From contig CAMCYR010000004.1 in assembly GCA_945885475.1 (NCBI GenBank), forward strand, positions 1 through 64,000: a stretch of 64,000 nucleotides of DNA, in the 5' to 3' direction. Both the position numbers and the translations under genes were made by a program. Origin of the DNA: Chitinophaga pinensis (GTDB lineage: Bacteria > Bacteroidota > Bacteroidia > 2-12-FULL-35-15). Shown here piece after piece: positions 1-64,000 of the stretch (positions within the stretch are counted from its first letter, which is position 1; each line of letters starts with the position of its first letter). Below the pieces are notes generated by a model. The model made no database searches. It was not told where the DNA came from and was given only the letters and a program-made list of their open reading frames with translations.

Positions 1-56
1 AATTTTATTACAAAAACAATTCGCCAGATTCAGCAAAATGAATATTCATAACAAAA

Positions 57-917
57 ATGACAACGAAGCTTGAAATTATTGCCATTCATTTAGGCTGGGT
101 ATTAGATGGTTATTCCTTTGAAGACATACGCGCAGTATATGAAAAAGACACAGACGAAGACCCTTTCAGTCCTTATGGACTCAAGGATATCCAAAATAGT
201 ATTGGCGGTCCTACATTCATACAACCTGAACAAATAAAAGATTCTGATTATGAAAAAGTAAAGTTTATTTTTAACCATGAACATGGATTTGATGGAAATC
301 TTGATTTTATTAGTAAATGTATAAATATCGAACAACTTCAAATTGGCTGTGTTTGTGATGGGAAAATTAGTGATTTGAAAGTGCTTGAAAATTTTAAAAA
401 CCTTAAGCACATAGATTTCCGCAATCATAATATAGAAGATTTGACTCCCTTATCACAGCTAAAAAACCTTGAAGAACTAATACTTTATAAGAATCCAATC
501 CAATCAATTAAGCCTATTACTAATTTGAAAAGCTTAACATATGTTCAGTTAACTGAAGTGAACGATGCTGAAATATTTGATTTCGTAAAATATTCTCCAA
601 ATACCATTATTGAATATTACTCGAAAGAATTTGATGAAACTTTTGTTGCTTATTGGTTAAACGATTGGGCGTTCAGAACAACATATGACAAAAATTTAAA
701 TTACATTTCAGTAACTATAGAACCCTTGCTTAATGAGATGTTTGCAATGAAATTAAAAGCACTTAGTTTTGATTATCTCGCTCTAATGAAACAAAAAATA
801 AAAAACGTTGCACTCGCTCAGCTCAATGATAAGCAAGTATTTAATGGTAATGAAGTATATCAAAATGAGGAAGTGTACTTTTTGAAAGGGGAATTTGGAT
901 ATTGTTCAGTAGATTAA
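57..917 (+). CDS. Leucine-rich repeat protein, probably cytoplasmic
   Basis: 286 residues with no signal peptide or membrane segment. Residues about 88-168 hold three to four leucine-rich repeats with 22-residue spacing (NLKHIDFRNHNIEDL, NLEELILYKNPIQSI, SLTYVQL), the internalin-like bacterial type that forms a curved protein-binding surface. The N-terminal 85 and C-terminal 115 residues match nothing I recognise. The start is the first ATG of the frame, close to the window edge. The gene is convergent with the next one and overlaps it by 4 bp at the stop codons. A protein-interaction role is inferred from the repeats only; no partner or pathway can be named. Confidence 0.75.
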   Translation: MTTKLEIIAIHLGWVLDGYSFEDIRAVYEKDTDEDPFSPYGLKDIQNSIGGPTFIQPEQIKDSDYEKVKFIFNHEHGFDGNLDFISKCINIEQLQIGCVCDGKISDLKVLENFKNLKHIDFRNHNIEDLTPLSQLKNLEELILYKNPIQSIKPITNLKSLTYVQLTEVNDAEIFDFVKYSPNTIIEYYSKEFDETFVAYWLNDWAFRTTYDKNLNYISVTIEPLLNEMFAMKLKALSFDYLALMKQKIKNVALAQLNDKQVFNGNEVYQNEEVYFLKGEFGYCSVD

Positions 918-1291
918 TGGATACCAGTGATTAAATAGTCTTTGCGATTTTGTGACTCAAGAGATAGATTCATTATTGAAACAAAACTATTCCCTTCCAA
1001 AATTGCAAAGCGACCACCTTTGCATTTATAAGCATTGTCTCCTTTTTCCAAAGGATCTACCTCAAAATTCATCGTGTTTTTTTTGCTTTGAGCATCAATA
1101 TATATAATTTTATAATTTTTAAAGAAATTATCGAAAGTGACTGTTACACTTTTTCCGATGGGTTTTTCAGCCCTAGTTTTGCAATCAATTTCAATTATTT
1201 TACCGCCTTTTTTTATCCTCTTGTCATTTTGAGCATTTATATTAAAGGTTTCAAAAATTATAACCAAAAGTATTAAAATTATATTTCTCAT
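914..1291 (-). CDS. Small secreted hypothetical protein
   Basis: 125 residues. The frame is open further upstream to 1348, but the ATG at 1291 starts a convincing signal peptide (MRNIILILLVIIFETFNINA, cleavage before Q), so I choose it; the 19 residues upstream are basic and polar and would spoil the signal. The mature part (about 105 residues) is lysine-rich and predicted extracytoplasmic. I recognise no domain. It shares its strand with the next three genes, which also carry export signals, but the spacing (78 bp to the upstream gene) does not prove an operon. Confidence 0.65.
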   Translation of the reverse strand: MRNIILILLVIIFETFNINAQNDKRIKKGGKIIEIDCKTRAEKPIGKSVTVTFDNFFKNYKIIYIDAQSKKNTMNFEVDPLEKGDNAYKCKGGRFAILEGNSFVSIMNLSLESQNRKDYLITGIH

Positions 1292-1369
1292 TTTCCTTTT
1301 ATTTGTTTTCTGATCGGTTTGTAATATTTTTTTATAAATGTACGTCAAAAAGATATAACTTTAAAATTT

Positions 1370-2035
1370 TTACAAGAAACCTTTAATTATTTTTCTGCAT
1401 TTCCCACACAACTGCTTTTTCTCTTTATCTACATTGCTTATTTTTCCTTCCGCATCTGCCATCAAACATTCATGATTAGTGCAATGATCTAAGTCAAAAT
1501 TATGGCCCATCTCGTGTAAGATGATTTTTGCAAACCGATCTTTTAATTTTGCATTGGAAACACCTTTGCCAATTCGTTTGGTTGAAATTACGCAAGCAGG
1601 TCCCGGTTGCCAGCCCAAACCAAATATTCCCCAATAAGGATTATTTCCCTCCTCCGTACAAATATCTTTTTCAGTAAGTCCTAAAACATATTGAGCGTCT
1701 TTCGGCTTATTTATAAATAAATATTTTAATAATGTGTCAGCAACATATCTATTTCGTTCTTTTACAAAAGCATTTATAGGTAATTCTTTGATGCCACAAT
1801 CAATCGTTTGGATATTGTAAAAACTATCCAGTTGGCTTTGTGCATAATGAAATAGCACTATGTCAAAGCTTCCTAATCTATAAATCGCCACCTTTTTCTT
1901 TGTTGATTTTTTAGGTGTTGGAGCAGCGATTACCTTCTTTATCGGCTGAGCTTTTAATTTCGTTTCATCGTTATCTCGATTGCATGAAAGCAAAACTATT
2001 GAAAGTAGAAAAGGAAAAATAATATATTTTTTCAT
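1370..2035 (-). CDS. Archaemetzincin-like zinc metallopeptidase, lipoprotein
   Basis: 221 residues. An N-terminal signal ends in a lipobox with Cys18 (VLLSC), followed by a basic linker, so the enzyme is predicted to be membrane-anchored outside the cytoplasm. Residues 174-213 carry the archaemetzincin (peptidase M54) signature: HEMGHNFDLDHCTNHEC, then Met192, then 17 residues to Cys210-G-K-Cys213. This is the family spacing HExxH-x5-HC-x4-C-x-M-x17-C-x2-C, with a three-histidine catalytic zinc site (174, 178, 184), Glu175 as base and a second Cys4 structural zinc. The usual Gly in HExxHxxGxxH is Asp181 here. Characterised archaemetzincins are intracellular, so a lipoprotein form is notable. 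The substrate is unknown. Confidence 0.85.
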   Translation of the reverse strand: MKKYIIFPFLLSIVLLSCNRDNDETKLKAQPIKKVIAAPTPKKSTKKKVAIYRLGSFDIVLFHYAQSQLDSFYNIQTIDCGIKELPINAFVKERNRYVADTLLKYLFINKPKDAQYVLGLTEKDICTEEGNNPYWGIFGLGWQPGPACVISTKRIGKGVSNAKLKDRFAKIILHEMGHNFDLDHCTNHECLMADAEGKISNVDKEKKQLCGKCRKIIKGFL

Positions 2036-2100
2036 GTAATATGTTTTTGGTTTTATTTGAACTTAAATAATTTAATGGAGTCTATTCCTTTCATTCAAAG

Positions 2101-2688
2101 CTATATTTTTTCAAAACTGTAATGCCCGATAATTTTATAACGAAACAAACAATCTTCCAAAACTTGTCCTGAGCCAATATTGTGAACCATCATATATCTT
2201 TTCCCGTCTGCTGATTTTTTGTTTACTACAAGTCCAATATGAGTAATTGCTCCTCCTAAATTCCAGCAAACAATATCACCTGGTAAATAGTCTTCAGGTT
2301 TCTCAGACAAACTTTTGACTGTTCCAAATCGTTTAAAGAAAACCATTAAATTAGGAACTCGTCTATGATCAATGTTTTTATCTGTCCCCTTTAACCCCCA
2401 TATTGTAGGATATAAATTAAAATTTGTAGCCATATCTTCGTGCACTTCTTTTTGTAAATCGATTCCCAGTTTTCGATACGCACGAATCACCACATCTGTA
2501 CAAACGCCCTTGTTACTTGGTACATCTCCGTTCGGGTATTTTATTTTAAAATAAGTAGGGTCATATTTCACCGATTGATGAGTCAATTCAATTGTTGCAT
2601 TCGACAGTTTTTCTGAAAAACTAGTTTGTGCAACGGATATATTTGTAAGTAGTAGAAATAGAATTATTTTTAGCAGTATTTTTTTCAT
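2101..2688 (-). CDS. DUF1287 secreted papain-fold (NlpC/P60-like) protein
   Basis: 195 residues with a signal peptide (cleavage near LTNISVAQ, residue 20). The mature protein matches DUF1287: the block GDVPSNKGVCTDVVIRAY has the probable nucleophile Cys63 and Asp65; ITHIGLV has His150; VHNIGSG has His169-Asn170. This Cys-His-His/Asn layout is that of the NlpC/P60 papain-like fold, whose members usually cut cell-wall peptides or amides. A murein-related role in the periplasm is a family-level inference. The length is normal for the family and all putative catalytic residues are present. It lies 65 bp upstream of the archaemetzincin-like gene on the same strand; no clear promoter box was found. 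Confidence 0.85.
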   Translation of the reverse strand: MKKILLKIILFLLLTNISVAQTSFSEKLSNATIELTHQSVKYDPTYFKIKYPNGDVPSNKGVCTDVVIRAYRKLGIDLQKEVHEDMATNFNLYPTIWGLKGTDKNIDHRRVPNLMVFFKRFGTVKSLSEKPEDYLPGDIVCWNLGGAITHIGLVVNKKSADGKRYMMVHNIGSGQVLEDCLFRYKIIGHYSFEKI

Positions 2689-2873
2689 GATATTGGTTTT
2701 AAAATTCGTTATAATTATATCTTTTTAGAATTAATTTATAGTTTTCATGCTGTAGTTCAGTTTCCTCTTCCATAGAATCAATAGTTGGCAGAAAGTATTT
2801 TCTCGGTACTTCAAAAATCACTAAAATGTTAAATGAGATTGAAAGCTTTTACCTTTAAATATAAATCCAGCAT

Positions 2874-4631
2874 TTACTTACTAGCAGAACGTAAACTTCC
2901 ATCCGGATTGAACTCTTTCGTCTCTCTCAATTTTCCTGCAATGTCGTAGGCATATTTTTTAGTTTGCATTAGTTTTCCATTTGAGTTATAATCATTACTC
3001 TCTATTATCTTTCCTCCATAGTTGAACTTACAATTTTTAATTAAACTTCCATCAGGATTGTAATCATTCTCCTCAATCAAAATTCCTGCATCGTTGTAAT
3101 TGCAGTTTTGACTTAAACTTCCGTCTGCTTTGTAATCATTCCTTGCTGTCAGATTTCCAGCTTCGTTATAAACGTATTGGCAATTTTGAATTAAACTTCC
3201 ATCGGCATAATGGTTCTTTTTTATCAACTTCCCAGCTTTGTTGAAGGTGTATTTGATGGAGTTACTTAAACTTCCATCTGATTTGTAATGGCTCTCATCT
3301 ATACACTGTCCAGCATTGTTGAAAATATATTTCCAGCTTTCAGTTATACTTCCATCTGAATTGCTCTTCTCGATTAACTTTCCAGAGTCATTCCACTTGG
3401 AGATGGAAAAAGTTCCATCTGAGCTGTTATGGCTCTCATCTATACGCTGTCCCGCATTGTTGAACGTGTATTTCCAGGTTTCAGTTATACTTCCATCTGA
3501 ATTGCTCTTTTCGATTAACTTTCCAGAGTCATTCCACTTGGAGATGGAAAAACTTCCATCTGAATTGTAACTATTCTTTTTTACCAACTTCCCAGCTTTG
3601 TTATAGGAGTACTTGGTGGTGTCAATTAAACTTCCATCTGAGCTGTAACTATTCTCTTTTACCAAATTTCCAGCTTTGTTATAGGAGTACTTGGTGGTGT
3701 TAATTAAACTTCCATCTGAGTAACTATTCTTTTTTACCAAATTTCCTGCTTTGTTGTAGGAGTACTTAGTGGTGATGTCTATACTTTCTTCCGAATCGTC
3801 ATTTTCTTCCGAATCGTCATTTTCTTCCGTGTCGAAAATTCTCTCTTTTCTCACTACTCTCTCTTCTACTAATTGTCCAGCCTTGTTGTAGGAGTAGAAA
3901 TAGTTTCCATCTATATTTCCATCTTCATCATAATAACATTCCTCTATCCGCTGTCCAGCATCGTTATCTTTTTTTGTCCTCCATAACCTACCAGACATGC
4001 AATCACCACGTTCTATCACTACTCCTGCATCATTGTACTTTATTATTTTCTCTAATCCTCTATGGTTGTATGAGATCTCTTCTATAACACTTCCAGCATC
4101 GTTATATTTAATGGTTTTACTTAACATTCCATCCGATTTGAAAATTCTGTAATGGTTTTCTTCTATCAAATTCCCAACACCGTTGTATTTTGAGATTGAT
4201 TCAAAGTTTCCATATTGGTTGTATTTGTTGGTGAAAAGTATCCTTCCATCAGGATTGTAAGTATTCTCCTCTATCACAATTCCTTCATTGTTGTAAGTGT
4301 ACTTGGTATTGCTAAGTAAACTTTTATCCGGGTTGTAATCGTTTCGCTCTATCACCTTTCCAGTCCTATTAAGCTTGTATTTGATGGTCTTACTTATACT
4401 TCCATCCGTGTTATATAGAATCTCTTTCGTCAAGTATCCTGCATTGTTATACGTGCTGGTTTTACTTAAACTTCCATCAGGATCGTAATCCATCTCTTTT
4501 ATCAATTTTCCAGCTTTGTTGTAAGTTTTACTTAAACTTCTATCAGGGGAGTATTCTTTCTTTTGAAAATTTAGGATTTTATTAGCAAGCCAAACAATAA
4601 AAATTAGAACTATTACCAGTAAATATTTCAT
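2874..4631 (-). CDS. Tandem-repeat protein of YwqK/RHS-like type, membrane-anchored
   Basis: 585 residues. One N-terminal hydrophobic segment (residues about 2-18) with a basic residue soon after looks like a signal anchor. The remainder is about 23 imperfect repeats of 22-25 residues of the form YN-x-AG-x-LIEE-x-x-YN-x-DGSL, a beta-hairpin repeat seen in YwqK/MORN-variant and RHS-like proteins. An acidic insert (EENDDSEENDDSEE) interrupts the series in the middle. A 47-residue unit is duplicated almost perfectly. There is no toxin-like C-terminal domain or RHS core motif, so I do not call it a polymorphic toxin. The likely shape is an extended extracytoplasmic beta structure; function unknown. 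Confidence 0.7.
   Translation of the reverse strand: MKYLLVIVLIFIVWLANKILNFQKKEYSPDRSLSKTYNKAGKLIKEMDYDPDGSLSKTSTYNNAGYLTKEILYNTDGSISKTIKYKLNRTGKVIERNDYNPDKSLLSNTKYTYNNEGIVIEENTYNPDGRILFTNKYNQYGNFESISKYNGVGNLIEENHYRIFKSDGMLSKTIKYNDAGSVIEEISYNHRGLEKIIKYNDAGVVIERGDCMSGRLWRTKKDNDAGQRIEECYYDEDGNIDGNYFYSYNKAGQLVEERVVRKERIFDTEENDDSEENDDSEESIDITTKYSYNKAGNLVKKNSYSDGSLINTTKYSYNKAGNLVKENSYSSDGSLIDTTKYSYNKAGKLVKKNSYNSDGSFSISKWNDSGKLIEKSNSDGSITETWKYTFNNAGQRIDESHNSSDGTFSISKWNDSGKLIEKSNSDGSITESWKYIFNNAGQCIDESHYKSDGSLSNSIKYTFNKAGKLIKKNHYADGSLIQNCQYVYNEAGNLTARNDYKADGSLSQNCNYNDAGILIEENDYNPDGSLIKNCKFNYGGKIIESNDYNSNGKLMQTKKYAYDIAGKLRETKEFNPDGSLRSASK
3290..3571 (-). repeat. Two near-identical 141-bp tandem units inside the repeat protein
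   Basis: The segments beginning at 3290 and 3431 align with an offset of exactly 141 bp (47 codons) and differ at only a few positions, whereas the other repeats of the gene have diverged far more. The unit encodes SDG-x-FSISKWNDSGKLIEK followed by NNAGQ-x-IDESH. The codon-exact length keeps the frame and points to a recent in-frame duplication. Confidence 0.8.
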
Positions 4632-4685
4632 TGAGTTTCAGATTCGTTTTAAATTATCAGCTTGGGAAATTAGAAAAATAATAAA

Positions 4686-5687
4686 TTAATTTGCTTTGTA
4701 GTTCACTTTTCGTTTCTCTCCTCTTTCTCCAGAAATAATATAATTCACAGAAACACGTTCACCAAGCTTCTTTACGATCTCCGCATTAATTTTAGAAATC
4801 TCTTCATGAATACGCATCGCATGGGGATCGCAAATAAGATTAAGGGTTGAACTTAATTCTTCTACTGTTTTATTGGGCTGAAAACTTTTATACAATTCTA
4901 ATAATCGTTTTTCTTGGCCTAAAATTTCAGCAAAGGTGTAACCATTTTCTGATTCCAGGAACAATTTATAAATCGCTTTTCGGACTGGAGAAAAATTTAA
5001 TTCAATGTTACCATAATCGATTAGTATAAACTTACCTTTTATGATCTCGATTCTACTTAATCTTGTTTCAATTTCCAATCGGTTCCGAAAAAGTAATTGT
5101 TTTCTTAATCCTTCAAAAGCATCTAAAATTTGTCCTAATAATCTTCCATCCAAATGTTCCTTCTGAATATCATCCAAACACTTATCGCAGATATCTCCGG
5201 TACGAAGTTTTAATAGAATTTCTCTTTTATCTGCACAAAGGTCCATGTAGCATCCTAAACTATCATCTTGATGTAAGTGCTCATACATCGTTTCATAATC
5301 TTTATAAATGAAAGATTTAAGGATATTAGAGTATAATAAGTAGGAATCAGGGAATATATTTCCTGCATTGGTATAAATCCCCCAATCCCCACTATGAATT
5401 ATAAAATTGCGATGACCGTCACCATGCGTAAAAAAATTATTAGAAAAACGGGTATTGGTGTACAAACAAAAAAAGTCGGATGAATCAATCTTTTGTTCTT
5501 TACGAAATTTGGTAATAGCATTCATTGCCTTATCGGGAATAATATATCCTTTAGTTATTATGGAATCATCCATAATAGCAGCATGGCACTTAAAACTTAA
5601 TGGACCATCGTAAGCATTTAATAACTCTTCCACCTTTTCAAGTGTTTTCGAATCATAATCTGATGTTCGTGCTAACCAAACTTTCAT
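4686..5687 (-). CDS. Unknown protein with Cys4 zinc-like site; last gene of the deacetylase-fold/vWA operon
   Basis: 333 residues, no signal peptide. Four cysteines spaced C146-x4-C151-x15-C167-x2-C170 (CYMDLC ... DICDKC) look like a structural zinc site. The C-terminal part (about 228-330) has SPVRKAIYKLFLESENGYTF, then a helical stretch ending near NYIISGERGEKRKVNY. From memory, this resembles a C-terminal module found in many uncharacterised Bacteroidota proteins (LFL-x-HPEGI ... YYI-x-G-x-RG). The N-terminal 140 residues are unassigned. The start lies 9 bp after the vWA stop, so the genes are very likely co-transcribed and the proteins may work together. I know of no described function. 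Confidence 0.6.
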   Translation of the reverse strand: MKVWLARTSDYDSKTLEKVEELLNAYDGPLSFKCHAAIMDDSIITKGYIIPDKAMNAITKFRKEQKIDSSDFFCLYTNTRFSNNFFTHGDGHRNFIIHSGDWGIYTNAGNIFPDSYLLYSNILKSFIYKDYETMYEHLHQDDSLGCYMDLCADKREILLKLRTGDICDKCLDDIQKEHLDGRLLGQILDAFEGLRKQLLFRNRLEIETRLSRIEIIKGKFILIDYGNIELNFSPVRKAIYKLFLESENGYTFAEILGQEKRLLELYKSFQPNKTVEELSSTLNLICDPHAMRIHEEISKINAEIVKKLGERVSVNYIISGERGEKRKVNYKAN

Positions 5688-5696
5688 ATTAATCGA

Positions 5697-6302
5697 TTAA
5701 TTAAATTTATTCCAATTTGATTTTTTCTTCGCAAGGTCTTCCAAACTGCTACTCATTTTTGAAAAGGTACCTTTCATTTGGTCTTTTGAAAAAGAGTGAG
5801 CGTTTTCTTTCTTGATGTTCATTTTTTCTGCCACTTCTTTGGCATCTATGATTGCACCTAAAAACAGAAACACATAGCCTTCTTCCTGCATTTCAGAAAT
5901 TAATTTTCTGACACTTTCAAATGTAAACAATTTGGAAGAGTTTTCATACCCATCCGTCAGAATAACAAAAACTACCTTCTTTTTGCCTTGTTTTACATCT
6001 GCGGCAGACATTAATCTTTCTGCTGACCCAATACATCCAATGGCATCGTAAAGAGAGGTATTTCCATTTGGGCTATAATCTTCGGGAGTTAAGTTTCTTA
6101 GATTCATTGGCAACTGCTCCTTACTGATGGTTTTTACATTGTCATTAAAAAAGTGAATGGATGCTTTAAACGATTGCTCTTTTTCCTCTACAGCTAATTT
6201 ACGAAGAGAATTAATTTGCACGTTAATTCCTTCTATTGTTGCTCTTTGGCAATCTGACATTGATCCGCTTTGGTCGATGATGTAGTGATACTGATTTTTC
6301 AT
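5697..6302 (-). CDS. Stand-alone von Willebrand factor A (vWA) domain protein
   Basis: 201 residues, cytoplasmic, essentially one vWA domain. The metal-ion-dependent adhesion site is complete: Asp10-x-Ser12-x-Ser14 (DQSGSMS), Thr82 in NGNTSLYDAI, and Asp117 in VILTDGYENS. Such small vWA proteins bind partners through a divalent metal and often serve as adaptors for chaperone, chelatase or stress proteins (TerY-type, for example). The C-terminal 40 residues are lysine- and serine-rich and may be a flexible tail. The gene lies 21 bp after the deacetylase-fold gene and 9 bp before the Cys4 protein. A metal-dependent partner from the same operon is inferred. Confidence 0.9.
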   Translation of the reverse strand: MKNQYHYIIDQSGSMSDCQRATIEGINVQINSLRKLAVEEKEQSFKASIHFFNDNVKTISKEQLPMNLRNLTPEDYSPNGNTSLYDAIGCIGSAERLMSAADVKQGKKKVVFVILTDGYENSSKLFTFESVRKLISEMQEEGYVFLFLGAIIDAKEVAEKMNIKKENAHSFSKDQMKGTFSKMSSSLEDLAKKKSNWNKFN

Positions 6303-6323
6303 TTTTTTTAGATTTTTTAATTG

Positions 6324-7244
6324 TTAGTTTGAATTTAAAATAGTTTGTTCTTTTGCATTTATAATTCTATTACATGTCAATAAAGATTTTAAATGGAGCT
6401 CTAATACGATGTTGTAATCGTCTGCCCGGTATCCACCAAATAAGCAAAGGACAACAGGTAAAGGTTTACCTAATTTTTTTGATACCTTATTTACCCATTC
6501 AGCAAATACTTCAGCAGCTTTTATCCAACATTCTGTATTAAGCTGGCCACCTAAATCATCGTCTTTATGACTATCGGCTCCGTGAGCAAATACTACATAA
6601 TGTACTTTATTACCAAGAATCATCTCTTCAATACAATCTAAGTGCAGCATAAAGTCATTGATGTAATTCTCATTTAACCCCTTGGGATTAACATTGCATT
6701 TTCGAGGTATCGCTTTTTCCAGGAGTGGATTAAAAGCATATGAATCATCAATACTGTTACCGTAATGCCCATCAAGATCAAAGTAAGCACCAGATAAACC
6801 AAATTCTTCATAAATCTTTATCGCTGAAATAACTTGTCCTGAAAAAGTACAGAACCCAGAACCTGAGCCTGGTGAAGCATGGTGCATGCCCGATATAGGA
6901 GCAAAACACAATTCTCCAGGATTTTGAATAGCATATCTTTTTGCAGCTAATAAAGAGCCTGTCGTATAAGGCAAACTCTTAACCAATTCTTTACTCCAGG
7001 GTAAAGAGTTGCTAGTGTAATTTCCTTCTTTTTTATAAACATTATCGACATATGTTTTTGTATGTGCTAAATAAAAATCTGCTTTATTAATAGGTTCAAA
7101 ATCATCAATAATATCAAAAAACGTATTGTACTCTTCTTTGATCTTTTGCATTAACAACATCGGTTTAAGCGGACTTTTGGAAAAAGAGCTTGTCATGTTG
7201 GTGCACACTTGTTTGGGTGTGTAAAATGTTTTTATTTTATTCAT
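6324..7244 (-). CDS. Histone-deacetylase-fold (arginase-like) zinc hydrolase
   Basis: 306 residues. The motifs of the class I/II histone deacetylase superfamily appear in order: His121-His122 in GMHHASPGSGSGFCTF (charge-relay pair and glycine-rich loop), Asp156-x-Asp158-x-His160 in FDLDGHYGNS (zinc ligands Asp158 and His160), Asp224 in HGADSHKDDDLGG (third zinc ligand), and GGY at 270-272 (transition-state tyrosine). All catalytic residues are kept, so it should be an active zinc-dependent amidohydrolase. Bacterial members act on acetyl-lysine, acetylated polyamines or acetoin-pathway targets; none of those pathways is nearby. It differs from the commonest bacterial HDACs in starting GMHHA instead of PGHHA. 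It sits third in a five-gene operon. Confidence 0.85.
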   Translation of the reverse strand: MNKIKTFYTPKQVCTNMTSSFSKSPLKPMLLMQKIKEEYNTFFDIIDDFEPINKADFYLAHTKTYVDNVYKKEGNYTSNSLPWSKELVKSLPYTTGSLLAAKRYAIQNPGELCFAPISGMHHASPGSGSGFCTFSGQVISAIKIYEEFGLSGAYFDLDGHYGNSIDDSYAFNPLLEKAIPRKCNVNPKGLNENYINDFMLHLDCIEEMILGNKVHYVVFAHGADSHKDDDLGGQLNTECWIKAAEVFAEWVNKVSKKLGKPLPVVLCLFGGYRADDYNIVLELHLKSLLTCNRIINAKEQTILNSN

Positions 7245-7298
7245 TGTTGTTTTTTTAATTTTTTAATTATTTTTAAACGTGGAATCAGTATCTGATTG

Positions 7299-7637
7299 TT
7301 AGTTTACTTTTAGTATGTATAATTCTTTCGGCATTTGTCCCAGATAAACCACTCTTGTTACGTTACACAACCACATTTTTTTAGGATATCCTTTGGGTCC
7401 TTCTACTATATAATCTCCTCCATTTGATAGTTTATTCGGTAATATCAAGGTTGCTTTAATTGCATTAGCCAAAGGTTTTTGGGAGACTTTCACTTTTGCA
7501 TGTTTTCCATCATCAGATAATTTATTTAATAATTTATTTGCTCCTTGCACCATTGATAATGCCGATTTCGGTCCTGGCCATAATTTAAAATCGAAGTACC
7601 AGGTTCCTTTTTCTTTTGTAAATGATAATGTTTTCAT
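7299..7637 (-). CDS. Small DUF6717-like protein, paralogue of its upstream neighbour
   Basis: 112 residues, basic, cytoplasmic. Alone it resembles nothing I can name with certainty, but its layout matches the 146-residue protein encoded just upstream: a GTWYFDF start, a GPKSALSMVQGANK helix, a central strand region, then PKKMWLCNVTRVVYLGQMP matching the neighbour's IWLCPALNLYFQNSP. The two are probably ancient tandem duplicates. The DUF6717 name comes from memory of the neighbour's motif and is tentative. It is 19 bp after that gene and 54 bp before the deacetylase-fold gene. No catalytic motif is visible, so a binding or structural role is likelier than catalysis. Confidence 0.6.
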   Translation of the reverse strand: MKTLSFTKEKGTWYFDFKLWPGPKSALSMVQGANKLLNKLSDDGKHAKVKVSQKPLANAIKATLILPNKLSNGGDYIVEGPKGYPKKMWLCNVTRVVYLGQMPKELYILKVN

Positions 7638-7656
7638 AGTTTTTGTTTTTATTAGA

Positions 7657-8097
7657 TTATATAATAAATGCAGCGTAAATTTTGTCAGGAGAGTTTTGGA
7701 AATATAGATTCAATGCCGGGCACAACCATATTTGATTTACTCCTTGTTTGTTTTTGAAATCGGTTGCTGATGGAATTTCGTATACGCTGCCCATGCCATC
7801 ATGTTTAATAAACTTCAATTCATAATCGAAATCTTTAAATGGAATTACCGAAAAAACCATATTGAATCCCTTTTTACCCTCTTCTAGTTTTTCGATCTTA
7901 TTTAGATGGTAATCAATGAATTTGTCTGCACCGGCAACAAAAGGTTCTTTTGTTAATCCAACTCTGTCATCATCAAATACCCACATGCCTCTGTCGAAGT
8001 ATGGATGAATGACTAAAATGGAATTGGAGGATTCTAGAACTTTACGGCCTTCAATGGCTTCATTGTGTTGGTTCAGTTGTTGGTTTGTTGTTTTCAT
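7657..8097 (-). CDS. DUF6717-like protein, first gene of the deacetylase-fold/vWA operon
   Basis: 146 residues, no signal peptide. The conserved-looking core is SILVIHPYFDRGMWVFDDD followed by VGLTKEPFVAGADKFID, which I associate from memory with DUF6717. The last 40 residues carry NQIWLCPALNLYFQNSPDKIY, the segment shared with the downstream paralogue. Function is unknown. It is the promoter-proximal gene of a run of five on the minus strand (8097 down to 4686) with gaps of 19, 54, 21 and 9 bp. Upstream lie a near-consensus -7 box and a 14-bp palindrome, so the operon may be regulated. Confidence 0.65.
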   Translation of the reverse strand: MKTTNQQLNQHNEAIEGRKVLESSNSILVIHPYFDRGMWVFDDDRVGLTKEPFVAGADKFIDYHLNKIEKLEEGKKGFNMVFSVIPFKDFDYELKFIKHDGMGSVYEIPSATDFKNKQGVNQIWLCPALNLYFQNSPDKIYAAFII

Positions 8098-8124
8098 ATC
8101 GTGTAGTTTTTAAGTTTAACGATA

Positions 8125-8174
8125 CAAAGGTGCAAGGAACTAGGAAGGTAGAGGGTATGTTGACAAGCTTGTCA
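8125..8174 (-). promoter_or_regulatory. Putative promoter and palindromic operator of the five-gene operon
   Basis: Reading the minus strand, CACCTTTG (8132-8125) differs by one base from the Bacteroidota -7 consensus TAnnTTTG and ends 27 bp before the start codon. No TTG lies at the proper -33 distance. Further upstream, TGACAAGCTTGTCA at 8161-8174 is a perfect 14-bp palindrome, about 30-40 bp before the -7 box, a reasonable place for a regulator. A palindrome of this length is expected a few times by chance in 64 kb, so position is the main support. Confidence 0.35.
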
Positions 8175-8296
8175 GTTTTTACAAATGGGGGGAATTGCAG
8201 CCGAAAAACGAATATTAGCTTCAGTTTAGTTCATCCTGTTTAAATTATGTTATATTTATACTATATCTCAGAGAATTTCCGAAAGGAGTCAAAAAA

Positions 8297-8962
8297 ATGA
8301 ATAAATTAAAGCGAAGTATTATATACGTGTTTTTCATTTGCATGATAGTACTGGTCTTGATATTTCTCAATAGAAGCAGGATTAAAAGATTTGTAAAGCA
8401 TTGTTTGGGTATTACAAAAAATCAGGAATCAGGTACGGGCTCATGTCCAAACTGTATAACTCTTTTTACTGATGATGTTGCAACACAAGCAAAGGCATAT
8501 GCCAATGGTTCTGGGATCGAGCCACAAAAAGATGAAAGCGGTTTAGAGTTATTATGCAAAAAGAAGATTTTAATAAAAATTAGTACAAACAATTATTACA
8601 TTGTTGATGACATGAATTTTTCAAAACCTGTGGTATTACCAAAATGCAAGATTTTTATTGATGATTTAGCTAATTTATATAAAAGTAAATGTGAAAAAAA
8701 TAGAATAAAATATGAGTCTTTCACAATTTCAAGTGCAACTCGATCTTTAAAATCAGTTAAAAAATTAAAGGCGAAAAATAACAATGCAATTAAAAACAGC
8801 GGTCATTTAAAAGGTAAAACATTTGATGTAAGCTATAGAGCATTTAATAATAATTTTAAACAAACTAAATTATTTATTGAATCACTGAAAGAATTAAAAC
8901 AACTAAAAAGATGCTTTGTGAAATATGAAAAAAACGGGTGTTTACACATTACTGTTAATTAA
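8297..8962 (+). CDS. DUF5715 protein (M15-like D,D-peptidase fold), membrane-anchored
   Basis: 221 residues. An N-terminal membrane segment (about 7-24) followed by basic residues indicates an anchor with the rest in the periplasm. Residues 146-180 match DUF5715: SATRSLKSVKKLK, then NNAIKNSGH170LKGKTFD177, and a C-terminal CLH217ITV. The His-x6-Asp...His pattern is the zinc site of M15-type D-alanyl-D-alanine peptidases, so an action on peptidoglycan peptides is likely but not shown. A GSCPNC pair at 49-53 might form a disulfide. It is 21 bp upstream of the GH25 gene on the same strand, which suggests a two-gene murein operon. Confidence 0.75.
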   Translation: MNKLKRSIIYVFFICMIVLVLIFLNRSRIKRFVKHCLGITKNQESGTGSCPNCITLFTDDVATQAKAYANGSGIEPQKDESGLELLCKKKILIKISTNNYYIVDDMNFSKPVVLPKCKIFIDDLANLYKSKCEKNRIKYESFTISSATRSLKSVKKLKAKNNNAIKNSGHLKGKTFDVSYRAFNNNFKQTKLFIESLKELKQLKRCFVKYEKNGCLHITVN

Positions 8963-8983
8963 TCCAACTAAATAGCTATCAAT

Positions 8984-9721
8984 ATGAAAAAAGTAATTTT
9001 TATTAGTATCGTTGCGTTTATAACAGCAACAGTCATTGTATTAAATTTAAATGCATTTCATAGAATAAAATCCAAAGTAATCTCAGTACTTACCGACTCA
9101 GATGAAATAAAAAATAAAAATAAAACGGAGGGAGCTGTTTGGGGAATTGATATTTCCCATCATCAAAGTAAAATTGATTGGGATGTTTTAGTAAAAGAAA
9201 ATAAACCATCTTTTGTCTTTTTAAAGGCAACAGAGGGAACAACAGATACAGACCAGTATTTCGCTGAACGATATAAAAAACTAAAATCTTTGGGTATACC
9301 TACAGGTGCGTATCATTTTTTCACCTATCGAACTGTTGGGGAAACGCAAGCAGCTAATTTTATTAATACCATTACCTTAAATAAAGGAGATTTAATACCA
9401 TCCCTTGATCTTGAATTTACAAACACTAAATTACAATCAACAGAATGGATAATAAAAGAAATTAAATCTTTTTGTACAGAAATTAAATCAAAGTTTGGTT
9501 TTTATCCGATGATATATTGTGAAAATGATTTTGTAGTAAAATACTTAAAGGACCCTTTTTTTAATGATTTTAAATATTGGATTTCTGATTTTTATAGAGA
9601 ACCAAAGTCTGATTACGTGTTTTGGCAATACAAAGTGGGCTATATAAAAGGAATAGGTAGAGTAGATGTGGATGTATTGAAAAAAGGGTTAAAACTATCA
9701 GATTACCAAGTGCCCCTTTAA
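8984..9721 (+). CDS. Glycoside hydrolase family 25 (lysozyme-like), membrane-anchored
   Basis: 245 residues. After an N-terminal hydrophobic anchor (about 4-22) comes a full GH25 domain: WGIDISHHQ (Asp56), FVFLKATEGT, GAYHFFTYR, the catalytic DLE with Asp142 and Glu144 in PSLDLEF, PMIYCENDF, and the C-terminal FWQYKVG with VDVDV. GH25 enzymes cut the MurNAc-GlcNAc bond of peptidoglycan. No cell-wall-binding repeats are present. The pairing with a DUF5715 protein suggests glycan and peptide bonds are handled together. GH25 is frequent in phage, but no phage structural or lysis genes flank it, so a host enzyme is likelier. Confidence 0.92.
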   Translation: MKKVIFISIVAFITATVIVLNLNAFHRIKSKVISVLTDSDEIKNKNKTEGAVWGIDISHHQSKIDWDVLVKENKPSFVFLKATEGTTDTDQYFAERYKKLKSLGIPTGAYHFFTYRTVGETQAANFINTITLNKGDLIPSLDLEFTNTKLQSTEWIIKEIKSFCTEIKSKFGFYPMIYCENDFVVKYLKDPFFNDFKYWISDFYREPKSDYVFWQYKVGYIKGIGRVDVDVLKKGLKLSDYQVPL

Positions 9722-9976
9722 ACGATTTAGAGATAGTAGAATTCAGATGTATGATTGCTATTATTTTGTCTTATACGTTTTTCTTTTACGAGTCTTTATT
9801 TTTCATTATATATAACCTTTTGGATTGCTAAATATTAGCAAGCATCGAGTACGATTTGAAAACCTATATTAACGTTACATCGGTTACAATTTAATGAACA
9901 ACTGTAAACGATAATCCAAGCTAGAGGTAGTTGAAAGAAACTCCGTCAGTTAATTCTGGTGGAGTCGTTTACTCGA

Positions 9977-10474
9977 TTAAAAGCAGTGCCTTTTTAATGT
10001 CAAGTTTGCTTTTAAATACAAAGGATGTCTTGGGTGTTTGTCTTTTGTCAACGCAATATAATATCCTTTTGAAATAAGATTTAAAACCTGTTTGTCTCTG
10101 TTTAAAAATGTTCCATTTGCTCCCCATGCAAAAACAACTGCGTCAACTTTTTTTTCGATCTCCAACAGGTATTTGTCGTTTTCTTTTCCTATAGGTTTTT
10201 TTGATTTCATTAGTTCTTCAGTTTTAGAAGTCCTGTAAGCAAAGAGGTTTGTCATATATAGTCCGCCATAACCCCATGATTTAGCAAAAGCAATACAACG
10301 TCTCATTGTCGGATCATTATCAATTTGGTCTGCTGTCGAGGGATTAAGCCCAATGAAGTTCACCATTCGTTTATCATTGTCCCAAATACGAGTTAGTAAA
10401 TACCTGTATTTTTTGTCGTCTGATATAATTGCGTCAGAGGTTAGCATTTGAAATAAAGTTGAACTATAAAACAT
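9977..10474 (-). CDS. DUF1643 family protein
   Basis: 165 residues, cytoplasmic. It has the DUF1643 hallmarks: YRYLLTRIWD, FIGLNPSTAD, DPTMRRCIAFAKSWGYGG, MTNLFAYR, then VFAWGANG and HPLYL near the C-terminus. The family is widespread, single-domain and without established activity; members turn up near phage, restriction and other accessory genes. The gene stands alone. TAAATTTG on the minus strand (10553-10546), 72 bp upstream, fits the -7 consensus and could be its promoter, though no TTTG lies at ideal spacing. Confidence 0.9.
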   Translation of the reverse strand: MFYSSTLFQMLTSDAIISDDKKYRYLLTRIWDNDKRMVNFIGLNPSTADQIDNDPTMRRCIAFAKSWGYGGLYMTNLFAYRTSKTEELMKSKKPIGKENDKYLLEIEKKVDAVVFAWGANGTFLNRDKQVLNLISKGYYIALTKDKHPRHPLYLKANLTLKRHCF

Positions 10475-10593
10475 ATCGTGGCATTGCTTTTAATATAGTA
10501 AGCTAAAGATGTGTGGATTTACATTCAATATCATTTATTGCTGCACAAATTTAAATTAAATTGACTGATTGTATATTGCAAATATCCTATCGG

Positions 10594-11178
10594 CTAATTT
10601 TCGGCTAATATTACCGCTTTCTGTTTATCGTAATCTTCTTGAGTGATTAATTGTTTTTCGAAAAGATTTTTGAGTTCTATTAATTTTTCTTCTTTTGATT
10701 TAATAGTTGTGCCACTTTGTTTTTCTACAATTATTGGTGTTGAAATATTTAGAATTGTAGCTTTGCTTAATTCAACTGCAATTGCGTTTGCAACGGGGTC
10801 AAGTTCAAAACGTCCGTCATAAATAATAGTAGCAACAATTGTTTTATTGTTATTCAAATCAAGAATTTGGGCGGTTAAATTACTGTATTGCATACGATAC
10901 ATAGCAATTACATATCCATATTTATATTCCATACTCAAAACATATTGAGAGTTTTCTTTTATCGTAAAGTTATTAGAAGCAAAAGCGTTTTTGAAAGATG
11001 ATGAAATTTCATCAAAACCATGTTTCCCAGGAACTATATGGTCAAAAGAAATTGTAGCAGTTTTATCAAACTTGTCTGTTAATGTTACTGTCAAATGCTG
11101 TTTCATTTTTTCAGCATCTTGTCCAAAACTGTTTATGCTTAATAATGCAATAGTAATAATTGTGCAAATGTTTTTCAT
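10594..11178 (-). CDS. Secreted protein with C-terminal SHOCT-like motif
   Basis: 194 residues. A signal peptide (MKNICTIITIALLSINSFG, cleavage before Q20) precedes a predicted beta-rich domain of about 130 residues. The last 33 residues (EEKLIELKNLFEKQLITQ then EDYDKQKAVIL) match SHOCT, a short amphipathic module usually at protein ends and thought to mediate oligomerisation or tethering. The main domain is unassigned. The gene is monocistronic as far as spacing shows. Confidence 0.7.
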   Translation of the reverse strand: MKNICTIITIALLSINSFGQDAEKMKQHLTVTLTDKFDKTATISFDHIVPGKHGFDEISSSFKNAFASNNFTIKENSQYVLSMEYKYGYVIAMYRMQYSNLTAQILDLNNNKTIVATIIYDGRFELDPVANAIAVELSKATILNISTPIIVEKQSGTTIKSKEEKLIELKNLFEKQLITQEDYDKQKAVILAEN

Positions 11179-11376
11179 TTTGTTGTCGTTTAAATTTTAT
11201 TTAGTGTTTTCAACTATCATCCTTTTCTTAATCAAATGAAACAAACGGATGTTTAGTTGATTTGAAAATATTGATTTAAGTGCGTTTACATAGGGTAATT
11301 AATTTGTTGAATACAAATCGATCTAAAGTTGTCTGCTTGACTTAGATTTTAAGTTTTCGTTTTATTCTTTTTTCTG

Positions 11377-12432
11377 CTACTTTCCAAAATTTATTTGTAT
11401 CCCAACGTTGAATCCTGTTGAACTAAAAGGCTTATATACTTTAATTTCCTGTCTTGGTTTTGAGGAGTCTACTACTGGATTTCCATAATAAGTTGAAGAA
11501 GTGGTTACGTTTGAAGAATACTCTGTTTCTTTATCGTAGGTAGTCATTGATGGTAGAAAATCAACTCCGTTGCTAATGTATTTTGTGGTTGTCCTGTTTT
11601 TAGGAGCCCAATTTTGATAGTAAGTAGATAGTTCCGCAAACAAACTTATTTTTTCGGCTAATTTTAAATTTAAACCCAAAGAACCGTTAAACCCAAAACT
11701 TGTTCCTCCTTTGTATTCATAATTATAAGAATAGTTATAGTTATTGTATCCATTATTGTATGGGCTTGTTGATAAATATTCCTCTACTACTCTTGTCCTT
11801 AATCCAATTATTAATCCAGTTTTCATATAAAGTTGTAATCTTTTTTCCCCTATTGAAATTTTAATAGCAGGGATTAACCTAATCATACTACCTTTTAAAG
11901 TTGTTTCCAAATGACTACCATAATAGTCGTTATAAGAATCATATTGCGATTTCATACCAATAAGATATGACGCACATAATTCTGTGCTCAAATGTTTGGA
12001 AAGCATATTTCCGAAGTAAATTCCAGTATTTATTCCTTTTCCAAAAGAATAAGATCTTGCAGTATATGTGCTTGAAGTTCTTGTTATGTTGTAACTATAT
12101 GCATTTTCTTTTGCAGAAGGAAAGCCATAGCCCCCAACTATTCCAAAATAAAATTTTGAGTTTCCTTTTTTTGCGGTGTTGTTTTTATCATCTTTCATCA
12201 TTTCTGCAATAACATCAACGGCCACCTTACTTTTGTTAAGATTAATTAATGCATCCGAACTTATTTCAAATTTTTTTATGCTCACCTGTATTTTTGAAAT
12301 TATTATAGAAGATGGTAAGCCACTTTCCGACATTTTAATAATGTCGTTATTTGTGAGTGTATCCGAATTAACTTGTGAAAATGCAGTTATATTTATAAAT
12401 GTTAAAAGCAAAAGAAAGTTAATATATTTCAT
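11377..12432 (-). CDS. Outer-membrane beta-barrel protein with N-terminal helical domain
   Basis: 351 residues. Signal peptide with cleavage after AFS (residue 19). Residues about 22-85 form a helical module: LTNNDIIKMSESGLPSSIII, then KFEISSDALINLNKS and VIAEMMKDD, a pattern often found before barrels in Bacteroidota and other Gram-negatives. From about 95 to the end, alternating hydrophobic and aromatic strands separated by Tyr/Ser/Asn-rich loops, ending FNVGIQINFGK, fit an eight- to twelve-strand barrel whose last residue is not aromatic. The cargo is unknown. Tyrosine-rich loops may face outward. Confidence 0.75.
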   Translation of the reverse strand: MKYINFLLLLTFINITAFSQVNSDTLTNNDIIKMSESGLPSSIIISKIQVSIKKFEISSDALINLNKSKVAVDVIAEMMKDDKNNTAKKGNSKFYFGIVGGYGFPSAKENAYSYNITRTSSTYTARSYSFGKGINTGIYFGNMLSKHLSTELCASYLIGMKSQYDSYNDYYGSHLETTLKGSMIRLIPAIKISIGEKRLQLYMKTGLIIGLRTRVVEEYLSTSPYNNGYNNYNYSYNYEYKGGTSFGFNGSLGLNLKLAEKISLFAELSTYYQNWAPKNRTTTKYISNGVDFLPSMTTYDKETEYSSNVTTSSTYYGNPVVDSSKPRQEIKVYKPFSSTGFNVGIQINFGK

Positions 12433-12638
12433 TTTATTTTAGTTTTAATTGGTTGCTGTTAAATGTAGTTAATAATGCTTATATATCCTAAAAATATTGA
12501 TTTTATTGAGCTGAATTTGCCCGGGAGTTGAGTGTTATGCAGATAAAAGCAAATCAAGTAATCTGATCTAACTTGCACCATATCACAATACCCCGAATCT
12601 CCATTGTACTTAATATTTTGAAAAAATTCATCGATTTT
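12433..12638. other. Intergenic stretch without recognised feature
   Basis: This is the first 206 bp of a 551-bp gap between the barrel gene and rpsT. I see no open frame of plausible composition, no tRNA-like fold and no repeat shared with other parts of the window. The rest of the gap holds the rpsT promoter and leader. Confidence 0.5.
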
Positions 12639-12669
12639 TTTGGATAAATACTAAAAATACCTATATTTG
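12639..12669 (+). promoter_or_regulatory. Bacteroidota-type promoter of the rpsT transcript
   Basis: TTTG ending at 12642, a 19-bp spacer, then TATATTTG at 12662-12669. Both boxes match the Bacteroidota sigma-A consensus (TTTG / TAnnTTTG) with typical spacing. Transcription would start near 12675, giving a leader of about 308 nt before rpsT. This is the best promoter match in the window. Confidence 0.75.
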
Positions 12670-12675
12670 CATCCC

Positions 12676-12983
12676 CATTTAAGAAAAATAGTAGTTCCAC
12701 CGGGAATAGAACCTAACTTTTAAGGTTGAAAAACAGGTGGAGATTTTCCTTAAACCGTTGGATTTTTTAGTCGTTCTTTAACATTCAAAATCGGTCTTTA
12801 TCAAAACATGAAAAAAGACCAACCATCTATAAACATTGAAATTAGGGTTTCAATGAATTCTGAAAAGAATTGAAAAAAAAAGATAATGTAAGCCCCCTTC
12901 GGCCTACAAATAAGTAAAATAGTTAGTAGTAATTGCTGCAGGGCTTCCCAAAAGGAATACCGGCAACGAAAAAAAAAGAAAAA
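12676..12983 (+). ncRNA. Long structured 5' leader of rpsT
   Basis: Several hairpins can be read directly. A nested pair has outer stem TTCCACC (12695-12701) with GGTGGAG (12736-12742) and inner stem AACCT (12710-12714) with AGGTT (12723-12727). GGTCTTT (12793-12799) pairs with AAAGACC (12814-12820). CATTGAAA (12834-12841) pairs perfectly with TTTCAATG (12848-12855). Near 12890-12915 a GTAAGCC/GGCCTAC stem has one mismatch. A 21-codon frame starts at ATG 12808 and ends at 12873. Such a leader is much longer than a normal 5' UTR here and could mediate S20 feedback on its own mRNA, as known for other ribosomal proteins; that is inference. Confidence 0.45.
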
Positions 12984-13241
12984 ATGGCAAATCATAAGTC
13001 AAGTATCAAAAGAATCCGTTCGAACGATGCTAAAAGATTAAGAAATCGCTACCAAGCAAAAACAATGCGTAATGCTATTAAGGAATTAAGAGCTGACGAA
13101 AGTAAAAAATCAGCATCTGAAAAACTTCCTAAAGTTATTGCTATGGTTGACAAGTTGGCTAAAAAAAGCGTTATTCACAAGAATAAAGCGTCTAACTTGA
13201 AATCCAAATTGACTAAAAAAGTGAATGCGCTAAAAAAATAG
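12984..13241 (+). CDS. rpsT: Small ribosomal subunit protein bS20
   Basis: 85 residues, very basic. The start [20 protein letters not shown] is the classic S20 N-terminus, so I place it at the ATG 51 bp inside the longer open frame; the upstream 17 codons belong to the leader. S20 is a primary 16S rRNA-binding protein that helps assemble the 30S subunit body. Length and lysine-rich alpha-helical composition are normal. The gene is monocistronic: its own promoter 315 bp upstream and a strong terminator 38 bp downstream. Confidence 0.97.
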
Positions 13242-13278
13242 TAGCACCCCACTTATTTCACGATAATACTATAAATTG

Positions 13279-13311
13279 AGGCTCCGCGATTATGCGGAGC
13301 CTTTTTTTTTA
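13279..13311 (+). terminator. Rho-independent terminator of rpsT
   Basis: A perfect 9-bp stem AGGCTCCGC / GCGGAGCCT around the loop GATTAT, followed at once by a run of nine or ten T. It lies 38 bp after the rpsT stop. Confidence 0.92.
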
Positions 13312-13551
13312 TGTTTAAAAATTCGAATACACACTAACAAAAAAAGGTATAAAAACATAGACACATAGATTAGCTGGTTGTTTTAAAGGGAAAGAAAACG
13401 GATAAAAAAACTATGTATCTATGTGTTTAAAAATTTGAATACATTATAACAAAAAAAGGTATAAACACCCCGCGACTGCTCTCGGGATAAACTCCGACAC
13501 ATAGATTAGCTGGTTGTGTTAAAGGGAAAGAAAATATGTGTTTAAAAAATT
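13312..13551. repeat. Tandem intergenic repeat, two copies plus a 5' fragment
   Basis: Copy 1 (13312-13401) and copy 2 (13421-13535) share TTTAAAAATT, GAATACA, AACAAAAAAAGGTATAAA, then ACACATAGATTAGCTGGTTG and TTAAAGGGAAAGAAAA. Copy 2 has about 29 extra bases (a CCCGCGACTGCTCTCGGG block) in the middle. A third 5' fragment begins at 13535. Copy 1 is flanked by an inverted repeat, ACATAGACACATAG facing CTATGTATCTATGT with one mismatch. The frame is not coding. It fills the gap between the rpsT terminator and radC and looks like a small non-autonomous intergenic element. Confidence 0.75.
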
Positions 13552-13584
13552 CTTTAGCAGTAAGCATTATTACTTGGAAAATTT

Positions 13585-14277
13585 ATGGAAGAAAATAAAT
13601 TAGGAATAAAATCCTGGGCAGAAGAAGACCGGCCGCGCGAGAAAATGATAGAGAAGGGAAGGCATGTGCTTACTGAAGCTGAATTGATCGCCATTTTAAT
13701 AGGTTCGGGCAGCAGAGACGAGACAGCTGTGGAGTTGTCAAAAAGAATTTTATCAAGTGTCGGAAATAATTTGAATGCGCTCGGTAAGCTAAATATTAAT
13801 GATTTGACCCGATTTAAAGGAATAGGGGAGGCGAAGGCGGTGAGTGTTGTGGCTGCTTTAGAGTTGGGGAGAAGAAGAAATGAGACAGAAATTATTAAGC
13901 GGAATAAAATCACTTCCAGCAAAGATGTGTTTGATATTTTAAAACCAATATTGATCGATCTACCTTTTGAAGAATTTTGGCTGCTGATCTTAAACCGTGC
14001 GAATCTGGTGATCAAAAAAGAAATGATCTCCCGCGGTGGTGTTTCAGGAACGGTAGTGGATACAAAGATTATTTTTAAAGCAGCAATTGAAAATTATGCC
14101 TCCTCCATTATTATTTGTCACAATCATCCTTCTGGAAATTTAAAGCCCAGTGAGGCAGATATCCGCATTACAAAAAATATTAAGGAAGCCGGAAAATTAA
14201 TGGAAATTCCTTTGCTAGACCATTTGATCGTTGCGGAAACTGGTTTTTACAGTTTTGCAGATGAAGGTATGCTGTAA
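13585..14277 (+). CDS. radC: RadC/JAB-domain DNA repair-family protein
   Basis: 230 residues, the normal length. The N-terminal third has EEDRPREKM and LTEAELIAILIGSG and a helix-hairpin-helix (LTRFKGIGEAKAVSVVAALELGRR, split here as LTRFKGIGEAKA plus VSVVAALELG). The C-terminal JAB/MPN metal motif is complete: Glu upstream, His179-Asn-His181-Pro-Ser183-Gly, then Asp192 (SEADI). RadC was named from an E. coli mutant but its direct repair role is doubtful; a metal-dependent hydrolase or DNA-processing role is likely. It is convergent with the esterase gene, 5 bp apart. Confidence 0.95.
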   Translation: MEENKLGIKSWAEEDRPREKMIEKGRHVLTEAELIAILIGSGSRDETAVELSKRILSSVGNNLNALGKLNINDLTRFKGIGEAKAVSVVAALELGRRRNETEIIKRNKITSSKDVFDILKPILIDLPFEEFWLLILNRANLVIKKEMISRGGVSGTVVDTKIIFKAAIENYASSIIICHNHPSGNLKPSEADIRITKNIKEAGKLMEIPLLDHLIVAETGFYSFADEGML

Positions 14278-14282
14278 TGCCT

Positions 14283-15728
14283 TTATTTTACAGCCGAAGC
14301 GGACATCTCCGATTCATTTATTTTTTTTAAGATCATTTTAAATGCATCACCTGTTTTTATGTTCATAAATGCAGCATCGTTTTGAAGTCGCTCGATGTCT
14401 TTAAACCCATTTTTAACAGCATCTTCAAGTGCTAGAATTGTTTCCTTGTCTTTCCCTTCCATAGCAAGTAGGCTAGCGTTTAAATACTGCGATTCACTAT
14501 TTGTTGGGTCAACAGTTAAGTAAATCTGACAAAACATGTTAGCAGCAGGAAGATTCCGCTGTTGCAGTGCTCTGGTTGTTTGCATGTAGGCAACCAGACT
14601 CAAATAATCAAGGGTACGTTTATACATTAAAACGTCATCGGTGTTTCCTGATTTGATTTTTTTATTCATGGACGCGATGTCTTGTTTCCACCAATCTATG
14701 TTTTTGGATTGAAATGCTTCTGAATAAAATCCTTTCAGTTCTTCTTCTTGTTTCCAAATCGCTTCCTCCTTCTTCAGCTGTTTGTCAACTTCCTGATTCG
14801 ATTTTAATGGATTGTAGATCTCGTAATATTCTTTCAGGTCCGTTAATCCGTCAAAAAAATTAATGGCTCTTCTTGTGAGGTTATACGCTTCAAACGTTTT
14901 ATTACTTTTTTGTGCCTCCTTGATCTTAGTTGAATACACCACTATATTTTCATTGATGAATGCTGCATTTTTTAAGGAAGGATCTTTGCGCATCGCTCCG
15001 AATTCGCACCATAAAAAAGCATCCTTCATTACCTCTTCTTTGGGCCATTCGTGCTTTCCATCGAATTCAATAAATGCATGCTTTACCGGGCGACCCGCTA
15101 ATTCAATCATGTCGTACTTTCTCATTTCGATATAATTGAAATCCTTGTTTCCGCAGATGCCTAAAAAGGTATAATTACTTCTAGGGTCTTTGTTGTTTGC
15201 AGCGGGAGATGCCGCACCGCAGCAGATAACACCGGCAATTGAACCGTTGGTGATACACAACGCATTCGCAACTCTTGCCCCACCCGAAAATCCTATCACA
15301 TAGATACGGCTTGTATTAATTGATAAACGTTGTTGTGAGTCGGAGAATAATTCGTTTGCAATAGTTTGAGATTGATCCCATGAAATACCGTTCCTAGAAT
15401 TGTTAGAGCCGATTAGAATGTATCCATATTGATCGGCCAAACTTTTATACATTAATACGGGCAATTTCCCTGCACCATTAGCGTCAAAAGCATAAATCAC
15501 GGGATATGTTTTTTCGACAGAATAATCGGCTGGCAGATAGACGGCATACGATTGTGATGCATCCGTTAAGTTCTGTACCTTTTCTATCACCACTCCTTTG
15601 GCGAAACTTTCTGCTCCAACCACAGTAGCTGTTGTATCTATCGCATTTACTGATTTTCCGGAATCGGAAGAGCAAGAGAACAGTATGCTTGTAAATAAGC
15701 TTAGTATTAAAATTGAATGTAATTTCAT
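14283..15728 (-). CDS. Lipoprotein alpha/beta-hydrolase (esterase-like) with helical C-terminus
   Basis: 481 residues. Signal peptide with lipobox Cys19 (SILFSC). Residues about 55-235 form an alpha/beta-hydrolase related to the PHB-depolymerase/feruloyl-esterase group: PVIYAFDANGAG (oxyanion region), the nucleophile Ser148 in GFSGGAR, candidate acid Asp196 in ICGNKDF and His226 in DGKHEWP. The second half (240-470) is helical, with TPR-like stretches (FCQIYLTVDPTNSESQYLNA), and may dock partners. The substrate is unknown. A similar protein with a broken triad would be only a binding module, but here the triad is intact. Predicted location: inner face of the outer membrane or cell surface. 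Confidence 0.8.
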   Translation of the reverse strand: MKLHSILILSLFTSILFSCSSDSGKSVNAIDTTATVVGAESFAKGVVIEKVQNLTDASQSYAVYLPADYSVEKTYPVIYAFDANGAGKLPVLMYKSLADQYGYILIGSNNSRNGISWDQSQTIANELFSDSQQRLSINTSRIYVIGFSGGARVANALCITNGSIAGVICCGAASPAANNKDPRSNYTFLGICGNKDFNYIEMRKYDMIELAGRPVKHAFIEFDGKHEWPKEEVMKDAFLWCEFGAMRKDPSLKNAAFINENIVVYSTKIKEAQKSNKTFEAYNLTRRAINFFDGLTDLKEYYEIYNPLKSNQEVDKQLKKEEAIWKQEEELKGFYSEAFQSKNIDWWKQDIASMNKKIKSGNTDDVLMYKRTLDYLSLVAYMQTTRALQQRNLPAANMFCQIYLTVDPTNSESQYLNASLLAMEGKDKETILALEDAVKNGFKDIERLQNDAAFMNIKTGDAFKMILKKINESEMSASAVK

Positions 15729-15828
15729 TGTGCCTGCTTTTTTTTAAACGATGAGCTATGTGTATAATAGAGTTAAAGGCAGCTCCTTTAAAACTGTATT
15801 TTTTTAATTTGCTTTTACGTGTATCTCT

Positions 15829-16698
15829 TTACGTTATTTTATAATTTTTATACTCACCAATCTTCCATCCAAATTTATTTTCGATGAACATCAGTACTTT
15901 TATTTTTATGGATGATTTTTTTTTAGTTGGATCAAAAGAGAATTTCCAATTCATTTTATGGATACGCTCTTGCATTACTTTCGGGTGTTCCCCTTTGAAC
16001 GCTGCAAGTGAATCAATTTGAGAATAATCGAATTTATCAACTTCAGGAATATTTTTTTTTATCCAGGCGTCATCGTGCCACAGTTTATTGAATGTTTGCT
16101 GTTTTGCTTGTTGCGCCTCCGGAGGCTTCACCCAGCCATAGTGATAAACAGCAGCATCAACGAGTTTTACATTTAATTTCTTACCGTTTTTTCTAAAACC
16201 TTGTGCATCTAAATAGGAAGAAATGGAATGGTCGTTTTTGATCACGCGGATCTCTCTCCGGTACCAGCGTCTCGAATCACCAATAAAATCGTAAGAGCCG
16301 AAAAAGTGTGTATACTTAAAAAGTAATCCATCTACAGATGCATCGTTCTTGAACTTTTCCATTGAAGCTTTTATGGAAGGCAGATATTTTTCGTGGATCA
16401 CTTCATCCCCTTGAATGTAAAAAGCCCAATCACTGTCTTGAGAGACAGCGGCAAACGCTTTATTCGTTTCATCGGCCAATACTTTTCCACCTTCGCGCAA
16501 GCGTTCATCCCAAATGGTTTCTATGATTTTTATTTTCGGCGAATCGATGGAACGAATCAACTGCAAGGTATCATCTTCCGATTTTCCCACAGCTACAATC
16601 ATTTCATCGCAGAGAGGAAGGATGGACATGATGGCTTCCACAATCGGGTAATCGTATTTTATTGCATTACGAACGATGGTGAATCCGCTGATTTTCAT
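15829..16698 (-). CDS. Family 2 glycosyltransferase (GT-A fold)
   Basis: 289 residues, soluble. The N-terminus ISGFTIVRNAIKYDYP, with SILPLCDEMIVAVGKSEDDT, is a GT2 nucleotide-sugar-binding region; QGDE at 96-99 stands where the metal-binding DxD normally sits, a common variant. SRRWYRREIRVI and VYHYGWVKPPE in the middle resemble the acceptor half of enzymes that modify lipopolysaccharide core or capsule. It has no membrane helices. It is separated from purB by a 30-bp G/C-run repeat. The sugar and acceptor cannot be told. Confidence 0.88.
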   Translation of the reverse strand: MKISGFTIVRNAIKYDYPIVEAIMSILPLCDEMIVAVGKSEDDTLQLIRSIDSPKIKIIETIWDERLREGGKVLADETNKAFAAVSQDSDWAFYIQGDEVIHEKYLPSIKASMEKFKNDASVDGLLFKYTHFFGSYDFIGDSRRWYRREIRVIKNDHSISSYLDAQGFRKNGKKLNVKLVDAAVYHYGWVKPPEAQQAKQQTFNKLWHDDAWIKKNIPEVDKFDYSQIDSLAAFKGEHPKVMQERIHKMNWKFSFDPTKKKSSIKIKVLMFIENKFGWKIGEYKNYKIT

Positions 16699-16700
16699 AT

Positions 16701-16734
16701 TAATCCCCCTATCCCCCTTTTTTTTAAAGGGAAT
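16701..16734. repeat. Short interspersed G-run/C-run repeat, copy 1
   Basis: On the minus strand it reads ATTCCCTTT, an A-run, GGGGGATAGGGGGATTA. A close relative lies at 29291-29319. Both sit in very tight gaps next to glycosyltransferase genes. Here it touches the last codon of purB and ends 2 bp before the glycosyltransferase start. CCCTTT-A(n)-AAAGGG can fold back. Confidence 0.6.
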
Positions 16735-18080
16735 TAAATACCTGTAAAATTACTCGGTGAAATTTTCTTCAATTCAGTTTTTATTGCATCACTAACATTC
16801 AAGGTATCAATAAACGCAGCGATACTTTCTTTCGTGATATGTGTATTGGTGCGTGTTAATTCCTTCAGTGCCTCGTATGGTTTTGGGTATCCCTCTCTGC
16901 GAAGCACCGTTTGTATAGCTTCGGCAACAACCGCCCAGTTGTTCTCCAGATCTCTTTCAAACGCTTCTTTGTTTAATATCAATTTATCTAGCCCTTTAAT
17001 CAAAGATTTGTAAGCAATTAAACTATGCGCAAGAGGAACACCAACATTGCGCAATACAGTTGAATCCGTGAGGTCACGTTGTAGGCGGGAGATCGGAAGT
17101 TTTGCAGAAAGGTGTTCGAAAATTGCATTTGCAATTCCTAAATTACCTTCCGAATTTTCAAAATCGATCGGATTCACTTTGTGAGGCATTGCAGAAGAAC
17201 CGATTTCTCCAGCTTTTATTTTTTGTTTAAAATAATCCATGGAGATGTACGTCCAGATATCTCGGTCCAAATCAATAAGAATGGTGTTGATACGTTTAAG
17301 AGCATCGCAATAGGCAGCAAAATTATCGTAGTGTTCAATTTGTGTTGTTGGGTAAGAACGGGATAATCCTAAGTTATTATTTACAAAACTATTTGCGAAT
17401 GAAAGCCAGTCGATTTGCGGATATGCAACATGGTGTGCATTTAAATTTCCTGTCGCACCGCCAAATTTTGCTCCGTAAGGAACCGCTTTTAACATCGCGA
17501 TCTGGTTTTGTAAACGAACAACAAACACCATGATCTCTTTCCCTAAGCGTGTTGGTGAAGCCGGTTGACCGTGCGTGCGTGCAAGCATCGAAACGTTCTT
17601 CCATTCTTCCGCATACGCGGAAAGTTTATTTACGACATCTTCTAAAACGGGCAATAAACATTCGTTCATTGCATCTTTAATCGAATAGGGGATGGCGGTG
17701 TTGTTAATGTCCTGAGATGTTAATCCGAAATGGATAAACTCCTTTTGTTCGTTGATTTTTAATTCATCAAATTTTTCCTTGATGAAATATTCAACAGCTT
17801 TCACATCGTGGTTGGTGATCTTTTCGATGTCTTTTATTTTTTGAGCATCCGCTTCCGTCAGATGTGTGTATATGCTGCGGAGTGCGGGGTACAATGTTTT
17901 ATCAAAACTTTTCAGTTGAGGCAATGGTAGTTCGCAGAGCGCAATAAAATATTCTATTTCTACTAATACACGATATTTTATAAGTGCCGCTTCCGAAAAG
18001 TAATCTGCAAGTTTTTCGGTTGTATTTCTATAGCGCCCGTCAATGGGAGAAATAGCAGTAAGTTTATTTAATTCGCTCAT
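16734..18080 (-). CDS. purB: Adenylosuccinate lyase
   Basis: 448 residues, full length. It makes AMP from adenylosuccinate and AICAR from SAICAR in purine synthesis. The fumarase/aspartase-superfamily signature GSSAMPHKVNP lies near residues 293-303, with the flexible catalytic serine loop; LARTHGQPASPTRLGKE carries the catalytic His, and FIHFGLTSQDINNTA is present near residue 120. The N-terminus LTAISPIDGRYRNTTEKL is typical of the E. coli-like type. A near-consensus -7 box (TATCTTCG, minus strand, 18116-18109) lies 28 bp upstream. No neighbouring purine gene is present except amn, 1.6 kb away. Confidence 0.97.
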   Translation of the reverse strand: MSELNKLTAISPIDGRYRNTTEKLADYFSEAALIKYRVLVEIEYFIALCELPLPQLKSFDKTLYPALRSIYTHLTEADAQKIKDIEKITNHDVKAVEYFIKEKFDELKINEQKEFIHFGLTSQDINNTAIPYSIKDAMNECLLPVLEDVVNKLSAYAEEWKNVSMLARTHGQPASPTRLGKEIMVFVVRLQNQIAMLKAVPYGAKFGGATGNLNAHHVAYPQIDWLSFANSFVNNNLGLSRSYPTTQIEHYDNFAAYCDALKRINTILIDLDRDIWTYISMDYFKQKIKAGEIGSSAMPHKVNPIDFENSEGNLGIANAIFEHLSAKLPISRLQRDLTDSTVLRNVGVPLAHSLIAYKSLIKGLDKLILNKEAFERDLENNWAVVAEAIQTVLRREGYPKPYEALKELTRTNTHITKESIAAFIDTLNVSDAIKTELKKISPSNFTGI

Positions 18081-18205
18081 TGTAAATTGGTGCTTTTAAA
18101 AAGAGGAACGAAGATAAGGAAAATAAGGATTTAATTGCATCGGATTCCGGAAAGAAGTCCAGCCTACTTTTATTATTGCCGGCGAGCTTTAACGGATCTT
18201 CCTGA

Positions 18206-18616
18206 TTATTTTGTCTCCGACAATTCAATTATTCTGTCAAATTCATGGGCTTTGATAGCTGCAACCGACAGGCGGCTTAAACGAACCAGCTCGATTCCTT
18301 CCAGCTTTTTGTCAGCCTTGATTTCTGCTAGGGTAAGTGCACGTTTCAGTTTTTTGAATGGTGCTATTTCCACAACGCTCCATGCTGGATCTTCTGTGGT
18401 AGGATCTGGATATGCTTCTTTCACAACTTTTGCGATGCCGACAATATTCAGTCCTTCGTTGCTATGATAAAAAAATACGAGGTCGCCTTTTTTCATTGCA
18501 CGCATATTATTTCGGGCAGCATAATTGCGCACGCCATCCCACACCGCTTTTTTATCTTTAACAAATTGTTCCCAACTGTATTTGAAGGGCTCTGATTTTA
18601 CTAGCCAATAGTTCAT
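18206..18616 (-). CDS. EVE domain protein
   Basis: 136 residues, a single EVE domain of the PUA-like fold: MNYWLVKSEPFKYSWEQF, VWDGVRNYAARNNMRAMKKG, DLVFFYHSNEG and VGIAKVVKEAYPDPT are diagnostic. The family (human THYN1, bacterial YcgL-like and others) binds modified bases in DNA or RNA such as methyl- or hydroxymethyl-cytosine; stand-alone bacterial copies are widespread and of unknown role. It starts 16 bp after holA stops and appears to be the last gene of amn-holA-EVE. Confidence 0.95.
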   Translation of the reverse strand: MNYWLVKSEPFKYSWEQFVKDKKAVWDGVRNYAARNNMRAMKKGDLVFFYHSNEGLNIVGIAKVVKEAYPDPTTEDPAWSVVEIAPFKKLKRALTLAEIKADKKLEGIELVRLSRLSVAAIKAHEFDRIIELSETK

Positions 18617-18632
18617 AGTAGGCAGACTGTTT

Positions 18633-19670
18633 TTAGTGCATGATTTTAAAAACTAATTCTTTCAGCAGCTCGCCTTCAGAAGCAGAACCTCTGTCGACAC
18701 CTTTTGCTTTCATATCATATTCGCGCAGAAAGCCAAAGATCAATTTTAATCTCCCTACAGAATAATTTTTAGCACCAAGTTCATAATCCTTCACAAAAAA
18801 AGGATGGACACCCATGGCAGATGCAGCCGTTTTTTTATCTGTCAGAAATTGATAGATAAGAATTTTGCAGAAGTAACCATAGAGCGAAGCCACGGTCATA
18901 ACCATCGGATTGTCCTTCGAGTTGGCATTAAAATAATTGATGATGCGATTTGCTTTTAATACTTCCTTTTTACCAATCGCTGAATGCAGTTCGAACACAT
19001 TGTAATCTTTACTGATTCCTATATTTGTTTGAATGTGTTCGGTAGTGATCTCAGATTTTGCTGGTAGGTTAATGATGAGTTTGTCTAGCTCATTTGTAAC
19101 TTTACTTAAACTTGTTCCGAGGTATTCACCTAACAAACCTGCAGCACGTTGGTTAATAGTATAATCTTTCGACTTCAGGTAATTATTGATCCAATCAGCA
19201 ACCTGGTTGTCGTATAATTTTTTTGATTCGAACATTGCCGCATGCTTCGTTATCAATTTAGCAAGTGCGGTGCGTTTATCGATGCTTTTGTATTTGTAGC
19301 AAAAAACCAGAATAGTTGAAGGAAGAGGATTTTCGAGGTAGGCTTCAAAAGGAGTTTTTACCTTATCCTTTTCTTTTTTATCTTCTTTTTCTTTTTTTAT
19401 TAAGTCTTTTATATCTTGCGCTTCTTTGATAATAAGAACCTGATGTTCGCTCATCATCGGAAAGCGTTTTGCTGCGCCAATAATATCGGCAGCGGAAACA
19501 TCTCGCCCATAAAGAATAGTTTGGTTGAATTCTTTTTCAGAATCATCCAACACATTGTTTTCGATATAATCAGAAATCATATCTATAAAATAAGGCTCTT
19601 CACCCATCAGAAAATAGATGGGGCGGTAGGTCTTCTTTTTTAATTCTGATATTATTTCGTTGTATTCCAT
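18633..19670 (-). CDS. holA: DNA polymerase III subunit delta
   Basis: 345 residues. HolA is the clamp-loader subunit that opens the sliding clamp. Visible hallmarks: YRPIYFLMGEEPYFIDMISDYI at the N-terminus (given here as IYFLMGEEPYFID), FNQTILYGRDVS, AAKRFPMMSEHQVLIIKEAQ, and the C-terminal helical collar domain with YFCKILIYQFL and LLKELVFKIM. The lysine/glutamate-rich insert near 90-105 (KKEKEDKKEKDKVKTPFE) is typical of Bacteroidota. Its ATG directly abuts the amn stop codon (0-bp spacing), so translation is probably coupled. Divergent from the HsdR_N gene upstream of amn, an arrangement I recall as common in Bacteroidota. Confidence 0.93.
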   Translation of the reverse strand: MEYNEIISELKKKTYRPIYFLMGEEPYFIDMISDYIENNVLDDSEKEFNQTILYGRDVSAADIIGAAKRFPMMSEHQVLIIKEAQDIKDLIKKEKEDKKEKDKVKTPFEAYLENPLPSTILVFCYKYKSIDKRTALAKLITKHAAMFESKKLYDNQVADWINNYLKSKDYTINQRAAGLLGEYLGTSLSKVTNELDKLIINLPAKSEITTEHIQTNIGISKDYNVFELHSAIGKKEVLKANRIINYFNANSKDNPMVMTVASLYGYFCKILIYQFLTDKKTAASAMGVHPFFVKDYELGAKNYSVGRLKLIFGFLREYDMKAKGVDRGSASEGELLKELVFKIMH

Positions 19671-20444
19671 TTATTCGAAGCGCAAATGTTTTACTGTTAA
19701 ACCATTGTTGATAAGCTCATTCAAAGAATCGATACCAATTTTCAAATGTTCGTCAACATAATTTTGAGTGATTACTTTATCACTTTCAGCTGTTTTTACT
19801 CCTTCCGAAATCATTGGTTGGTCACTAACTAAAAGTAGAGCTCCAGTCGGTATTTCGTTATGAAAACCAGTTGAAAAAATGGTGGCTGTTTCCATGTCAA
19901 TTCCCATCGCTCTGATAGAGCGCAAGTATTCTTTGAATTTTTCATCGTGCTCCCATACTCTGCGGTTGGTAGTATATACAGTTCCTGTCCAATAATCTTT
20001 ATTATGATTACGGATGGTTGTTGAAATGGCTTTTTGCAGACTGAATGCCGGCAAAGCAGGTACTTCAGGAGGAAAATAATCATTTGATGTTCCTTCACCT
20101 CTAATGGCAGCGATGGGTAAAATGAGATCGCCCAATTCATTTTTCTTTTTTAGTCCGCCACATTTCCCTAAAAATAAAATTGCTTTTGGTTCAATCGCAC
20201 TCAGCAAATCCATTATTGTTGCAGCGTTTGCGCTCCCCATTCCAAAGTTGATAATTGTGATCCCGTTCGCGGTCGCATTCGGCATGGGCATATCTTCCCC
20301 TTTTATTTCAACCTTATTCCATTCAGCAAATTTCTTTACATACTTATTGAAATTTGTGAGGAGAATGTATTTTCCAAATTCGTTCAAAGGAGTTCCTGTA
20401 TAACGCGGTAACCAATTTTGTACAATTTCTTCTTTGTTTTTCAT
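19671..20444 (-). CDS. amn: AMP nucleosidase, short Bacteroidota type
   Basis: 257 residues, PNP/UDP phosphorylase fold. GITIINFGMGSANAATIMDL and ILFLGKCGGLKKKNELGDL form the phosphate/ribose-binding core; IRGEGTSNDYFPPEVPALP and MGIDMETATIFSTGF supply the base- and ribose-binding Glu-Met-Glu region. It would split AMP into adenine and ribose-5-phosphate. The protein lacks the extra N-terminal domain of the E. coli enzyme (about 480 residues), which is normal for this phylum. It heads the amn-holA-EVE run and is divergent from the HsdR_N gene across 188 bp. Confidence 0.9.
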   Translation of the reverse strand: MKNKEEIVQNWLPRYTGTPLNEFGKYILLTNFNKYVKKFAEWNKVEIKGEDMPMPNATANGITIINFGMGSANAATIMDLLSAIEPKAILFLGKCGGLKKKNELGDLILPIAAIRGEGTSNDYFPPEVPALPAFSLQKAISTTIRNHNKDYWTGTVYTTNRRVWEHDEKFKEYLRSIRAMGIDMETATIFSTGFHNEIPTGALLLVSDQPMISEGVKTAESDKVITQNYVDEHLKIGIDSLNELINNGLTVKHLRFE

Positions 20445-20632
20445 AGTTTATGGATAAGACCATTCAAATTTTCACACGCAACAATTTTTTTGTCATCAAG
20501 TGTAATTAAGGAAGCTGTCATTAAAGCAAAGCGAAAATACATAATTTAGCAGGGGGAATAAGTGCTTGTTAAGAATTTTTGATAAAAAAATACATGGAGC
20601 GCGTCATAAATTTTTTCTTACTTCGTGAGTAA

Positions 20633-21073
20633 ATGCAGGAACTCAATTTGCCAAAGTATCCGTTTAGGTTCAAAGAGGTAGCCGATAAGATCCATATCTT
20701 TGATGCTTTTCGGAAGAAATATGTGCTTTTGACGCCCGAAGAGTGGGTGCGACAGAATTTCCTGCAGTATTTGCTGACCGAAAAAAAATATCCTCTTTCT
20801 CTTATCGCAGTTGAAGCTGGTTTAAAATATAATCAAATGCAGAAGCGTGCGGATGTGTTGGTGTATGACAAACAAGGGCAGCCCTTCTTATTGGTAGAAT
20901 GCAAAGCCCCAGAAATCAAAATTTCTCAGGATACATTCGATCAGGTGGCCCGATATAACATGGTATTTAAAGTAAATTATCTGGTTGTAACCAATGGATT
21001 GGATCATTTTTGCTGTAAAATGGATTATTCCGATAATAGTTATCGTTTTTTACCTGAAATCCCCGCTTTTTAA
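20633..21073 (+). CDS. Orphan HsdR_N-type nuclease-fold protein
   Basis: 146 residues matching the type I restriction enzyme R-protein N-terminal domain (HSDR_N_2). The PD-(D/E)xK core is kept: RADVLVYDKQGQPFLLVECK, with Asp in RAD and Glu-x-Lys in ECKAPE, then DTFDQVARYNMVFKVNYLVVTNG. There is no helicase part and no hsdM/hsdS nearby, so this is not a restriction system. Copies next to holA are common in Bacteroidota, which suggests a housekeeping nucleic-acid role. The start is the first ATG; the region upstream is shared with the divergent amn promoter. Confidence 0.88.
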   Translation: MQELNLPKYPFRFKEVADKIHIFDAFRKKYVLLTPEEWVRQNFLQYLLTEKKYPLSLIAVEAGLKYNQMQKRADVLVYDKQGQPFLLVECKAPEIKISQDTFDQVARYNMVFKVNYLVVTNGLDHFCCKMDYSDNSYRFLPEIPAF

Positions 21074-21140
21074 GAACAGTTTGTTTTTTTTTAAAACTTT
21101 CTTACATTGCAGTAATTTAATAATTTTAATTCCTTTTATA

Positions 21141-24020
21141 ATGCTACAAATTAAAAAAATCTCTATTGCAATTCTTGCTGGTGTGATAAGCACTTCAACG
21201 ATGCTTGCTCAACTGAAAACCGTTGTGTCATCCACTATTCCTCATTTTAAAATGGCTGAGAATGTCAAGCCCGGTGATTTTCTTGAAAAAACAATCATTA
21301 TTAAGGTCAAGCCTGAATATAGTTCTATTTGTTCCGCTGTGAAAATTGAAAATTCAGTATTCAAAAAACTTTTTTCTGATCTAGGCGGAATGAATTTAGT
21401 AAAAGTGTTCCCCCATACTAAAGCTCCTGAAAGACCCTATAACGACCGAGGTGAAAAACTTGTTGATTTAACATTGATCTATCAGTTTTCATATACATCA
21501 TTTGTAACACTTGAAAAAGCAATCAATAAAATTGCTGTTGCGGGAATCTTTGAATATGTAGAACCATATTATATTCCGAAAATAAGCTATACGCCAAACG
21601 ATCCCTTGTTCTCTTCGCAATGGGGAATGACAAAGGTGCAAGTAGAGGCTGCTTGGGGTGTAAATACAACTACAGCTCGGGGAGATACCAATGTGGTTGT
21701 TGGAATTACTGATACCGGTACCGAATTGACGCACAGTGATCTTGCAACGCAGATAAAAATAAATGCAGGCGATCTTCCCGGTGGTGGTGATGGTGATGCC
21801 GATGGCTATGTTGATAATTTCCGCGGTTGGGATCTGGGTGATAACGATAATAATCCGACATGGACAGGTAATGCACACGGTGTTCACGTTTCTGGAATTG
21901 CTTGTGCAAAAGTAGATAATTCTACAGGTGTTGCAGGTGTTGGATTTAAATGTAAATACCTTCCTGTGAAAATTGCAAATACTGCAGGTACACTCACAAT
22001 GAGTTACCAAGGAATTGTTTACGCAGCGGATCATGGTTGCGATATCATCAACTGCTCTTGGGGAGGAGCCGGTGGCGGAACTTTCGGACAAGATGCGGTG
22101 ACATATGCTACTATTAACAAGGATGCTTTGGTTATTGCTGCGGCCGGTAATGGTGGTGTTGATGAAATTTCCTATCCTGCAGGATATACATACGTTATCA
22201 GTGTCGTGAATACCAAAACAGATGACAGAAGAAATACAGGTTCCAGCTATAATTATACGGCTGACGTTTGTGCTCCTGGTACAGGAATCAATTCTACCTA
22301 CCCTACAAATGCGTATTCTTCATTAACAGGAACATCAATGGCCTCCCCATTTGCTGCGGGTGCGGCTGCTATTATTAAATCGTTTTTTCCAACGTACACT
22401 GCTTTGCAGGTTGGTGAGCGTTTGAAAGTTACCTGCGACAATATTTATGCTTTACATAGTCCGATCTACGCAAATAAATTAGGAAACGGTCGCATCAATT
22501 TATTTAAGGCGCTAACAAATACAAATACACCATCTGTCGTAATGACTTCTAGAAATATTGTAGATGGTAATGACAATACATTTGTAGCAAATGATACCTT
22601 GAAGATCTCGGGAAATTTCACTAATTATTTAGCACCTACAAGCAGTTTAACAGCAACACTTTCGTCAACTTCTCTCTTTGTGACGATTGTGGATGGTGCT
22701 ACAACCCTGGGTGCTGTCGCTACATTAGGTGTTGCGAATAATAATGCAGATCCTTATAAAGTAAAGATCTTGGCAACAGCGCCCTTGAATTCAAATATCC
22801 TTTTTAAAATAACCTATTCTGATCCTGCAACATCATATACTGCAACTGAATTCTTTTACGTTACAGTGAATGTAGATTATGTAAACATCGCTATTAATGA
22901 TGTAGCAACATCTATCGGAAGTAATGGCCGAATAGGATATAGCCAGAACGGACAAACCGGTGGATTGGGCTTTAATTATTTGGGAGCAGGATCTTTATTG
23001 TATGAGGCAGGTTTGATGATCGGTAGAGATACAGGTAAAGTTTCGGATTGTGTGCGTGCTTTTTCAACACCGGCAGCTGATTTCCAATCGGTAGTGTCTG
23101 CTCATCCAGTTATTCCTTCTGTTTTTTCTGAATTTGATGTGGACGGAACATTTAAAGATAATTTGGCGACATCACCCTTGCCGGTTACTGTTCACCACAA
23201 AGCATTTGCATGGAGTACCTTAGGAAACAGAAAATATGTGATTGTTCAATACACGATCAACAATACAAGTGCATCCAGCTTATCGAATATGTATGCAGGA
23301 ATTTTTGCTGACTGGGATATTGATGCAGCAACATTCGGTTCAAACCGTGCAGCATTTGATGCTGCAAATAAAATGGGATATGTTTATTATACTGGTGCAG
23401 CAGGTAAGTATGCTGGTATCAAGTTACTTACAAGTACCGCGCCTGTTGTTCATTATGCAGCAGATAATCTTGCCGGTGGAGCCGGTGGTGCTGATCTGAG
23501 CGATGGCTACAGTGGTGCTGAAAAATACCTGACAATGACTACAAATAGAGCAAATGCAGGTGTTGCCGGAACTGGTGCCGATGTTTGTGATATTGTAAGT
23601 ACTGGTCCGTATACAATTGCTGCAGGTGATTCTATTAAAGTAGCATTCGCACTTTTAGCTGGTGATGATCTTGCTGATCTGCAAACAAGTGCAGTGAATG
23701 CACAGGTTATGTATGACGGTTTAGGTGTTACTACCGCTATTGCTTCCCTTTCTCTTGATAACGAAAATTCAATGCGTGTTTATCCTAATCCAACAAGCGG
23801 ACAAACATTTGTGGATCTTACAATTGCGCAATCAGCCGCAGTTGATCTGAGAGTATTTAATATGCTGGGTGAAGAAATAAGCGTAATCGCTTCAGAACAG
23901 CTTCAAGCAGGAGCACACCGCTTTGTATATGAAACATCTTCTTTGAGTAGCGGTTTGTACTATTATCAATTAACAGTAGGGAACAAAAAAGTTGTACAAA
24001 AATTGATCGTGAACAAATAA
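21141..24020 (+). CDS. S8 (subtilisin-like) peptidase with T9SS type A sorting domain
   Basis: 959 residues. The frame is open upstream to 20994, inside the preceding gene, but the ATG at 21141 starts the signal peptide (MLQIKKISIAILAGVIS, cleavage after MLA) and is chosen. The subtilase triad is Asp191 (GITDTGTELTH), His246 (AHGVHVSG) and Ser399 (TGTSMASPFAAG). HGVH replaces the usual HGTH. Then follow a beta-rich region (430-860) and a C-terminal type A sorting tail (RVYPNPTSGQTFVDL ... YYYQLTVGNKKVVQKLIV). It should be secreted through the type IX system and act outside the cell as a protease; its substrate is unknown. Confidence 0.95.
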   Translation: MLQIKKISIAILAGVISTSTMLAQLKTVVSSTIPHFKMAENVKPGDFLEKTIIIKVKPEYSSICSAVKIENSVFKKLFSDLGGMNLVKVFPHTKAPERPYNDRGEKLVDLTLIYQFSYTSFVTLEKAINKIAVAGIFEYVEPYYIPKISYTPNDPLFSSQWGMTKVQVEAAWGVNTTTARGDTNVVVGITDTGTELTHSDLATQIKINAGDLPGGGDGDADGYVDNFRGWDLGDNDNNPTWTGNAHGVHVSGIACAKVDNSTGVAGVGFKCKYLPVKIANTAGTLTMSYQGIVYAADHGCDIINCSWGGAGGGTFGQDAVTYATINKDALVIAAAGNGGVDEISYPAGYTYVISVVNTKTDDRRNTGSSYNYTADVCAPGTGINSTYPTNAYSSLTGTSMASPFAAGAAAIIKSFFPTYTALQVGERLKVTCDNIYALHSPIYANKLGNGRINLFKALTNTNTPSVVMTSRNIVDGNDNTFVANDTLKISGNFTNYLAPTSSLTATLSSTSLFVTIVDGATTLGAVATLGVANNNADPYKVKILATAPLNSNILFKITYSDPATSYTATEFFYVTVNVDYVNIAINDVATSIGSNGRIGYSQNGQTGGLGFNYLGAGSLLYEAGLMIGRDTGKVSDCVRAFSTPAADFQSVVSAHPVIPSVFSEFDVDGTFKDNLATSPLPVTVHHKAFAWSTLGNRKYVIVQYTINNTSASSLSNMYAGIFADWDIDAATFGSNRAAFDAANKMGYVYYTGAAGKYAGIKLLTSTAPVVHYAADNLAGGAGGADLSDGYSGAEKYLTMTTNRANAGVAGTGADVCDIVSTGPYTIAAGDSIKVAFALLAGDDLADLQTSAVNAQVMYDGLGVTTAIASLSLDNENSMRVYPNPTSGQTFVDLTIAQSAAVDLRVFNMLGEEISVIASEQLQAGAHRFVYETSSLSSGLYYYQLTVGNKKVVQKLIVNK

Positions 24021-24041
24021 TTCAGGGAACAATATTTTATT

Positions 24042-24049
24042 TACCTTTG
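24042..24049 (+). promoter_or_regulatory. -7 promoter box of the DUF5606 gene
   Basis: TACCTTTG matches the Bacteroidota -7 consensus TAnnTTTG exactly and ends 22 bp before the start codon. No convincing TTG lies at the -33 distance. It falls in the short gap after the S8 peptidase gene, so the DUF5606 gene is probably transcribed separately. Confidence 0.55.
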
Positions 24050-24071
24050 TACCTCACTATTTAAAAGAACT

Positions 24072-24611
24072 ATGGATTTAAGCGGAATTATTTCAATTGC
24101 AGGAATGAGCGGACTGTATAAAGTGATTGCTCAAACAAAAAACGGATTAATTGTAGAATCATTAATCGATAAAAAAAGAGTACAGGCTTTCTCTACCCAT
24201 AAAATCAGCGCCTTAGAAGATGTAAGTGTCTATTCAACAAATGATGATGTGCCTTTGAAAGAAGTGTTCCAGAAGATTTATGACAATGAAAAAGGTGGAG
24301 CATGTATCGATCACAAATCACCCGATGCAGAATTGAAAAAATATTTCAAAACTGTATTTGCTGAGTATGATGAAGAAAGAGTTTATGTTTCCGATATTAA
24401 AAAAGTATTGAACTGGTACAACTCTTTGCAAAAAGATGGTTTACTGGAGAAAAAAGCAGAAGTTGAGGCTGCTGATAAACCAAAAATAAAAGCGCCTGCT
24501 GCGGATGCAAAAGGAGCTACAAAAGTAAAAAAAGATACAGGTACAAAAGCTGTGAAAACAGCTAGCTCTAAAGTAAAAGTACAAGGTGTTAGAAAATCCG
24601 GAGTTGCATAA
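24072..24611 (+). CDS. DUF5606 protein with basic low-complexity tail
   Basis: 179 residues. Residues 1-125 are the DUF5606 domain: MDLSGIISIAGMSGLYKVIA, IVESLIDKKRVQAFSTHKIS, YDNEKGGACIDHKS and ERVYVSDIKKVLNWYN. The last 50 residues are Ala/Lys-rich and probably disordered, able to bind nucleic acid or acidic partners. The family appears confined to Bacteroidota and is of unknown function; it is usually a housekeeping-type single gene. The stop codon lies in the loop of the terminator. Confidence 0.92.
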   Translation: MDLSGIISIAGMSGLYKVIAQTKNGLIVESLIDKKRVQAFSTHKISALEDVSVYSTNDDVPLKEVFQKIYDNEKGGACIDHKSPDAELKKYFKTVFAEYDEERVYVSDIKKVLNWYNSLQKDGLLEKKAEVEAADKPKIKAPAADAKGATKVKKDTGTKAVKTASSKVKVQGVRKSGVA

Positions 24612-24625
24612 GCACCGGATTTTTC
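24593..24625 (+). terminator. Terminator overlapping the DUF5606 stop codon
   Basis: AAAATCCGG (24593-24601) pairs with CCGGATTTT (24615-24623) around a 13-base loop that contains the TAA stop, followed by further T and a T-rich run. The arrangement saves space and could make termination depend on translation. Confidence 0.75.
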
Positions 24626-24700
24626 TTTCAACTATTTTCTGATTTTATTTTCCTTCTCGGCCCTTTTAGGTAATTTGTTTTATTTTATATTTTATTTTTA

Positions 24701-26425
24701 ATGAAGACTAAGCCGGTTGCCATCCCCAAAAAACCTATCCGTCATTTCCTTTCTCAGGATCTTATTATTGATTCATGGAAAAAGGTAGCGCCTTTTTTTA
24801 TCGATTTAAAAGAAAGAGAAATAGCTTCCGTTAAACAACTTGAACAATGGCTGCTCGATAGAAGTGAGCTGGAAGCTGCACTGAGTGAAGATTTTGCGTG
24901 GCGCTATATAAAAATGACCTGCGATACCACCAATCAGCTTCTGACAGATGATTACAATGTTTTTGTTTCTGAAATTGATCCCCATATTTCTCCCTATAGC
25001 AACGAACTGAATAGTAAGTTAGTTGAATCGCCTTTTCTGAATGAATTGGATGCTGACACCTATCGCATTTATATCAGAGGTGTGAAAAAAGCCTTGGAAT
25101 TGTATCGTGAAGAAAATATTCCTTTGCAAACAAAGATCGGAATCGAATCCCAAAAATATGGCGCCATTTCAGGAGCAATGACCGTTTTATGGGAAGGGAA
25201 TGACATTACACTGCAGATGGCTTCCAGCTTGATGAAGGATGTGAACAGAAAGATCCGTGAAGAGGTGTATCTGAAAATTCAAAAACGAAAAGCGGAAGAT
25301 ACAGATACCTTGAATGACTTGTACTCCGAATTGATTCGCTTGCGCCACCAGGTTGCTGTCAACGCTGGATTTAAAAATTACCGTGATTATAAATTTGCCG
25401 AACTTGGCAGATTCGATTATACCGTTCAGGATTGTTTCGATTTTCATGATTCTATCTCAAAAGCAATTCTGCCTTTAGCAGAAAATGCTGACCGTGAACG
25501 AAAAAAAGCAATGGAAATTGATGCTCTGAAGCCTTGGGATACAGAGGTGGATGTGGAGGGGAAGCCTGCATTGAAGCCGTTTTCAAGTGCTTCCGAATTG
25601 ATCGATAAGTCGATTGAATGTTTTAATATTATTCAGCCCGATTTCGGAAATTATCTCGAGATCATGAAAGAGATGGCTTACCTTGATCTGGATTCCAGAA
25701 TCGGAAAAGCTCCCGGAGGTTACAATTATCCTTTATACGAAATTGGTGTGCCTTTTATATTTATGAATTCGGTTGGCACGCACCGCGATTTAGTAACAAT
25801 GGTGCATGAAGGCGGACATGCCATTCATTCCTTTGTAACACGCGATCTCCTCATCACTGATTTTAAAAGCTTTCCTTCTGAAGTTGCTGAGTTGGCTTCT
25901 ATGTCGATGGAGTTGATTTCAATGGAACATTGGGGTGTTTTCTTTACCAATGCAGATGAATTAAAACGTGCAAAAAAAGAACAGCTGGATAAATCATTAA
26001 AAACATTATTGTGGATTGCTGCCGTTGATAAATTCCAACATTGGATCTATGAAAATCCTACACATACTGTTGAAGAACGGATGGTACAATGGACAACAGT
26101 GATCGATCAGTTTACAAGTAAAGAAATTGATTTTTCCGGATTGGATGATGTAAGAGGCCGTGGCTGGCAAGGTCAGCTTCATATTTTTGAAGTTCCATTT
26201 TATTATATTGAATACGGAATGGCCCAGTTAGGCGCTATCGCTGTTTGGCGCAACTATAAAAAAGATCCTTCAAAAGCATTAAAAGAGTACGAAGCCGCAT
26301 TACGTTTAGGATATACAAAATCGATTCCTGAAATTTATAAAACGGCCGGTATTGAATTTAATTTCTCCTCTGCGTATGTAAAAGAATTAGCTGAATTTGT
26401 AAAATCAGAATTAGATAAACTTTAA
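24701..26425 (+). CDS. M3 family oligoendopeptidase (PepF-like)
   Basis: 574 residues, cytoplasmic, full length. The zinc motif HEGGHAIHSF lies near residue 369, with the third ligand in the following SEVAELASMSMELISMEHWG (Glu of the gluzincin type). FAELGRFDYTVQDCFDFHD and GGYNYPLYEIGVPFIFMN fit the M3 oligopeptidase/PepF group. It hydrolyses short peptides during protein turnover. Its stop is 3 bp before the DinB gene, which suggests co-transcription. Confidence 0.93.
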   Translation: MKTKPVAIPKKPIRHFLSQDLIIDSWKKVAPFFIDLKEREIASVKQLEQWLLDRSELEAALSEDFAWRYIKMTCDTTNQLLTDDYNVFVSEIDPHISPYSNELNSKLVESPFLNELDADTYRIYIRGVKKALELYREENIPLQTKIGIESQKYGAISGAMTVLWEGNDITLQMASSLMKDVNRKIREEVYLKIQKRKAEDTDTLNDLYSELIRLRHQVAVNAGFKNYRDYKFAELGRFDYTVQDCFDFHDSISKAILPLAENADRERKKAMEIDALKPWDTEVDVEGKPALKPFSSASELIDKSIECFNIIQPDFGNYLEIMKEMAYLDLDSRIGKAPGGYNYPLYEIGVPFIFMNSVGTHRDLVTMVHEGGHAIHSFVTRDLLITDFKSFPSEVAELASMSMELISMEHWGVFFTNADELKRAKKEQLDKSLKTLLWIAAVDKFQHWIYENPTHTVEERMVQWTTVIDQFTSKEIDFSGLDDVRGRGWQGQLHIFEVPFYYIEYGMAQLGAIAVWRNYKKDPSKALKEYEAALRLGYTKSIPEIYKTAGIEFNFSSAYVKELAEFVKSELDKL

Positions 26426-26428
26426 ATT

Positions 26429-26944
26429 ATGAAGCGTCCCCTTGAAAATGAATATCCTTCTTTCTATAAGCATTATGTGGATGGTGTAAAAACCGATAAT
26501 ATCATTAAAGAACTTCGTGATCAGGTAATCGACATTCAGGCGCTTATTTCGGAGATCCCTGAAGACAAAGAAGATTATGCGTATGCGGCAGGAAAGTGGA
26601 CGATTAAAGAAATTATCGGACACATCATTGATACCGAAAGAGTATTGGGATACCGTGCCATGCGTTTCGCACGAAAAGATAAAACACCATTGCCCGGTTA
26701 TGATGAAAATCTATACGTGGCGAATGCAAATTTTAAGAATCAGACATTATACAGTCTGGGTCACGAATTTGCAATTGTACGTGAAGCAAATCTAGCCCTG
26801 TTTAAAACATGGGATGATGAAGCGCTAAGTCAGGTTGGTGTTGCAAACGGATTGGATGTTTCTGTGCGTGCACTGCTCTATATGATCGCTGGACATGCCA
26901 TCCATCACATGAAAGTTATAAAAGAAAAATATTTGCAGGAGTAA
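26429..26944 (+). CDS. DinB-family four-helix protein
   Basis: 171 residues, four-helix bundle. The metal-binding histidines are present: His in IIGHIIDTERVLGYRAMRF and the HAIHH pair in MIAGHAIHHMKVIKEKY. KWTIKEIIGH and the TPLPGYDENLYV segment match DinB/YfiT-type proteins, which include mycothiol- and bacillithiol-dependent enzymes. The activity here cannot be stated. It probably shares a transcript with the peptidase just upstream. Confidence 0.9.
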   Translation: MKRPLENEYPSFYKHYVDGVKTDNIIKELRDQVIDIQALISEIPEDKEDYAYAAGKWTIKEIIGHIIDTERVLGYRAMRFARKDKTPLPGYDENLYVANANFKNQTLYSLGHEFAIVREANLALFKTWDDEALSQVGVANGLDVSVRALLYMIAGHAIHHMKVIKEKYLQE

Positions 26945-26996
26945 TTTTTTTAATGCTGTCGGAATTTTCAGTGTACTGTTTTTCTCTGATGAATAT

Positions 26997-28013
26997 TTAA
27001 ATGATGTTCACTTCGCGTTCCAGCTCCACACCGAATTTTACTTTCACAGAATCTAAAATCTGTTGCGATAGCTCAACTATTTCAGTTCCTTTTGCATTGC
27101 CATAGTTTACCAAAACGAGGGCTTGTAGTTTGTGAACACCTGCATCTCCAATAGTTCTCCCTTTCCATCCGCACTGCTCAATTAACCAGCCTGCAGCTAG
27201 TTTTACATTTCCGTTTTCTAATTCGTAGCCAACAATTTCAGGGTAGCTGATCTTTAGAAATTCGTATTTGCCTCTTTCTACTTCCGGGTTTTTAAAGAAA
27301 CTTCCTGCATTCCCTATTTCTGCCGGATTTGGAAGTTTGCTGCTGCGGATGTTGCATACCGCTTTGCTGATTGCCTGTATGTTGATCTCTTTTACATTCA
27401 TAGCTTCCAGCTCTTTTTCTATTGCACCATAACTGGTATTCAGTTTCGGCTTTTTTAAAAGTCTGAATGTTACTGAAATAATTATGTATTGATTTTTTAA
27501 TTCCCGCTTAAAAACACTTTCGCGGTAGCCGAATTTACAATCCGAATTATTGAATGTATGAATTGTTTTATCGGCAATATGATAGGCCTCAAGTTCATAA
27601 AAATGATCTTTTAGTTCCACTCCGTATGCGCCAATGTTTTGCATCGGACTGGCACCAACATTTCCCGGGATCAAAGAAAGATTTTCTAGTCCGGCAAAAT
27701 TGTTTTCTATGCAATACATAACAAAAGAATGCCATGCTTCACCTGCTGCTGATCTTACATAATAATAGTCAGCATCTTCATTGATCAGCTCAATTCCCTT
27801 CAGGTTGTTTTTTAAAACAATGCCATCGAAATTTTTGCTGAACAAAAGATTACTTCCTCCACCTAATATTAATTTATTGAGCGTAAAATAACGCGCGTCA
27901 GATAAAATCTCGTGTATGTTTTCGATGCTGGAGAATTCTGTGAAATATTTTGCAGAAGCATCAATGCCAAATGTATTTAGCTTTTTTAAGGATTGATTTT
28001 CGAGGATTTCCAT
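26997..28013 (-). CDS. murB: UDP-N-acetylenolpyruvoylglucosamine reductase
   Basis: 338 residues. It reduces UDP-GlcNAc-enolpyruvate to UDP-MurNAc in peptidoglycan precursor synthesis, with FAD. Landmarks: NTFGIDASAKYF, LILGGGSNLLFS (FAD binding), GLENLSLIPGNVGASPMQNIG (split here as ENLSLIPGNVGASPMQNIG), NAGSFFKNP with the catalytic Ser and C-terminal AAGWLIEQCGWKG. It is the E. coli-like type. The frame is open to 28055, but MEILENQSLKKLNTFGI is the natural start (ATG at 28013). Confidence 0.95.
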   Translation of the reverse strand: MEILENQSLKKLNTFGIDASAKYFTEFSSIENIHEILSDARYFTLNKLILGGGSNLLFSKNFDGIVLKNNLKGIELINEDADYYYVRSAAGEAWHSFVMYCIENNFAGLENLSLIPGNVGASPMQNIGAYGVELKDHFYELEAYHIADKTIHTFNNSDCKFGYRESVFKRELKNQYIIISVTFRLLKKPKLNTSYGAIEKELEAMNVKEINIQAISKAVCNIRSSKLPNPAEIGNAGSFFKNPEVERGKYEFLKISYPEIVGYELENGNVKLAAGWLIEQCGWKGRTIGDAGVHKLQALVLVNYGNAKGTEIVELSQQILDSVKVKFGVELEREVNII

Positions 28014-28034
28014 AGTCAAATTTAATATTTTACT

Positions 28035-28141
28035 ACAGATTACACAGGTTTTCACGGATTATTTTTTTGAATTTTTTAGAAAAGAATATAATAGATGTAA
28101 GGCTTAGGGGATATTGTTCTGTGTTTATCTGTGTAATCTGT
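28035..28141. repeat. Intergenic element with 13-bp perfect inverted ends
   Basis: ACAGATTACACAG at 28035-28047 is exactly inverted at 28129-28141 (CTGTGTAATCTGT), 81 bp apart. A weaker second pair, TTTTCACGGATT facing TTCTGTGTTTATC, extends it. The core has no open frame. The layout looks like a small non-autonomous element or a hairpin of the kind scattered through Bacteroidota genomes. It fills the divergent murB/glycosyltransferase gap, so it may carry or disturb the promoters of both. Confidence 0.6.
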
Positions 28142-28164
28142 TCTAAAAAATCTATCTTCGTAAC

Positions 28165-29286
28165 TTGAAAAAAGCAATCGTTTCTGTTATAAATGATCTT
28201 AGTACCGACCAGCGTGTTCACAAAGTCTGCAGCACTTTGGAAAAGCTTGGTTTTGAGGTACTGCTGGTTGGACGCAGACAGCGGAAAAGTATCGAATTAG
28301 CTACAAGAAGCTATCAGACAAAGCGAATGTTTCTCTTGTTTGAAAAAGGTCCTTTTTTTTATCTTGAATTTCAACTCCGCTTATTCCTTTATCTTTTGTT
28401 TCACAAAGCGGATGTATTGGTTGCGAACGACCTAGATACACTGTTGCCGAATTTCCTACTTTCGAAAATTAAACGCAGTGGTTTAGTATACGACAGTCAC
28501 GAACTTTTTTGTGAAGTACCCGAGTTGCAATCGAATACGTTTAAAAAAAATAGCTGGAAACGACTTGAGCGTTGGATCTTTCCCAAGCTGAAATATGTTT
28601 TCACCGTTAATGATTCTATCGCGAAAATATACAGTGAGGAATATAACGTTCAGCTGAAGGTTGTTCGGAATATCCCTCTTCTATCCAATCAAAAAAATAT
28701 AGAACATGTTTCGAAGGAGCAGTTGGGAATTCCTGAGGGACTGAAAATAATTGTCTTGCAAGGAGCAGGAATTAACATTGATAGAGGGGGCGAAGAGGCT
28801 GTAGAGGCAATGCAATTTGTTGGTAATGCTGTTTTGCTAATAATAGGAAGCGGAGATGTGATGGATGTGTTGAAGAAAATGGTTGTTGATTTGAACTTGG
28901 ATAGTAAAGTAAAATTTATTGGTAAAGTTCCGTTTCAAAAGTTGGTTCAGTATACCCGTAATGCGGATTTAGGATTGACTTTGGATAAGGATACAAACAT
29001 TAATTATAAATACAGTTTACCTAATAAGCTGTTTGATTACATTCATGCTGGAGTTCCCGTTTTATCTTCCGACTTGGTAGAAATCAAAAAAATAGTTGAT
29101 GAATACGCTATTGGCTATTCTATTTCCTCACATAATCCGAAGCACATTGCTGAAAAAATCAATTCTATTTTGTTGGATGAAAATAAGCTCCAGTTGTGGA
29201 AAAAAAACACTAAAATTGCATCCGAAAAATTAAATTGGGAACTCGAAGAACAAGCGTTGATTGAAGTATATTCGAAATTTCTTTAG
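28165..29286 (+). CDS. Family 4 glycosyltransferase (GT-B fold)
   Basis: 373 residues. The N-terminal Rossmann half has the TDQRVHKVCSTLEKLGFEV opening of GT4 enzymes (glycine-rich donor loop) and ADVLVANDLDTLLPN and SGLVYDSHELFCEV; the C-terminal half has GAGINIDRGGEEAVEAM, VKFIGKVPFQKL and YKYSLPNKLFDYIHAGVPVL with the conserved Glu-type phosphate-binding region. The start codon is TTG: no ATG lies in frame upstream or close downstream. TATCTTCG, one base off the -7 consensus, ends only about 4-7 bp before it, so the transcript may be almost leaderless. It probably adds a sugar to surface polysaccharide; the sugar is unknown. Confidence 0.85.
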   Translation: MKKAIVSVINDLSTDQRVHKVCSTLEKLGFEVLLVGRRQRKSIELATRSYQTKRMFLLFEKGPFFYLEFQLRLFLYLLFHKADVLVANDLDTLLPNFLLSKIKRSGLVYDSHELFCEVPELQSNTFKKNSWKRLERWIFPKLKYVFTVNDSIAKIYSEEYNVQLKVVRNIPLLSNQKNIEHVSKEQLGIPEGLKIIVLQGAGINIDRGGEEAVEAMQFVGNAVLLIIGSGDVMDVLKKMVVDLNLDSKVKFIGKVPFQKLVQYTRNADLGLTLDKDTNINYKYSLPNKLFDYIHAGVPVLSSDLVEIKKIVDEYAIGYSISSHNPKHIAEKINSILLDENKLQLWKKNTKIASEKLNWELEEQALIEVYSKFL

Positions 29287-29290
29287 AACT

Positions 29291-29319
29291 ATTCCTTTGA
29301 AAAGGGGGTAGGAGGATTG
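29291..29319. repeat. Short interspersed G-run repeat, copy 2
   Basis: ATTCCTTTGAAAAGGGGG followed by TAGGAGGATTGA: a relative of the element at 16701-16734, again in the small gap beside a glycosyltransferase gene (5 bp after one stop and 25 bp before the next start). Its GGAGGATTG could resemble a ribosome-binding site, but the distance to the ATG (25 bp) is too long. Confidence 0.55.
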
Positions 29320-29344
29320 ATTCGAATGCTCATTGGAAAGTATA

Positions 29345-30460
29345 ATGATAGAAAAACATTTACATATAATCTCTTTTGATGTTCCTTTCCCTGCCAACTA
29401 TGGTGGCGTGATCGATGTGTTTTATAAGTTGAATGCATTGCATGCAGCCGGAATAAAAATTCATTTACACTGCTTTGAATATGGAAGAGCCGAAGCACTC
29501 AGTCTAGAAAGCATTTGTGAAAAGGTGTATTACTACAAACGAAAAATGAGCAAGCAGTTATTGCTAAATGCCTTGCCATTTGTAGTCGTTTCAAGATCTT
29601 CAGAAAAACTGATGGAGAATTTGCTGCGCGATACCTATCCGATTTTGTTTGAAGGTCTGCATTCTTGTTTTCATTTGAATGACTCCCGTTTATCTGGTAG
29701 AATAAAAATTGCACGTACGCACAATATCGAGCATGAATATTATACCAATTTGCAAAAAGTAGAAAAGTCGGTTTTTAAGAAACTCTATTTTGGAATGGAA
29801 GCGAGAAAGCTCGAGCGTTTTGAAAAGATATTAAAAAAAGCAGATCACATTGCTGCTATTTCTCCTGCTGACGCGAGATACCTTTCACTGAAATTTAATA
29901 ATGTTCATCATATAACGGCTTTTCATCCCAATAAAGATGTGAAGATCAAAGAGGGAAAAGGTGATTTTTGTTTGTACCATGGGAATTTAGAAGTAGGGGA
30001 AAACAACGAAGCCGCATTGTATTTGGTTAATCAGGTATTTTCAAAAATTAAAATTCCATTGATCATTGCGGGTAGAAAACCTTCATTCGAATTGATCGCT
30101 GCTGTAGCAAATTATTCTCATATCAGCATTAAAGCAAATATCAATACGCAGGATATTGACGGACTGATACGAAATGCGCAGATTAATGTGTTACCCACCT
30201 TTCAGGCAACCGGAATAAAGTTGAAATTGCTGGTTGCACTTTTTACCGGACGGCATTGTGTGGTTAATGCCCCAATGGTTGTCAATACCGGTTTGGAGCA
30301 ATTGTGTTCAATTCAGGATTCAGCCGAATTCATGACAAAAGAAATCACACGTTTGTTTGAGCAGCAATTTGATATGGAGGAACAGCAAAAAAGAGAAGTT
30401 TTGTTAAGAGAAAATTTCTCTAATGATTTAAATGTAAAGAAGCTGATCGCTTTGCTTTGA
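29345..30460 (+). CDS. Second GT-B glycosyltransferase, probably co-transcribed
   Basis: 371 residues from the ATG at 29345 (an upstream in-frame TTG at 29333 would add four). N-terminal half: LHIISFDVPFPANYGGVIDVFYKL (shown here as ISFDVPFPANYGG), a donor-side loop of GT4/GT1 type. Then RTHNIEHEYYTNLQK and AAISPADARYLSLKFN, C-terminal LYHGNLEVGENNEAALYLV and IIAGRKPSFELI. The central EFMTKE region is helical. The gene follows the first glycosyltransferase by 58 bp on the same strand, so they likely serve the same surface glycan. The C-terminal donor site appears complete. Confidence 0.8.
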   Translation: MIEKHLHIISFDVPFPANYGGVIDVFYKLNALHAAGIKIHLHCFEYGRAEALSLESICEKVYYYKRKMSKQLLLNALPFVVVSRSSEKLMENLLRDTYPILFEGLHSCFHLNDSRLSGRIKIARTHNIEHEYYTNLQKVEKSVFKKLYFGMEARKLERFEKILKKADHIAAISPADARYLSLKFNNVHHITAFHPNKDVKIKEGKGDFCLYHGNLEVGENNEAALYLVNQVFSKIKIPLIIAGRKPSFELIAAVANYSHISIKANINTQDIDGLIRNAQINVLPTFQATGIKLKLLVALFTGRHCVVNAPMVVNTGLEQLCSIQDSAEFMTKEITRLFEQQFDMEEQQKREVLLRENFSNDLNVKKLIALL

Positions 30461-30464
30461 TACT

Positions 30465-30701
30465 TTATTTTAAACTTTTACCAAAAAGACGAATGGCGTC
30501 TTGCATTTTGAAGGTAATTATTTTGCCTTCCTTTATGGCATATACTATAAGCTCATAACTCGAATCATTGAAAGGGGGGTAATGTTCCACTTCGAGGGAG
30601 TTTTAAAAAATTTTATCTTGATTGATGCAGTTTTCAACAAATTGCTCCTCGTATATTTCTTTATACGCTTCGTAGAGAGTTTGAGCAGCTTGCAGTTTCA
30701 T
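30465..30701 (-). pseudogene. Small ORF behind ftsE, interrupted by an in-frame stop
   Basis: Reading the minus strand from ATG at 30701: 32 codons (MKLQAAQTLYEAYKEIYEEQ then FVENCINQDKIF), a TAA at 30605-30603, and in the same frame 45 further codons (NSLEVEHYPPFNDSSYELIV then YAIKEGKIITFKMQDAIRLF and GKSLK) to a TAA at 30467-30465. Both halves have normal protein-like composition. The stop sits in a homopolymer, AAAATTTTTTAAAAC. It starts 8 bp after the ftsE stop, so it reads like a 78-codon third gene or tail of that operon with one nonsense mutation, a sequencing error in the T-run, or simply a 32-codon gene followed by chance coding-like sequence. Confidence 0.45.
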
Positions 30702-30708
30702 CTATGAT

Positions 30709-31395
30709 CTATGGGCGGTTCGCCATCGAATCGATCACTTTACCACTTTCGCAGCGGATGGTTCTGGAAGGGAATTTATCAAACATCATGATATCATGAG
30801 TTGCAATTAAAACAGCCCTGCCGTTTTTACTGATCTCTACTAATAAATTCATGATGCCCTCTGATGTTTCAGGGTCAAGGTTACCGGTCGGTTCATCTGC
30901 CAAAATAAGTTCCGGATCGTTCAATAGAGCTCGGGCAATTGAAATACGCTGTTGCTCCCCACCGGAAAGTTCATGCGGCATTTTAAATCCTTTCGTAGTT
31001 AGGTTTACTTTATCTAGCACTTCCTGAATGCGTTTTTGCATGGCTTGTTTATCTTTCCATCCTGTTGCTTTAAGTACAAACAGCAGATTATCATTTACAC
31101 TTCGGTCTGTCAATAGCTGGAAGTCCTGAAATACAATTCCTAATTTTCTTCTCAGAAATGGAATTTCTTTCCGTTTTATTGATTTGAGGTCGAACCCCGC
31201 AACGTTGCCGCTGCCTTCTGTCAGATCCAAATCGGCATACAATGTTTTTAGTAAACTGCTTTTTCCGCTGCCGGTTTTTCCGATAAGATAAACAAATTCG
31301 CCCTTGTCGATGCTGATGTTCACATTGGCAAGAACCAAATTGTACTTTTGGAAAATGGATACATTATTTAAGCTGATGATCGTATCGAGCGCCAT
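30709..31395 (-). CDS. ftsE: Cell-division ABC ATPase
   Basis: 228 residues, the usual length. Walker A GKTGSGKS (39-46), Q-loop [13 protein letters not shown], signature [15 protein letters not shown], Walker [14 protein letters not shown]-loop IATHDI. Closest to FtsE, which with FtsX (not in this window) couples cell division to murein hydrolases at the septum; LolD-like transporters are the main alternative. No ftsX is adjacent, which is usual for Bacteroidota. Upstream is 218 bp of gap to the TPR gene. Confidence 0.88.
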
Positions 31396-31613
31396 TGTTT
31401 ACGAATTGATCCTGTTATTCCAGTTCCCTTTTCCCGGACATGTAATAACAAGGGTATGATAATTTATTTCCGAAAATTACTTCATTAGGAGCTAAGCAAT
31501 CACTTTTAACTTACAATACTTTCAACACTTGTGCGTTAATAACTTCCAACAGCCTCAAATCTTCATGCGGCTATCCTTACTAATTTTACATTCATATCTA
31601 TTTAATCGATACA

Positions 31614-34600
31614 ATGAGCAAGTTAAAAGGAATTGTAGTATCAGCTGGATTGTTTTTTTTAATCTCGGTTTCTGTTTTTGCACAGAAAACAATTCATGTT
31701 ACGCATGAAGATTCCGAATTTAAAACAGGGGTCGAGCTTTTCCAAAAAGAAAAATTTGGTGCTGCTCAAAAGAGTTTTCTAAGAATAATCGAAACGCATA
31801 AAGATCCGCAATCACTTGTAAGGATCGATGCAGAATATTACAATGCTATTTGCGCTATCGAATTATTTAATAAAGACGGTGAGCTTTATCTGAAGCAATT
31901 CATTCTCGATCATCCTGAAAGTCCGAAAGTAAAATCGGCTCATTTCTATTTAGGGAAATACAACTACCGTAAGAAAAAATATAAAGACGCCATCAACTGG
32001 TTTGAAAAGGTTGATGTATATGATTTGACGACAGAAGAATTGGCCGAATTTTATTTTAAAAGAGGGTATAGTTTCTTTGAATCCAATAAATTACCGGAGG
32101 CTAAAAAAGATTTCTACGAGATCAAAGATGTAGACAATGCTTACGCCGCTGCCGCAAAATATTATTATGCACATATTTTATATGGTGAGAAAAATTATGA
32201 AACAGCCTTAGCCGATTTTGTGAAATTGCAAGCCAACGAAACATTCGGACCGATTGTTCCCTATTACATTGCTCAAATCTATTTTTTGCAAGGTAAATAT
32301 GAAACGGTAATTTCTTATGCGCCTTCATTGTTGGATTCGGCAATCACAAAACGAGCTCCGGAAATTGCAAAAATAATTGGAGAGTCTTATTACCGATCAT
32401 CAAAATACAAGGAAGCGATTCCCTATTTTAAAAAGCATGAAAAGGCAACGGGTGCTCTTTCACGCAAGGATAATTATCAGTTGGCTTTCTCCCATTATAA
32501 AATGAATCAGTATGAAGATGCGATCAATTATTTTTTGAAAGTAGGAAATATTGATGATACATTGGAGCAAAGCGCTTACTATCATATTGCTGATTGTTAC
32601 ATTAAAACATCAAGTAAACAAAATGCCTTGAATGCATTTGGTCTGGCTTCGAAATTGGAATTTGATAAAAGTATTCAGGAAGACGCATTGTATAATTACG
32701 CGAAGTTGTCGTATGACTTAGTCTTTAATCCTTACAGCGAAGCCATCCGAGCATTCCAGAAATACATAAAGAACTTTCCTTCAGCCAGCCATGTAGATGA
32801 AGCTTATACTTATCTGGCCAATGTTTTTATAACAACAAAAAGTTATAAAGAAGCTTTGGAAGCACTGGAAAGTATAAAAATATTAACTCCGGAGTTGAAA
32901 CAAGCACATCAGAAAGTGGCATACTATCGCGGTGTTGATCTGTTCAACAATCTTTCGTATGCCGAAGCGATAAAATTATTCGATAAATCAAATACCTATC
33001 TCTTTGACAAAACGATCAGAGCTAACGCAATTTATTGGAAGGCGGAATCGTATTATCGTTTAAATAAATATCCGGAAGCAGTAGATACGTATCTTGACTA
33101 TATATCCGAGCCTGGCGCGATCGGTAAGTCGGAGCTGAGTGCAGCAAATTATAATATTGGTTATGCCTATTATAAGTTGAAGGACTATCCGAACAGTATT
33201 TTGTGGTTCAGAAAATTCGTGACCTTCAAGCCAATGGCGAATGCGAAAAAAATTAATGATGCTTTCAATAGGATTGGGGATGGCTACTTTATGCAACGCG
33301 ACTTTGCAAATGCGATCGAATATTATGAACAGTCATTCAAAATGAAATTGATTGATGCCGATTATGCATTGTTTCAAAAAGCTTTAGCCAGTGGTGTTCT
33401 GAAAAAATACAGTGCTAAAATTTCAGATATGAATACCTTCATTTCTGCTTATCCGAAATCGCCATACATACAAAAAGCGAAATTCGAATTGGCACAAACC
33501 TATTATACTGATGGACAAAATGATCTGGCACTGACCAATTTTAAAAAATTCGTTGAAGAATACCCGAATAGCTTTTACTTGAATATTAGTTTGAGCAAGA
33601 TCGGCTTGATCTATTACGCTAAAAAAGAAGATGACAAAGCCTTGTCTTATTTTGATAAGCTGATCAAGCATGATCGTAAATCCGCTGAGGCAAACGAAGC
33701 GATCACAACCGTTAAAGCGATATATACTTCCAAAGGTGACCCAGATGGTTTGGATAAATACCTTGCCTCTGTCGGTGCAACCATTCCTCAGGGAGAATTG
33801 GATTCACTAACCTATAATAATGGTAAGAATCATTACATGGAACAGAATTGTAAAAGTGTTGTAAGCGACTTCGAAAAATACATTCAGAAGTTTCCTGATG
33901 GAATATTTATTACAGAAGCGAATTATTATAAAGCAGAATGTGATTATAAATTAGGCAATACAGCTGCTGCATTTGCGTGCTACTCTTTTGTAGTCAGTAA
34001 GCCAAAGAGTGAGTTTACGGAGCAGTCGCTTTACAAAGCATCTGATATTGCCTTTAAGAAAAAAGATTACATTAAAGCCATCGAGTTTTATAAATTATTA
34101 GAGGTGCAGGCGGAAAATTCAAAGAGCAACAACGCTGCAATAATAGGTTTGATGCGCTCGTATTACGATACAAAATCTTCGGATGAGATTATTATCTATG
34201 CCAACAAAGTGCTGAATATCGAAAACGTAACGGAGCAATTGAGTAGCGAGGCACATTATGATATTGCACAGACATATCTCGGTTTGCAAAGATTAGAAGA
34301 TGCACAGGCTGAATTTCAGGCGGTAGCAAATTCATCAAAAGCAGAAATCGGAGCAGAGTCGAAATACAATGTTGCCAGTATTTTATATCAGAAACAAGAT
34401 TTTAAACAATCCAAAAAAACAGTGTTCGAACTCATCAACGGAGATGGCGATTATCCGTATTGGGTTACAAAAGCGATGATTCTCTTGGCGGATGATTATG
34501 TTGCACTGAACGATAATCTTCAGGCAAAAGGGATGTTGAAAGGGATTATTGATGAATCAGATATTCCTGAACTTATAAAAGTTGCGCAGGAAAAACTAGA

Positions 34601-34760
34601 TAAAATTAATGCAGATGAAGAAGCAGCTAAGCAAATGAAAGTAGTTGAAGAACCTATTAAAATTGAGTTTGAAGGTAATTCGCCGCAGCAAAATAAATTA
34701 TTTACAGATCCGGCAACAGTTTCACCCGACTTAAAGGAAGGAGAAGAAAAACATGAATAA
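31614..34760 (+). CDS. Periplasmic tetratricopeptide-repeat protein
   Basis: 1048 residues. Signal peptide with cleavage after VFA (MSKLKGIVVSAGLFFLISVS start). The rest is a long TPR solenoid of about 20-25 repeats (for example KYKDAINWFEKVDVYDLTTE, YEDAINYFLKVGNIDDTLEQ, DYIKAIEFYKLLEVQAENSK), with an acidic C-terminal tail (EEAAKQMKVVEEPIKIEF). Such proteins scaffold envelope complexes. Its stop overlaps the next start by 8 bp, so it is translationally coupled to an outer-membrane barrel protein; a joint complex is inferred. Confidence 0.85.
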   Translation: MSKLKGIVVSAGLFFLISVSVFAQKTIHVTHEDSEFKTGVELFQKEKFGAAQKSFLRIIETHKDPQSLVRIDAEYYNAICAIELFNKDGELYLKQFILDHPESPKVKSAHFYLGKYNYRKKKYKDAINWFEKVDVYDLTTEELAEFYFKRGYSFFESNKLPEAKKDFYEIKDVDNAYAAAAKYYYAHILYGEKNYETALADFVKLQANETFGPIVPYYIAQIYFLQGKYETVISYAPSLLDSAITKRAPEIAKIIGESYYRSSKYKEAIPYFKKHEKATGALSRKDNYQLAFSHYKMNQYEDAINYFLKVGNIDDTLEQSAYYHIADCYIKTSSKQNALNAFGLASKLEFDKSIQEDALYNYAKLSYDLVFNPYSEAIRAFQKYIKNFPSASHVDEAYTYLANVFITTKSYKEALEALESIKILTPELKQAHQKVAYYRGVDLFNNLSYAEAIKLFDKSNTYLFDKTIRANAIYWKAESYYRLNKYPEAVDTYLDYISEPGAIGKSELSAANYNIGYAYYKLKDYPNSILWFRKFVTFKPMANAKKINDAFNRIGDGYFMQRDFANAIEYYEQSFKMKLIDADYALFQKALASGVLKKYSAKISDMNTFISAYPKSPYIQKAKFELAQTYYTDGQNDLALTNFKKFVEEYPNSFYLNISLSKIGLIYYAKKEDDKALSYFDKLIKHDRKSAEANEAITTVKAIYTSKGDPDGLDKYLASVGATIPQGELDSLTYNNGKNHYMEQNCKSVVSDFEKYIQKFPDGIFITEANYYKAECDYKLGNTAAAFACYSFVVSKPKSEFTEQSLYKASDIAFKKKDYIKAIEFYKLLEVQAENSKSNNAAIIGLMRSYYDTKSSDEIIIYANKVLNIENVTEQLSSEAHYDIAQTYLGLQRLEDAQAEFQAVANSSKAEIGAESKYNVASILYQKQDFKQSKKTVFELINGDGDYPYWVTKAMILLADDYVALNDNLQAKGMLKGIIDESDIPELIKVAQEKLDKINADEEAAKQMKVVEEPIKIEFEGNSPQQNKLFTDPATVSPDLKEGEEKHE

Positions 34761-36432
34761 GACATCTTTAAAATATAAATTCTTTTTTGCAGCACTCAGT
34801 ATAAGTATATGCTCGAAAGTGTATTCGCAAACAGATGATCTTGATCCCATGCAGATCACAAGTACCGGTGCATACAAGCCTGTGGTTGCAGATGCAAATA
34901 AGATTATCGAAAATCCGGTGGTGATTGATTCAACAAAAAAGTTGAATGTAAATGGCTTTAGTATCAATTCTAAAAAGCTGATCACAACATACGAGCTCGA
35001 TCCGATAGAAGCCGCAGAAATGGTGGGTGAGCCCCTAACAAAGTTATATAATGGTTTAGTGAAGATAGGCATGGGTAATTATGCGACACCTTATGGCGAA
35101 GCGTGGTACAATCATTTGCGCTCAAAAGAATATGCATATGGTTTGCGGTTAAAACATTTATCCTCTCAAACAACCTTAGATGGATATGACTTTGCAGGTT
35201 TTAGCGATAATGAGTTCAGTCTTTACGGAAAAAAGTTTTTAAAAGAACATACACTTTCAGGGGATTTTGATTATGCCCGAAATGTTTTACACTTTTACGG
35301 CTTTGATAATGTTTTGAATGTGATAGAGGATAAAAATTTTACGATACAGCGTTTCAATTATTTTGCAGCTAGTGCCGAATTGAAAAGTCATTATTCAAAA
35401 GCAGATCGCTATAATCACGATGTAAAATTGAATTTCTATAATCTGCAGGATGCCTATACTGCTTCGGAAAGTAATTTTAAGGCGAGTGGTTATGTTCAGA
35501 CGCAAGTGCTGAAAGAAGTATTAAAAGTGAATGCTTCCATTGATTATTACAATTATAAAACAGCAACCGATACAGTAAACAATACGATCATTTCAATCAA
35601 TCCGAATTTTATCGCAACAGGAGAAAAATATCGTGCAAGCATTGGTTTAACTGCTGCAATGGATATTTTTATAAAGTCGAAATTTTATTTTTATCCGAAC
35701 ATCGACTTGAGTTATAATATTGTAGACGATATAATTATTCCTTATGCGGGTGCTACTGGAAAGTTGCAGAAAAATAGTTTTAAAGCGATCACAGATGAAA
35801 ATCCGTTTGTGCTATCCGATTTAGCAATGCGTAATTCAAATCATAAATATGAATTGTATGGTGGTTTAAAAGGCACGTTGTCATCAAAAGTGGCCTACAA
35901 TGCACGCCTTGCTTATTCAAGTATCAAGGATCTACCGATGTATGTAACCGACAGTAAAAATATTATGAAAAATCGTTTTGATGTCATTTATGATGATGCT
36001 GAATTATTAAATATACGGGCTGAAATATCTTACCAGCAGCGCGAAAAGCTGAGAATTAATTTGCGCGGAGAGTATTTTAATTACAAGATGGCGACAGAAC
36101 AAAAAGCATGGTATAAGCCACAGTTAGAGTTTAGTATTTCGGCAAATTATAATTTAAAAGATAAGATCGTAGCGAAAGTAGATCTTTATTATATCGACAG
36201 TCAGTATGCAAAAACGTTCGTTTCTGATGCAAGCTCTTCAACCGGAACGCGTGTTGAGGCACAAGAATTAAAGGGAGTATTTGATGCCAATATCGGATTG
36301 GAATACAGGTATACAAAAAAATTGGGGTTCTTTTTGAACGTCACCAATATCGCAAATTATAGATATTACCGATACAATAATTATCCTACCCAACGCTTCG
36401 GATTCATGGCTGGATTGTCCTATTCCTTTTAA
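34753..36432 (+). CDS. Outer-membrane barrel protein, coupled to the TPR protein
   Basis: 559 residues. Signal peptide (FFFAALSISICSKVYS, cleavage before Q). A short N-terminal stretch (TDDLDPMQITSTGAYKPVVA) precedes about 20 amphipathic strands ending FGFMAGLSYSF, a C-terminal phenylalanine as in outer-membrane proteins. It resembles the barrel half of TonB-dependent receptors but lacks a plug and TonB box, so I call it only a barrel. It ends in a terminator; its start overlaps the TPR stop. Confidence 0.8.
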   Translation: MNKTSLKYKFFFAALSISICSKVYSQTDDLDPMQITSTGAYKPVVADANKIIENPVVIDSTKKLNVNGFSINSKKLITTYELDPIEAAEMVGEPLTKLYNGLVKIGMGNYATPYGEAWYNHLRSKEYAYGLRLKHLSSQTTLDGYDFAGFSDNEFSLYGKKFLKEHTLSGDFDYARNVLHFYGFDNVLNVIEDKNFTIQRFNYFAASAELKSHYSKADRYNHDVKLNFYNLQDAYTASESNFKASGYVQTQVLKEVLKVNASIDYYNYKTATDTVNNTIISINPNFIATGEKYRASIGLTAAMDIFIKSKFYFYPNIDLSYNIVDDIIIPYAGATGKLQKNSFKAITDENPFVLSDLAMRNSNHKYELYGGLKGTLSSKVAYNARLAYSSIKDLPMYVTDSKNIMKNRFDVIYDDAELLNIRAEISYQQREKLRINLRGEYFNYKMATEQKAWYKPQLEFSISANYNLKDKIVAKVDLYYIDSQYAKTFVSDASSSTGTRVEAQELKGVFDANIGLEYRYTKKLGFFLNVTNIANYRYYRYNNYPTQRFGFMAGLSYSF

Positions 36433-36473
36433 TTCGTTTTTTTACTAAACTTTAGTTTAATTATCCAAATTTT

Positions 36474-38570
<2,097 letters not shown>

Positions 38571-38587
38571 ATTTTAGTTTATTAAAA

Positions 38588-38622
38588 ACAAAAAAGGTTG
38601 ATCGTTTGATCAACCTTTTTTT
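38588..38622 (+). terminator. Terminator of gyrB
   Basis: A perfect 13-bp stem, AAAAAGGTTGATC / GATCAACCTTTTT, with a GTTT loop and T-tail, 20 bp after the gyrB stop. Works in both directions. Confidence 0.9.
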
Positions 38623-38651
38623 ATGGAAATAGTTATTTACTATTTAGGCAT

Positions 38652-38688
38652 AAAAAAGGCTTCGTAAAAATTACGAAGCCTTTTTTTA
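38652..38688 (-). terminator. Terminator of the 818-residue collagen-like gene
   Basis: AAAAAAGGCTTCGTAA / TTACGAAGCCTTTTTT with an AAA loop, a perfect 16-bp stem flanked by A and T runs, 16 bp after the stop of the convergent minus-strand gene. Bidirectional in principle, so it also backs up gyrB termination. Confidence 0.9.
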
Positions 38689-38703
38689 TATTGCATCTTT
38701 TAA

Positions 38704-41160
38704 TTAACGGTTACTAGCTATTTTTTTACCAGATAATTTTGGAGCTTGTTTCTCTTCTTTTCTGTTTTGTTCTGCGGGTTCATCCGTCTTTTGAACTTCT
38801 TTTTTCAGATAATAAAATATTCCTTGTTCTTCAGAAGCACCAAACAATTTAGGTTGGAAATATTTTCCGTCCCAACCATCAGGTTTTTCAAGTTCAGTTT
38901 TCTTTGCATCAGGATTTTGTCGAGCATACTCATCGTTACGGTCAGCATACACTACCCATGAAACTTTTTGTCCTGGTTTACCACCTGCAATTTCGAAACG
39001 TCTGTTAGAGATTTCCGACTTGATAAATAAGTCAGCTTTAGAGCCAATTGCTGTTAAGTTATAACTGAAGTTGATATTGATCGCATCAAAATAATCTGGT
39101 AATTCAACTGTCGCTTCGCCATTTCCATCCAATACCACATTTCCTCTGTACATGTTCAACACTTCATTTGATTCAATGGAGAAGTGTTTCAACATTTTGT
39201 GTTGAGGATCTAATGGGTGATCAATTGTAAAAGCTTTAAATCCTGTAGCAGTCATATCTCCATTTGCAAACACCGCATCCCCTGGAGTAGCTGCTTGTCC
39301 TAAAACTCCTATTGGAAAACCAGTTCCTGCAGAAACACCTACAATACCAATTGAGTTAACAGCAGTAGCAGAAGTCGCCTGCGCATTCAAGCCAACAGTA
39401 TTGTTGTTTGCTAATGCAGCTAAGAAAACAGCAGCATTAACACCATTTGTTTGTCCCCATACAGCAGCGTGAGTTGCAGTTGTAGCATCAGTTGATGATG
39501 TAGTGGCAAATAATACTTGTGTGTTCATTGTTGCAAGCGTATTTTGAAAAGAAGCAACGCGGGCATTACTAACATTAGAACCAAATAATGCAGGTTGCGT
39601 ATTTGCCGCATTTGTCGTTTGGAAATTTCCAGCTCTTCCAAGTCCAGCATGAAAAGAAGCAAGCCCTATTGCAGCAGCGGTTGCATTGTTTTGTTGGATT
39701 TCGGCAGCACGTCCTGTTCCATTTGTGATTGCCCAAAAAGCATTTGAAGCATTGGCAGCATTAGCAATTTGAAAAGTACCAGCACTTCCAAGACCAGTAT
39801 TTTGACCAATAACGGCATCTGAGGCAGCAGTAGCACCAGCACCACTAACAAACCCAAATACACCAACGCCTGTTGCGTTATTTGTTCCAACAACACCTGT
39901 TCCACCAGCGCTATTGTCTCCCCAAACTCCAATTCCAGTTGAAACAGAAGTTCCTAAAACACCTTGTCCGGTTGCGGTATTTTCTCCATAGATACCTGCA
40001 GCAGTTCCTGCGCTATATCCACTAATTGGATAGGTTAATGAAGCTGTTGTATTTATAGCACCAGGATATCCAAATCCATAGGCAGAGAATAAATCTGTAG
40101 TGGGACTAATTGAAACAGCACTGTTTACAATAACATTTCCTGTTGTTGCACCCAAAACACGCATGCGTTCATTCGTTGCAGCAGTTCCTCCTGTTTTGAC
40201 AACAAAATCAACAGCATCATTCGTTCCAATATAATTTGTTCCGGCAGTTAATCCAGCGTTTCCAGTGGTTAACCAGGCACCTGTTGAAGAAGTTATTGTA
40301 GAAGGAATAGTCGTAATGATAGATTGTGTTCCGTTCGCATTGTAATTGTTGGAAGTAATCGTCCAGTTCGGACCACTTGCTCCTGTAGCACCTGTAATGC
40401 CAGTTGCACCCGTAACACCTGTTGCACCTGCTGCTCCTACTGCTCCTGTCACACCCGTTGCACCTACTGCTCCTGTAACTCCAGTAATACCTGTTGCTCC
40501 TGTAACGCCAGTTACTCCCGCAGCTCCAGTAACACCTGTTGCACCTGCTACTCCTGTAATACCCGTCGCTCCAACTGCACCAGTTACACCTGCTACTCCT
40601 GTAGCTCCAGTGGCACCTGCTAATCCTGTAGCACCCGTAACTCCGGTTGCTCCTGCGATTCCTGCAGAACCTGTAGGTCCAGTTACACCAGTAGCGCCAG
40701 GTGTCCCTGCACCAAAACCTGTTGCACCTGTTAATCCTGTTGGTCCCGTTGCACCTGTGGCGCCTGTAGTTCCTATTCCTGTTGCACCCGTTGCTCCGGC
40801 CGCTCCGGCTATTCCTGCGCTACCTGTTGCTCCTGTCGGACCCACTGAACCTGCACCTCCAGAACCTCCTGTGCATAGAGAAATCCATGAAGTTGTGGGT
40901 ACTCTATAAAAGCAATAACACAGTGAATCGGTGTTGTAGATAAGTAATGAGTTGGCTGGCGCAACAATTGCGTTCATACCTGCAGTATTCATTCGGGGAA
41001 CTAATATTCCTTTGTTAGTTGAAAGCATGTCAAGGATTGCACTGGCATCGGGCGTTGTCGTACCAATACCCACATTGTCCTGGGCGAATGAATTGGTTGG
41101 GAGAGTCATTGAACCGATGAATCCAAAAATTGCAATTGATTTTAGTAGTATTTTTTTCAT
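38704..41160 (-). CDS. Collagen-like secreted protein with GVxG repeats and conserved C-terminal domain
   Basis: 818 residues. The start is the ATG at 41160 before the signal peptide (cleavage after NSFA); the upstream 15 codons are left out. Residues 28-100 are a head domain shared with two neighbours ([20 protein letters not shown]). Residues 104-263 are about 50 Gly-X-Y triplets (GAT, GVT, GAV), threonine-rich and poor in proline. Then come GVxG repeats ([20 protein letters not shown]) as in phage-fibre-like proteins, and a C-terminal domain ([45 protein letters not shown]) known from many bacterial surface proteins, ending in a basic tail. There is no T9SS sorting tail. It is probably a surface trimer; how it is anchored is not visible. 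Confidence 0.85.
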
Positions 41161-41183
41161 TTGTTTTGGGTTTAAAGAGAGTA

Positions 41184-41191
41184 CAAATTTA
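41184..41191 (-). promoter_or_regulatory. -7 promoter box of the 818-residue collagen-like gene
   Basis: TAAATTTG on the minus strand matches TAnnTTTG and lies 23 bp upstream of the start codon. A second TAAATTTG starts 23 bp further up. Similar boxes stand at the same place before the other two collagen-like genes, supporting common expression. Confidence 0.55.
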
Positions 41192-41225
41192 AACGAATAA
41201 TCCATACAAATTTAAATCTTAAAAT

Positions 41226-41262
41226 AAAAAAACACCATAATATTTAATTATGGTGTTTTAGT
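41226..41262 (-). terminator. Terminator after the 89-residue gene
   Basis: A perfect 13-bp stem AAAACACCATAAT / ATTATGGTGTTTT with a 5-base loop, flanked by A/T runs. It ends the transcript of the 480- and 89-residue genes ahead of the next collagen-like gene. Confidence 0.85.
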
Positions 41263-41328
41263 TTTTTAATATTATATCTTCTAACTTAGAAAATTTTTAA
41301 TATTGAATAAGTTCAGCAGCTTATAAAA

Positions 41329-41598
41329 TTAGTTAGGTGCTTTACTTTTCTCACTAATTCCTTTTTCTTCTTCTTTTTTTACACCTGGGTCTGGCTCTTT
41401 AAAATTTGGATTTTGAGAACGCTCCCAAGTTGGTTTAGTATCATTAATTAATTCTTCCTTTGGTTTAGTAGCAGTATCCGCTTTTTTCAAAACACTATTT
41501 TCTTCTGTTTTTACCGATTTCAAAACTTCTTGCGCCATTCCCGTTTTCAAAGAAAAGAAAAACAATAGTAAAATTATAATTAGTTTAAATTGCTTCAT
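41329..41598 (-). CDS. Small secreted charged protein
   Basis: 89 residues. Signal peptide (MKQFKLIIILLLFFFSLKTG, cleavage after GMA). The mature 66 residues are rich in Lys, Glu and Pro and look disordered. It starts 11 bp after the 480-residue collagen-like gene stop, so the two are probably one transcript. No homology is recognised; a linker, inhibitor or anchor for the fibre is possible but only inferred from position. Confidence 0.65.
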   Translation of the reverse strand: MKQFKLIIILLLFFFSLKTGMAQEVLKSVKTEENSVLKKADTATKPKEELINDTKPTWERSQNPNFKEPDPGVKKEEEKGISEKSKAPN

Positions 41599-41609
41599 AA
41601 TTTTTAAAT

Positions 41610-43052
41610 TTATGGTGTATCTAAAATCATTAAAGTGCGATTAAAATAAGTGCCTGAAAGTATTAAATTATTTATTGTAGTACTTGTTGCACCAGCTCTT
41701 TGGGCTGCCCATCTTATTTGTACCGTATTCGGTACTCCTGGATTTACTGTTAATGGACTTGAAACCCCTATATCCCAGAGATTCCATGCTGTTCCGCATG
41801 TTGTATCCCATTCCTTTATAGATATTCCATTTACAAGGACTTCAAACCATACAGTATGGTTTGCATAGGCTGTATTCGTATAAGTCCCAGCAGCAGTGAA
41901 GTGCATGAATACAGAAGCATTAATAGGAGTAAATGTTAATGTCATTTGTGGCATTAATACAAAAGCGGCAGCCGCTGCATTAGCGGCAAGTGTTGCATTT
42001 GTTGTACCAACAACACTGTATTTAAAAACATTTCCAGGTCCAGTTGGTCCCGTAGCACCTGTTGTTCCTGAAATTCCAGTTGCACCAATCGCGCCCGTTG
42101 CTCCAGAAATTCCCGTTGCTCCAACGGCACCCGTTGCTCCAACAATTCCAGTAGCACCAATAGCACCGGTTGCTCCAGTGATACCAACAGCACCTGTTGC
42201 ACCTGCAATTCCAGTAGCACCAACAGCTCCAGTTGCTCCAACAGCTCCAGTTGCTCCAACAGCACCCGTTGCACCAATAGCACCGGTTGCACCTGCAATT
42301 CCATCATTTCCAGTTGCACCAATCGCTCCAGTTGCACCAATCGCACCGGTAGCTCCAACAGCACCAGTTGCACCTGCAATTCCATCGATACCCGTTGCTC
42401 CAACAGCACCTGTTGCTCCAGCTATTCCATCGATACCGGTTGCTCCAGTAGCTCCAACAGCTCCAGTAGCACCCGCAAGTCCATCATTTCCAGTTGCGCC
42501 CGTTGCTCCAACAACACCTGGTGCTCCAGCTATTCCATCGATACCTGTAGCACCTGCAATTCCATCGTTTCCAGTTGCACCCGTCGCTCCAGCAGCACCT
42601 GTAGCGCCTGCAATTCCATCATTTCCAGTTGCCCCAGTAGCTCCTGCAATTCCATCGTTTCCAGTTGCTCCAACAGCGCCCGTAGCTCCTGTTGCTCCGG
42701 CAATACCGGCTGCTCCGGTTGGTCCTGTCGGACCGGATGAACCTGCCCCTCCTGATCCTCCTGTACACAGTGAAATCCATGAAGTTGTGGGCACTCTATA
42801 AAAGCAATAACACATTGAATCGGTGTTGTATATAAGTAATGAGTTGGCTGGCGAAGCAATTGCGTTCATTCCTGCAGTATTCATTCGGGGAACTAATATC
42901 CCTTTGTTTGTTGATAACATTTCAAGGATTGCACTTGCATCCGGTGTTGTTGTTCCAATACCCACATTGTCCTGGGCGAAAGTATAACTTGGGAGCGTCA
43001 TTGAACCAATGAATCCCAAAATGGCAATTGACTTTAGTACTATTTTTTTCAT
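41610..43052 (-). CDS. Collagen-like secreted protein with C1q/BclA-like C-terminal domain
   Basis: 480 residues. Signal peptide (cleavage after YTFA), then the shared head domain ([20 protein letters not shown]). Residues about 104-337 are nearly 80 Gly-X-Y triplets in longer motifs such as [19 protein letters not shown], the most regular of the three. The C-terminal 140 residues ([52 protein letters not shown]) look like a compact beta jelly-roll of the C1q/BclA type, a common trimerising head. Several phase breaks lie in the collagen. No T9SS tail. Likely a trimeric surface fibre. Confidence 0.85.
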
Positions 43053-43084
43053 TTCTTTTTTTAGTTTATTCAGTATTCAATTTT

Positions 43085-43092
43085 CAAATTTA
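43085..43092 (-). promoter_or_regulatory. -7 promoter box of the 480-residue collagen-like gene
   Basis: TAAATTTG on the minus strand, an exact consensus match, 32 bp before the start codon. The same octamer precedes the 818-residue gene, and CAAATTTG (one base off) lies 24 bp before the 492-residue gene. Confidence 0.5.
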
Positions 43093-43171
43093 AACTATTT
43101 ATATTCAAAAAAATATAAAATATAAAAAAACTACCGTTGCGGGTGTTTTTTTTAAAAATTAAGATAGAAAA

Positions 43172-44650
43172 TTATTTATTTTCTATCATTTTTATTTGAG
43201 TTCTTAATATTTCAATTTCTTTTTGTTGTTCTTTTATAGCTTCAACTAATACTGGAATTAAAGATACTGTACTTATACATTTTACTTCTGTTTCAACTTT
43301 GTTAATTTTAAACGCGCGCGTATCTCCAGGAGTAAAGTTTTTTTGTCGAACCATATCTGGGAAAACAGCTTCAACATCTTGAGCAATGAACCCATAATTT
43401 AAATTTGTTCCACCACAAAAATCAGCATACGGTGCAGCATAATTGTAAGTAGTCCCTTGAATCTGCATTAGTTTTGATAATGCACCAGTGATTGGTTGAA
43501 TATTTTCTTTCGTTTTTCTATCAGATACTACACCAAAGAATCCTGTATATCCTAAGTCGTTGTAAAATACTCCGCCCCAACCTAATCCACCAGCTGGTTT
43601 TTGTCCAAGCACACCATTGTGGTTATTTGCTCCTGCACCTCCCTGCACACCAGAAGATGCTGCAGGTATACCAGCAGTGGTTTCACCTTGAACACCACCC
43701 CAAGTACCCGTTGACCCGGCTTGACGCAATCCATAAGTAGCACCACCAGCAAATGAAGTATAACCATTCACTGCCCATGGAAAAACTGCTGATCCAACAC
43801 CGTTCATTAAATCTCCCGGAAGCGCTGTAACAGTTGTTCCAATAAAAAATTCTCCTAGGTTACTTAAACGCCCTCTTACTATGTTATTTGAAACTAAATC
43901 AATGTGTTGGTTAGTAGATGTTCCAAAGAAACGTAAACCTGCATTAGCATTAGTAGTGGCTGTTGAAGTTGCACATAACCATGCAGCATTTGTTGAAGTT
44001 GTTGTAGATGGAATTGATGTAATTATTGCTAAAGTTCCATCAGCATTAAAATTATCAGAAGAAATTGTCCATGTTGGTCCTGTAGCTCCTAAACTTCCTG
44101 TCGCACCAGTAGGCCCTGCAGTTCCATTAGCACCAGTAGCCCCTATTGCTCCTGTTGCTCCGATACTTCCTGTCGCTCCTGTCGCTCCTGCAACTCCATC
44201 GATTCCATTTGCACCAGTCGCTCCGACAACGCCCGTTGCTCCTATAGGACCAGTCGCTCCATCAGCACCAGTAGCTCCAACGGTACCAGCCACACCGGTT
44301 GATCCAGTAGCACCAGCTGCTCCTGTCGGACCCGAAGCTCCTGCACCTCCAGATCCTCCTGAACATAGAGAAATCCAAGAAGTTGATGGCAATCTATAAA
44401 AGCAATAACACATTGAATCTGTGTTGTAGATTAATAATGAATTTGCTGGCGCTGGAATTGCAGTCATTCCAGCGGTATTCATTCTCGGAACAAGCATTCC
44501 TTTGTTTACTGAAAGCAATTCCAGAATTGCACTGGCGTCAGGGCTCGGTGTTCCTATTCCAACATTATCTTGTGCATTTGTATTAGTTGGAATTGATAAT
44601 AAGATTAGAATTCCAATTACAGCAAGTTTTTTTAGTATTTTATTTTTCAT
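43172..44650 (-). CDS. Collagen-like protein with C-terminal peptidase S74 chaperone domain
   Basis: 492 residues. Signal peptide (cleavage after NTNA), the same head domain as its neighbours ([20 protein letters not shown]), then about 33 Gly-X-Y triplets (about 98-200). A middle region with GVQGETTAG and GLRQAG motifs leads to a C-terminal S74 domain: SDRKTKENI with the nucleophile Ser376 and the catalytic Lys382, [22 protein letters not shown], and a terminal helix for trimerisation ([19 protein letters not shown]). S74 chaperones fold trimeric fibres and then cut themselves off; known mainly from phage tailspikes. Here no phage genes are nearby. A weak hairpin with a T-run lies between its stop and 43105. 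Confidence 0.9.
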
Positions 44651-44746
44651 ACGCTTTCTATATTATTTCAATTACAAATTTGTAAGCTTTTTTAGATACT
44701 AATTTTTACTGTAAATATCCTTAGAAAGAGTGATGTTCTTCAACGC

Positions 44747-47700
44747 TTACTTAACAATGGTTACGGTACCTAAATATGTATGTTTTTTCTCTTTGTAATC
44801 CTTGATCTTAACTGAATAAACGTATACATCTTGTTGAGCGATATCTAAACCGTAATTGGCTTTTCCATCCCAATGTTTGTTTATATCGTCGGTAAAGAAA
44901 ATCAGGTTACCCCAACGATCGAAGATCGAAATTTCAAATTCTTTGATATGGTCACCCTTACCATAAAATTCATCATTAATACCATCTCCGTTCGGTGAAA
45001 AAGCGTTTGGAATAAAGAATGTAAATTCAGGATCGATGACAATGCAAAGTTGCGTTGCATCGATACATCCGAAGTTGGTTGTAACAGTCAGTGTTGCGCA
45101 ATAAGTTCCCGGTTCTGTAAAGTTGTGAGATGGATTTTGTAGACTGCTAGTGCCGTCTGTTGTGGCAAATACATCCCCGAAGTTCCATTGCCATGCGGCA
45201 ATAGATCCTGTTGGAACACTGGAGTTGTCGGTGTAATTGACAATAGCATTAACGATGCTTGTAGCCAGTGGTGCCGTAAAATCAGCAACAGGAGTCGGAT
45301 GCACCGTGATCATATTTGTGTTTGTAAGTGTAGACGTACATCCATCTGAAGTGTTTACGGTTAAGTTTACAGAATACTGTCCCGCTGCTGCATAGCAATG
45401 ATAATGTGCTGTATCAGCAGGACTTCCATCCCCGTAATTCCATATCCATGAAGTGATTGTTCCTGCCGTTACACTGGTGTTGTTGATGAGTGTAATACAT
45501 AAGGGCTCGCATCCGGATGTTGCACTGGCTGCAATTACAACCGTTGGCAATGGCAGCACAGTAACTGTAACGGTTGCTGTTGCCGCAGGAGAACAACCGT
45601 CATTTGCTGTAACTGTATATGTTGTCGTAATAGCGGGTGAAACAGCAAGCGGAGTTCCTGTTCCTGCAGGAGCCCATGTGTATGTGTATGGTCCACCGCC
45701 ACCCAATGAAGCAAGTGCAGAAATGCTTGCCGATACTCCCGGACAAATAGATACAGCACCGTTGGCAACGACAGTCAGTGGCGGATTTACTGTAACGGTA
45801 ACATTTACCGCAGCAGCCGGACAACCATTAGCATCGCTTGCATTAACGGTATATACTGTGGTTGCAAGAGGACTCACCGAAACGGTAGCCGTTGTTCCTG
45901 TGCCGGCCGGTGACCATGTATAACTGTATGCTCCTGGATTACCTCCGGTAGCAACCGCTGTGAGTGAAGTACTTCCTCCAAAACAAATTGTACTAGCCGC
46001 AATTGGTTCGATCACAACCAGTGTTGGTTCTGTTATTGTAGCAGTTGTTGTAGTTGTACACGCATTGGAATCAGTAATGGTACAAGTGTATGTTCCGGCA
46101 CAAAGAGAGGAAGCCGTAGCCGTATTTTGCACAGGAACGGTATTCCATGAATATGTATATCCTACACCGATCGTACCTCCACTGCCTGCAGCAGTAGCTG
46201 TACCATCACACACTCCGTTACACGAAGCAGGTGTCGTTACCGGACTAGCTGCAGTTAATAAAGAAGGTTCGCTAACGGTTGTGCTGGCCGTAGCATTACA
46301 TCCCCATGCATCTGTAACGGTAACGGTATATGTTCCGATGCACAATGAACTGCAAGATGCAGCCACACATCCGGATGACCAGTTGTATGAATAGGTAGAT
46401 GTTCCTCCAGCAGGAATAACAATAGTTTGTCCGTTGCAAGCTGAATTACAAGTAACATCAATCGCAGCAATAGCAATTGTGATTTGCGGATCAGCAAAAA
46501 CGGTTACTGAACTGGTTCCCGTACAACCTTCAGCATCAGTTACTAAAACCGAATAAGTAGTAGTTGCAGCCGGAGCTGCAATAGGGTTCAAAGTGGTCGG
46601 ACCGGTTAACGAAACAGCCGGTGTCCAGTTGTAAGTGTATCCGGCTCCGTTTGGTGTAACACCTAACACTGTAGTTTGTCCGAAGCAAACCGTGTCATTC
46701 AATCCTGCATTTACAACAAGTGAAGAATTAACAGTAACGGTGGCAACAGCCGTTGAGGAACAACCTAAAGATGTTCCTGTAACGGTATATGTAGTGGTAG
46801 TTGCAGGTGCAGCATCAGCTGTGTTTACTCCTGTCGAGATAGCTCCGGCAGACCAAGCGTAAGTTGTTGCACCTGATGCAAGTAGGTTAGCTGTAAATGT
46901 AGGGCAGATAGCTGGCGAGTTAACGGTTGTAACCGGAAGAGGATTAACAGTAACCGTTGCAACCGCAGTGGATGTACATCCTAAAGAATTTCCTGTAACG
47001 GTGTATGATGTTGTTGTTAAAGGAGAATCCGTGATCGGGTTTATAGTCGCTCCAGTAGACCATGAATAGGTCGTAGCTCCTGCAGCAGTTAATGTGGCAA
47101 TATCCCCTGCACAAATAGTAGGTGAATTAACGGTTGTAAGCGGCAATGGATTAACGGTAACGGTAGCAACAGCAGTTCCTGTGCAACCGGCTGTTGTGCC
47201 TGTAACGGTATATGTTGTCGTGCTTGCAGGTGTCGCATCCGCAGTATTAAGTCCAGAAGAGCTTGCTCCGGCAGACCATGTATAAGTAGTCGCTCCACCG
47301 GCAGATAAATTAGCTGTCTGCCCGGCACAGATGGTAGGTGAATTAACGGTAATGGACATTGCCGGGGCAACTGTAACCGTTCCGACTGCAGAGGAAGTAC
47401 ATCCCAAAGAAGTCCCTGTAACAGTATATGTACTGGTAGTTGCAGGTGTAGCATCAGCCGTATTGGCTCCTGTGGAGGTAGCTCCGGCAGACCATGTATA
47501 CGTTGTGGCACCCGCTGCAATTAGGTTAGCTGTAAATGTAGGACAGATAGTTGGCGAATTAACGGTTGTAACCGGAAGAGGGTTAACAGTAACCGTTGCA
47601 ACCGCAGTAGATGTACATCCCAAAGAAGTCCCGGTAACGGTATACGATGTTGTTATTAAAGGAGAATCCGTGATCGGGTTTATAGTCGCTCCAGTAGACC

Positions 47701-50332
47701 ATGAATAGGTCGTAGCACCTGCAGCAGTTAATGTAGCAATATCCCCTGCACAAATAGTAGGTGAATTAACGGTTGTAAGCGGTAACGGATTAACGGTAAC
47801 GGTAGCAACAGCAGTTCCTGTGCAACCGGCTGTTGTGCCTGTAACGGTATATGTTGTCGTGCTTGCAGGTGTCGCATCCGCAGTATTAAGTCCGGAAGAG
47901 CTTGCTCCGGCAGACCATGTATAAGTGGTCGCTCCACCGGCAGATAAATTAGCTGTCTGCCCGGCACAGATGGTAGGTGAATTAACGGTAATGGACATTG
48001 TCGGGGCAACTGTAACCGTTGCAACTGCAGAGGAAGTACATCCCAAAGAAGTCCCTGTAACGGTATAAGATGTGGTTGCAGCAGGTGTAACACTGATCGG
48101 GTTTGTAATACCTCCTGTTGACCAAGAGTATGTTGCTGCACCTGCAGCAGTTAATGTTGCAGCATCGCCAGGACAAATTGTTGGCGAGTTAACGGTTGTA
48201 ACAGGAATAGGGTTAACAGTAACCGTTGCAACTGCAGTGGATGTACATCCTAAAGAATTTCCTGTAACGGTGTATGATGTGGTTGTTAAAGGAGAATCCG
48301 TGATCGGGTTTATAGTCGCTCCAGTAGACCATGAATAGGTAGTAGCTCCTGCAGCAGTTAAGGTGGCAATATCCCCTGCACAAATAGTAGGTGAATTAAC
48401 GATTGTAAGCGGCAATGGATTAACGGTAACAGTAGCAACAGCGGTTCCTGTACAACCGGATGTGTTAGCTGTAACGGTGTAAGATGTTGTTGTTGTTGGT
48501 GTCACACTTAATGGATTTAATATTGAGCCAGTTGACCAAGAATAGGTTGTTCCTCCTGTTGCAGTGAGTGTTGCAATAGCACCAACACAAATTGTTGGTG
48601 AATTCACAGCAGCAACAATAGTACCTCCGACAGTTACAGTAGATACTGCAGTTGAAGTACATCCAAAAGATGTTCCGGTAACAGTATATGAAGTTGTTGT
48701 TAGAGGTGTAACTGAAATAGGATTAGTAAGTGCACCGTTTGACCAAGAGTATGTTGTAGCCCCTGCAGCTGTTAATGTGGCCGTTTGTGTAGGGCAAATT
48801 ATTGCTGATGTAACGGTTGTTATTGGTTGTGGGTTAACAGTAATGGTGAATGTGCTGGCAACACCCGGGCAGGTGCTTCCGACAATTGAAGGCGTAACAG
48901 TTATCGTTGATGTAACTGGAAGTCCGGTTATATTGGTGGCAACAAATGCTGGTAAATTTGTTGTTCCACTTGCAGCTAAACCTATTGAAGCATTCGAATT
49001 AGTCCAAGCAAAAGCAGCGCCAACGGGTGTACTTAAAAAAGTATTGATTGGAACAGTTGCACCCGCACAGACCGTGATATTTGTTTCGGGAGTAACAACA
49101 GGACTAGGGGTCACATAAACAACAAACGGGAATGAAATGGCTGCAAAACAAGAATTTATAGGAGTTCCTATTGCTGTGTAAGTCGTTGTAACAGCTGGAT
49201 TTGCACTAACAGTCGCACCTGTTGTCGAGGACAAACCCGTTGCGGGACTCCATGACCAGTTGTAGCTGGCAATATTGGGACCCGAAACACCAATTGATGA
49301 AGGTACACCCTGACAAATTTTTACGGTATCAGTATAAGGGGTGCATGCCGCAGGAGGAGCTGTTGCAGACCCCGGATAGCTTAAGAAAGTTGTATTAGCA
49401 ACTGCTTGTGCGGAAGCTACGTCATCTAAAATACAAACGAATTTAAATGTTTCCGTTGCACCAGGTGCAAGATTGTTAATCCTATAAGCCAAGCCAATTG
49501 CTCCATCAATAAATAATGTTGAACCAACTGCTTGCGTAAATCCGGCAGTACCATTCCATAGATTGGATCCGTCACGGTTGGCGAAGCCACCATAAAAAGC
49601 TCTCCAGTTTGCTCCTGTTCCTGCCAAACCAAAGTATGACATCGGCTGTGAAGCGGGCACAGATGAAGTTGCTTTTACGTGAGCTGTGTTACACAGTCCA
49701 CTGAAAGGTTGAGAAACGATCGTGTTTCGTGTTGTGAAATCTCCGCTTATGGGTTGATTGTTGTCGGGGTCAACGTTTCTGTAGTAGTATAGTGTAGGAA
49801 TAGTTGCAGCTGTGTTATTTGTAACTGATACAGTGGTCGTGTAAAAAAGGTCGGTTTGTTTTAGAAAATAATTAATCTTGAAATGTAGATTTGTTCCTGT
49901 AGTCAAATTGCCTTGCCAATCAGCACTGATACAACTAAACGTTTGGGACCACGATGTCATTGCGCCATTGATTTGTTGGAGGTATGCACAATTGTTTCCG
50001 TAATTTATTCCAGAAGGAAGTTCAATTCCCCATCCATTTTCAGGACTACCAGGTGTAAAAAAGTCTCCGTCAAAAGTTGCCCAAGCATTCACCTGAGGAT
50101 TTGATACAAAACCAAAAAACGGGTTTCCCGAACGGAAGTGCATCCCAGCCAATGGAGGTGAAGCACCGGTTGGGCAGCCTTCAAATCCGCCAAGTCCTGA
50201 GATTCCAATTTCAACACTTGTTCCTTTGATGTATGCATTTGCTCCAACCATTTGAGCATTCAACAAATTAATGTTAAAAAAGCACAAGATCACTACGTGT
50301 GCTAAAAATAAGAGTCTAGTAGATTTAAGCAT
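44747..50332 (-). CDS. T9SS-secreted adhesin-like protein with Ig-like repeats, SprB and PKD modules
   Basis: 1861 residues. Signal peptide (cleavage after NLLNA). Residues 27-330: an unassigned beta domain with YYYRNVDPDNNQ. About 420-500: an Ig-like unit. About 506-1211: ten 69-72-residue repeats (NSPTICAGQTANLSAGGATT ... TSYTVTGTSLGCTSTAVATV). About 1284-1440: SprB-type repeats (VTCNSACNG, TITVTVTDA-like ends). About 1596-1767: two PKD domains (WIWNYGDGSP, WQWNFGD). Residues 1768-1861: the gliding-motility C-terminal domain CHU_C (NAFSPNGDGINDEF, IFDRWGNLIF, YVYSVKIKDYKEKKHTYLGT), the type B T9SS sorting signal. It would be exported and attached to the cell surface as an adhesin or gliding-type protein. 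Confidence 0.93.
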   Translation of the reverse strand: MLKSTRLLFLAHVVILCFFNINLLNAQMVGANAYIKGTSVEIGISGLGGFEGCPTGASPPLAGMHFRSGNPFFGFVSNPQVNAWATFDGDFFTPGSPENGWGIELPSGINYGNNCAYLQQINGAMTSWSQTFSCISADWQGNLTTGTNLHFKINYFLKQTDLFYTTTVSVTNNTAATIPTLYYYRNVDPDNNQPISGDFTTRNTIVSQPFSGLCNTAHVKATSSVPASQPMSYFGLAGTGANWRAFYGGFANRDGSNLWNGTAGFTQAVGSTLFIDGAIGLAYRINNLAPGATETFKFVCILDDVASAQAVANTTFLSYPGSATAPPAACTPYTDTVKICQGVPSSIGVSGPNIASYNWSWSPATGLSSTTGATVSANPAVTTTYTAIGTPINSCFAAISFPFVVYVTPSPVVTPETNITVCAGATVPINTFLSTPVGAAFAWTNSNASIGLAASGTTNLPAFVATNITGLPVTSTITVTPSIVGSTCPGVASTFTITVNPQPITTVTSAIICPTQTATLTAAGATTYSWSNGALTNPISVTPLTTTSYTVTGTSFGCTSTAVSTVTVGGTIVAAVNSPTICVGAIATLTATGGTTYSWSTGSILNPLSVTPTTTTSYTVTANTSGCTGTAVATVTVNPLPLTIVNSPTICAGDIATLTAAGATTYSWSTGATINPITDSPLTTTSYTVTGNSLGCTSTAVATVTVNPIPVTTVNSPTICPGDAATLTAAGAATYSWSTGGITNPISVTPAATTSYTVTGTSLGCTSSAVATVTVAPTMSITVNSPTICAGQTANLSAGGATTYTWSAGASSSGLNTADATPASTTTYTVTGTTAGCTGTAVATVTVNPLPLTTVNSPTICAGDIATLTAAGATTYSWSTGATINPITDSPLITTSYTVTGTSLGCTSTAVATVTVNPLPVTTVNSPTICPTFTANLIAAGATTYTWSAGATSTGANTADATPATTSTYTVTGTSLGCTSSAVGTVTVAPAMSITVNSPTICAGQTANLSAGGATTYTWSAGASSSGLNTADATPASTTTYTVTGTTAGCTGTAVATVTVNPLPLTTVNSPTICAGDIATLTAAGATTYSWSTGATINPITDSPLTTTSYTVTGNSLGCTSTAVATVTVNPLPVTTVNSPAICPTFTANLLASGATTYAWSAGAISTGVNTADAAPATTTTYTVTGTSLGCSSTAVATVTVNSSLVVNAGLNDTVCFGQTTVLGVTPNGAGYTYNWTPAVSLTGPTTLNPIAAPAATTTYSVLVTDAEGCTGTSSVTVFADPQITIAIAAIDVTCNSACNGQTIVIPAGGTSTYSYNWSSGCVAASCSSLCIGTYTVTVTDAWGCNATASTTVSEPSLLTAASPVTTPASCNGVCDGTATAAGSGGTIGVGYTYSWNTVPVQNTATASSLCAGTYTCTITDSNACTTTTTATITEPTLVVIEPIAASTICFGGSTSLTAVATGGNPGAYSYTWSPAGTGTTATVSVSPLATTVYTVNASDANGCPAAAVNVTVTVNPPLTVVANGAVSICPGVSASISALASLGGGGPYTYTWAPAGTGTPLAVSPAITTTYTVTANDGCSPAATATVTVTVLPLPTVVIAASATSGCEPLCITLINNTSVTAGTITSWIWNYGDGSPADTAHYHCYAAAGQYSVNLTVNTSDGCTSTLTNTNMITVHPTPVADFTAPLATSIVNAIVNYTDNSSVPTGSIAAWQWNFGDVFATTDGTSSLQNPSHNFTEPGTYCATLTVTTNFGCIDATQLCIVIDPEFTFFIPNAFSPNGDGINDEFYGKGDHIKEFEISIFDRWGNLIFFTDDINKHWDGKANYGLDIAQQDVYVYSVKIKDYKEKKHTYLGTVTIVK
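46718..47995 (-). repeat. 639-bp segmental duplication inside the 1861-residue adhesin
   Basis: The segments 47357-47995 and 46718-47356 are two tandem copies with an offset of exactly 639 bp (213 codons = 72+69+72), each encoding three Ig-like repeats. The first third of each copy (SITVNSPTICAGQTANLSAG and following) is identical at protein level, and over long stretches the DNA differs at only a few positions; the last repeat of each copy is more diverged. The repeat order is ABC-ABC, not AAABBB, so one larger unit was duplicated. Confidence 0.85.
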
Positions 50333-50682
50333 TTTTTAATAGAGTAGTTGTTTAGTATGAGCGTGTCGTTTTTTGATACAAAATCATGCCTAAAGTTGAA
50401 CAAAATAATTATAAAATCAAAGAAAAATGTAATATGTTAAAAATTATTTTATTTTGATGGTTCAATTAAAATGATGCAATAAGGGAGGTAATAGTTGCAT
50501 GTGTAAAAATAAGAATTATCATCCCATTTTGAAGTCTTTTAAGAACAACGTATCACTTTTCATAAAAATTAAGAAAATTTTTTATGGGGAGACAAGCACG
50601 CAGGAAGCGTTAAATTTATCCTCAATGGAAGAATTATAAGAGTTTTTGGGATATAACTCAGAAATGGAAGAACATCACAAAC
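50333..50682. other. Intergenic region with no gene found
   Basis: About 350 bp between the start of the 1861-residue gene and the terminator of the giant gene. It is AT-rich, with no plausible open frame and no repeat matching others in the window. The 1861-residue gene promoter should lie in its first 100 bp; a minus-strand TTATTTTG (50408-50401) is one base from the -7 consensus. Confidence 0.5.
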
Positions 50683-50713
50683 AAAAAGAGGAGCGTTAAG
50701 CTCCTCTTTTTAT
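50683..50713 (-). terminator. Terminator of the giant adhesin gene
   Basis: A perfect 12-bp stem AAAAAGAGGAGC / GCTCCTCTTTTT with a 5-base loop, flanked by A and T runs, 6 bp downstream of the giant gene's stop. Confidence 0.9.
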
Positions 50714-50718
50714 TTATT

Positions 50719-53700
50719 TTATTTTACAATGGTAACATGGCCGATATATTCTTTTTCATTCCCGTTGAAGTCTTTCGTTATAATTTTCCACACGTAAACA
50801 TCGATTTGTGCGATTTTATCTCCACCATTTGCTCTCCCATCCCAGCCTTTATTCACATCGGTTGTTTTATAAATTAATGAACCCCATCGGTCAAAAATCG
50901 ACAATTCAAAATCATTCGGGTCGATTCCAACACCTTGAGGCATAAACGTATCATTTATGCCATCATTGTTCAGTGGCGTAAATGCGTTGGGAACATACAA
51001 TGTATATTCGGGTAGTACAATTACGTCGTTGTAGGCCGTATCTGTGCATCCAAAAGTATTTGTAACAATCAATTGGACCGTATAGCTACCAGGATCATTG
51101 TATGAAAATGAAGGGTTCTGAACGGTATCAGTGAAAATTCCAAAAGGATGGTTGAAATCCCAACTCCAAATAAATGGAGCACCTGCTCCAATCGTTTGGT
51201 CAGTAAATGAAACTAAGGGAACAGTTTGAGTCACAGATGTTGGTGAATATGAAAATGATGCACTTGGAGCTGGAAATACATCAATATAATTCACATTCGA
51301 AATGGATGAAACACATCCAAGAGCGGTTGTTACAGTTAAAGTAACGTCATACGATCCTGAATTAAGGTAGGTGTGCGTTACCGGTTCTCCTATTTGATTG
51401 GAACTTCCATCTCCAAAATTCCAAGAGTAACTTGTTCCTATATCGCTCACCGCATTAAATGTTACAGTGAAATCTTCACACCCTGCGGTATCATTTGCCA
51501 GCATCAAAGCTATTGCAACTGGATTTACGGTTACTGTCGCTGTGTCTGTCGCCAAAAAGGAGCATCCGTCATCAACGATTACAAAATAATCAAATGGTGA
51601 AGAAGCAAGAGATGGAGAAACACTTTGTGAAGCACCAATTACAGCATTGCTCCATGTATAGGTGTATGGTCCGCCGTTACCGCCTGAAGCAGACGCAGAT
51701 ATCGTTACAAAACTTCCACTGCAAACACTAACATCCGAAGCGGAGACCGTTACCGGAGGATTTACAAATAGGGTAATTGTTTCTGTTGGAGAAACACAAC
51801 CATTTGCATCCGTTAAAAATACGTTATAAGTAGATGTTGTTGTTGGGTTTACTACATGCGGACCCGCTCCAACAAAAGTGGCAGGTACCCAGAAGTAAGT
51901 ATAGCCTGGTGTTCCACCATACCCCGCTCCGTATAGTTGTGCATTTTCTCCAATACAGATCGTATCTGTCGGACTGACAATAATATCAGTAGGGGAAGGT
52001 TGTGTAACAGTAACAGATCCTGTAACACTGCATCCGTTGGCATCGGTAACGGTAACGGTATAAGTACCTGCAATTAATGCTGTAGCGGTTTGAGTAATTT
52101 GTGATCCTATACCTGACCAGGAATAAGTGTACAATGGTTGACCACCCACTGGGAATACAGTTGCAGAACCCAGCGCTGTTTCATAACATAATGGCTCCGT
52201 GAATGCAAATGGATCAAGTGTAGGGCCTGAGCGGTCGAGTAATACGATTGACGTATCTGCTGTACATCCTTGTGAATCGGTTACAACAACAGTATAAGCG
52301 CCCGCAGGTAATGAGGTAGCAATTGCTGATACCTGGTTGGAAGGGTCATTCCACAAATAAGTATAGCCTGGTGTTCCTCCTGATGGGGTAACAGAAACAA
52401 ATCCATTCGCATTTCCACATGTACTAGGATTTGAAATCGTAGAAAGTGTTATTGCTGTTGGCTCTGTTATGTTGAAATTCATTGTATTTGAACAACCATT
52501 TTGATCTGTTACTACCACTGTGTAAATACCTGCTAACAATCCTGAAACGATTGGTCCGGAACCAACACTTGGAGTCCATGTATAGGTGTACCCCGGTGTT
52601 CCACCTGTAATGTTAAGGTTTATTGCACCATTGTTCCCTGAATTACAACTGACGTTTGTTGTTGAAACTACAGCAATGTTAATTGCTGGAGCTGATGTTA
52701 TTGTTGTCGAACTAGTGCTTATACACCCATTCACATCCGTAATTGTAACCGTGTATCCAGCTGCACATAAGCCTGTTGCCGTTTGAGAAGCTTGTGTAGC
52801 GGCATCGTTCCATAGATAAGTATAGGGAGCTGTTCCTCCTCCTGCACCAACTGTAGCAGTTCCATCACATGTTAAGAAACAACTTACATTGCTTGTTGCA
52901 AGGATGCCGGAAACTAAAGGAGCCGGTTCATTAATTGTAACAGAACTTGTTCCAACGCACCCAATTGAATCCGTTACAATCACTGAGTAAATTCCACCTG
53001 ACAATCCACTGATAAATGAAGTTGTTTGTCCGCTTGGAGACCATAAAATAGTATAAGGCACAATCCCGCCAACGATAGCCGCCTGCGCATTACCATTTGC
53101 AGCACCTGCACATGTTACATTTGTACTGGTAGGGATTGTAACCACAGGTGCGGCATTGTCATTAACGTTAGCCAAACCCGCAATGCTGCATCCGTTAGCA
53201 TCTGTAATAGAGATCGTATAAACACCTGAATTGATATTAGATGCACAAATTGTAGTTTGTGTGGATGGATCGTTCCATGAATAGGAGAATGGAGGTATAC
53301 CACCTATTACTGCAGCACAAGCTGAACCATCAGCATTTCCACAACTTGAATTAGTAGTTACTGTTGAAACGGCTAAAATTGTAGGCTGTGAAATTACAAC
53401 GGAAGCAGAAGCAGTACAACCGTTTCCATCAACAACTGTCAGATCATGAACACCGTCACAAATATTTGTGATATTTGGTGTCGTTTGAAATGTCGGTGTC
53501 CATTGGAATGTGAAAGGTCCCGTACCACCTGTGTAAACAGCGTTTGCCGTTGCATCACAAGCATTGTAACACGTAACATTTGTACTTGTTATAGATGCAA
53601 CCAATGCAAATGGTTCAGTAATAGTTGCTGTTGTGGATGCAGTACATCCATTCGCATCTGTGACAGTTACTGTATAGTTTGCAGCGCAAAGGTTGTTTAC

Positions 53701-56700
53701 CGATGCACCTGCAGTGCTTGTTGGCATCCATAAGTAATTATAAGGTGCAGATCCACCTGTCACCGTTGCTGTTGCATAACCATCACAGGCAGCGAAGCAT
53801 GTTACATTTCCAATCGTTGTTATTGACGCGATCATTGAAGTCGGGCTTGTAATAACTGCAGTTGCGGTTGTGGTGCAACCTCCTGCATCCGTTACGGTAA
53901 CGGTATAAGTTCCTGAACATAATCCTGTAGCTGTTTGCGTTGATTGAGCACTAATATCGCTCCATAAATAGGTGAAAGGACCTGTCCCTGTTAAGGGATT
54001 CGCTGTTGCAGTAGCATTACACAAGCCACTACAGCTTATGTTTGTAGACGTTGTTGAGGCTGTAACAGCTGTCGGTGCGGTTAATGTTGCCGGTTTAAAT
54101 GCAGTACATCCATTAACATCCGTTACCTGAAGCGTATACGTTCCTGCACATAGTCCTAATGTGAAAGGTGTCGTAACTCCTCCTGGGTTCCATAAATAGG
54201 TATATGGAGCAGTACCACCAAAAGTGTTGGAGATTAATGTTCCGTTACAAGCACCGAAACAAGTTGGATTTGTGCCAGCAATTGCAAGGTCTAATAATAT
54301 TGGTTCAGTTATAGTTGCTGATGTTGAAGCAATACAACCGTTAGCGTCTGTTGCAACGAGTGTATATGTTCCTGCAATTAAATTTGTTGCAGTAGGCAAT
54401 GTTTGACCGTTATTCCAAAGGAAGGTGAACGGAATTGTTCCGCCACTAACTGTAACAGTAGCACTTCCATCATTTTCACCGAAACAAGAAACGTTATTTG
54501 TTGCAAACAATGTTGCAACCGGTCCTGCTAAGTTATTAATTGTTACTGATAGTGTTTGTGTACATGCATTGGCATCTGTAACCGTAACAAGGTAAGTGTT
54601 AGATGGTAATCCTGAGGCAGTAGTCGTTGTTTGTGCTGCTGGGTCGCTCCATAAATAAGAATAGGGTCCCGTTCCTCCTCCTGCGGAAATTGTTGCACTT
54701 CCGTTTGCTATATTACAAGTTGCATCTACCTGAGTTGAAGTTAAGCTCATGCCAGCCGGTTCCGTTATTGCTACGGATCCTGTTTTTTGACAACCATTCA
54801 CATCCGTATAAACACAGGTATATGTTCCTGCAGATAATCCTGATATTGTTTGTGTTGTGTAACTTCCAGGTGTCCATAAATAAGTATAACCTGGTGTTCC
54901 TCCAGCAGGATTAATGGTGATACTCCCATCAGAACCACCAAAACAAGAAATATTAGATGTTGTAAATGTTTGAGTTAATATTGTCGGTTCTGTAATAATA
55001 ACAGAGGCAGAAGAAATACATCCATTTCCATCAGTAACCGTTACAGTATAACTTGCAGGTGCTAATCCTGATGCCGTTACTGTTGTTTGTGATCCTGGAT
55101 TCCATGCATAAGTGAATGGAGGAGTAGCTCCTGCTCCCATTGAAACTGTTGCCGTCCCGTTGTTTGAAGCCGCACAGGTAACGTTTGTGCTAGAAGAGAT
55201 AACAGCAGTGGCTCCTGGATTTTGTCCAACACTTGTTGTTGACGTTTGTGAACAGCCATTCGCATCTGTTACGGTAACGGTGTAGTTTCCTGCAGTGATT
55301 GCCGAGTTAGTAGCAGTTGATGCCCCGCTTCCTGACCAAAAGTAGGTATAGGTTGGTGTTGCCCCAGATGCAGTTACCGTTGCTGCACCATTTGCTGCAA
55401 TGCATATTGCATTTGTTGTTGTAGTAACCAATGTTAATGCCGTTGGCTGTGTAATTGTACATGGAACACTAACCGCACAGTTGTTTGCATCTCTTATTAT
55501 TATAGTATGTGCGCCAACAGTTAATCCTGTAAATGTTGGACTAGCAACAAATGCACCACCGTCAATGGAATAAGTATACGTAGCTGTTCCACCTGCAGCA
55601 ACAACCGTAATACTGCCATTACTTAATCCAAAGCAGCTGATGTTGGTTTGAGCACTGATGTTTCCCGTTAAAACAGTAGGTTGTATAATTGTAACAGGAA
55701 CGCTTGTAGTACAGCCGTTTCCATCTTGTGCAACAACCGTGTAGATTCCTTGAGATAGAGCAGTAAAAGTACCCGATCCACCTAATACCCCACCATTGAT
55801 AGAGTATAGGTATGGTCCTGTAGATCCAGATGCAACCACAGTAACACTTCCATTTGTCCCTCCATTACAGCTGACATTCGTTTGTGCTGATATCGAAGCA
55901 GTTAATCCGCTTAAATCGACAATCGTGATAATTGTCGTAGTGGTACAATTGTTAAGATCTTTAACGGTAACCGTATAGGTTCCTGCTGCGAGTCCGGTGA
56001 ATGTCCCGCTTGCCTGGAAAGCTGCACCTATAGAGTAAGTATAACCTGGTGTTCCGTTTAATCCCGTTGCGGTCAATGAGCCATTCGCTGCACCACATGT
56101 TGCGTCAACTTTTGTTGCTGTAACTGTCACTTGCGTTGGCTGTGTAATCGTAAGCGGTTGATTTATTGAACATCCGTTTCCATCTGTTACTATTATTGTA
56201 TATGTACCAGCTATTAGCGAGTTAAATGTGCCGCTCGACTGGAAAGAAGCGCCTCCGTCAATTGAGTAGGTATATCCAACTGTTCCGCCAGTTGCTAATA
56301 CGGTCGCACTTCCGGTATTTCCACCAAAACAACTTACATTGGTTTGGGCCGTTATGGAAGAGCTTACTACCGTCGGTTGTGTAATTGTCACTGCTTGTGC
56401 GACCGTACAATTGTTACCATCTTTAACAATGATGCTGTACGTGCCGGCAGATAAGCCCGTGAATGTTCCACTTGTCTGGAAGGTTGTTCCACCATTTATA
56501 GAATATGTAAATGAAGGAGTACCTCCTGTTCCAGAAATGGTAACACTGCCAGTGCTTCCGCCAAAGCAGCTTACGTTTGTTTGTGCACTAATGGATGAGG
56601 TTAAAACAGATGGTTCCGAAATTGTAACAGTTGTTGTATTTGTACAGTTATTGGCATCACGAACCGTTACTGTATATGTTCCAGCACACATCGCTGTTGC

Positions 56701-59700
56701 CGTTGCACTTGTTTGAACTGGAATAGTATTCCACGAATAAGTATAACCTCCTCCAATTGTTCCACCTGAACCGGCAACTGTTGCTGTGCCGTTGCATGCA
56801 CCGTTGCATGTTACAGATGAAGACAAGGTTATTGCAGCACTTAATAAAGTTGGTTGAGTAATTGACGTGCTTCCAGTTGCTGTACAGCCCCAATTATCTG
56901 TAACGGTTACAGAATATGATCCCGGACAAAGTGAGGAGTTGGTTGCCGATGTTATAGCATTACTCCAAAGATACGTGTATATATTAGAGCCACCTATTGC
57001 AGAAACAGTTGCAGAGCCATTGCAAGCAGAGTTGCAAGTAATGTTAATTCCACTAACCGTTGAATTTATTTGTGAATCGGAATAAATTGTAACGTTGTCA
57101 TTTCCTGAACAACCGTTAATATCTGTTACAACTACAACATAGGTTGTTGTTGCTGTCGGATTAGCTGAAGGATTGAAAATAGTTGTTGAGGTTAAGCCTG
57201 CTGCAGGTGTCCAGCTATATGTGAAACCTGCACCATTGGGAGTAACTGTCAGTGGTGTACTTCCTCCGAAACAAATTGTATCGTTGGGTCCCGCGTCAAC
57301 AGTCAACGCAGCGTTGATTGAAATTGTGGATGTTGCTGTTGCAACACACCCTAATAATGTTCCTGTTACTGTATAGGTTGTACTTACTAAAGGAGATGCT
57401 GTTGCCGTATTTACACCTGTTGGTAATGCTCCTGCACTCCATGAATAGGTTGTTGCACCTCCAGCTGTTAATGTTGCGGTACTTCCAGGACATATGCTGG
57501 GAGAGTTAACAGTAACTATTGGAAGAGGATTAACTGTAACAGTTGTAACAGCTGTATTTACACAGCCGGAACTCGTTCCTGTAACGGTATAAGTTGTTGT
57601 TGTTGCAGGTGATGCTGTCGCTGTTGTTGCTCCCGAAGAAGTTGCTCCTGCAGTCCATGTGTAGGTGGTTGCTCCTCCTGCAGTAATCGTTGCCACTGCT
57701 CCGAAGCATATACTTGGAGAGGTAACGGTTACCGTTGGCAGTGGAGTTACTGTAATTGTAGCAATTGCGGTATTGGTGCAACCTGCAGCGGATGTTCCCG
57801 TAACAGTATATGTAGTAGTAGTTGCCGGCGTAGCATCGGCTGTATTTAAACCCGTAATAGATGCTCCCGCGCTCCAAGTATAAGTTGCAGCACCTGTTGC
57901 GGTTAATGTCGCAATTGCACCATTACAAATTGTTGGGGAGTTGACAGTGATAACGGGAAGCGGGTTTACTGTAATTGTTGAAACGGCGGTGTTGCTGCAA
58001 CCTGTTGCTGTTCCTGTTACCGTATAAGTTGTTGTTGCAAGTGGGGAACCATTCGCAGTATTTATTCCGGAAGAAATTGCTCCTGCACTCCATGTATATG
58101 TTGTCGCACCTAATGCAATTAATGCAGCAGTTTGTCCTGCACAGATTGTCGGTGAATTAACGGTTACGATAGGAAGCGGTGTAACTGTAACGGTAGACAC
58201 AGCGGTGTTTGTACATCCCGAAGCCGAACCTGTTACTGTGTAAGATGTTGTAGTAATAGGCGAAGCCGTTGCAGTAGTAGCTCCTGTAGATGTAGCTCCC
58301 GCACTCCATGTGTAGGTCGTTGCACCACCGGCAGTTAATGTTGCACTTGATCCGATGCAAATTGTTGGTGAAGTAACAGTTACAGTTGGTAGTGGAGTTA
58401 CAGTTACCGTAGATACTGCAGTTCCGGTACATCCGCTCGCAGTACCTGTTACTGTATAAGATGTAGTAGCTGCTGGTGTAGCATCTGCAGTAGTAATTCC
58501 TGTGCTTGAAGCTCCTGCGCTCCATGTGTATGCTGTTGCGCCGCTTGCTGCTATGTTTGCAATTTGACCGTTACAAATGGTTGGTGAGTTAACCGTTATT
58601 GCGATTGCTGCTGCAATAGTAACGGTTGCAACAGCAGAGCCCGTGCATCCTCCCGCTGTTCCTGTTACGGTATAGCTTGTTGTTGAACCCGGAGACGCAC
58701 TTGCTGTATTTATTCCTGTGGAGGTTGCTCCCGCACTCCATACATACGATGTTCCACCCGAAGCAGATAGCGTAGCTGTTCCGCCAGGGCATATAGTTGG
58801 TGAATTAACTGTGACAGTAATCGATCCGCCAATTGTAACTGTGGCAACTGCCGTTCCTGTACATCCTGCTGAAGTGCCGGTTACAGTGTAAGAAGTTGTT
58901 GCACCAGGACTTGCTGAAGCAGTACTCACTCCTGTAGAAGTAGCTCCTGCACTCCAAGTATAGGTAGCTGCTCCTGCTGCCGTTAATGTTGCCGTTTGTC
59001 CAGGGCAAACTGTAGGTGAGTTTACAGATACGATAGGTAATGGATTGACAGTAACAGTTGAAACCGCTGTTACCGAACATCCAGCAGTTGTTCCTGTTAC
59101 TGTATATGAAGTGGTCGTTGCAGGGGAAGCATTTGCTGTGTTTACACCTGACGATACAGCTCCTGCACTCCAAACATATGTTGCAGCTCCACTTGCTGTC
59201 AAGTTTGCAGGGGTTCCTGCACATATCGTTGGTGAATTTACTGTTATTGCCGGTAATGGATTCACTGTTACTGTAGCAACGGCTGTATTTGTGCAGCCAG
59301 AAGTTGTACCCGTAACGGTATAGGTTGTAGTTGTTGATGGTACAGCATCTGCTGTGCTTACACCTGTTGAAGATGCTCCACCGCTCCATGAATAAGTTGT
59401 CGCTCCAGAGGCCGAAAGAGCAGCTGTTTGCCCTGCACAAATAGTAGGAGAGTTAACTGTAACAGAAGGTAGAGGAGTCACTGTTACTGTTGCAACAGCA
59501 GTATTTGTACAACCTGATAGTGTTCCTGTTACGGTATAAGTCGTTGTTGTTCCTGGAGTAGCATTTGCAGTATTGGTACCTGTTGAAACTGCTCCTGCAC
59601 TCCAAGTGTATGTTGATGCTCCTGTTGCAGTTAAGTTTGCTGTTTGTCCCGAGCAGATGGTAAGTGAGTTTACCGTTACAACGGGCACCGGATTAACGGT

Positions 59701-62700
59701 AACAGTTGCAATGGCAGTATTGCTACAGCCTGCTGTTGTTCCGGTTACCGTATATGTTGTTGTACTACCTGGTAAAGCAGTTGCTGTGTTTACACCCGTA
59801 GACGTTGCACCGGCACTCCATGTATATGTTGTTGCACCACCTGCTGTGAGTGTTGCTGTAGAACCTGCACAAATTGTCGGAGAATTTATCGTTACTGTAG
59901 GAATAGCGTTAACCGTTACTGTCGCAATTGCCGTATTACTGCATCCCGCTGATGTTCCTGTTACTGTATACGAAGTTGTTGCAGTAGGTGAGGCTGATGC
60001 CGTGTTTACACCTGTTGATGAAGCACCTGCACTCCACGTATAGGTGGAAGCTCCTCCTGCAGTAAATGTTGCAACTTGTCCATCACAGATTGTCGGGGAA
60101 TTAACGGTTACCGTTAATGATGAAGCAACCGTTACGGTGGCAATCGCAGAACTAGTGCAGCCCAGTGAAGTTCCAGTTACTGTATAAGATGTTGTTGATG
60201 CAGGGCTTGACGTTGCCGTGTTAAGTCCCGTAACGGTCACTCCTGCAGTCCAGGCATAAGTTGTTGCTCCAGCAGCTGTTAAAGTTGCTGTTCCACCCGG
60301 ACAAATTGAGGGGGAGTTTACTGTTGTAACAGGCAATGGATTTACAGTAAGGGTATAGCTTATCGGAGTCCCGACACATCCAGCTAATGTGGGAGTAATT
60401 GTTATCGTTGACGTTACCGGACTGGCTGTTGCGTTTATAGCAGTGAATAGCGGTATGCTAATTGTGCCGCTGGCAGCAAGACCTATTGATGCATTCGAGT
60501 TTGTCCATGTGAATGTAGCACCTGCCGGGCTACTAACAAAAGTATTTGCCGGCACAGATTCCCCAGCGCAAAAAGTAAGATTGGGTTCAGCAGTAACAAT
60601 AGGTAATGGATTTACTGTAACGGTTGCAATAGCTGTATTGCTGCAACCTGCAGTTGTTCCTGTTACCGTATAAGTAGTAGTTGTTGTTGCTGAAGCAGTA
60701 GCTGTATTTAAACCTGTTGACGTAGCTCCAGCGCTCCATGTATAGGTAGTTCCGCCACCGGCAGTTAATGTTGCGGCATCTCCATTGCATATTGTTGGAG
60801 AATTAACTGTAATTGCTAAAAGAGGATTAACTGTAACGGTGGCAATAGCAGTAGATGTACAGCCCGCTGCCGATGTTCCAGTAACGGTGTATGAAGTTGT
60901 TGTTGCAGGCGCTGCAGTAGCAGTTGTGACACCCGTAACGGTTACACCCGCAGTCCATGAATATGTTGCTGCTCCTGCAGCCGTAAGTGTTGCTGTTCCA
61001 CCTGGGCAGATGGTTGCAGAAGTAACCGTGGTAATTGGCAATTGATTTACAGTGATCGTGTAGGTTATGGGGGCTCCTTCACAGCCAGTTAATGTTGGTG
61101 TAATCGTAATAGTCCCCGTAATTGGTCCTGCAGTCGCATTGGTTGCTGTAAATGTCGGTATACTTGTTACCCCGCTTGCTGCCAATCCGATTGCAGCATT
61201 TGAGTTTGTCCAAGTAAAAGTTGCACCTGCAGGTGCACTTGTAAATGTATTCGCAGGAACAGTAGCTCCAGCGCAAAAAGAAAGGTTAGTCTCAGCTGTA
61301 ACTGTTGGTAATGGATTTACTGTAACTGTAGCTATAGCAGTGTTTGAACAACCTCCTGTTGTTCCAGTTACATTGTAAGTGGTTGTTCCGGCCGGACTAA
61401 CAGTGATTGGATTTAATATTGATCCTGTTGACCATAGGTAGGTTGTTCCACCCGCAGCCGATAGTGTTGCCGTTGCGCCTGCACATATGCTTGGTGAATT
61501 TACAGTTATGATTGGTAATGGCGTAACGGTTACGGTTGCTACAGCTGTTCCAGTGCATCCGTTTGCGTTTGTTCCTGTAACAGTATAGGACGTTGTGGTT
61601 GCTGGAGTAGCTGATGCAGTTGCTCCGCCACCAGATGTTGCACCTGCACTCCATGTGTATGTAGTTGCTCCTCCTGCTGTTAATGTTGCAGTTTGTCCGG
61701 CACAGATTGTTACTGGACTTAATGTTACAACCGGCATTGCATATATGGTAACGGTAGAAGTTGTTGTAGATGTGCAACCTCCAGCAGCTGTAATCGTGTG
61801 CGTGATCGTATATGTACCTGGTGTAGTATAAACAACGCCAGACTGATTATTTGTAGTTGATGATGCTGGCGTGGCTCCACCACCGCCAAAATTCCATGAA
61901 TAAGTATAACCCGCAGCCGTTGAACCGGTATTCGAGAAACTAAATGTATTTCCAGTTAAACACTGATTTGGAGATTGTGTAAAGGTGGAAGTAGGCTGTG
62001 GATTTACCGTTATTGTAAAGGTAATAGGAGCGCCAGGGCATGTTCCCAAAGTAGGTGTAACGGTGATTGTGCTGGTGATAGGTGCTGTTGTTGTATTTGT
62101 TGCAGTAAAAATTGGTAAACTGGTTGTGCCACTTGAGGCTAATCCTATTGCGGCATTAGAGTTAGTCCACGTGAACGTTGCTCCAAGCGGAGTGCTTGAA
62201 AATGTATTCGCAGCGATGATGGCTCCTGCACAAACAGCAATGTTAGGTTCTGCTGTTATAACTGGAACCGGATTTACAGTTACAATTGTTGTTGCTGTGC
62301 AGATAACCCCGCCACTTGTTACAGTAACAGTATATATTCCGCTCATTGCTGTCGTTGCTGTCGGTCGACTTGGATTTTGTAATGTTGAGGTGAATCCACC
62401 AGGGCCAGTCCAGCTATAGGTTCCTCCCCCTGTTGAATTCAACTGAATTGTAGATCCTGCGCAATAAGGTCCAGTATTTGTTGCCGTTGCAGCACATGTG
62501 TTGCACGGTGCTGGTGAGGTATAAGCAGTAGTAAGCGAACACGTAGGATCAGCAGAAAAAGTGGCAGTAATTGAACACGCTCCACCTGTTGCAGTAATCC
62601 CGGGAAGTGTATATGAAATAGGACTTGTCCATGGCAACGGAACTGTAGTGCTACCTCCACAAGAACTGCTAACGGTAAGTGTTCCTGTTGTTGGAGGATA

Positions 62701-63678
62701 ACTCAGTGTGATTTGACCCGTAACGGAATATTGATTTGTTGCCGGAACGCACGCTCCGGGGACTGCTGTTAAACCCGTCATATTACAAAGGATCGCACAG
62801 TTGGTTGTTCCGTCAGTTCCAGGAAGATTTGCTGCCGTTGCAGAAATATTTGTGGGAACATTTGAGTAGTTGGTAATTAGTAACATATACCACTGTCCGG
62901 CTATTGCTGCCGGGATATCTACTTGTTCTGTTGCTGCAATAGAATAGCTGCAATCAATGCCAACTGCTCCAGCACTGATGGCTGCACACATGGAGGCTTG
63001 GGTTGCAAAAGGTCCCCATAAAATAAAATCGATATCGACTGCTGCAGAATTTGAAAGGTTGATTTGAATCGGACCTGAAGTTGCAATGTTTAAATAATAC
63101 CAGGCCGGGTTAGGTTGTGAAAATAAACAGCCATAGTTAGGACCGACAGGAGCAGATGTACCTGTGGATGCCGGAAATGTAAGACCTGAAGAAGTACAAA
63201 ATGGCTGAGCTTCACCACAGGTACCTGGCTCAGGTGGTGGCGGTGGTGGTGGGGTGGTGCTGCAGCTAATAGCTGCGACCCATCCAGGATAAGTTATAGA
63301 CCCATCAGAAGTAAAAGAAAATGTGATACATCCACCTAATGAGGAAGTTACCGTACCGGGGCTGTTTGTTCCCGTATAATTTCCAATCAGTGGGGAACCT
63401 ACAGTAGGGCCGTTATAAATAATTAATCGGTCGAAACTGTTTTCTGTTACAAAAGAACTAAAGGTGAACGTAATATATTGTCCAGCAGGCGCACAGAATG
63501 TTGCAGTAAAGTTTTGACCATTCGTATACGCACCAGCAGGTCCACCGCTATCATAGAATGTTCCGCCGCAAGCGCCACTCACTGTGCCTAGGTTGCCCAT
63601 ATTGTAGATTTGAGCACTTAGTTGCGATGTAATGCTAATTGCTAATAAAGTAATGAGAGAGGAGAGTAGTTTTTTCAT
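50719..63678 (-). CDS. Giant T9SS-secreted multi-repeat adhesin
   Basis: 4319 residues. Signal peptide (cleavage after QLSA). 30-142: CUB-like domain (FDRLIIYNGP, GCITFSFTSDGS). 143-150: a run of Pro linker. 150-310: an N-terminal beta domain (NPAWYYLNIATSGPIQINLS). About 596-640: PKD (YSWNFGGGG). About 648-2200: about 18 Ig-like repeats of 70 residues (NSPTICAGQTATLTAGGATT) with two or three longer Ig units. About 2200-3896: 22 SprB repeats (NVSCFGGSTGSVTISGTGGT, YTYSINGG). About 4053-4222: two PKD domains (YSWNFGDGSS). 4223-4319: CHU_C type B sorting domain (VPNAFTPLNNDGIND, FDRWGSLIYKTTDVNKGWDG). It would be exported by the type IX system and tied to the surface, like SprB-class adhesins for gliding or attachment. 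The upstream partial gene lies 22 bp away, so the two may share a transcript. Confidence 0.95.
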   Translation of the reverse strand: MKKLLSSLITLLAISITSQLSAQIYNMGNLGTVSGACGGTFYDSGGPAGAYTNGQNFTATFCAPAGQYITFTFSSFVTENSFDRLIIYNGPTVGSPLIGNYTGTNSPGTVTSSLGGCITFSFTSDGSITYPGWVAAISCSTTPPPPPPPEPGTCGEAQPFCTSSGLTFPASTGTSAPVGPNYGCLFSQPNPAWYYLNIATSGPIQINLSNSAAVDIDFILWGPFATQASMCAAISAGAVGIDCSYSIAATEQVDIPAAIAGQWYMLLITNYSNVPTNISATAANLPGTDGTTNCAILCNMTGLTAVPGACVPATNQYSVTGQITLSYPPTTGTLTVSSSCGGSTTVPLPWTSPISYTLPGITATGGACSITATFSADPTCSLTTAYTSPAPCNTCAATATNTGPYCAGSTIQLNSTGGGTYSWTGPGGFTSTLQNPSRPTATTAMSGIYTVTVTSGGVICTATTIVTVNPVPVITAEPNIAVCAGAIIAANTFSSTPLGATFTWTNSNAAIGLASSGTTSLPIFTATNTTTAPITSTITVTPTLGTCPGAPITFTITVNPQPTSTFTQSPNQCLTGNTFSFSNTGSTAAGYTYSWNFGGGGATPASSTTNNQSGVVYTTPGTYTITHTITAAGGCTSTTTSTVTIYAMPVVTLSPVTICAGQTATLTAGGATTYTWSAGATSGGGATASATPATTTSYTVTGTNANGCTGTAVATVTVTPLPIITVNSPSICAGATATLSAAGGTTYLWSTGSILNPITVSPAGTTTYNVTGTTGGCSNTAIATVTVNPLPTVTAETNLSFCAGATVPANTFTSAPAGATFTWTNSNAAIGLAASGVTSIPTFTATNATAGPITGTITITPTLTGCEGAPITYTITVNQLPITTVTSATICPGGTATLTAAGAATYSWTAGVTVTGVTTATAAPATTTSYTVTGTSAAGCTSTAIATVTVNPLLAITVNSPTICNGDAATLTAGGGTTYTWSAGATSTGLNTATASATTTTTYTVTGTTAGCSNTAIATVTVNPLPIVTAEPNLTFCAGESVPANTFVSSPAGATFTWTNSNASIGLAASGTISIPLFTAINATASPVTSTITITPTLAGCVGTPISYTLTVNPLPVTTVNSPSICPGGTATLTAAGATTYAWTAGVTVTGLNTATSSPASTTSYTVTGTSLGCTSSAIATVTVASSLTVTVNSPTICDGQVATFTAGGASTYTWSAGASSTGVNTASASPTATTSYTVTGTSAGCSNTAIATVTVNAIPTVTINSPTICAGSTATLTAGGATTYTWSAGATSTGVNTATALPGSTTTYTVTGTTAGCSNTAIATVTVNPVPVVTVNSLTICSGQTANLTATGASTYTWSAGAVSTGTNTANATPGTTTTYTVTGTLSGCTNTAVATVTVTPLPSVTVNSPTICAGQTAALSASGATTYSWSGGASSTGVSTADAVPSTTTTYTVTGTTSGCTNTAVATVTVNPLPAITVNSPTICAGTPANLTASGAATYVWSAGAVSSGVNTANASPATTTSYTVTGTTAGCSVTAVSTVTVNPLPIVSVNSPTVCPGQTATLTAAGAATYTWSAGATSTGVSTASASPGATTSYTVTGTSAGCTGTAVATVTIGGSITVTVNSPTICPGGTATLSASGGTSYVWSAGATSTGINTASASPGSTTSYTVTGTAGGCTGSAVATVTIAAAIAITVNSPTICNGQIANIAASGATAYTWSAGASSTGITTADATPAATTSYTVTGTASGCTGTAVSTVTVTPLPTVTVTSPTICIGSSATLTAGGATTYTWSAGATSTGATTATASPITTTSYTVTGSASGCTNTAVSTVTVTPLPIVTVNSPTICAGQTAALIALGATTYTWSAGAISSGINTANGSPLATTTYTVTGTATGCSNTAVSTITVNPLPVITVNSPTICNGAIATLTATGAATYTWSAGASITGLNTADATPATTTTYTVTGTSAAGCTNTAIATITVTPLPTVTVTSPSICFGAVATITAGGATTYTWTAGATSSGATTATASPATTTTYTVTGTSSGCVNTAVTTVTVNPLPIVTVNSPSICPGSTATLTAGGATTYSWSAGALPTGVNTATASPLVSTTYTVTGTLLGCVATATSTISINAALTVDAGPNDTICFGGSTPLTVTPNGAGFTYSWTPAAGLTSTTIFNPSANPTATTTYVVVVTDINGCSGNDNVTIYSDSQINSTVSGINITCNSACNGSATVSAIGGSNIYTYLWSNAITSATNSSLCPGSYSVTVTDNWGCTATGSTSITQPTLLSAAITLSSSVTCNGACNGTATVAGSGGTIGGGYTYSWNTIPVQTSATATAMCAGTYTVTVRDANNCTNTTTVTISEPSVLTSSISAQTNVSCFGGSTGSVTISGTGGTPSFTYSINGGTTFQTSGTFTGLSAGTYSIIVKDGNNCTVAQAVTITQPTVVSSSITAQTNVSCFGGNTGSATVLATGGTVGYTYSIDGGASFQSSGTFNSLIAGTYTIIVTDGNGCSINQPLTITQPTQVTVTATKVDATCGAANGSLTATGLNGTPGYTYSIGAAFQASGTFTGLAAGTYTVTVKDLNNCTTTTIITIVDLSGLTASISAQTNVSCNGGTNGSVTVVASGSTGPYLYSINGGVLGGSGTFTALSQGIYTVVAQDGNGCTTSVPVTIIQPTVLTGNISAQTNISCFGLSNGSITVVAAGGTATYTYSIDGGAFVASPTFTGLTVGAHTIIIRDANNCAVSVPCTITQPTALTLVTTTTNAICIAANGAATVTASGATPTYTYFWSGSGASTATNSAITAGNYTVTVTDANGCSQTSTTSVGQNPGATAVISSSTNVTCAASNNGTATVSMGAGATPPFTYAWNPGSQTTVTASGLAPASYTVTVTDGNGCISSASVIITEPTILTQTFTTSNISCFGGSDGSITINPAGGTPGYTYLWTPGSYTTQTISGLSAGTYTCVYTDVNGCQKTGSVAITEPAGMSLTSTQVDATCNIANGSATISAGGGTGPYSYLWSDPAAQTTTTASGLPSNTYLVTVTDANACTQTLSVTINNLAGPVATLFATNNVSCFGENDGSATVTVSGGTIPFTFLWNNGQTLPTATNLIAGTYTLVATDANGCIASTSATITEPILLDLAIAGTNPTCFGACNGTLISNTFGGTAPYTYLWNPGGVTTPFTLGLCAGTYTLQVTDVNGCTAFKPATLTAPTAVTASTTSTNISCSGLCNATATANPLTGTGPFTYLWSDISAQSTQTATGLCSGTYTVTVTDAGGCTTTATAVITSPTSMIASITTIGNVTCFAACDGYATATVTGGSAPYNYLWMPTSTAGASVNNLCAANYTVTVTDANGCTASTTATITEPFALVASITSTNVTCYNACDATANAVYTGGTGPFTFQWTPTFQTTPNITNICDGVHDLTVVDGNGCTASASVVISQPTILAVSTVTTNSSCGNADGSACAAVIGGIPPFSYSWNDPSTQTTICASNINSGVYTISITDANGCSIAGLANVNDNAAPVVTIPTSTNVTCAGAANGNAQAAIVGGIVPYTILWSPSGQTTSFISGLSGGIYSVIVTDSIGCVGTSSVTINEPAPLVSGILATSNVSCFLTCDGTATVGAGGGTAPYTYLWNDAATQASQTATGLCAAGYTVTITDVNGCISTSSTTITSAPAINIAVVSTTNVSCNSGNNGAINLNITGGTPGYTYTWTPSVGSGPIVSGLLAGIYTVVVTDQNGCSNTMNFNITEPTAITLSTISNPSTCGNANGFVSVTPSGGTPGYTYLWNDPSNQVSAIATSLPAGAYTVVVTDSQGCTADTSIVLLDRSGPTLDPFAFTEPLCYETALGSATVFPVGGQPLYTYSWSGIGSQITQTATALIAGTYTVTVTDANGCSVTGSVTVTQPSPTDIIVSPTDTICIGENAQLYGAGYGGTPGYTYFWVPATFVGAGPHVVNPTTTSTYNVFLTDANGCVSPTETITLFVNPPVTVSASDVSVCSGSFVTISASASGGNGGPYTYTWSNAVIGASQSVSPSLASSPFDYFVIVDDGCSFLATDTATVTVNPVAIALMLANDTAGCEDFTVTFNAVSDIGTSYSWNFGDGSSNQIGEPVTHTYLNSGSYDVTLTVTTALGCVSSISNVNYIDVFPAPSASFSYSPTSVTQTVPLVSFTDQTIGAGAPFIWSWDFNHPFGIFTDTVQNPSFSYNDPGSYTVQLIVTNTFGCTDTAYNDVIVLPEYTLYVPNAFTPLNNDGINDTFMPQGVGIDPNDFELSIFDRWGSLIYKTTDVNKGWDGRANGGDKIAQIDVYVWKIITKDFNGNEKEYIGHVTIVK

Positions 63679-63700
63679 TCGAGAGATATTGAAAAGTTTT

Positions 63701-64000
63701 TTACTTCTTAATTTTTACGATTTGAACTTTACCTGCATACAGTAAAAATGCAATATCCGTTTTTGGAATGTTGTCCATAATTGTAAGTGGGCTGATTGGT
63801 TTTTGATACGTTTCTAATAATTCCTTTGCTGAATACAATTCAACTGTAACGGCACTTTTTACAAATGTTATTGTTCTTCTTTTATCGTAAAATCTATATT
63901 CGTCAAAGCTGAAGTTGCTTAAAAGGTAATAGTAGTTTTCGGTTTCTTTTGCATTCCCTGCATTATTAACTACATAGTGCGGTTTTGTGCCTTGAGCAAA
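63701..64000 (-). CDS. C-terminal part of a secreted hypothetical protein, cut by the window edge
   Basis: 99 codons plus stop read from the window edge: FAQGTKPHYVVNNAGNAKET, then YYYLLSNFSFDEYRFYDKRR, ... ending IAFLLYAGKVQIVKIKK. The first residues FAQ look like the end of a signal peptide, so only about 20 residues are missing and the mature protein is about 97 residues. It is co-directional with the giant adhesin, 22 bp upstream, suggesting one transcript. No family is recognised; a small exported partner of the adhesin is possible. Confidence 0.75.
   Translation of the reverse strand, partial: FAQGTKPHYVVNNAGNAKETENYYYLLSNFSFDEYRFYDKRRTITFVKSAVTVELYSAKELLETYQKPISPLTIMDNIPKTDIAFLLYAGKVQIVKIKK

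Follow-up and report, generated by a model that had tools for sequence, protein, structure and literature searches.

Introduction

Five successive genes on the minus strand, running from position 8097 to 4686 of the window (the whole 64,000-nucleotide stretch of DNA that was analysed), encode two DUF6717 proteins, an HDAC-fold enzyme, a vWA protein and, in the last position, an unnamed Cys-motif protein of 333 aa that is labelled CYS here. The locus raises the question of whether such a set constitutes one fixed system, and of what it may do. The sequence-only reading had proposed a metal-gated deacylase complex of five components, by analogy to TerY-like vWA adaptors. We favor a different explanation, that of a modular Bacteroidota operon in which a vWA-CYS core has its own palindromic promoter and holds phage-type accessory genes under its control, and we give this explanation a probability of roughly one half. 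In this locus, a vWA adaptor and a deacylase subfamily of large phages come together with a promoter element and with an unnamed protein family that is also represented among TIR-type immune proteins. The promoter element recurs on vWA-CYS operons across many families of Bacteroidota and can be used to predict which genes form a group; the deacylase subfamily raises the question of which acyl modification is removed in hosts by large phages.

Results and Discussion

The operon and its conserved core

The gaps between the five genes are 19, 54, 21, and 9 bp, and both the open reading frames and the spacing are exactly as had been claimed for a single operon (Table 1). The four named proteins (A146, B112, HDAC, and vWA) all exceed their Pfam cut-offs, and the pair thought to be DUF6717-like does belong to this family, for which the PF20475 cut-off is 27 bits. 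The active site ascribed to the HDAC-type enzyme is complete, as the His pair (H121/H122), the Asp/His/Asp set (D158, H160, and D224), and Y272 are all present and are conserved across a subfamily of 55 members; domain match and catalytic set together are those of a classical Zn2+ deacylase (PF00850). The MIDAS of the vWA protein, also described earlier as intact, is complete (D10-x-S12-x-S14, T82, and D117).

Table 1. Features of the five-gene operon and its promoter, in window coordinates
Feature	Position	Strand	Evidence
Palindromic promoter element CTGACAAGCTTGTCAA	8160..8175	-	62 bp before first gene (A146)
-7-like box, Bacteroidota type, CACCTTTG	8125..8132	-	TTTG 39 bp downstream of palindrome centre
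A146, DUF6717 protein, divergent paralogue, 146 aa	7657..8097	-	PF20475 39.5 bits
B112, DUF6717 protein, canonical form, 112 aa	7299..7637	-	PF20475 79.5 bits
HDAC-fold zinc deacylase (predicted), large-phage subfamily, 306 aa	6324..7244	-	PF00850 72.9 bits
vWA protein, intact MIDAS, 201 aa	5697..6302	-	Pfam VWA 27.5 bits; phrog_7371 E 9e-34
CYS, 333 aa, N-terminal H-C-C-C motif domain	4686..5687	-	Outside known families

Among the loci compared, the complete five-gene order was found in this genome only; a relative (L002) retains remnants of the same order, and parts of the operon were lost independently in sister genomes. By comparison, vWA adjoins CYS in about 25 loci from some ten families of Bacteroidota, so that the recurrence in distant Bacteroidota, named earlier as a check, holds for the pair and not for the five-gene order. 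With this number of adjacent loci and a promoter element in common, the vWA-CYS pairing is more than chance. HDAC and DUF6717 are missing from most vWA-CYS genomes. The conserved unit is vWA plus CYS, with DUF6717 and HDAC as recurrent optional partners.

A small MIDAS vWA protein beside a cysteine-rich partner recalls the Ter-type and MoxR-vWA adaptors (TerY/TerF; PMC7824862), but the partner here, CYS, is a separate unnamed family. A Pfam scan of the operon and four neighbouring proteins found no Ter families (TerB/C/D, TelA), and no Ter partner formed a recurrent-neighbour cluster in the subset of neighbours scanned in related loci. Likewise, no MoxR AAA+ ATPase was present among the scanned window neighbours or as a recurrent neighbour cluster in the fetched loci. 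The TerY-like analogy was not borne out, as the scanned surroundings of the operon contained no ter genes. Phages carry three of the four families (HDAC, DUF6717, and vWA), and the vWA gene is present in 8 of 50 phage records with no consistent operon there; the viral contigs scanned for CYS contained none.

A shared palindromic promoter

A palindrome of the type TTTGCAAGCTTGCAAA lies 50-70 bp upstream of vWA-CYS operons, where it was identified in at least 19 of 28 loci (each p<0.0025). In 20 of 24 loci, a Bacteroidota -7 box follows 37-39 bp downstream of the palindrome centre. In this operon, positions 8161-8174 form a perfect 14-bp palindrome (TGACAAGCTTGTCA) as the core of the listed element, and a whole-genome pattern search with the exact string TKRCAAGCTTGYMA returned a single match in this genome (G000), at that element. 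A TTG at the -33 spacing is absent at this operon's promoter. Across 29 CYS+ genomes, 10 of 18 exact palindrome sites are located at vWA-CYS loci, while chance would give about 0.2 sites per genome, anywhere. Moreover, all three loci with a close divergent HDAC (L134 and L137) or DUF6717 (L133) gene starting near the palindrome possess a mirrored -7 box at the same palindrome spacing, against a background of 2.5%. Two further loci, L002 and L003, retain the palindrome and HDAC without vWA-CYS beside the HDAC gene, as judged from the loci compared. The operator appears essentially restricted to the vWA-CYS operon and is probably a dedicated site. This shared promoter geometry is the strongest new evidence. 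Palindrome strings occurred, among the literature matches listed, only in unrelated-looking papers, mostly TLR-oligonucleotide work.

A proposed modular regulatory explanation

Computed support for the modular operon comes from the gene set, the recurrence of vWA-CYS, the promoter geometry, the repeated recruitment of HDAC, its intact catalytic residues, and the purifying selection acting on it. We propose that vWA and CYS would be made from a dedicated promoter with one palindromic site of activator or repressor type, and that accessory DUF6717 and large-phage-type HDAC genes may repeatedly have been placed under this same site, either downstream in one transcript, as would be the case here, or in divergent orientation behind a mirrored -7 box, as in relatives. 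It is possible that a signal is sensed by the N-terminal zinc-type domain of CYS, and that the palindrome is the site of action of CYS itself or of a partner, via a winged-helix-like C-terminal domain. The MIDAS of vWA could bind CYS or a target in a Mg2+-dependent manner. As its output, HDAC would deacylate a protein or a small molecule, and the enzyme may also be able to work alone. Phage infection or a related stress would be the likeliest trigger. vWA-CYS is plausibly a dedicated regulatory module responsive to phage or stress, and a defence role of the operon is plausible.

CYS and its association with defence genes

CYS matches were obtained in 32 of 395 genomes of the class, and no family in Pfam, NCBIfam, PHROG, or PADLOC matched the protein above threshold. 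The four cysteines noted earlier (C146, C151, C167, and C170) are real, but the set conserved over 38 homologous domains consists of H139, C146, C167, and C170, with C151 kept in only 31 of the 38. The C-x4-C ... C-x2-C spacing of the four cysteines is like that of the structural zinc site of archaemetzincins (M54). CYS was rejected as a degenerate archaemetzincin, as it has no HExxH and its hhalign alignment was collinear but non-significant (P 0.012, probability 3.5%). By eye the C-terminal domain resembles a winged helix, with no Pfam HTH match at E<5 among 12 members; the AF2 model of CYS, built from 4 sequences, was poor (pLDDT 46) and was set aside.

The N-terminal domain of CYS is fused to CAP12-type TIR and to TIR_2, and is also found beside ThsB-TIR, SLATT, and patatin genes, so that it is held in common, fused or neighbouring, with effectors of the TIR, CBASS, Pycsar, and Thoeris type (L043 and L160-L162). 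CBASS, Pycsar, and Thoeris contain a TIR effector or cyclase, whereas Pfam and PADLOC detected no TIR, nucleotide cyclase, or patatin in the five operon proteins. One vWA-DUF6717-CYS locus adjoins the defence genes ZacB/ZacC. These contexts, together with the phage families HDAC and DUF6717, speak for an anti-phage system in which vWA-CYS senses infection, the accessory genes serve either as effectors or against a phage modification, and HDAC was domesticated from phages. We consider this possible but tentative, as several vWA-CYS pairs are located in ordinary chromosomal, core-gene surroundings and not in defence islands, a PADLOC search of the five proteins gave no match, and no toxic effector was identified in the operon.

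Somewhat doubtful is a general stress or metal/redox module, in which the HCCC site of CYS is a sensor of metal or oxidation, the vWA-CYS pair regulates the promoter from which it is made, and HDAC adjusts protein acylation. The conserved H/C/C/C set, an operator essentially restricted to this operon, and a retention of vWA-CYS that looks vertical in some families agree with such a module; however, it leaves unexplained the phage type of the accessory genes and the occurrence of the CYS N-terminal domain with TIR effectors. A further proposal, which we judge unlikely, is an undescribed, operator-defined Bacteroidota regulon of immune type, whereby vWA-CYS would detect phage, activate its own promoter, and deploy domesticated large-phage HDAC and DUF6717, while large phages would use the same enzyme family against their hosts.

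Phage-type accessory genes

The HDAC falls in a subfamily carried mostly by large phages, with members on 47 viral contigs, separated in the tree from generic Bacteroidota HDACs (100/100) and marked by the signatures FCTFSGQ, GADSH, and FGGYR; no description of it was found in the literature searched. Its fold family and all catalytic residues are shared with VcHdaH (cluster-5/class-IV-like; PMC11532494), and its SG(M/F)HH, which replaces the RPP motif, resembles the SGGYHH of that enzyme. The motifs PISGMHH and FGGY are similar to the cluster-5/class-IV SGGYHH and GGGY, in a comparison of motifs beside a tree built without VcHdaH, while the enzyme differs from the VcHdaH type in its separate, phage-dominated subfamily. 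The best PDB profile matches (9gz5 and 9gkv) are both named histone deacetylase. Virus-encoded acetylpolyamine amidohydrolases, for which a survey found homologues in Imitervirales only (PMC9992855), are of the same superfamily and likewise virus-linked, but the HDACs described here come from tailed phages and Bacteroidota and form a distinct sequence subfamily.

HDAC joined vWA-CYS at least twice according to the tree (AU test of the one-clade alternative, p=3e-7), and it adjoins the pair in two separately derived groups, in some cases behind a mirrored promoter that shares the operator. At the genome level, phage-type HDAC is not significantly enriched among CYS+ genomes (p=0.13); the case for its link rests on adjacency and promoter geometry. 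DUF6717, which is widespread in phages, is enriched in CYS+ genomes (7 of 29) relative to CYS- genomes (3 of about 386; p=4e-7), and in five of six its gene lies no more than about 1 kb from CYS or vWA. HDAC and DUF6717 were also considered as a joint phage module, which was rejected, as DUF6717 was found in 0 of 47 HDAC-bearing viral records.

That HDAC and DUF6717 are phage passenger genes placed beside vWA-CYS by chance would fit their mobile, phage-linked character, the persistence of HDAC without adjacent vWA-CYS, and the non-significant HDAC enrichment, but repeated adjacency and mirrored -7 boxes on a common operator are hard to obtain by chance and make this improbable. Purifying selection acts on HDAC in L002 and L003, where vWA-CYS is not beside it, and therefore an obligate five-part, metal-gated deacylase complex, as first proposed from the single operon and its intact metal sites, is highly improbable, the more so with the full set in one genome, its parts lost independently in sister genomes, and HDAC and DUF6717 absent from most vWA-CYS genomes.

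Within the modular operon, A146 has an intact, 88% identical copy in L003 (dN/dS 0.13). No paper on DUF6717 was found in the literature. The AF2 model of B112 is confident (pLDDT 93); it gave no fold match in the PDB at E<=0.001, and its one confident match is a Cellulophaga phage protein. In some phages, which may be related to one another, an RNA ligase or metallophosphoesterase gene lies beside DUF6717, offering a lead toward RNA repair.

Results and Discussion

The vWA-CYS pair, that is, a protein with a von Willebrand-type VWA domain and MIDAS together with an unnamed Cys-motif protein that we call CYS, is the conserved unit of the window operon. An ORF check confirmed all five ORFs of the sequence-only reading, with their coordinates and gaps. 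The 112-aa and 146-aa proteins (B112 and A146) both belong to the Pfam family DUF6717, the 306-aa protein to the histone-deacetylase family (HDAC) with its catalytic residues intact, and the 201-aa protein to VWA with an intact MIDAS. For CYS (333 aa), comparison with Pfam, NCBIfam, PHROGs and PADLOC gave no family of significance. The idea of a system was partly right: it stands as a vWA-CYS core with a dedicated promoter switch and interchangeable, phage-type accessories, and not as a fixed complex of five parts. We call it categorically new, as its gene set and promoter are unmatched among the described systems tested or found; its biochemical function may turn out to be familiar.

Features of the window
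Feature	Positions	Strand	Remarks
Archaemetzincin	1370-2035	-	M54, PF07998, 44 bits, HEMGHNFDLDHC; the operon is a few genes away
Five-gene operon	8097-4686	-	A146, B112, HDAC, vWA, CYS
-7-like box	8125-8132		
Promoter element	8160-8175		Palindrome
DUF5715 and GH25 lysozyme genes	8297-9721	+	Divergent from the operon; G+C 0.28-0.29, below that of the operon genes
Very large ORF	50719-63678	-	4319 aa

Modularity is already visible among the close relatives retrieved by HDAC similarity. Three fetched loci (L004, L006, and L007) carry the vWA-CYS pair with HDAC divergent to it, L003 has A146 and HDAC only, and L002 has HDAC, a truncated vWA (about 30 aa, then degeneration) and an A146 remnant. Of 396 genomes sampled across the phylum, 10 gave a CYS match in a profile search, and an improved profile matched 32 of 395 genomes of the class. 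Among the fetched neighbourhoods, vWA and CYS adjoin each other at about 25 loci; with few exceptions vWA comes first, on the same strand and a few to about 120 bp before CYS. The vWA of L134 is intact. As assigned by eye, a toxin-antitoxin-like pair separates the two genes in L136 and an IS66-like element lies between them in L040. Because some pairs occur amid core genes, such as that of L146, flanked by an EF-G-like GTPase and an SMC-like gene (by eye), vWA-CYS is not confined to mobile DNA.

The palindrome TGACAAGCTTGTCA lies upstream of the window operon and is retained in L002 and L003 despite changed flanks; TTTGCAAGCTTGCAAA and its variants are the same element, ahead of vWA in most operons. 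It precedes vWA in at least 19 of 28 loci, each at p<0.0025 against base-shuffled sequence; the shuffling kept nothing but base composition, and some of the tested loci supplied the scoring consensus. About ten families are represented, and independent cases are fewer than the locus counts because several loci are closely related. In 20 of 24 loci the element is centred 37-39 bp upstream of the TTTG in a -7 box of Bacteroidota type, and most of these loci have no -33 TTG at normal spacing. On this geometry we would expect an activator standing in for the -33 contact; a repressor is the alternative. The exact pattern occurs 18 times in the 29 genomes with a CYS match (CYS+), 10 times at vWA-CYS loci and just once in the window genome. 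The remaining copies are as frequent as expected by chance (about 0.2 per genome). Most of the copies inspected fall within unrelated genes, although a perfect one in genome G116 is intergenic. The phage HDAC/DUF6717 loci and the TIR-type CYS loci, 1.09 Mb in all, contain no copy.

A second -7 box at mirrored spacing is present in all three loci with a divergent start within roughly 100 bp (HDAC in L134 and L137, DUF6717 in L133), against a background of 2.5%, and in just one of the 20 others (L138, where a different divergent gene follows it); L006 and L007, where HDAC lies farther off, lack it. These boxes are the best evidence for co-regulation of the accessory genes with vWA-CYS.

Across 38 CYS N-terminal domains, G145, C146, D149, C167, and C170 are invariant. 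The cysteines behind the earlier Cys4 assignment are present, but H139 is kept in 36 domains and C151 in 31, and an H-C-C-C site is therefore the likelier set. The domain is fused to a CAP12/Pycsar-type TIR in L160 and L162, follows TIR_2 beside patatin and ThsB-type genes in L161, lies near ThsB-TIR and SLATT genes in L043, and has a hydrophobic segment at the C-terminal end in L044 and L045. Such company suggests a sensor or adaptor domain in bacterial immunity, and from the TIR fusions and ThsB-TIR/SLATT neighbours we infer an unnamed immune-type domain. The C-terminal domain resembles a winged helix by eye, with no database support.

HDAC belongs to a large-phage family. A viral scan found it in 47 contigs at up to 78% identity; metagenomic phages of 636-735 kb are among the named records, and many of the contigs (L054-L100) measure 100-480 kb. 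Among the surrounding genes are phage-type exonucleases, endolysins and helicases, and several contigs share a conserved neighbourhood with a RecB-like exonuclease beside HDAC. Imitervirales were the only viruses in which an earlier survey of the virosphere reported homologues of acetylpolyamine amidohydrolases (PMC9992855). Two further CYS+ genomes (G611 and G748) have an HDAC of the same subfamily, adjacent and divergent. In the tree, the subfamily stands cleanly apart from generic Bacteroidota HDACs, and the window clade falls within a set of viral sequences (100/99), separate from the L004/L006/L007/L134/L137 clade. An AU test rejected a single clade of all vWA-CYS-associated HDACs (p=3e-7); thus, HDAC joined vWA-CYS at least twice, or phage exchange proceeded under a standing association. 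HDAC dN/dS is 0.10-0.20, including L002 versus L003, both without an intact vWA-CYS beside HDAC, and the catalytic set is kept across 55 subfamily members. The subfamily has SG(M/F)HH ahead of the His pair in place of RPP, resembling the motif of VcHdaH, a cluster-5 enzyme and de-decanoylase (PMC11532494); by analogy, a long-acyl substrate is possible. In a genome of the same genus (G027, L047), a LexA-like repressor (by eye) adjoins a distant HDAC of phage type, without vWA-CYS.

DUF6717 is an optional partner, found in 6 of the 28 other CYS+ genomes and, in five of these six, no more than about 1 kb away from CYS or vWA. With the window genome included, it occurs in 7 of 29 CYS+ versus 3 of about 386 CYS- genomes (p=4e-7; p=1e-4 when counted by genus), values that are approximate because the two sets of genomes were not sampled in the same way. 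The predicted structure of B112 is confident (pLDDT 93). Against the PDB it gave no match at E<=0.001; a protein of a Cellulophaga phage does match it. DUF6717 is carried by 50 viral contigs, in some of which it adjoins RNA ligase, metallophosphoesterase or vWA genes. Phage DUF6717 loci with a PF09414 RNA ligase are L245 and L247-L255, and a metallophosphoesterase is a neighbour in L244 and L249. The Prevotella plasmid pE2-28 (L165) has a run of ADP-ribosylglycohydrolase, NUDIX, DUF6717 and two DUF1810 genes, and DUF1810 also occurs near the L137 operon. Myxococcus phage Mx1 (L163) has a vWA gene within a tRNA cluster, with SLOG and TROVE/Ro60-like genes nearby.
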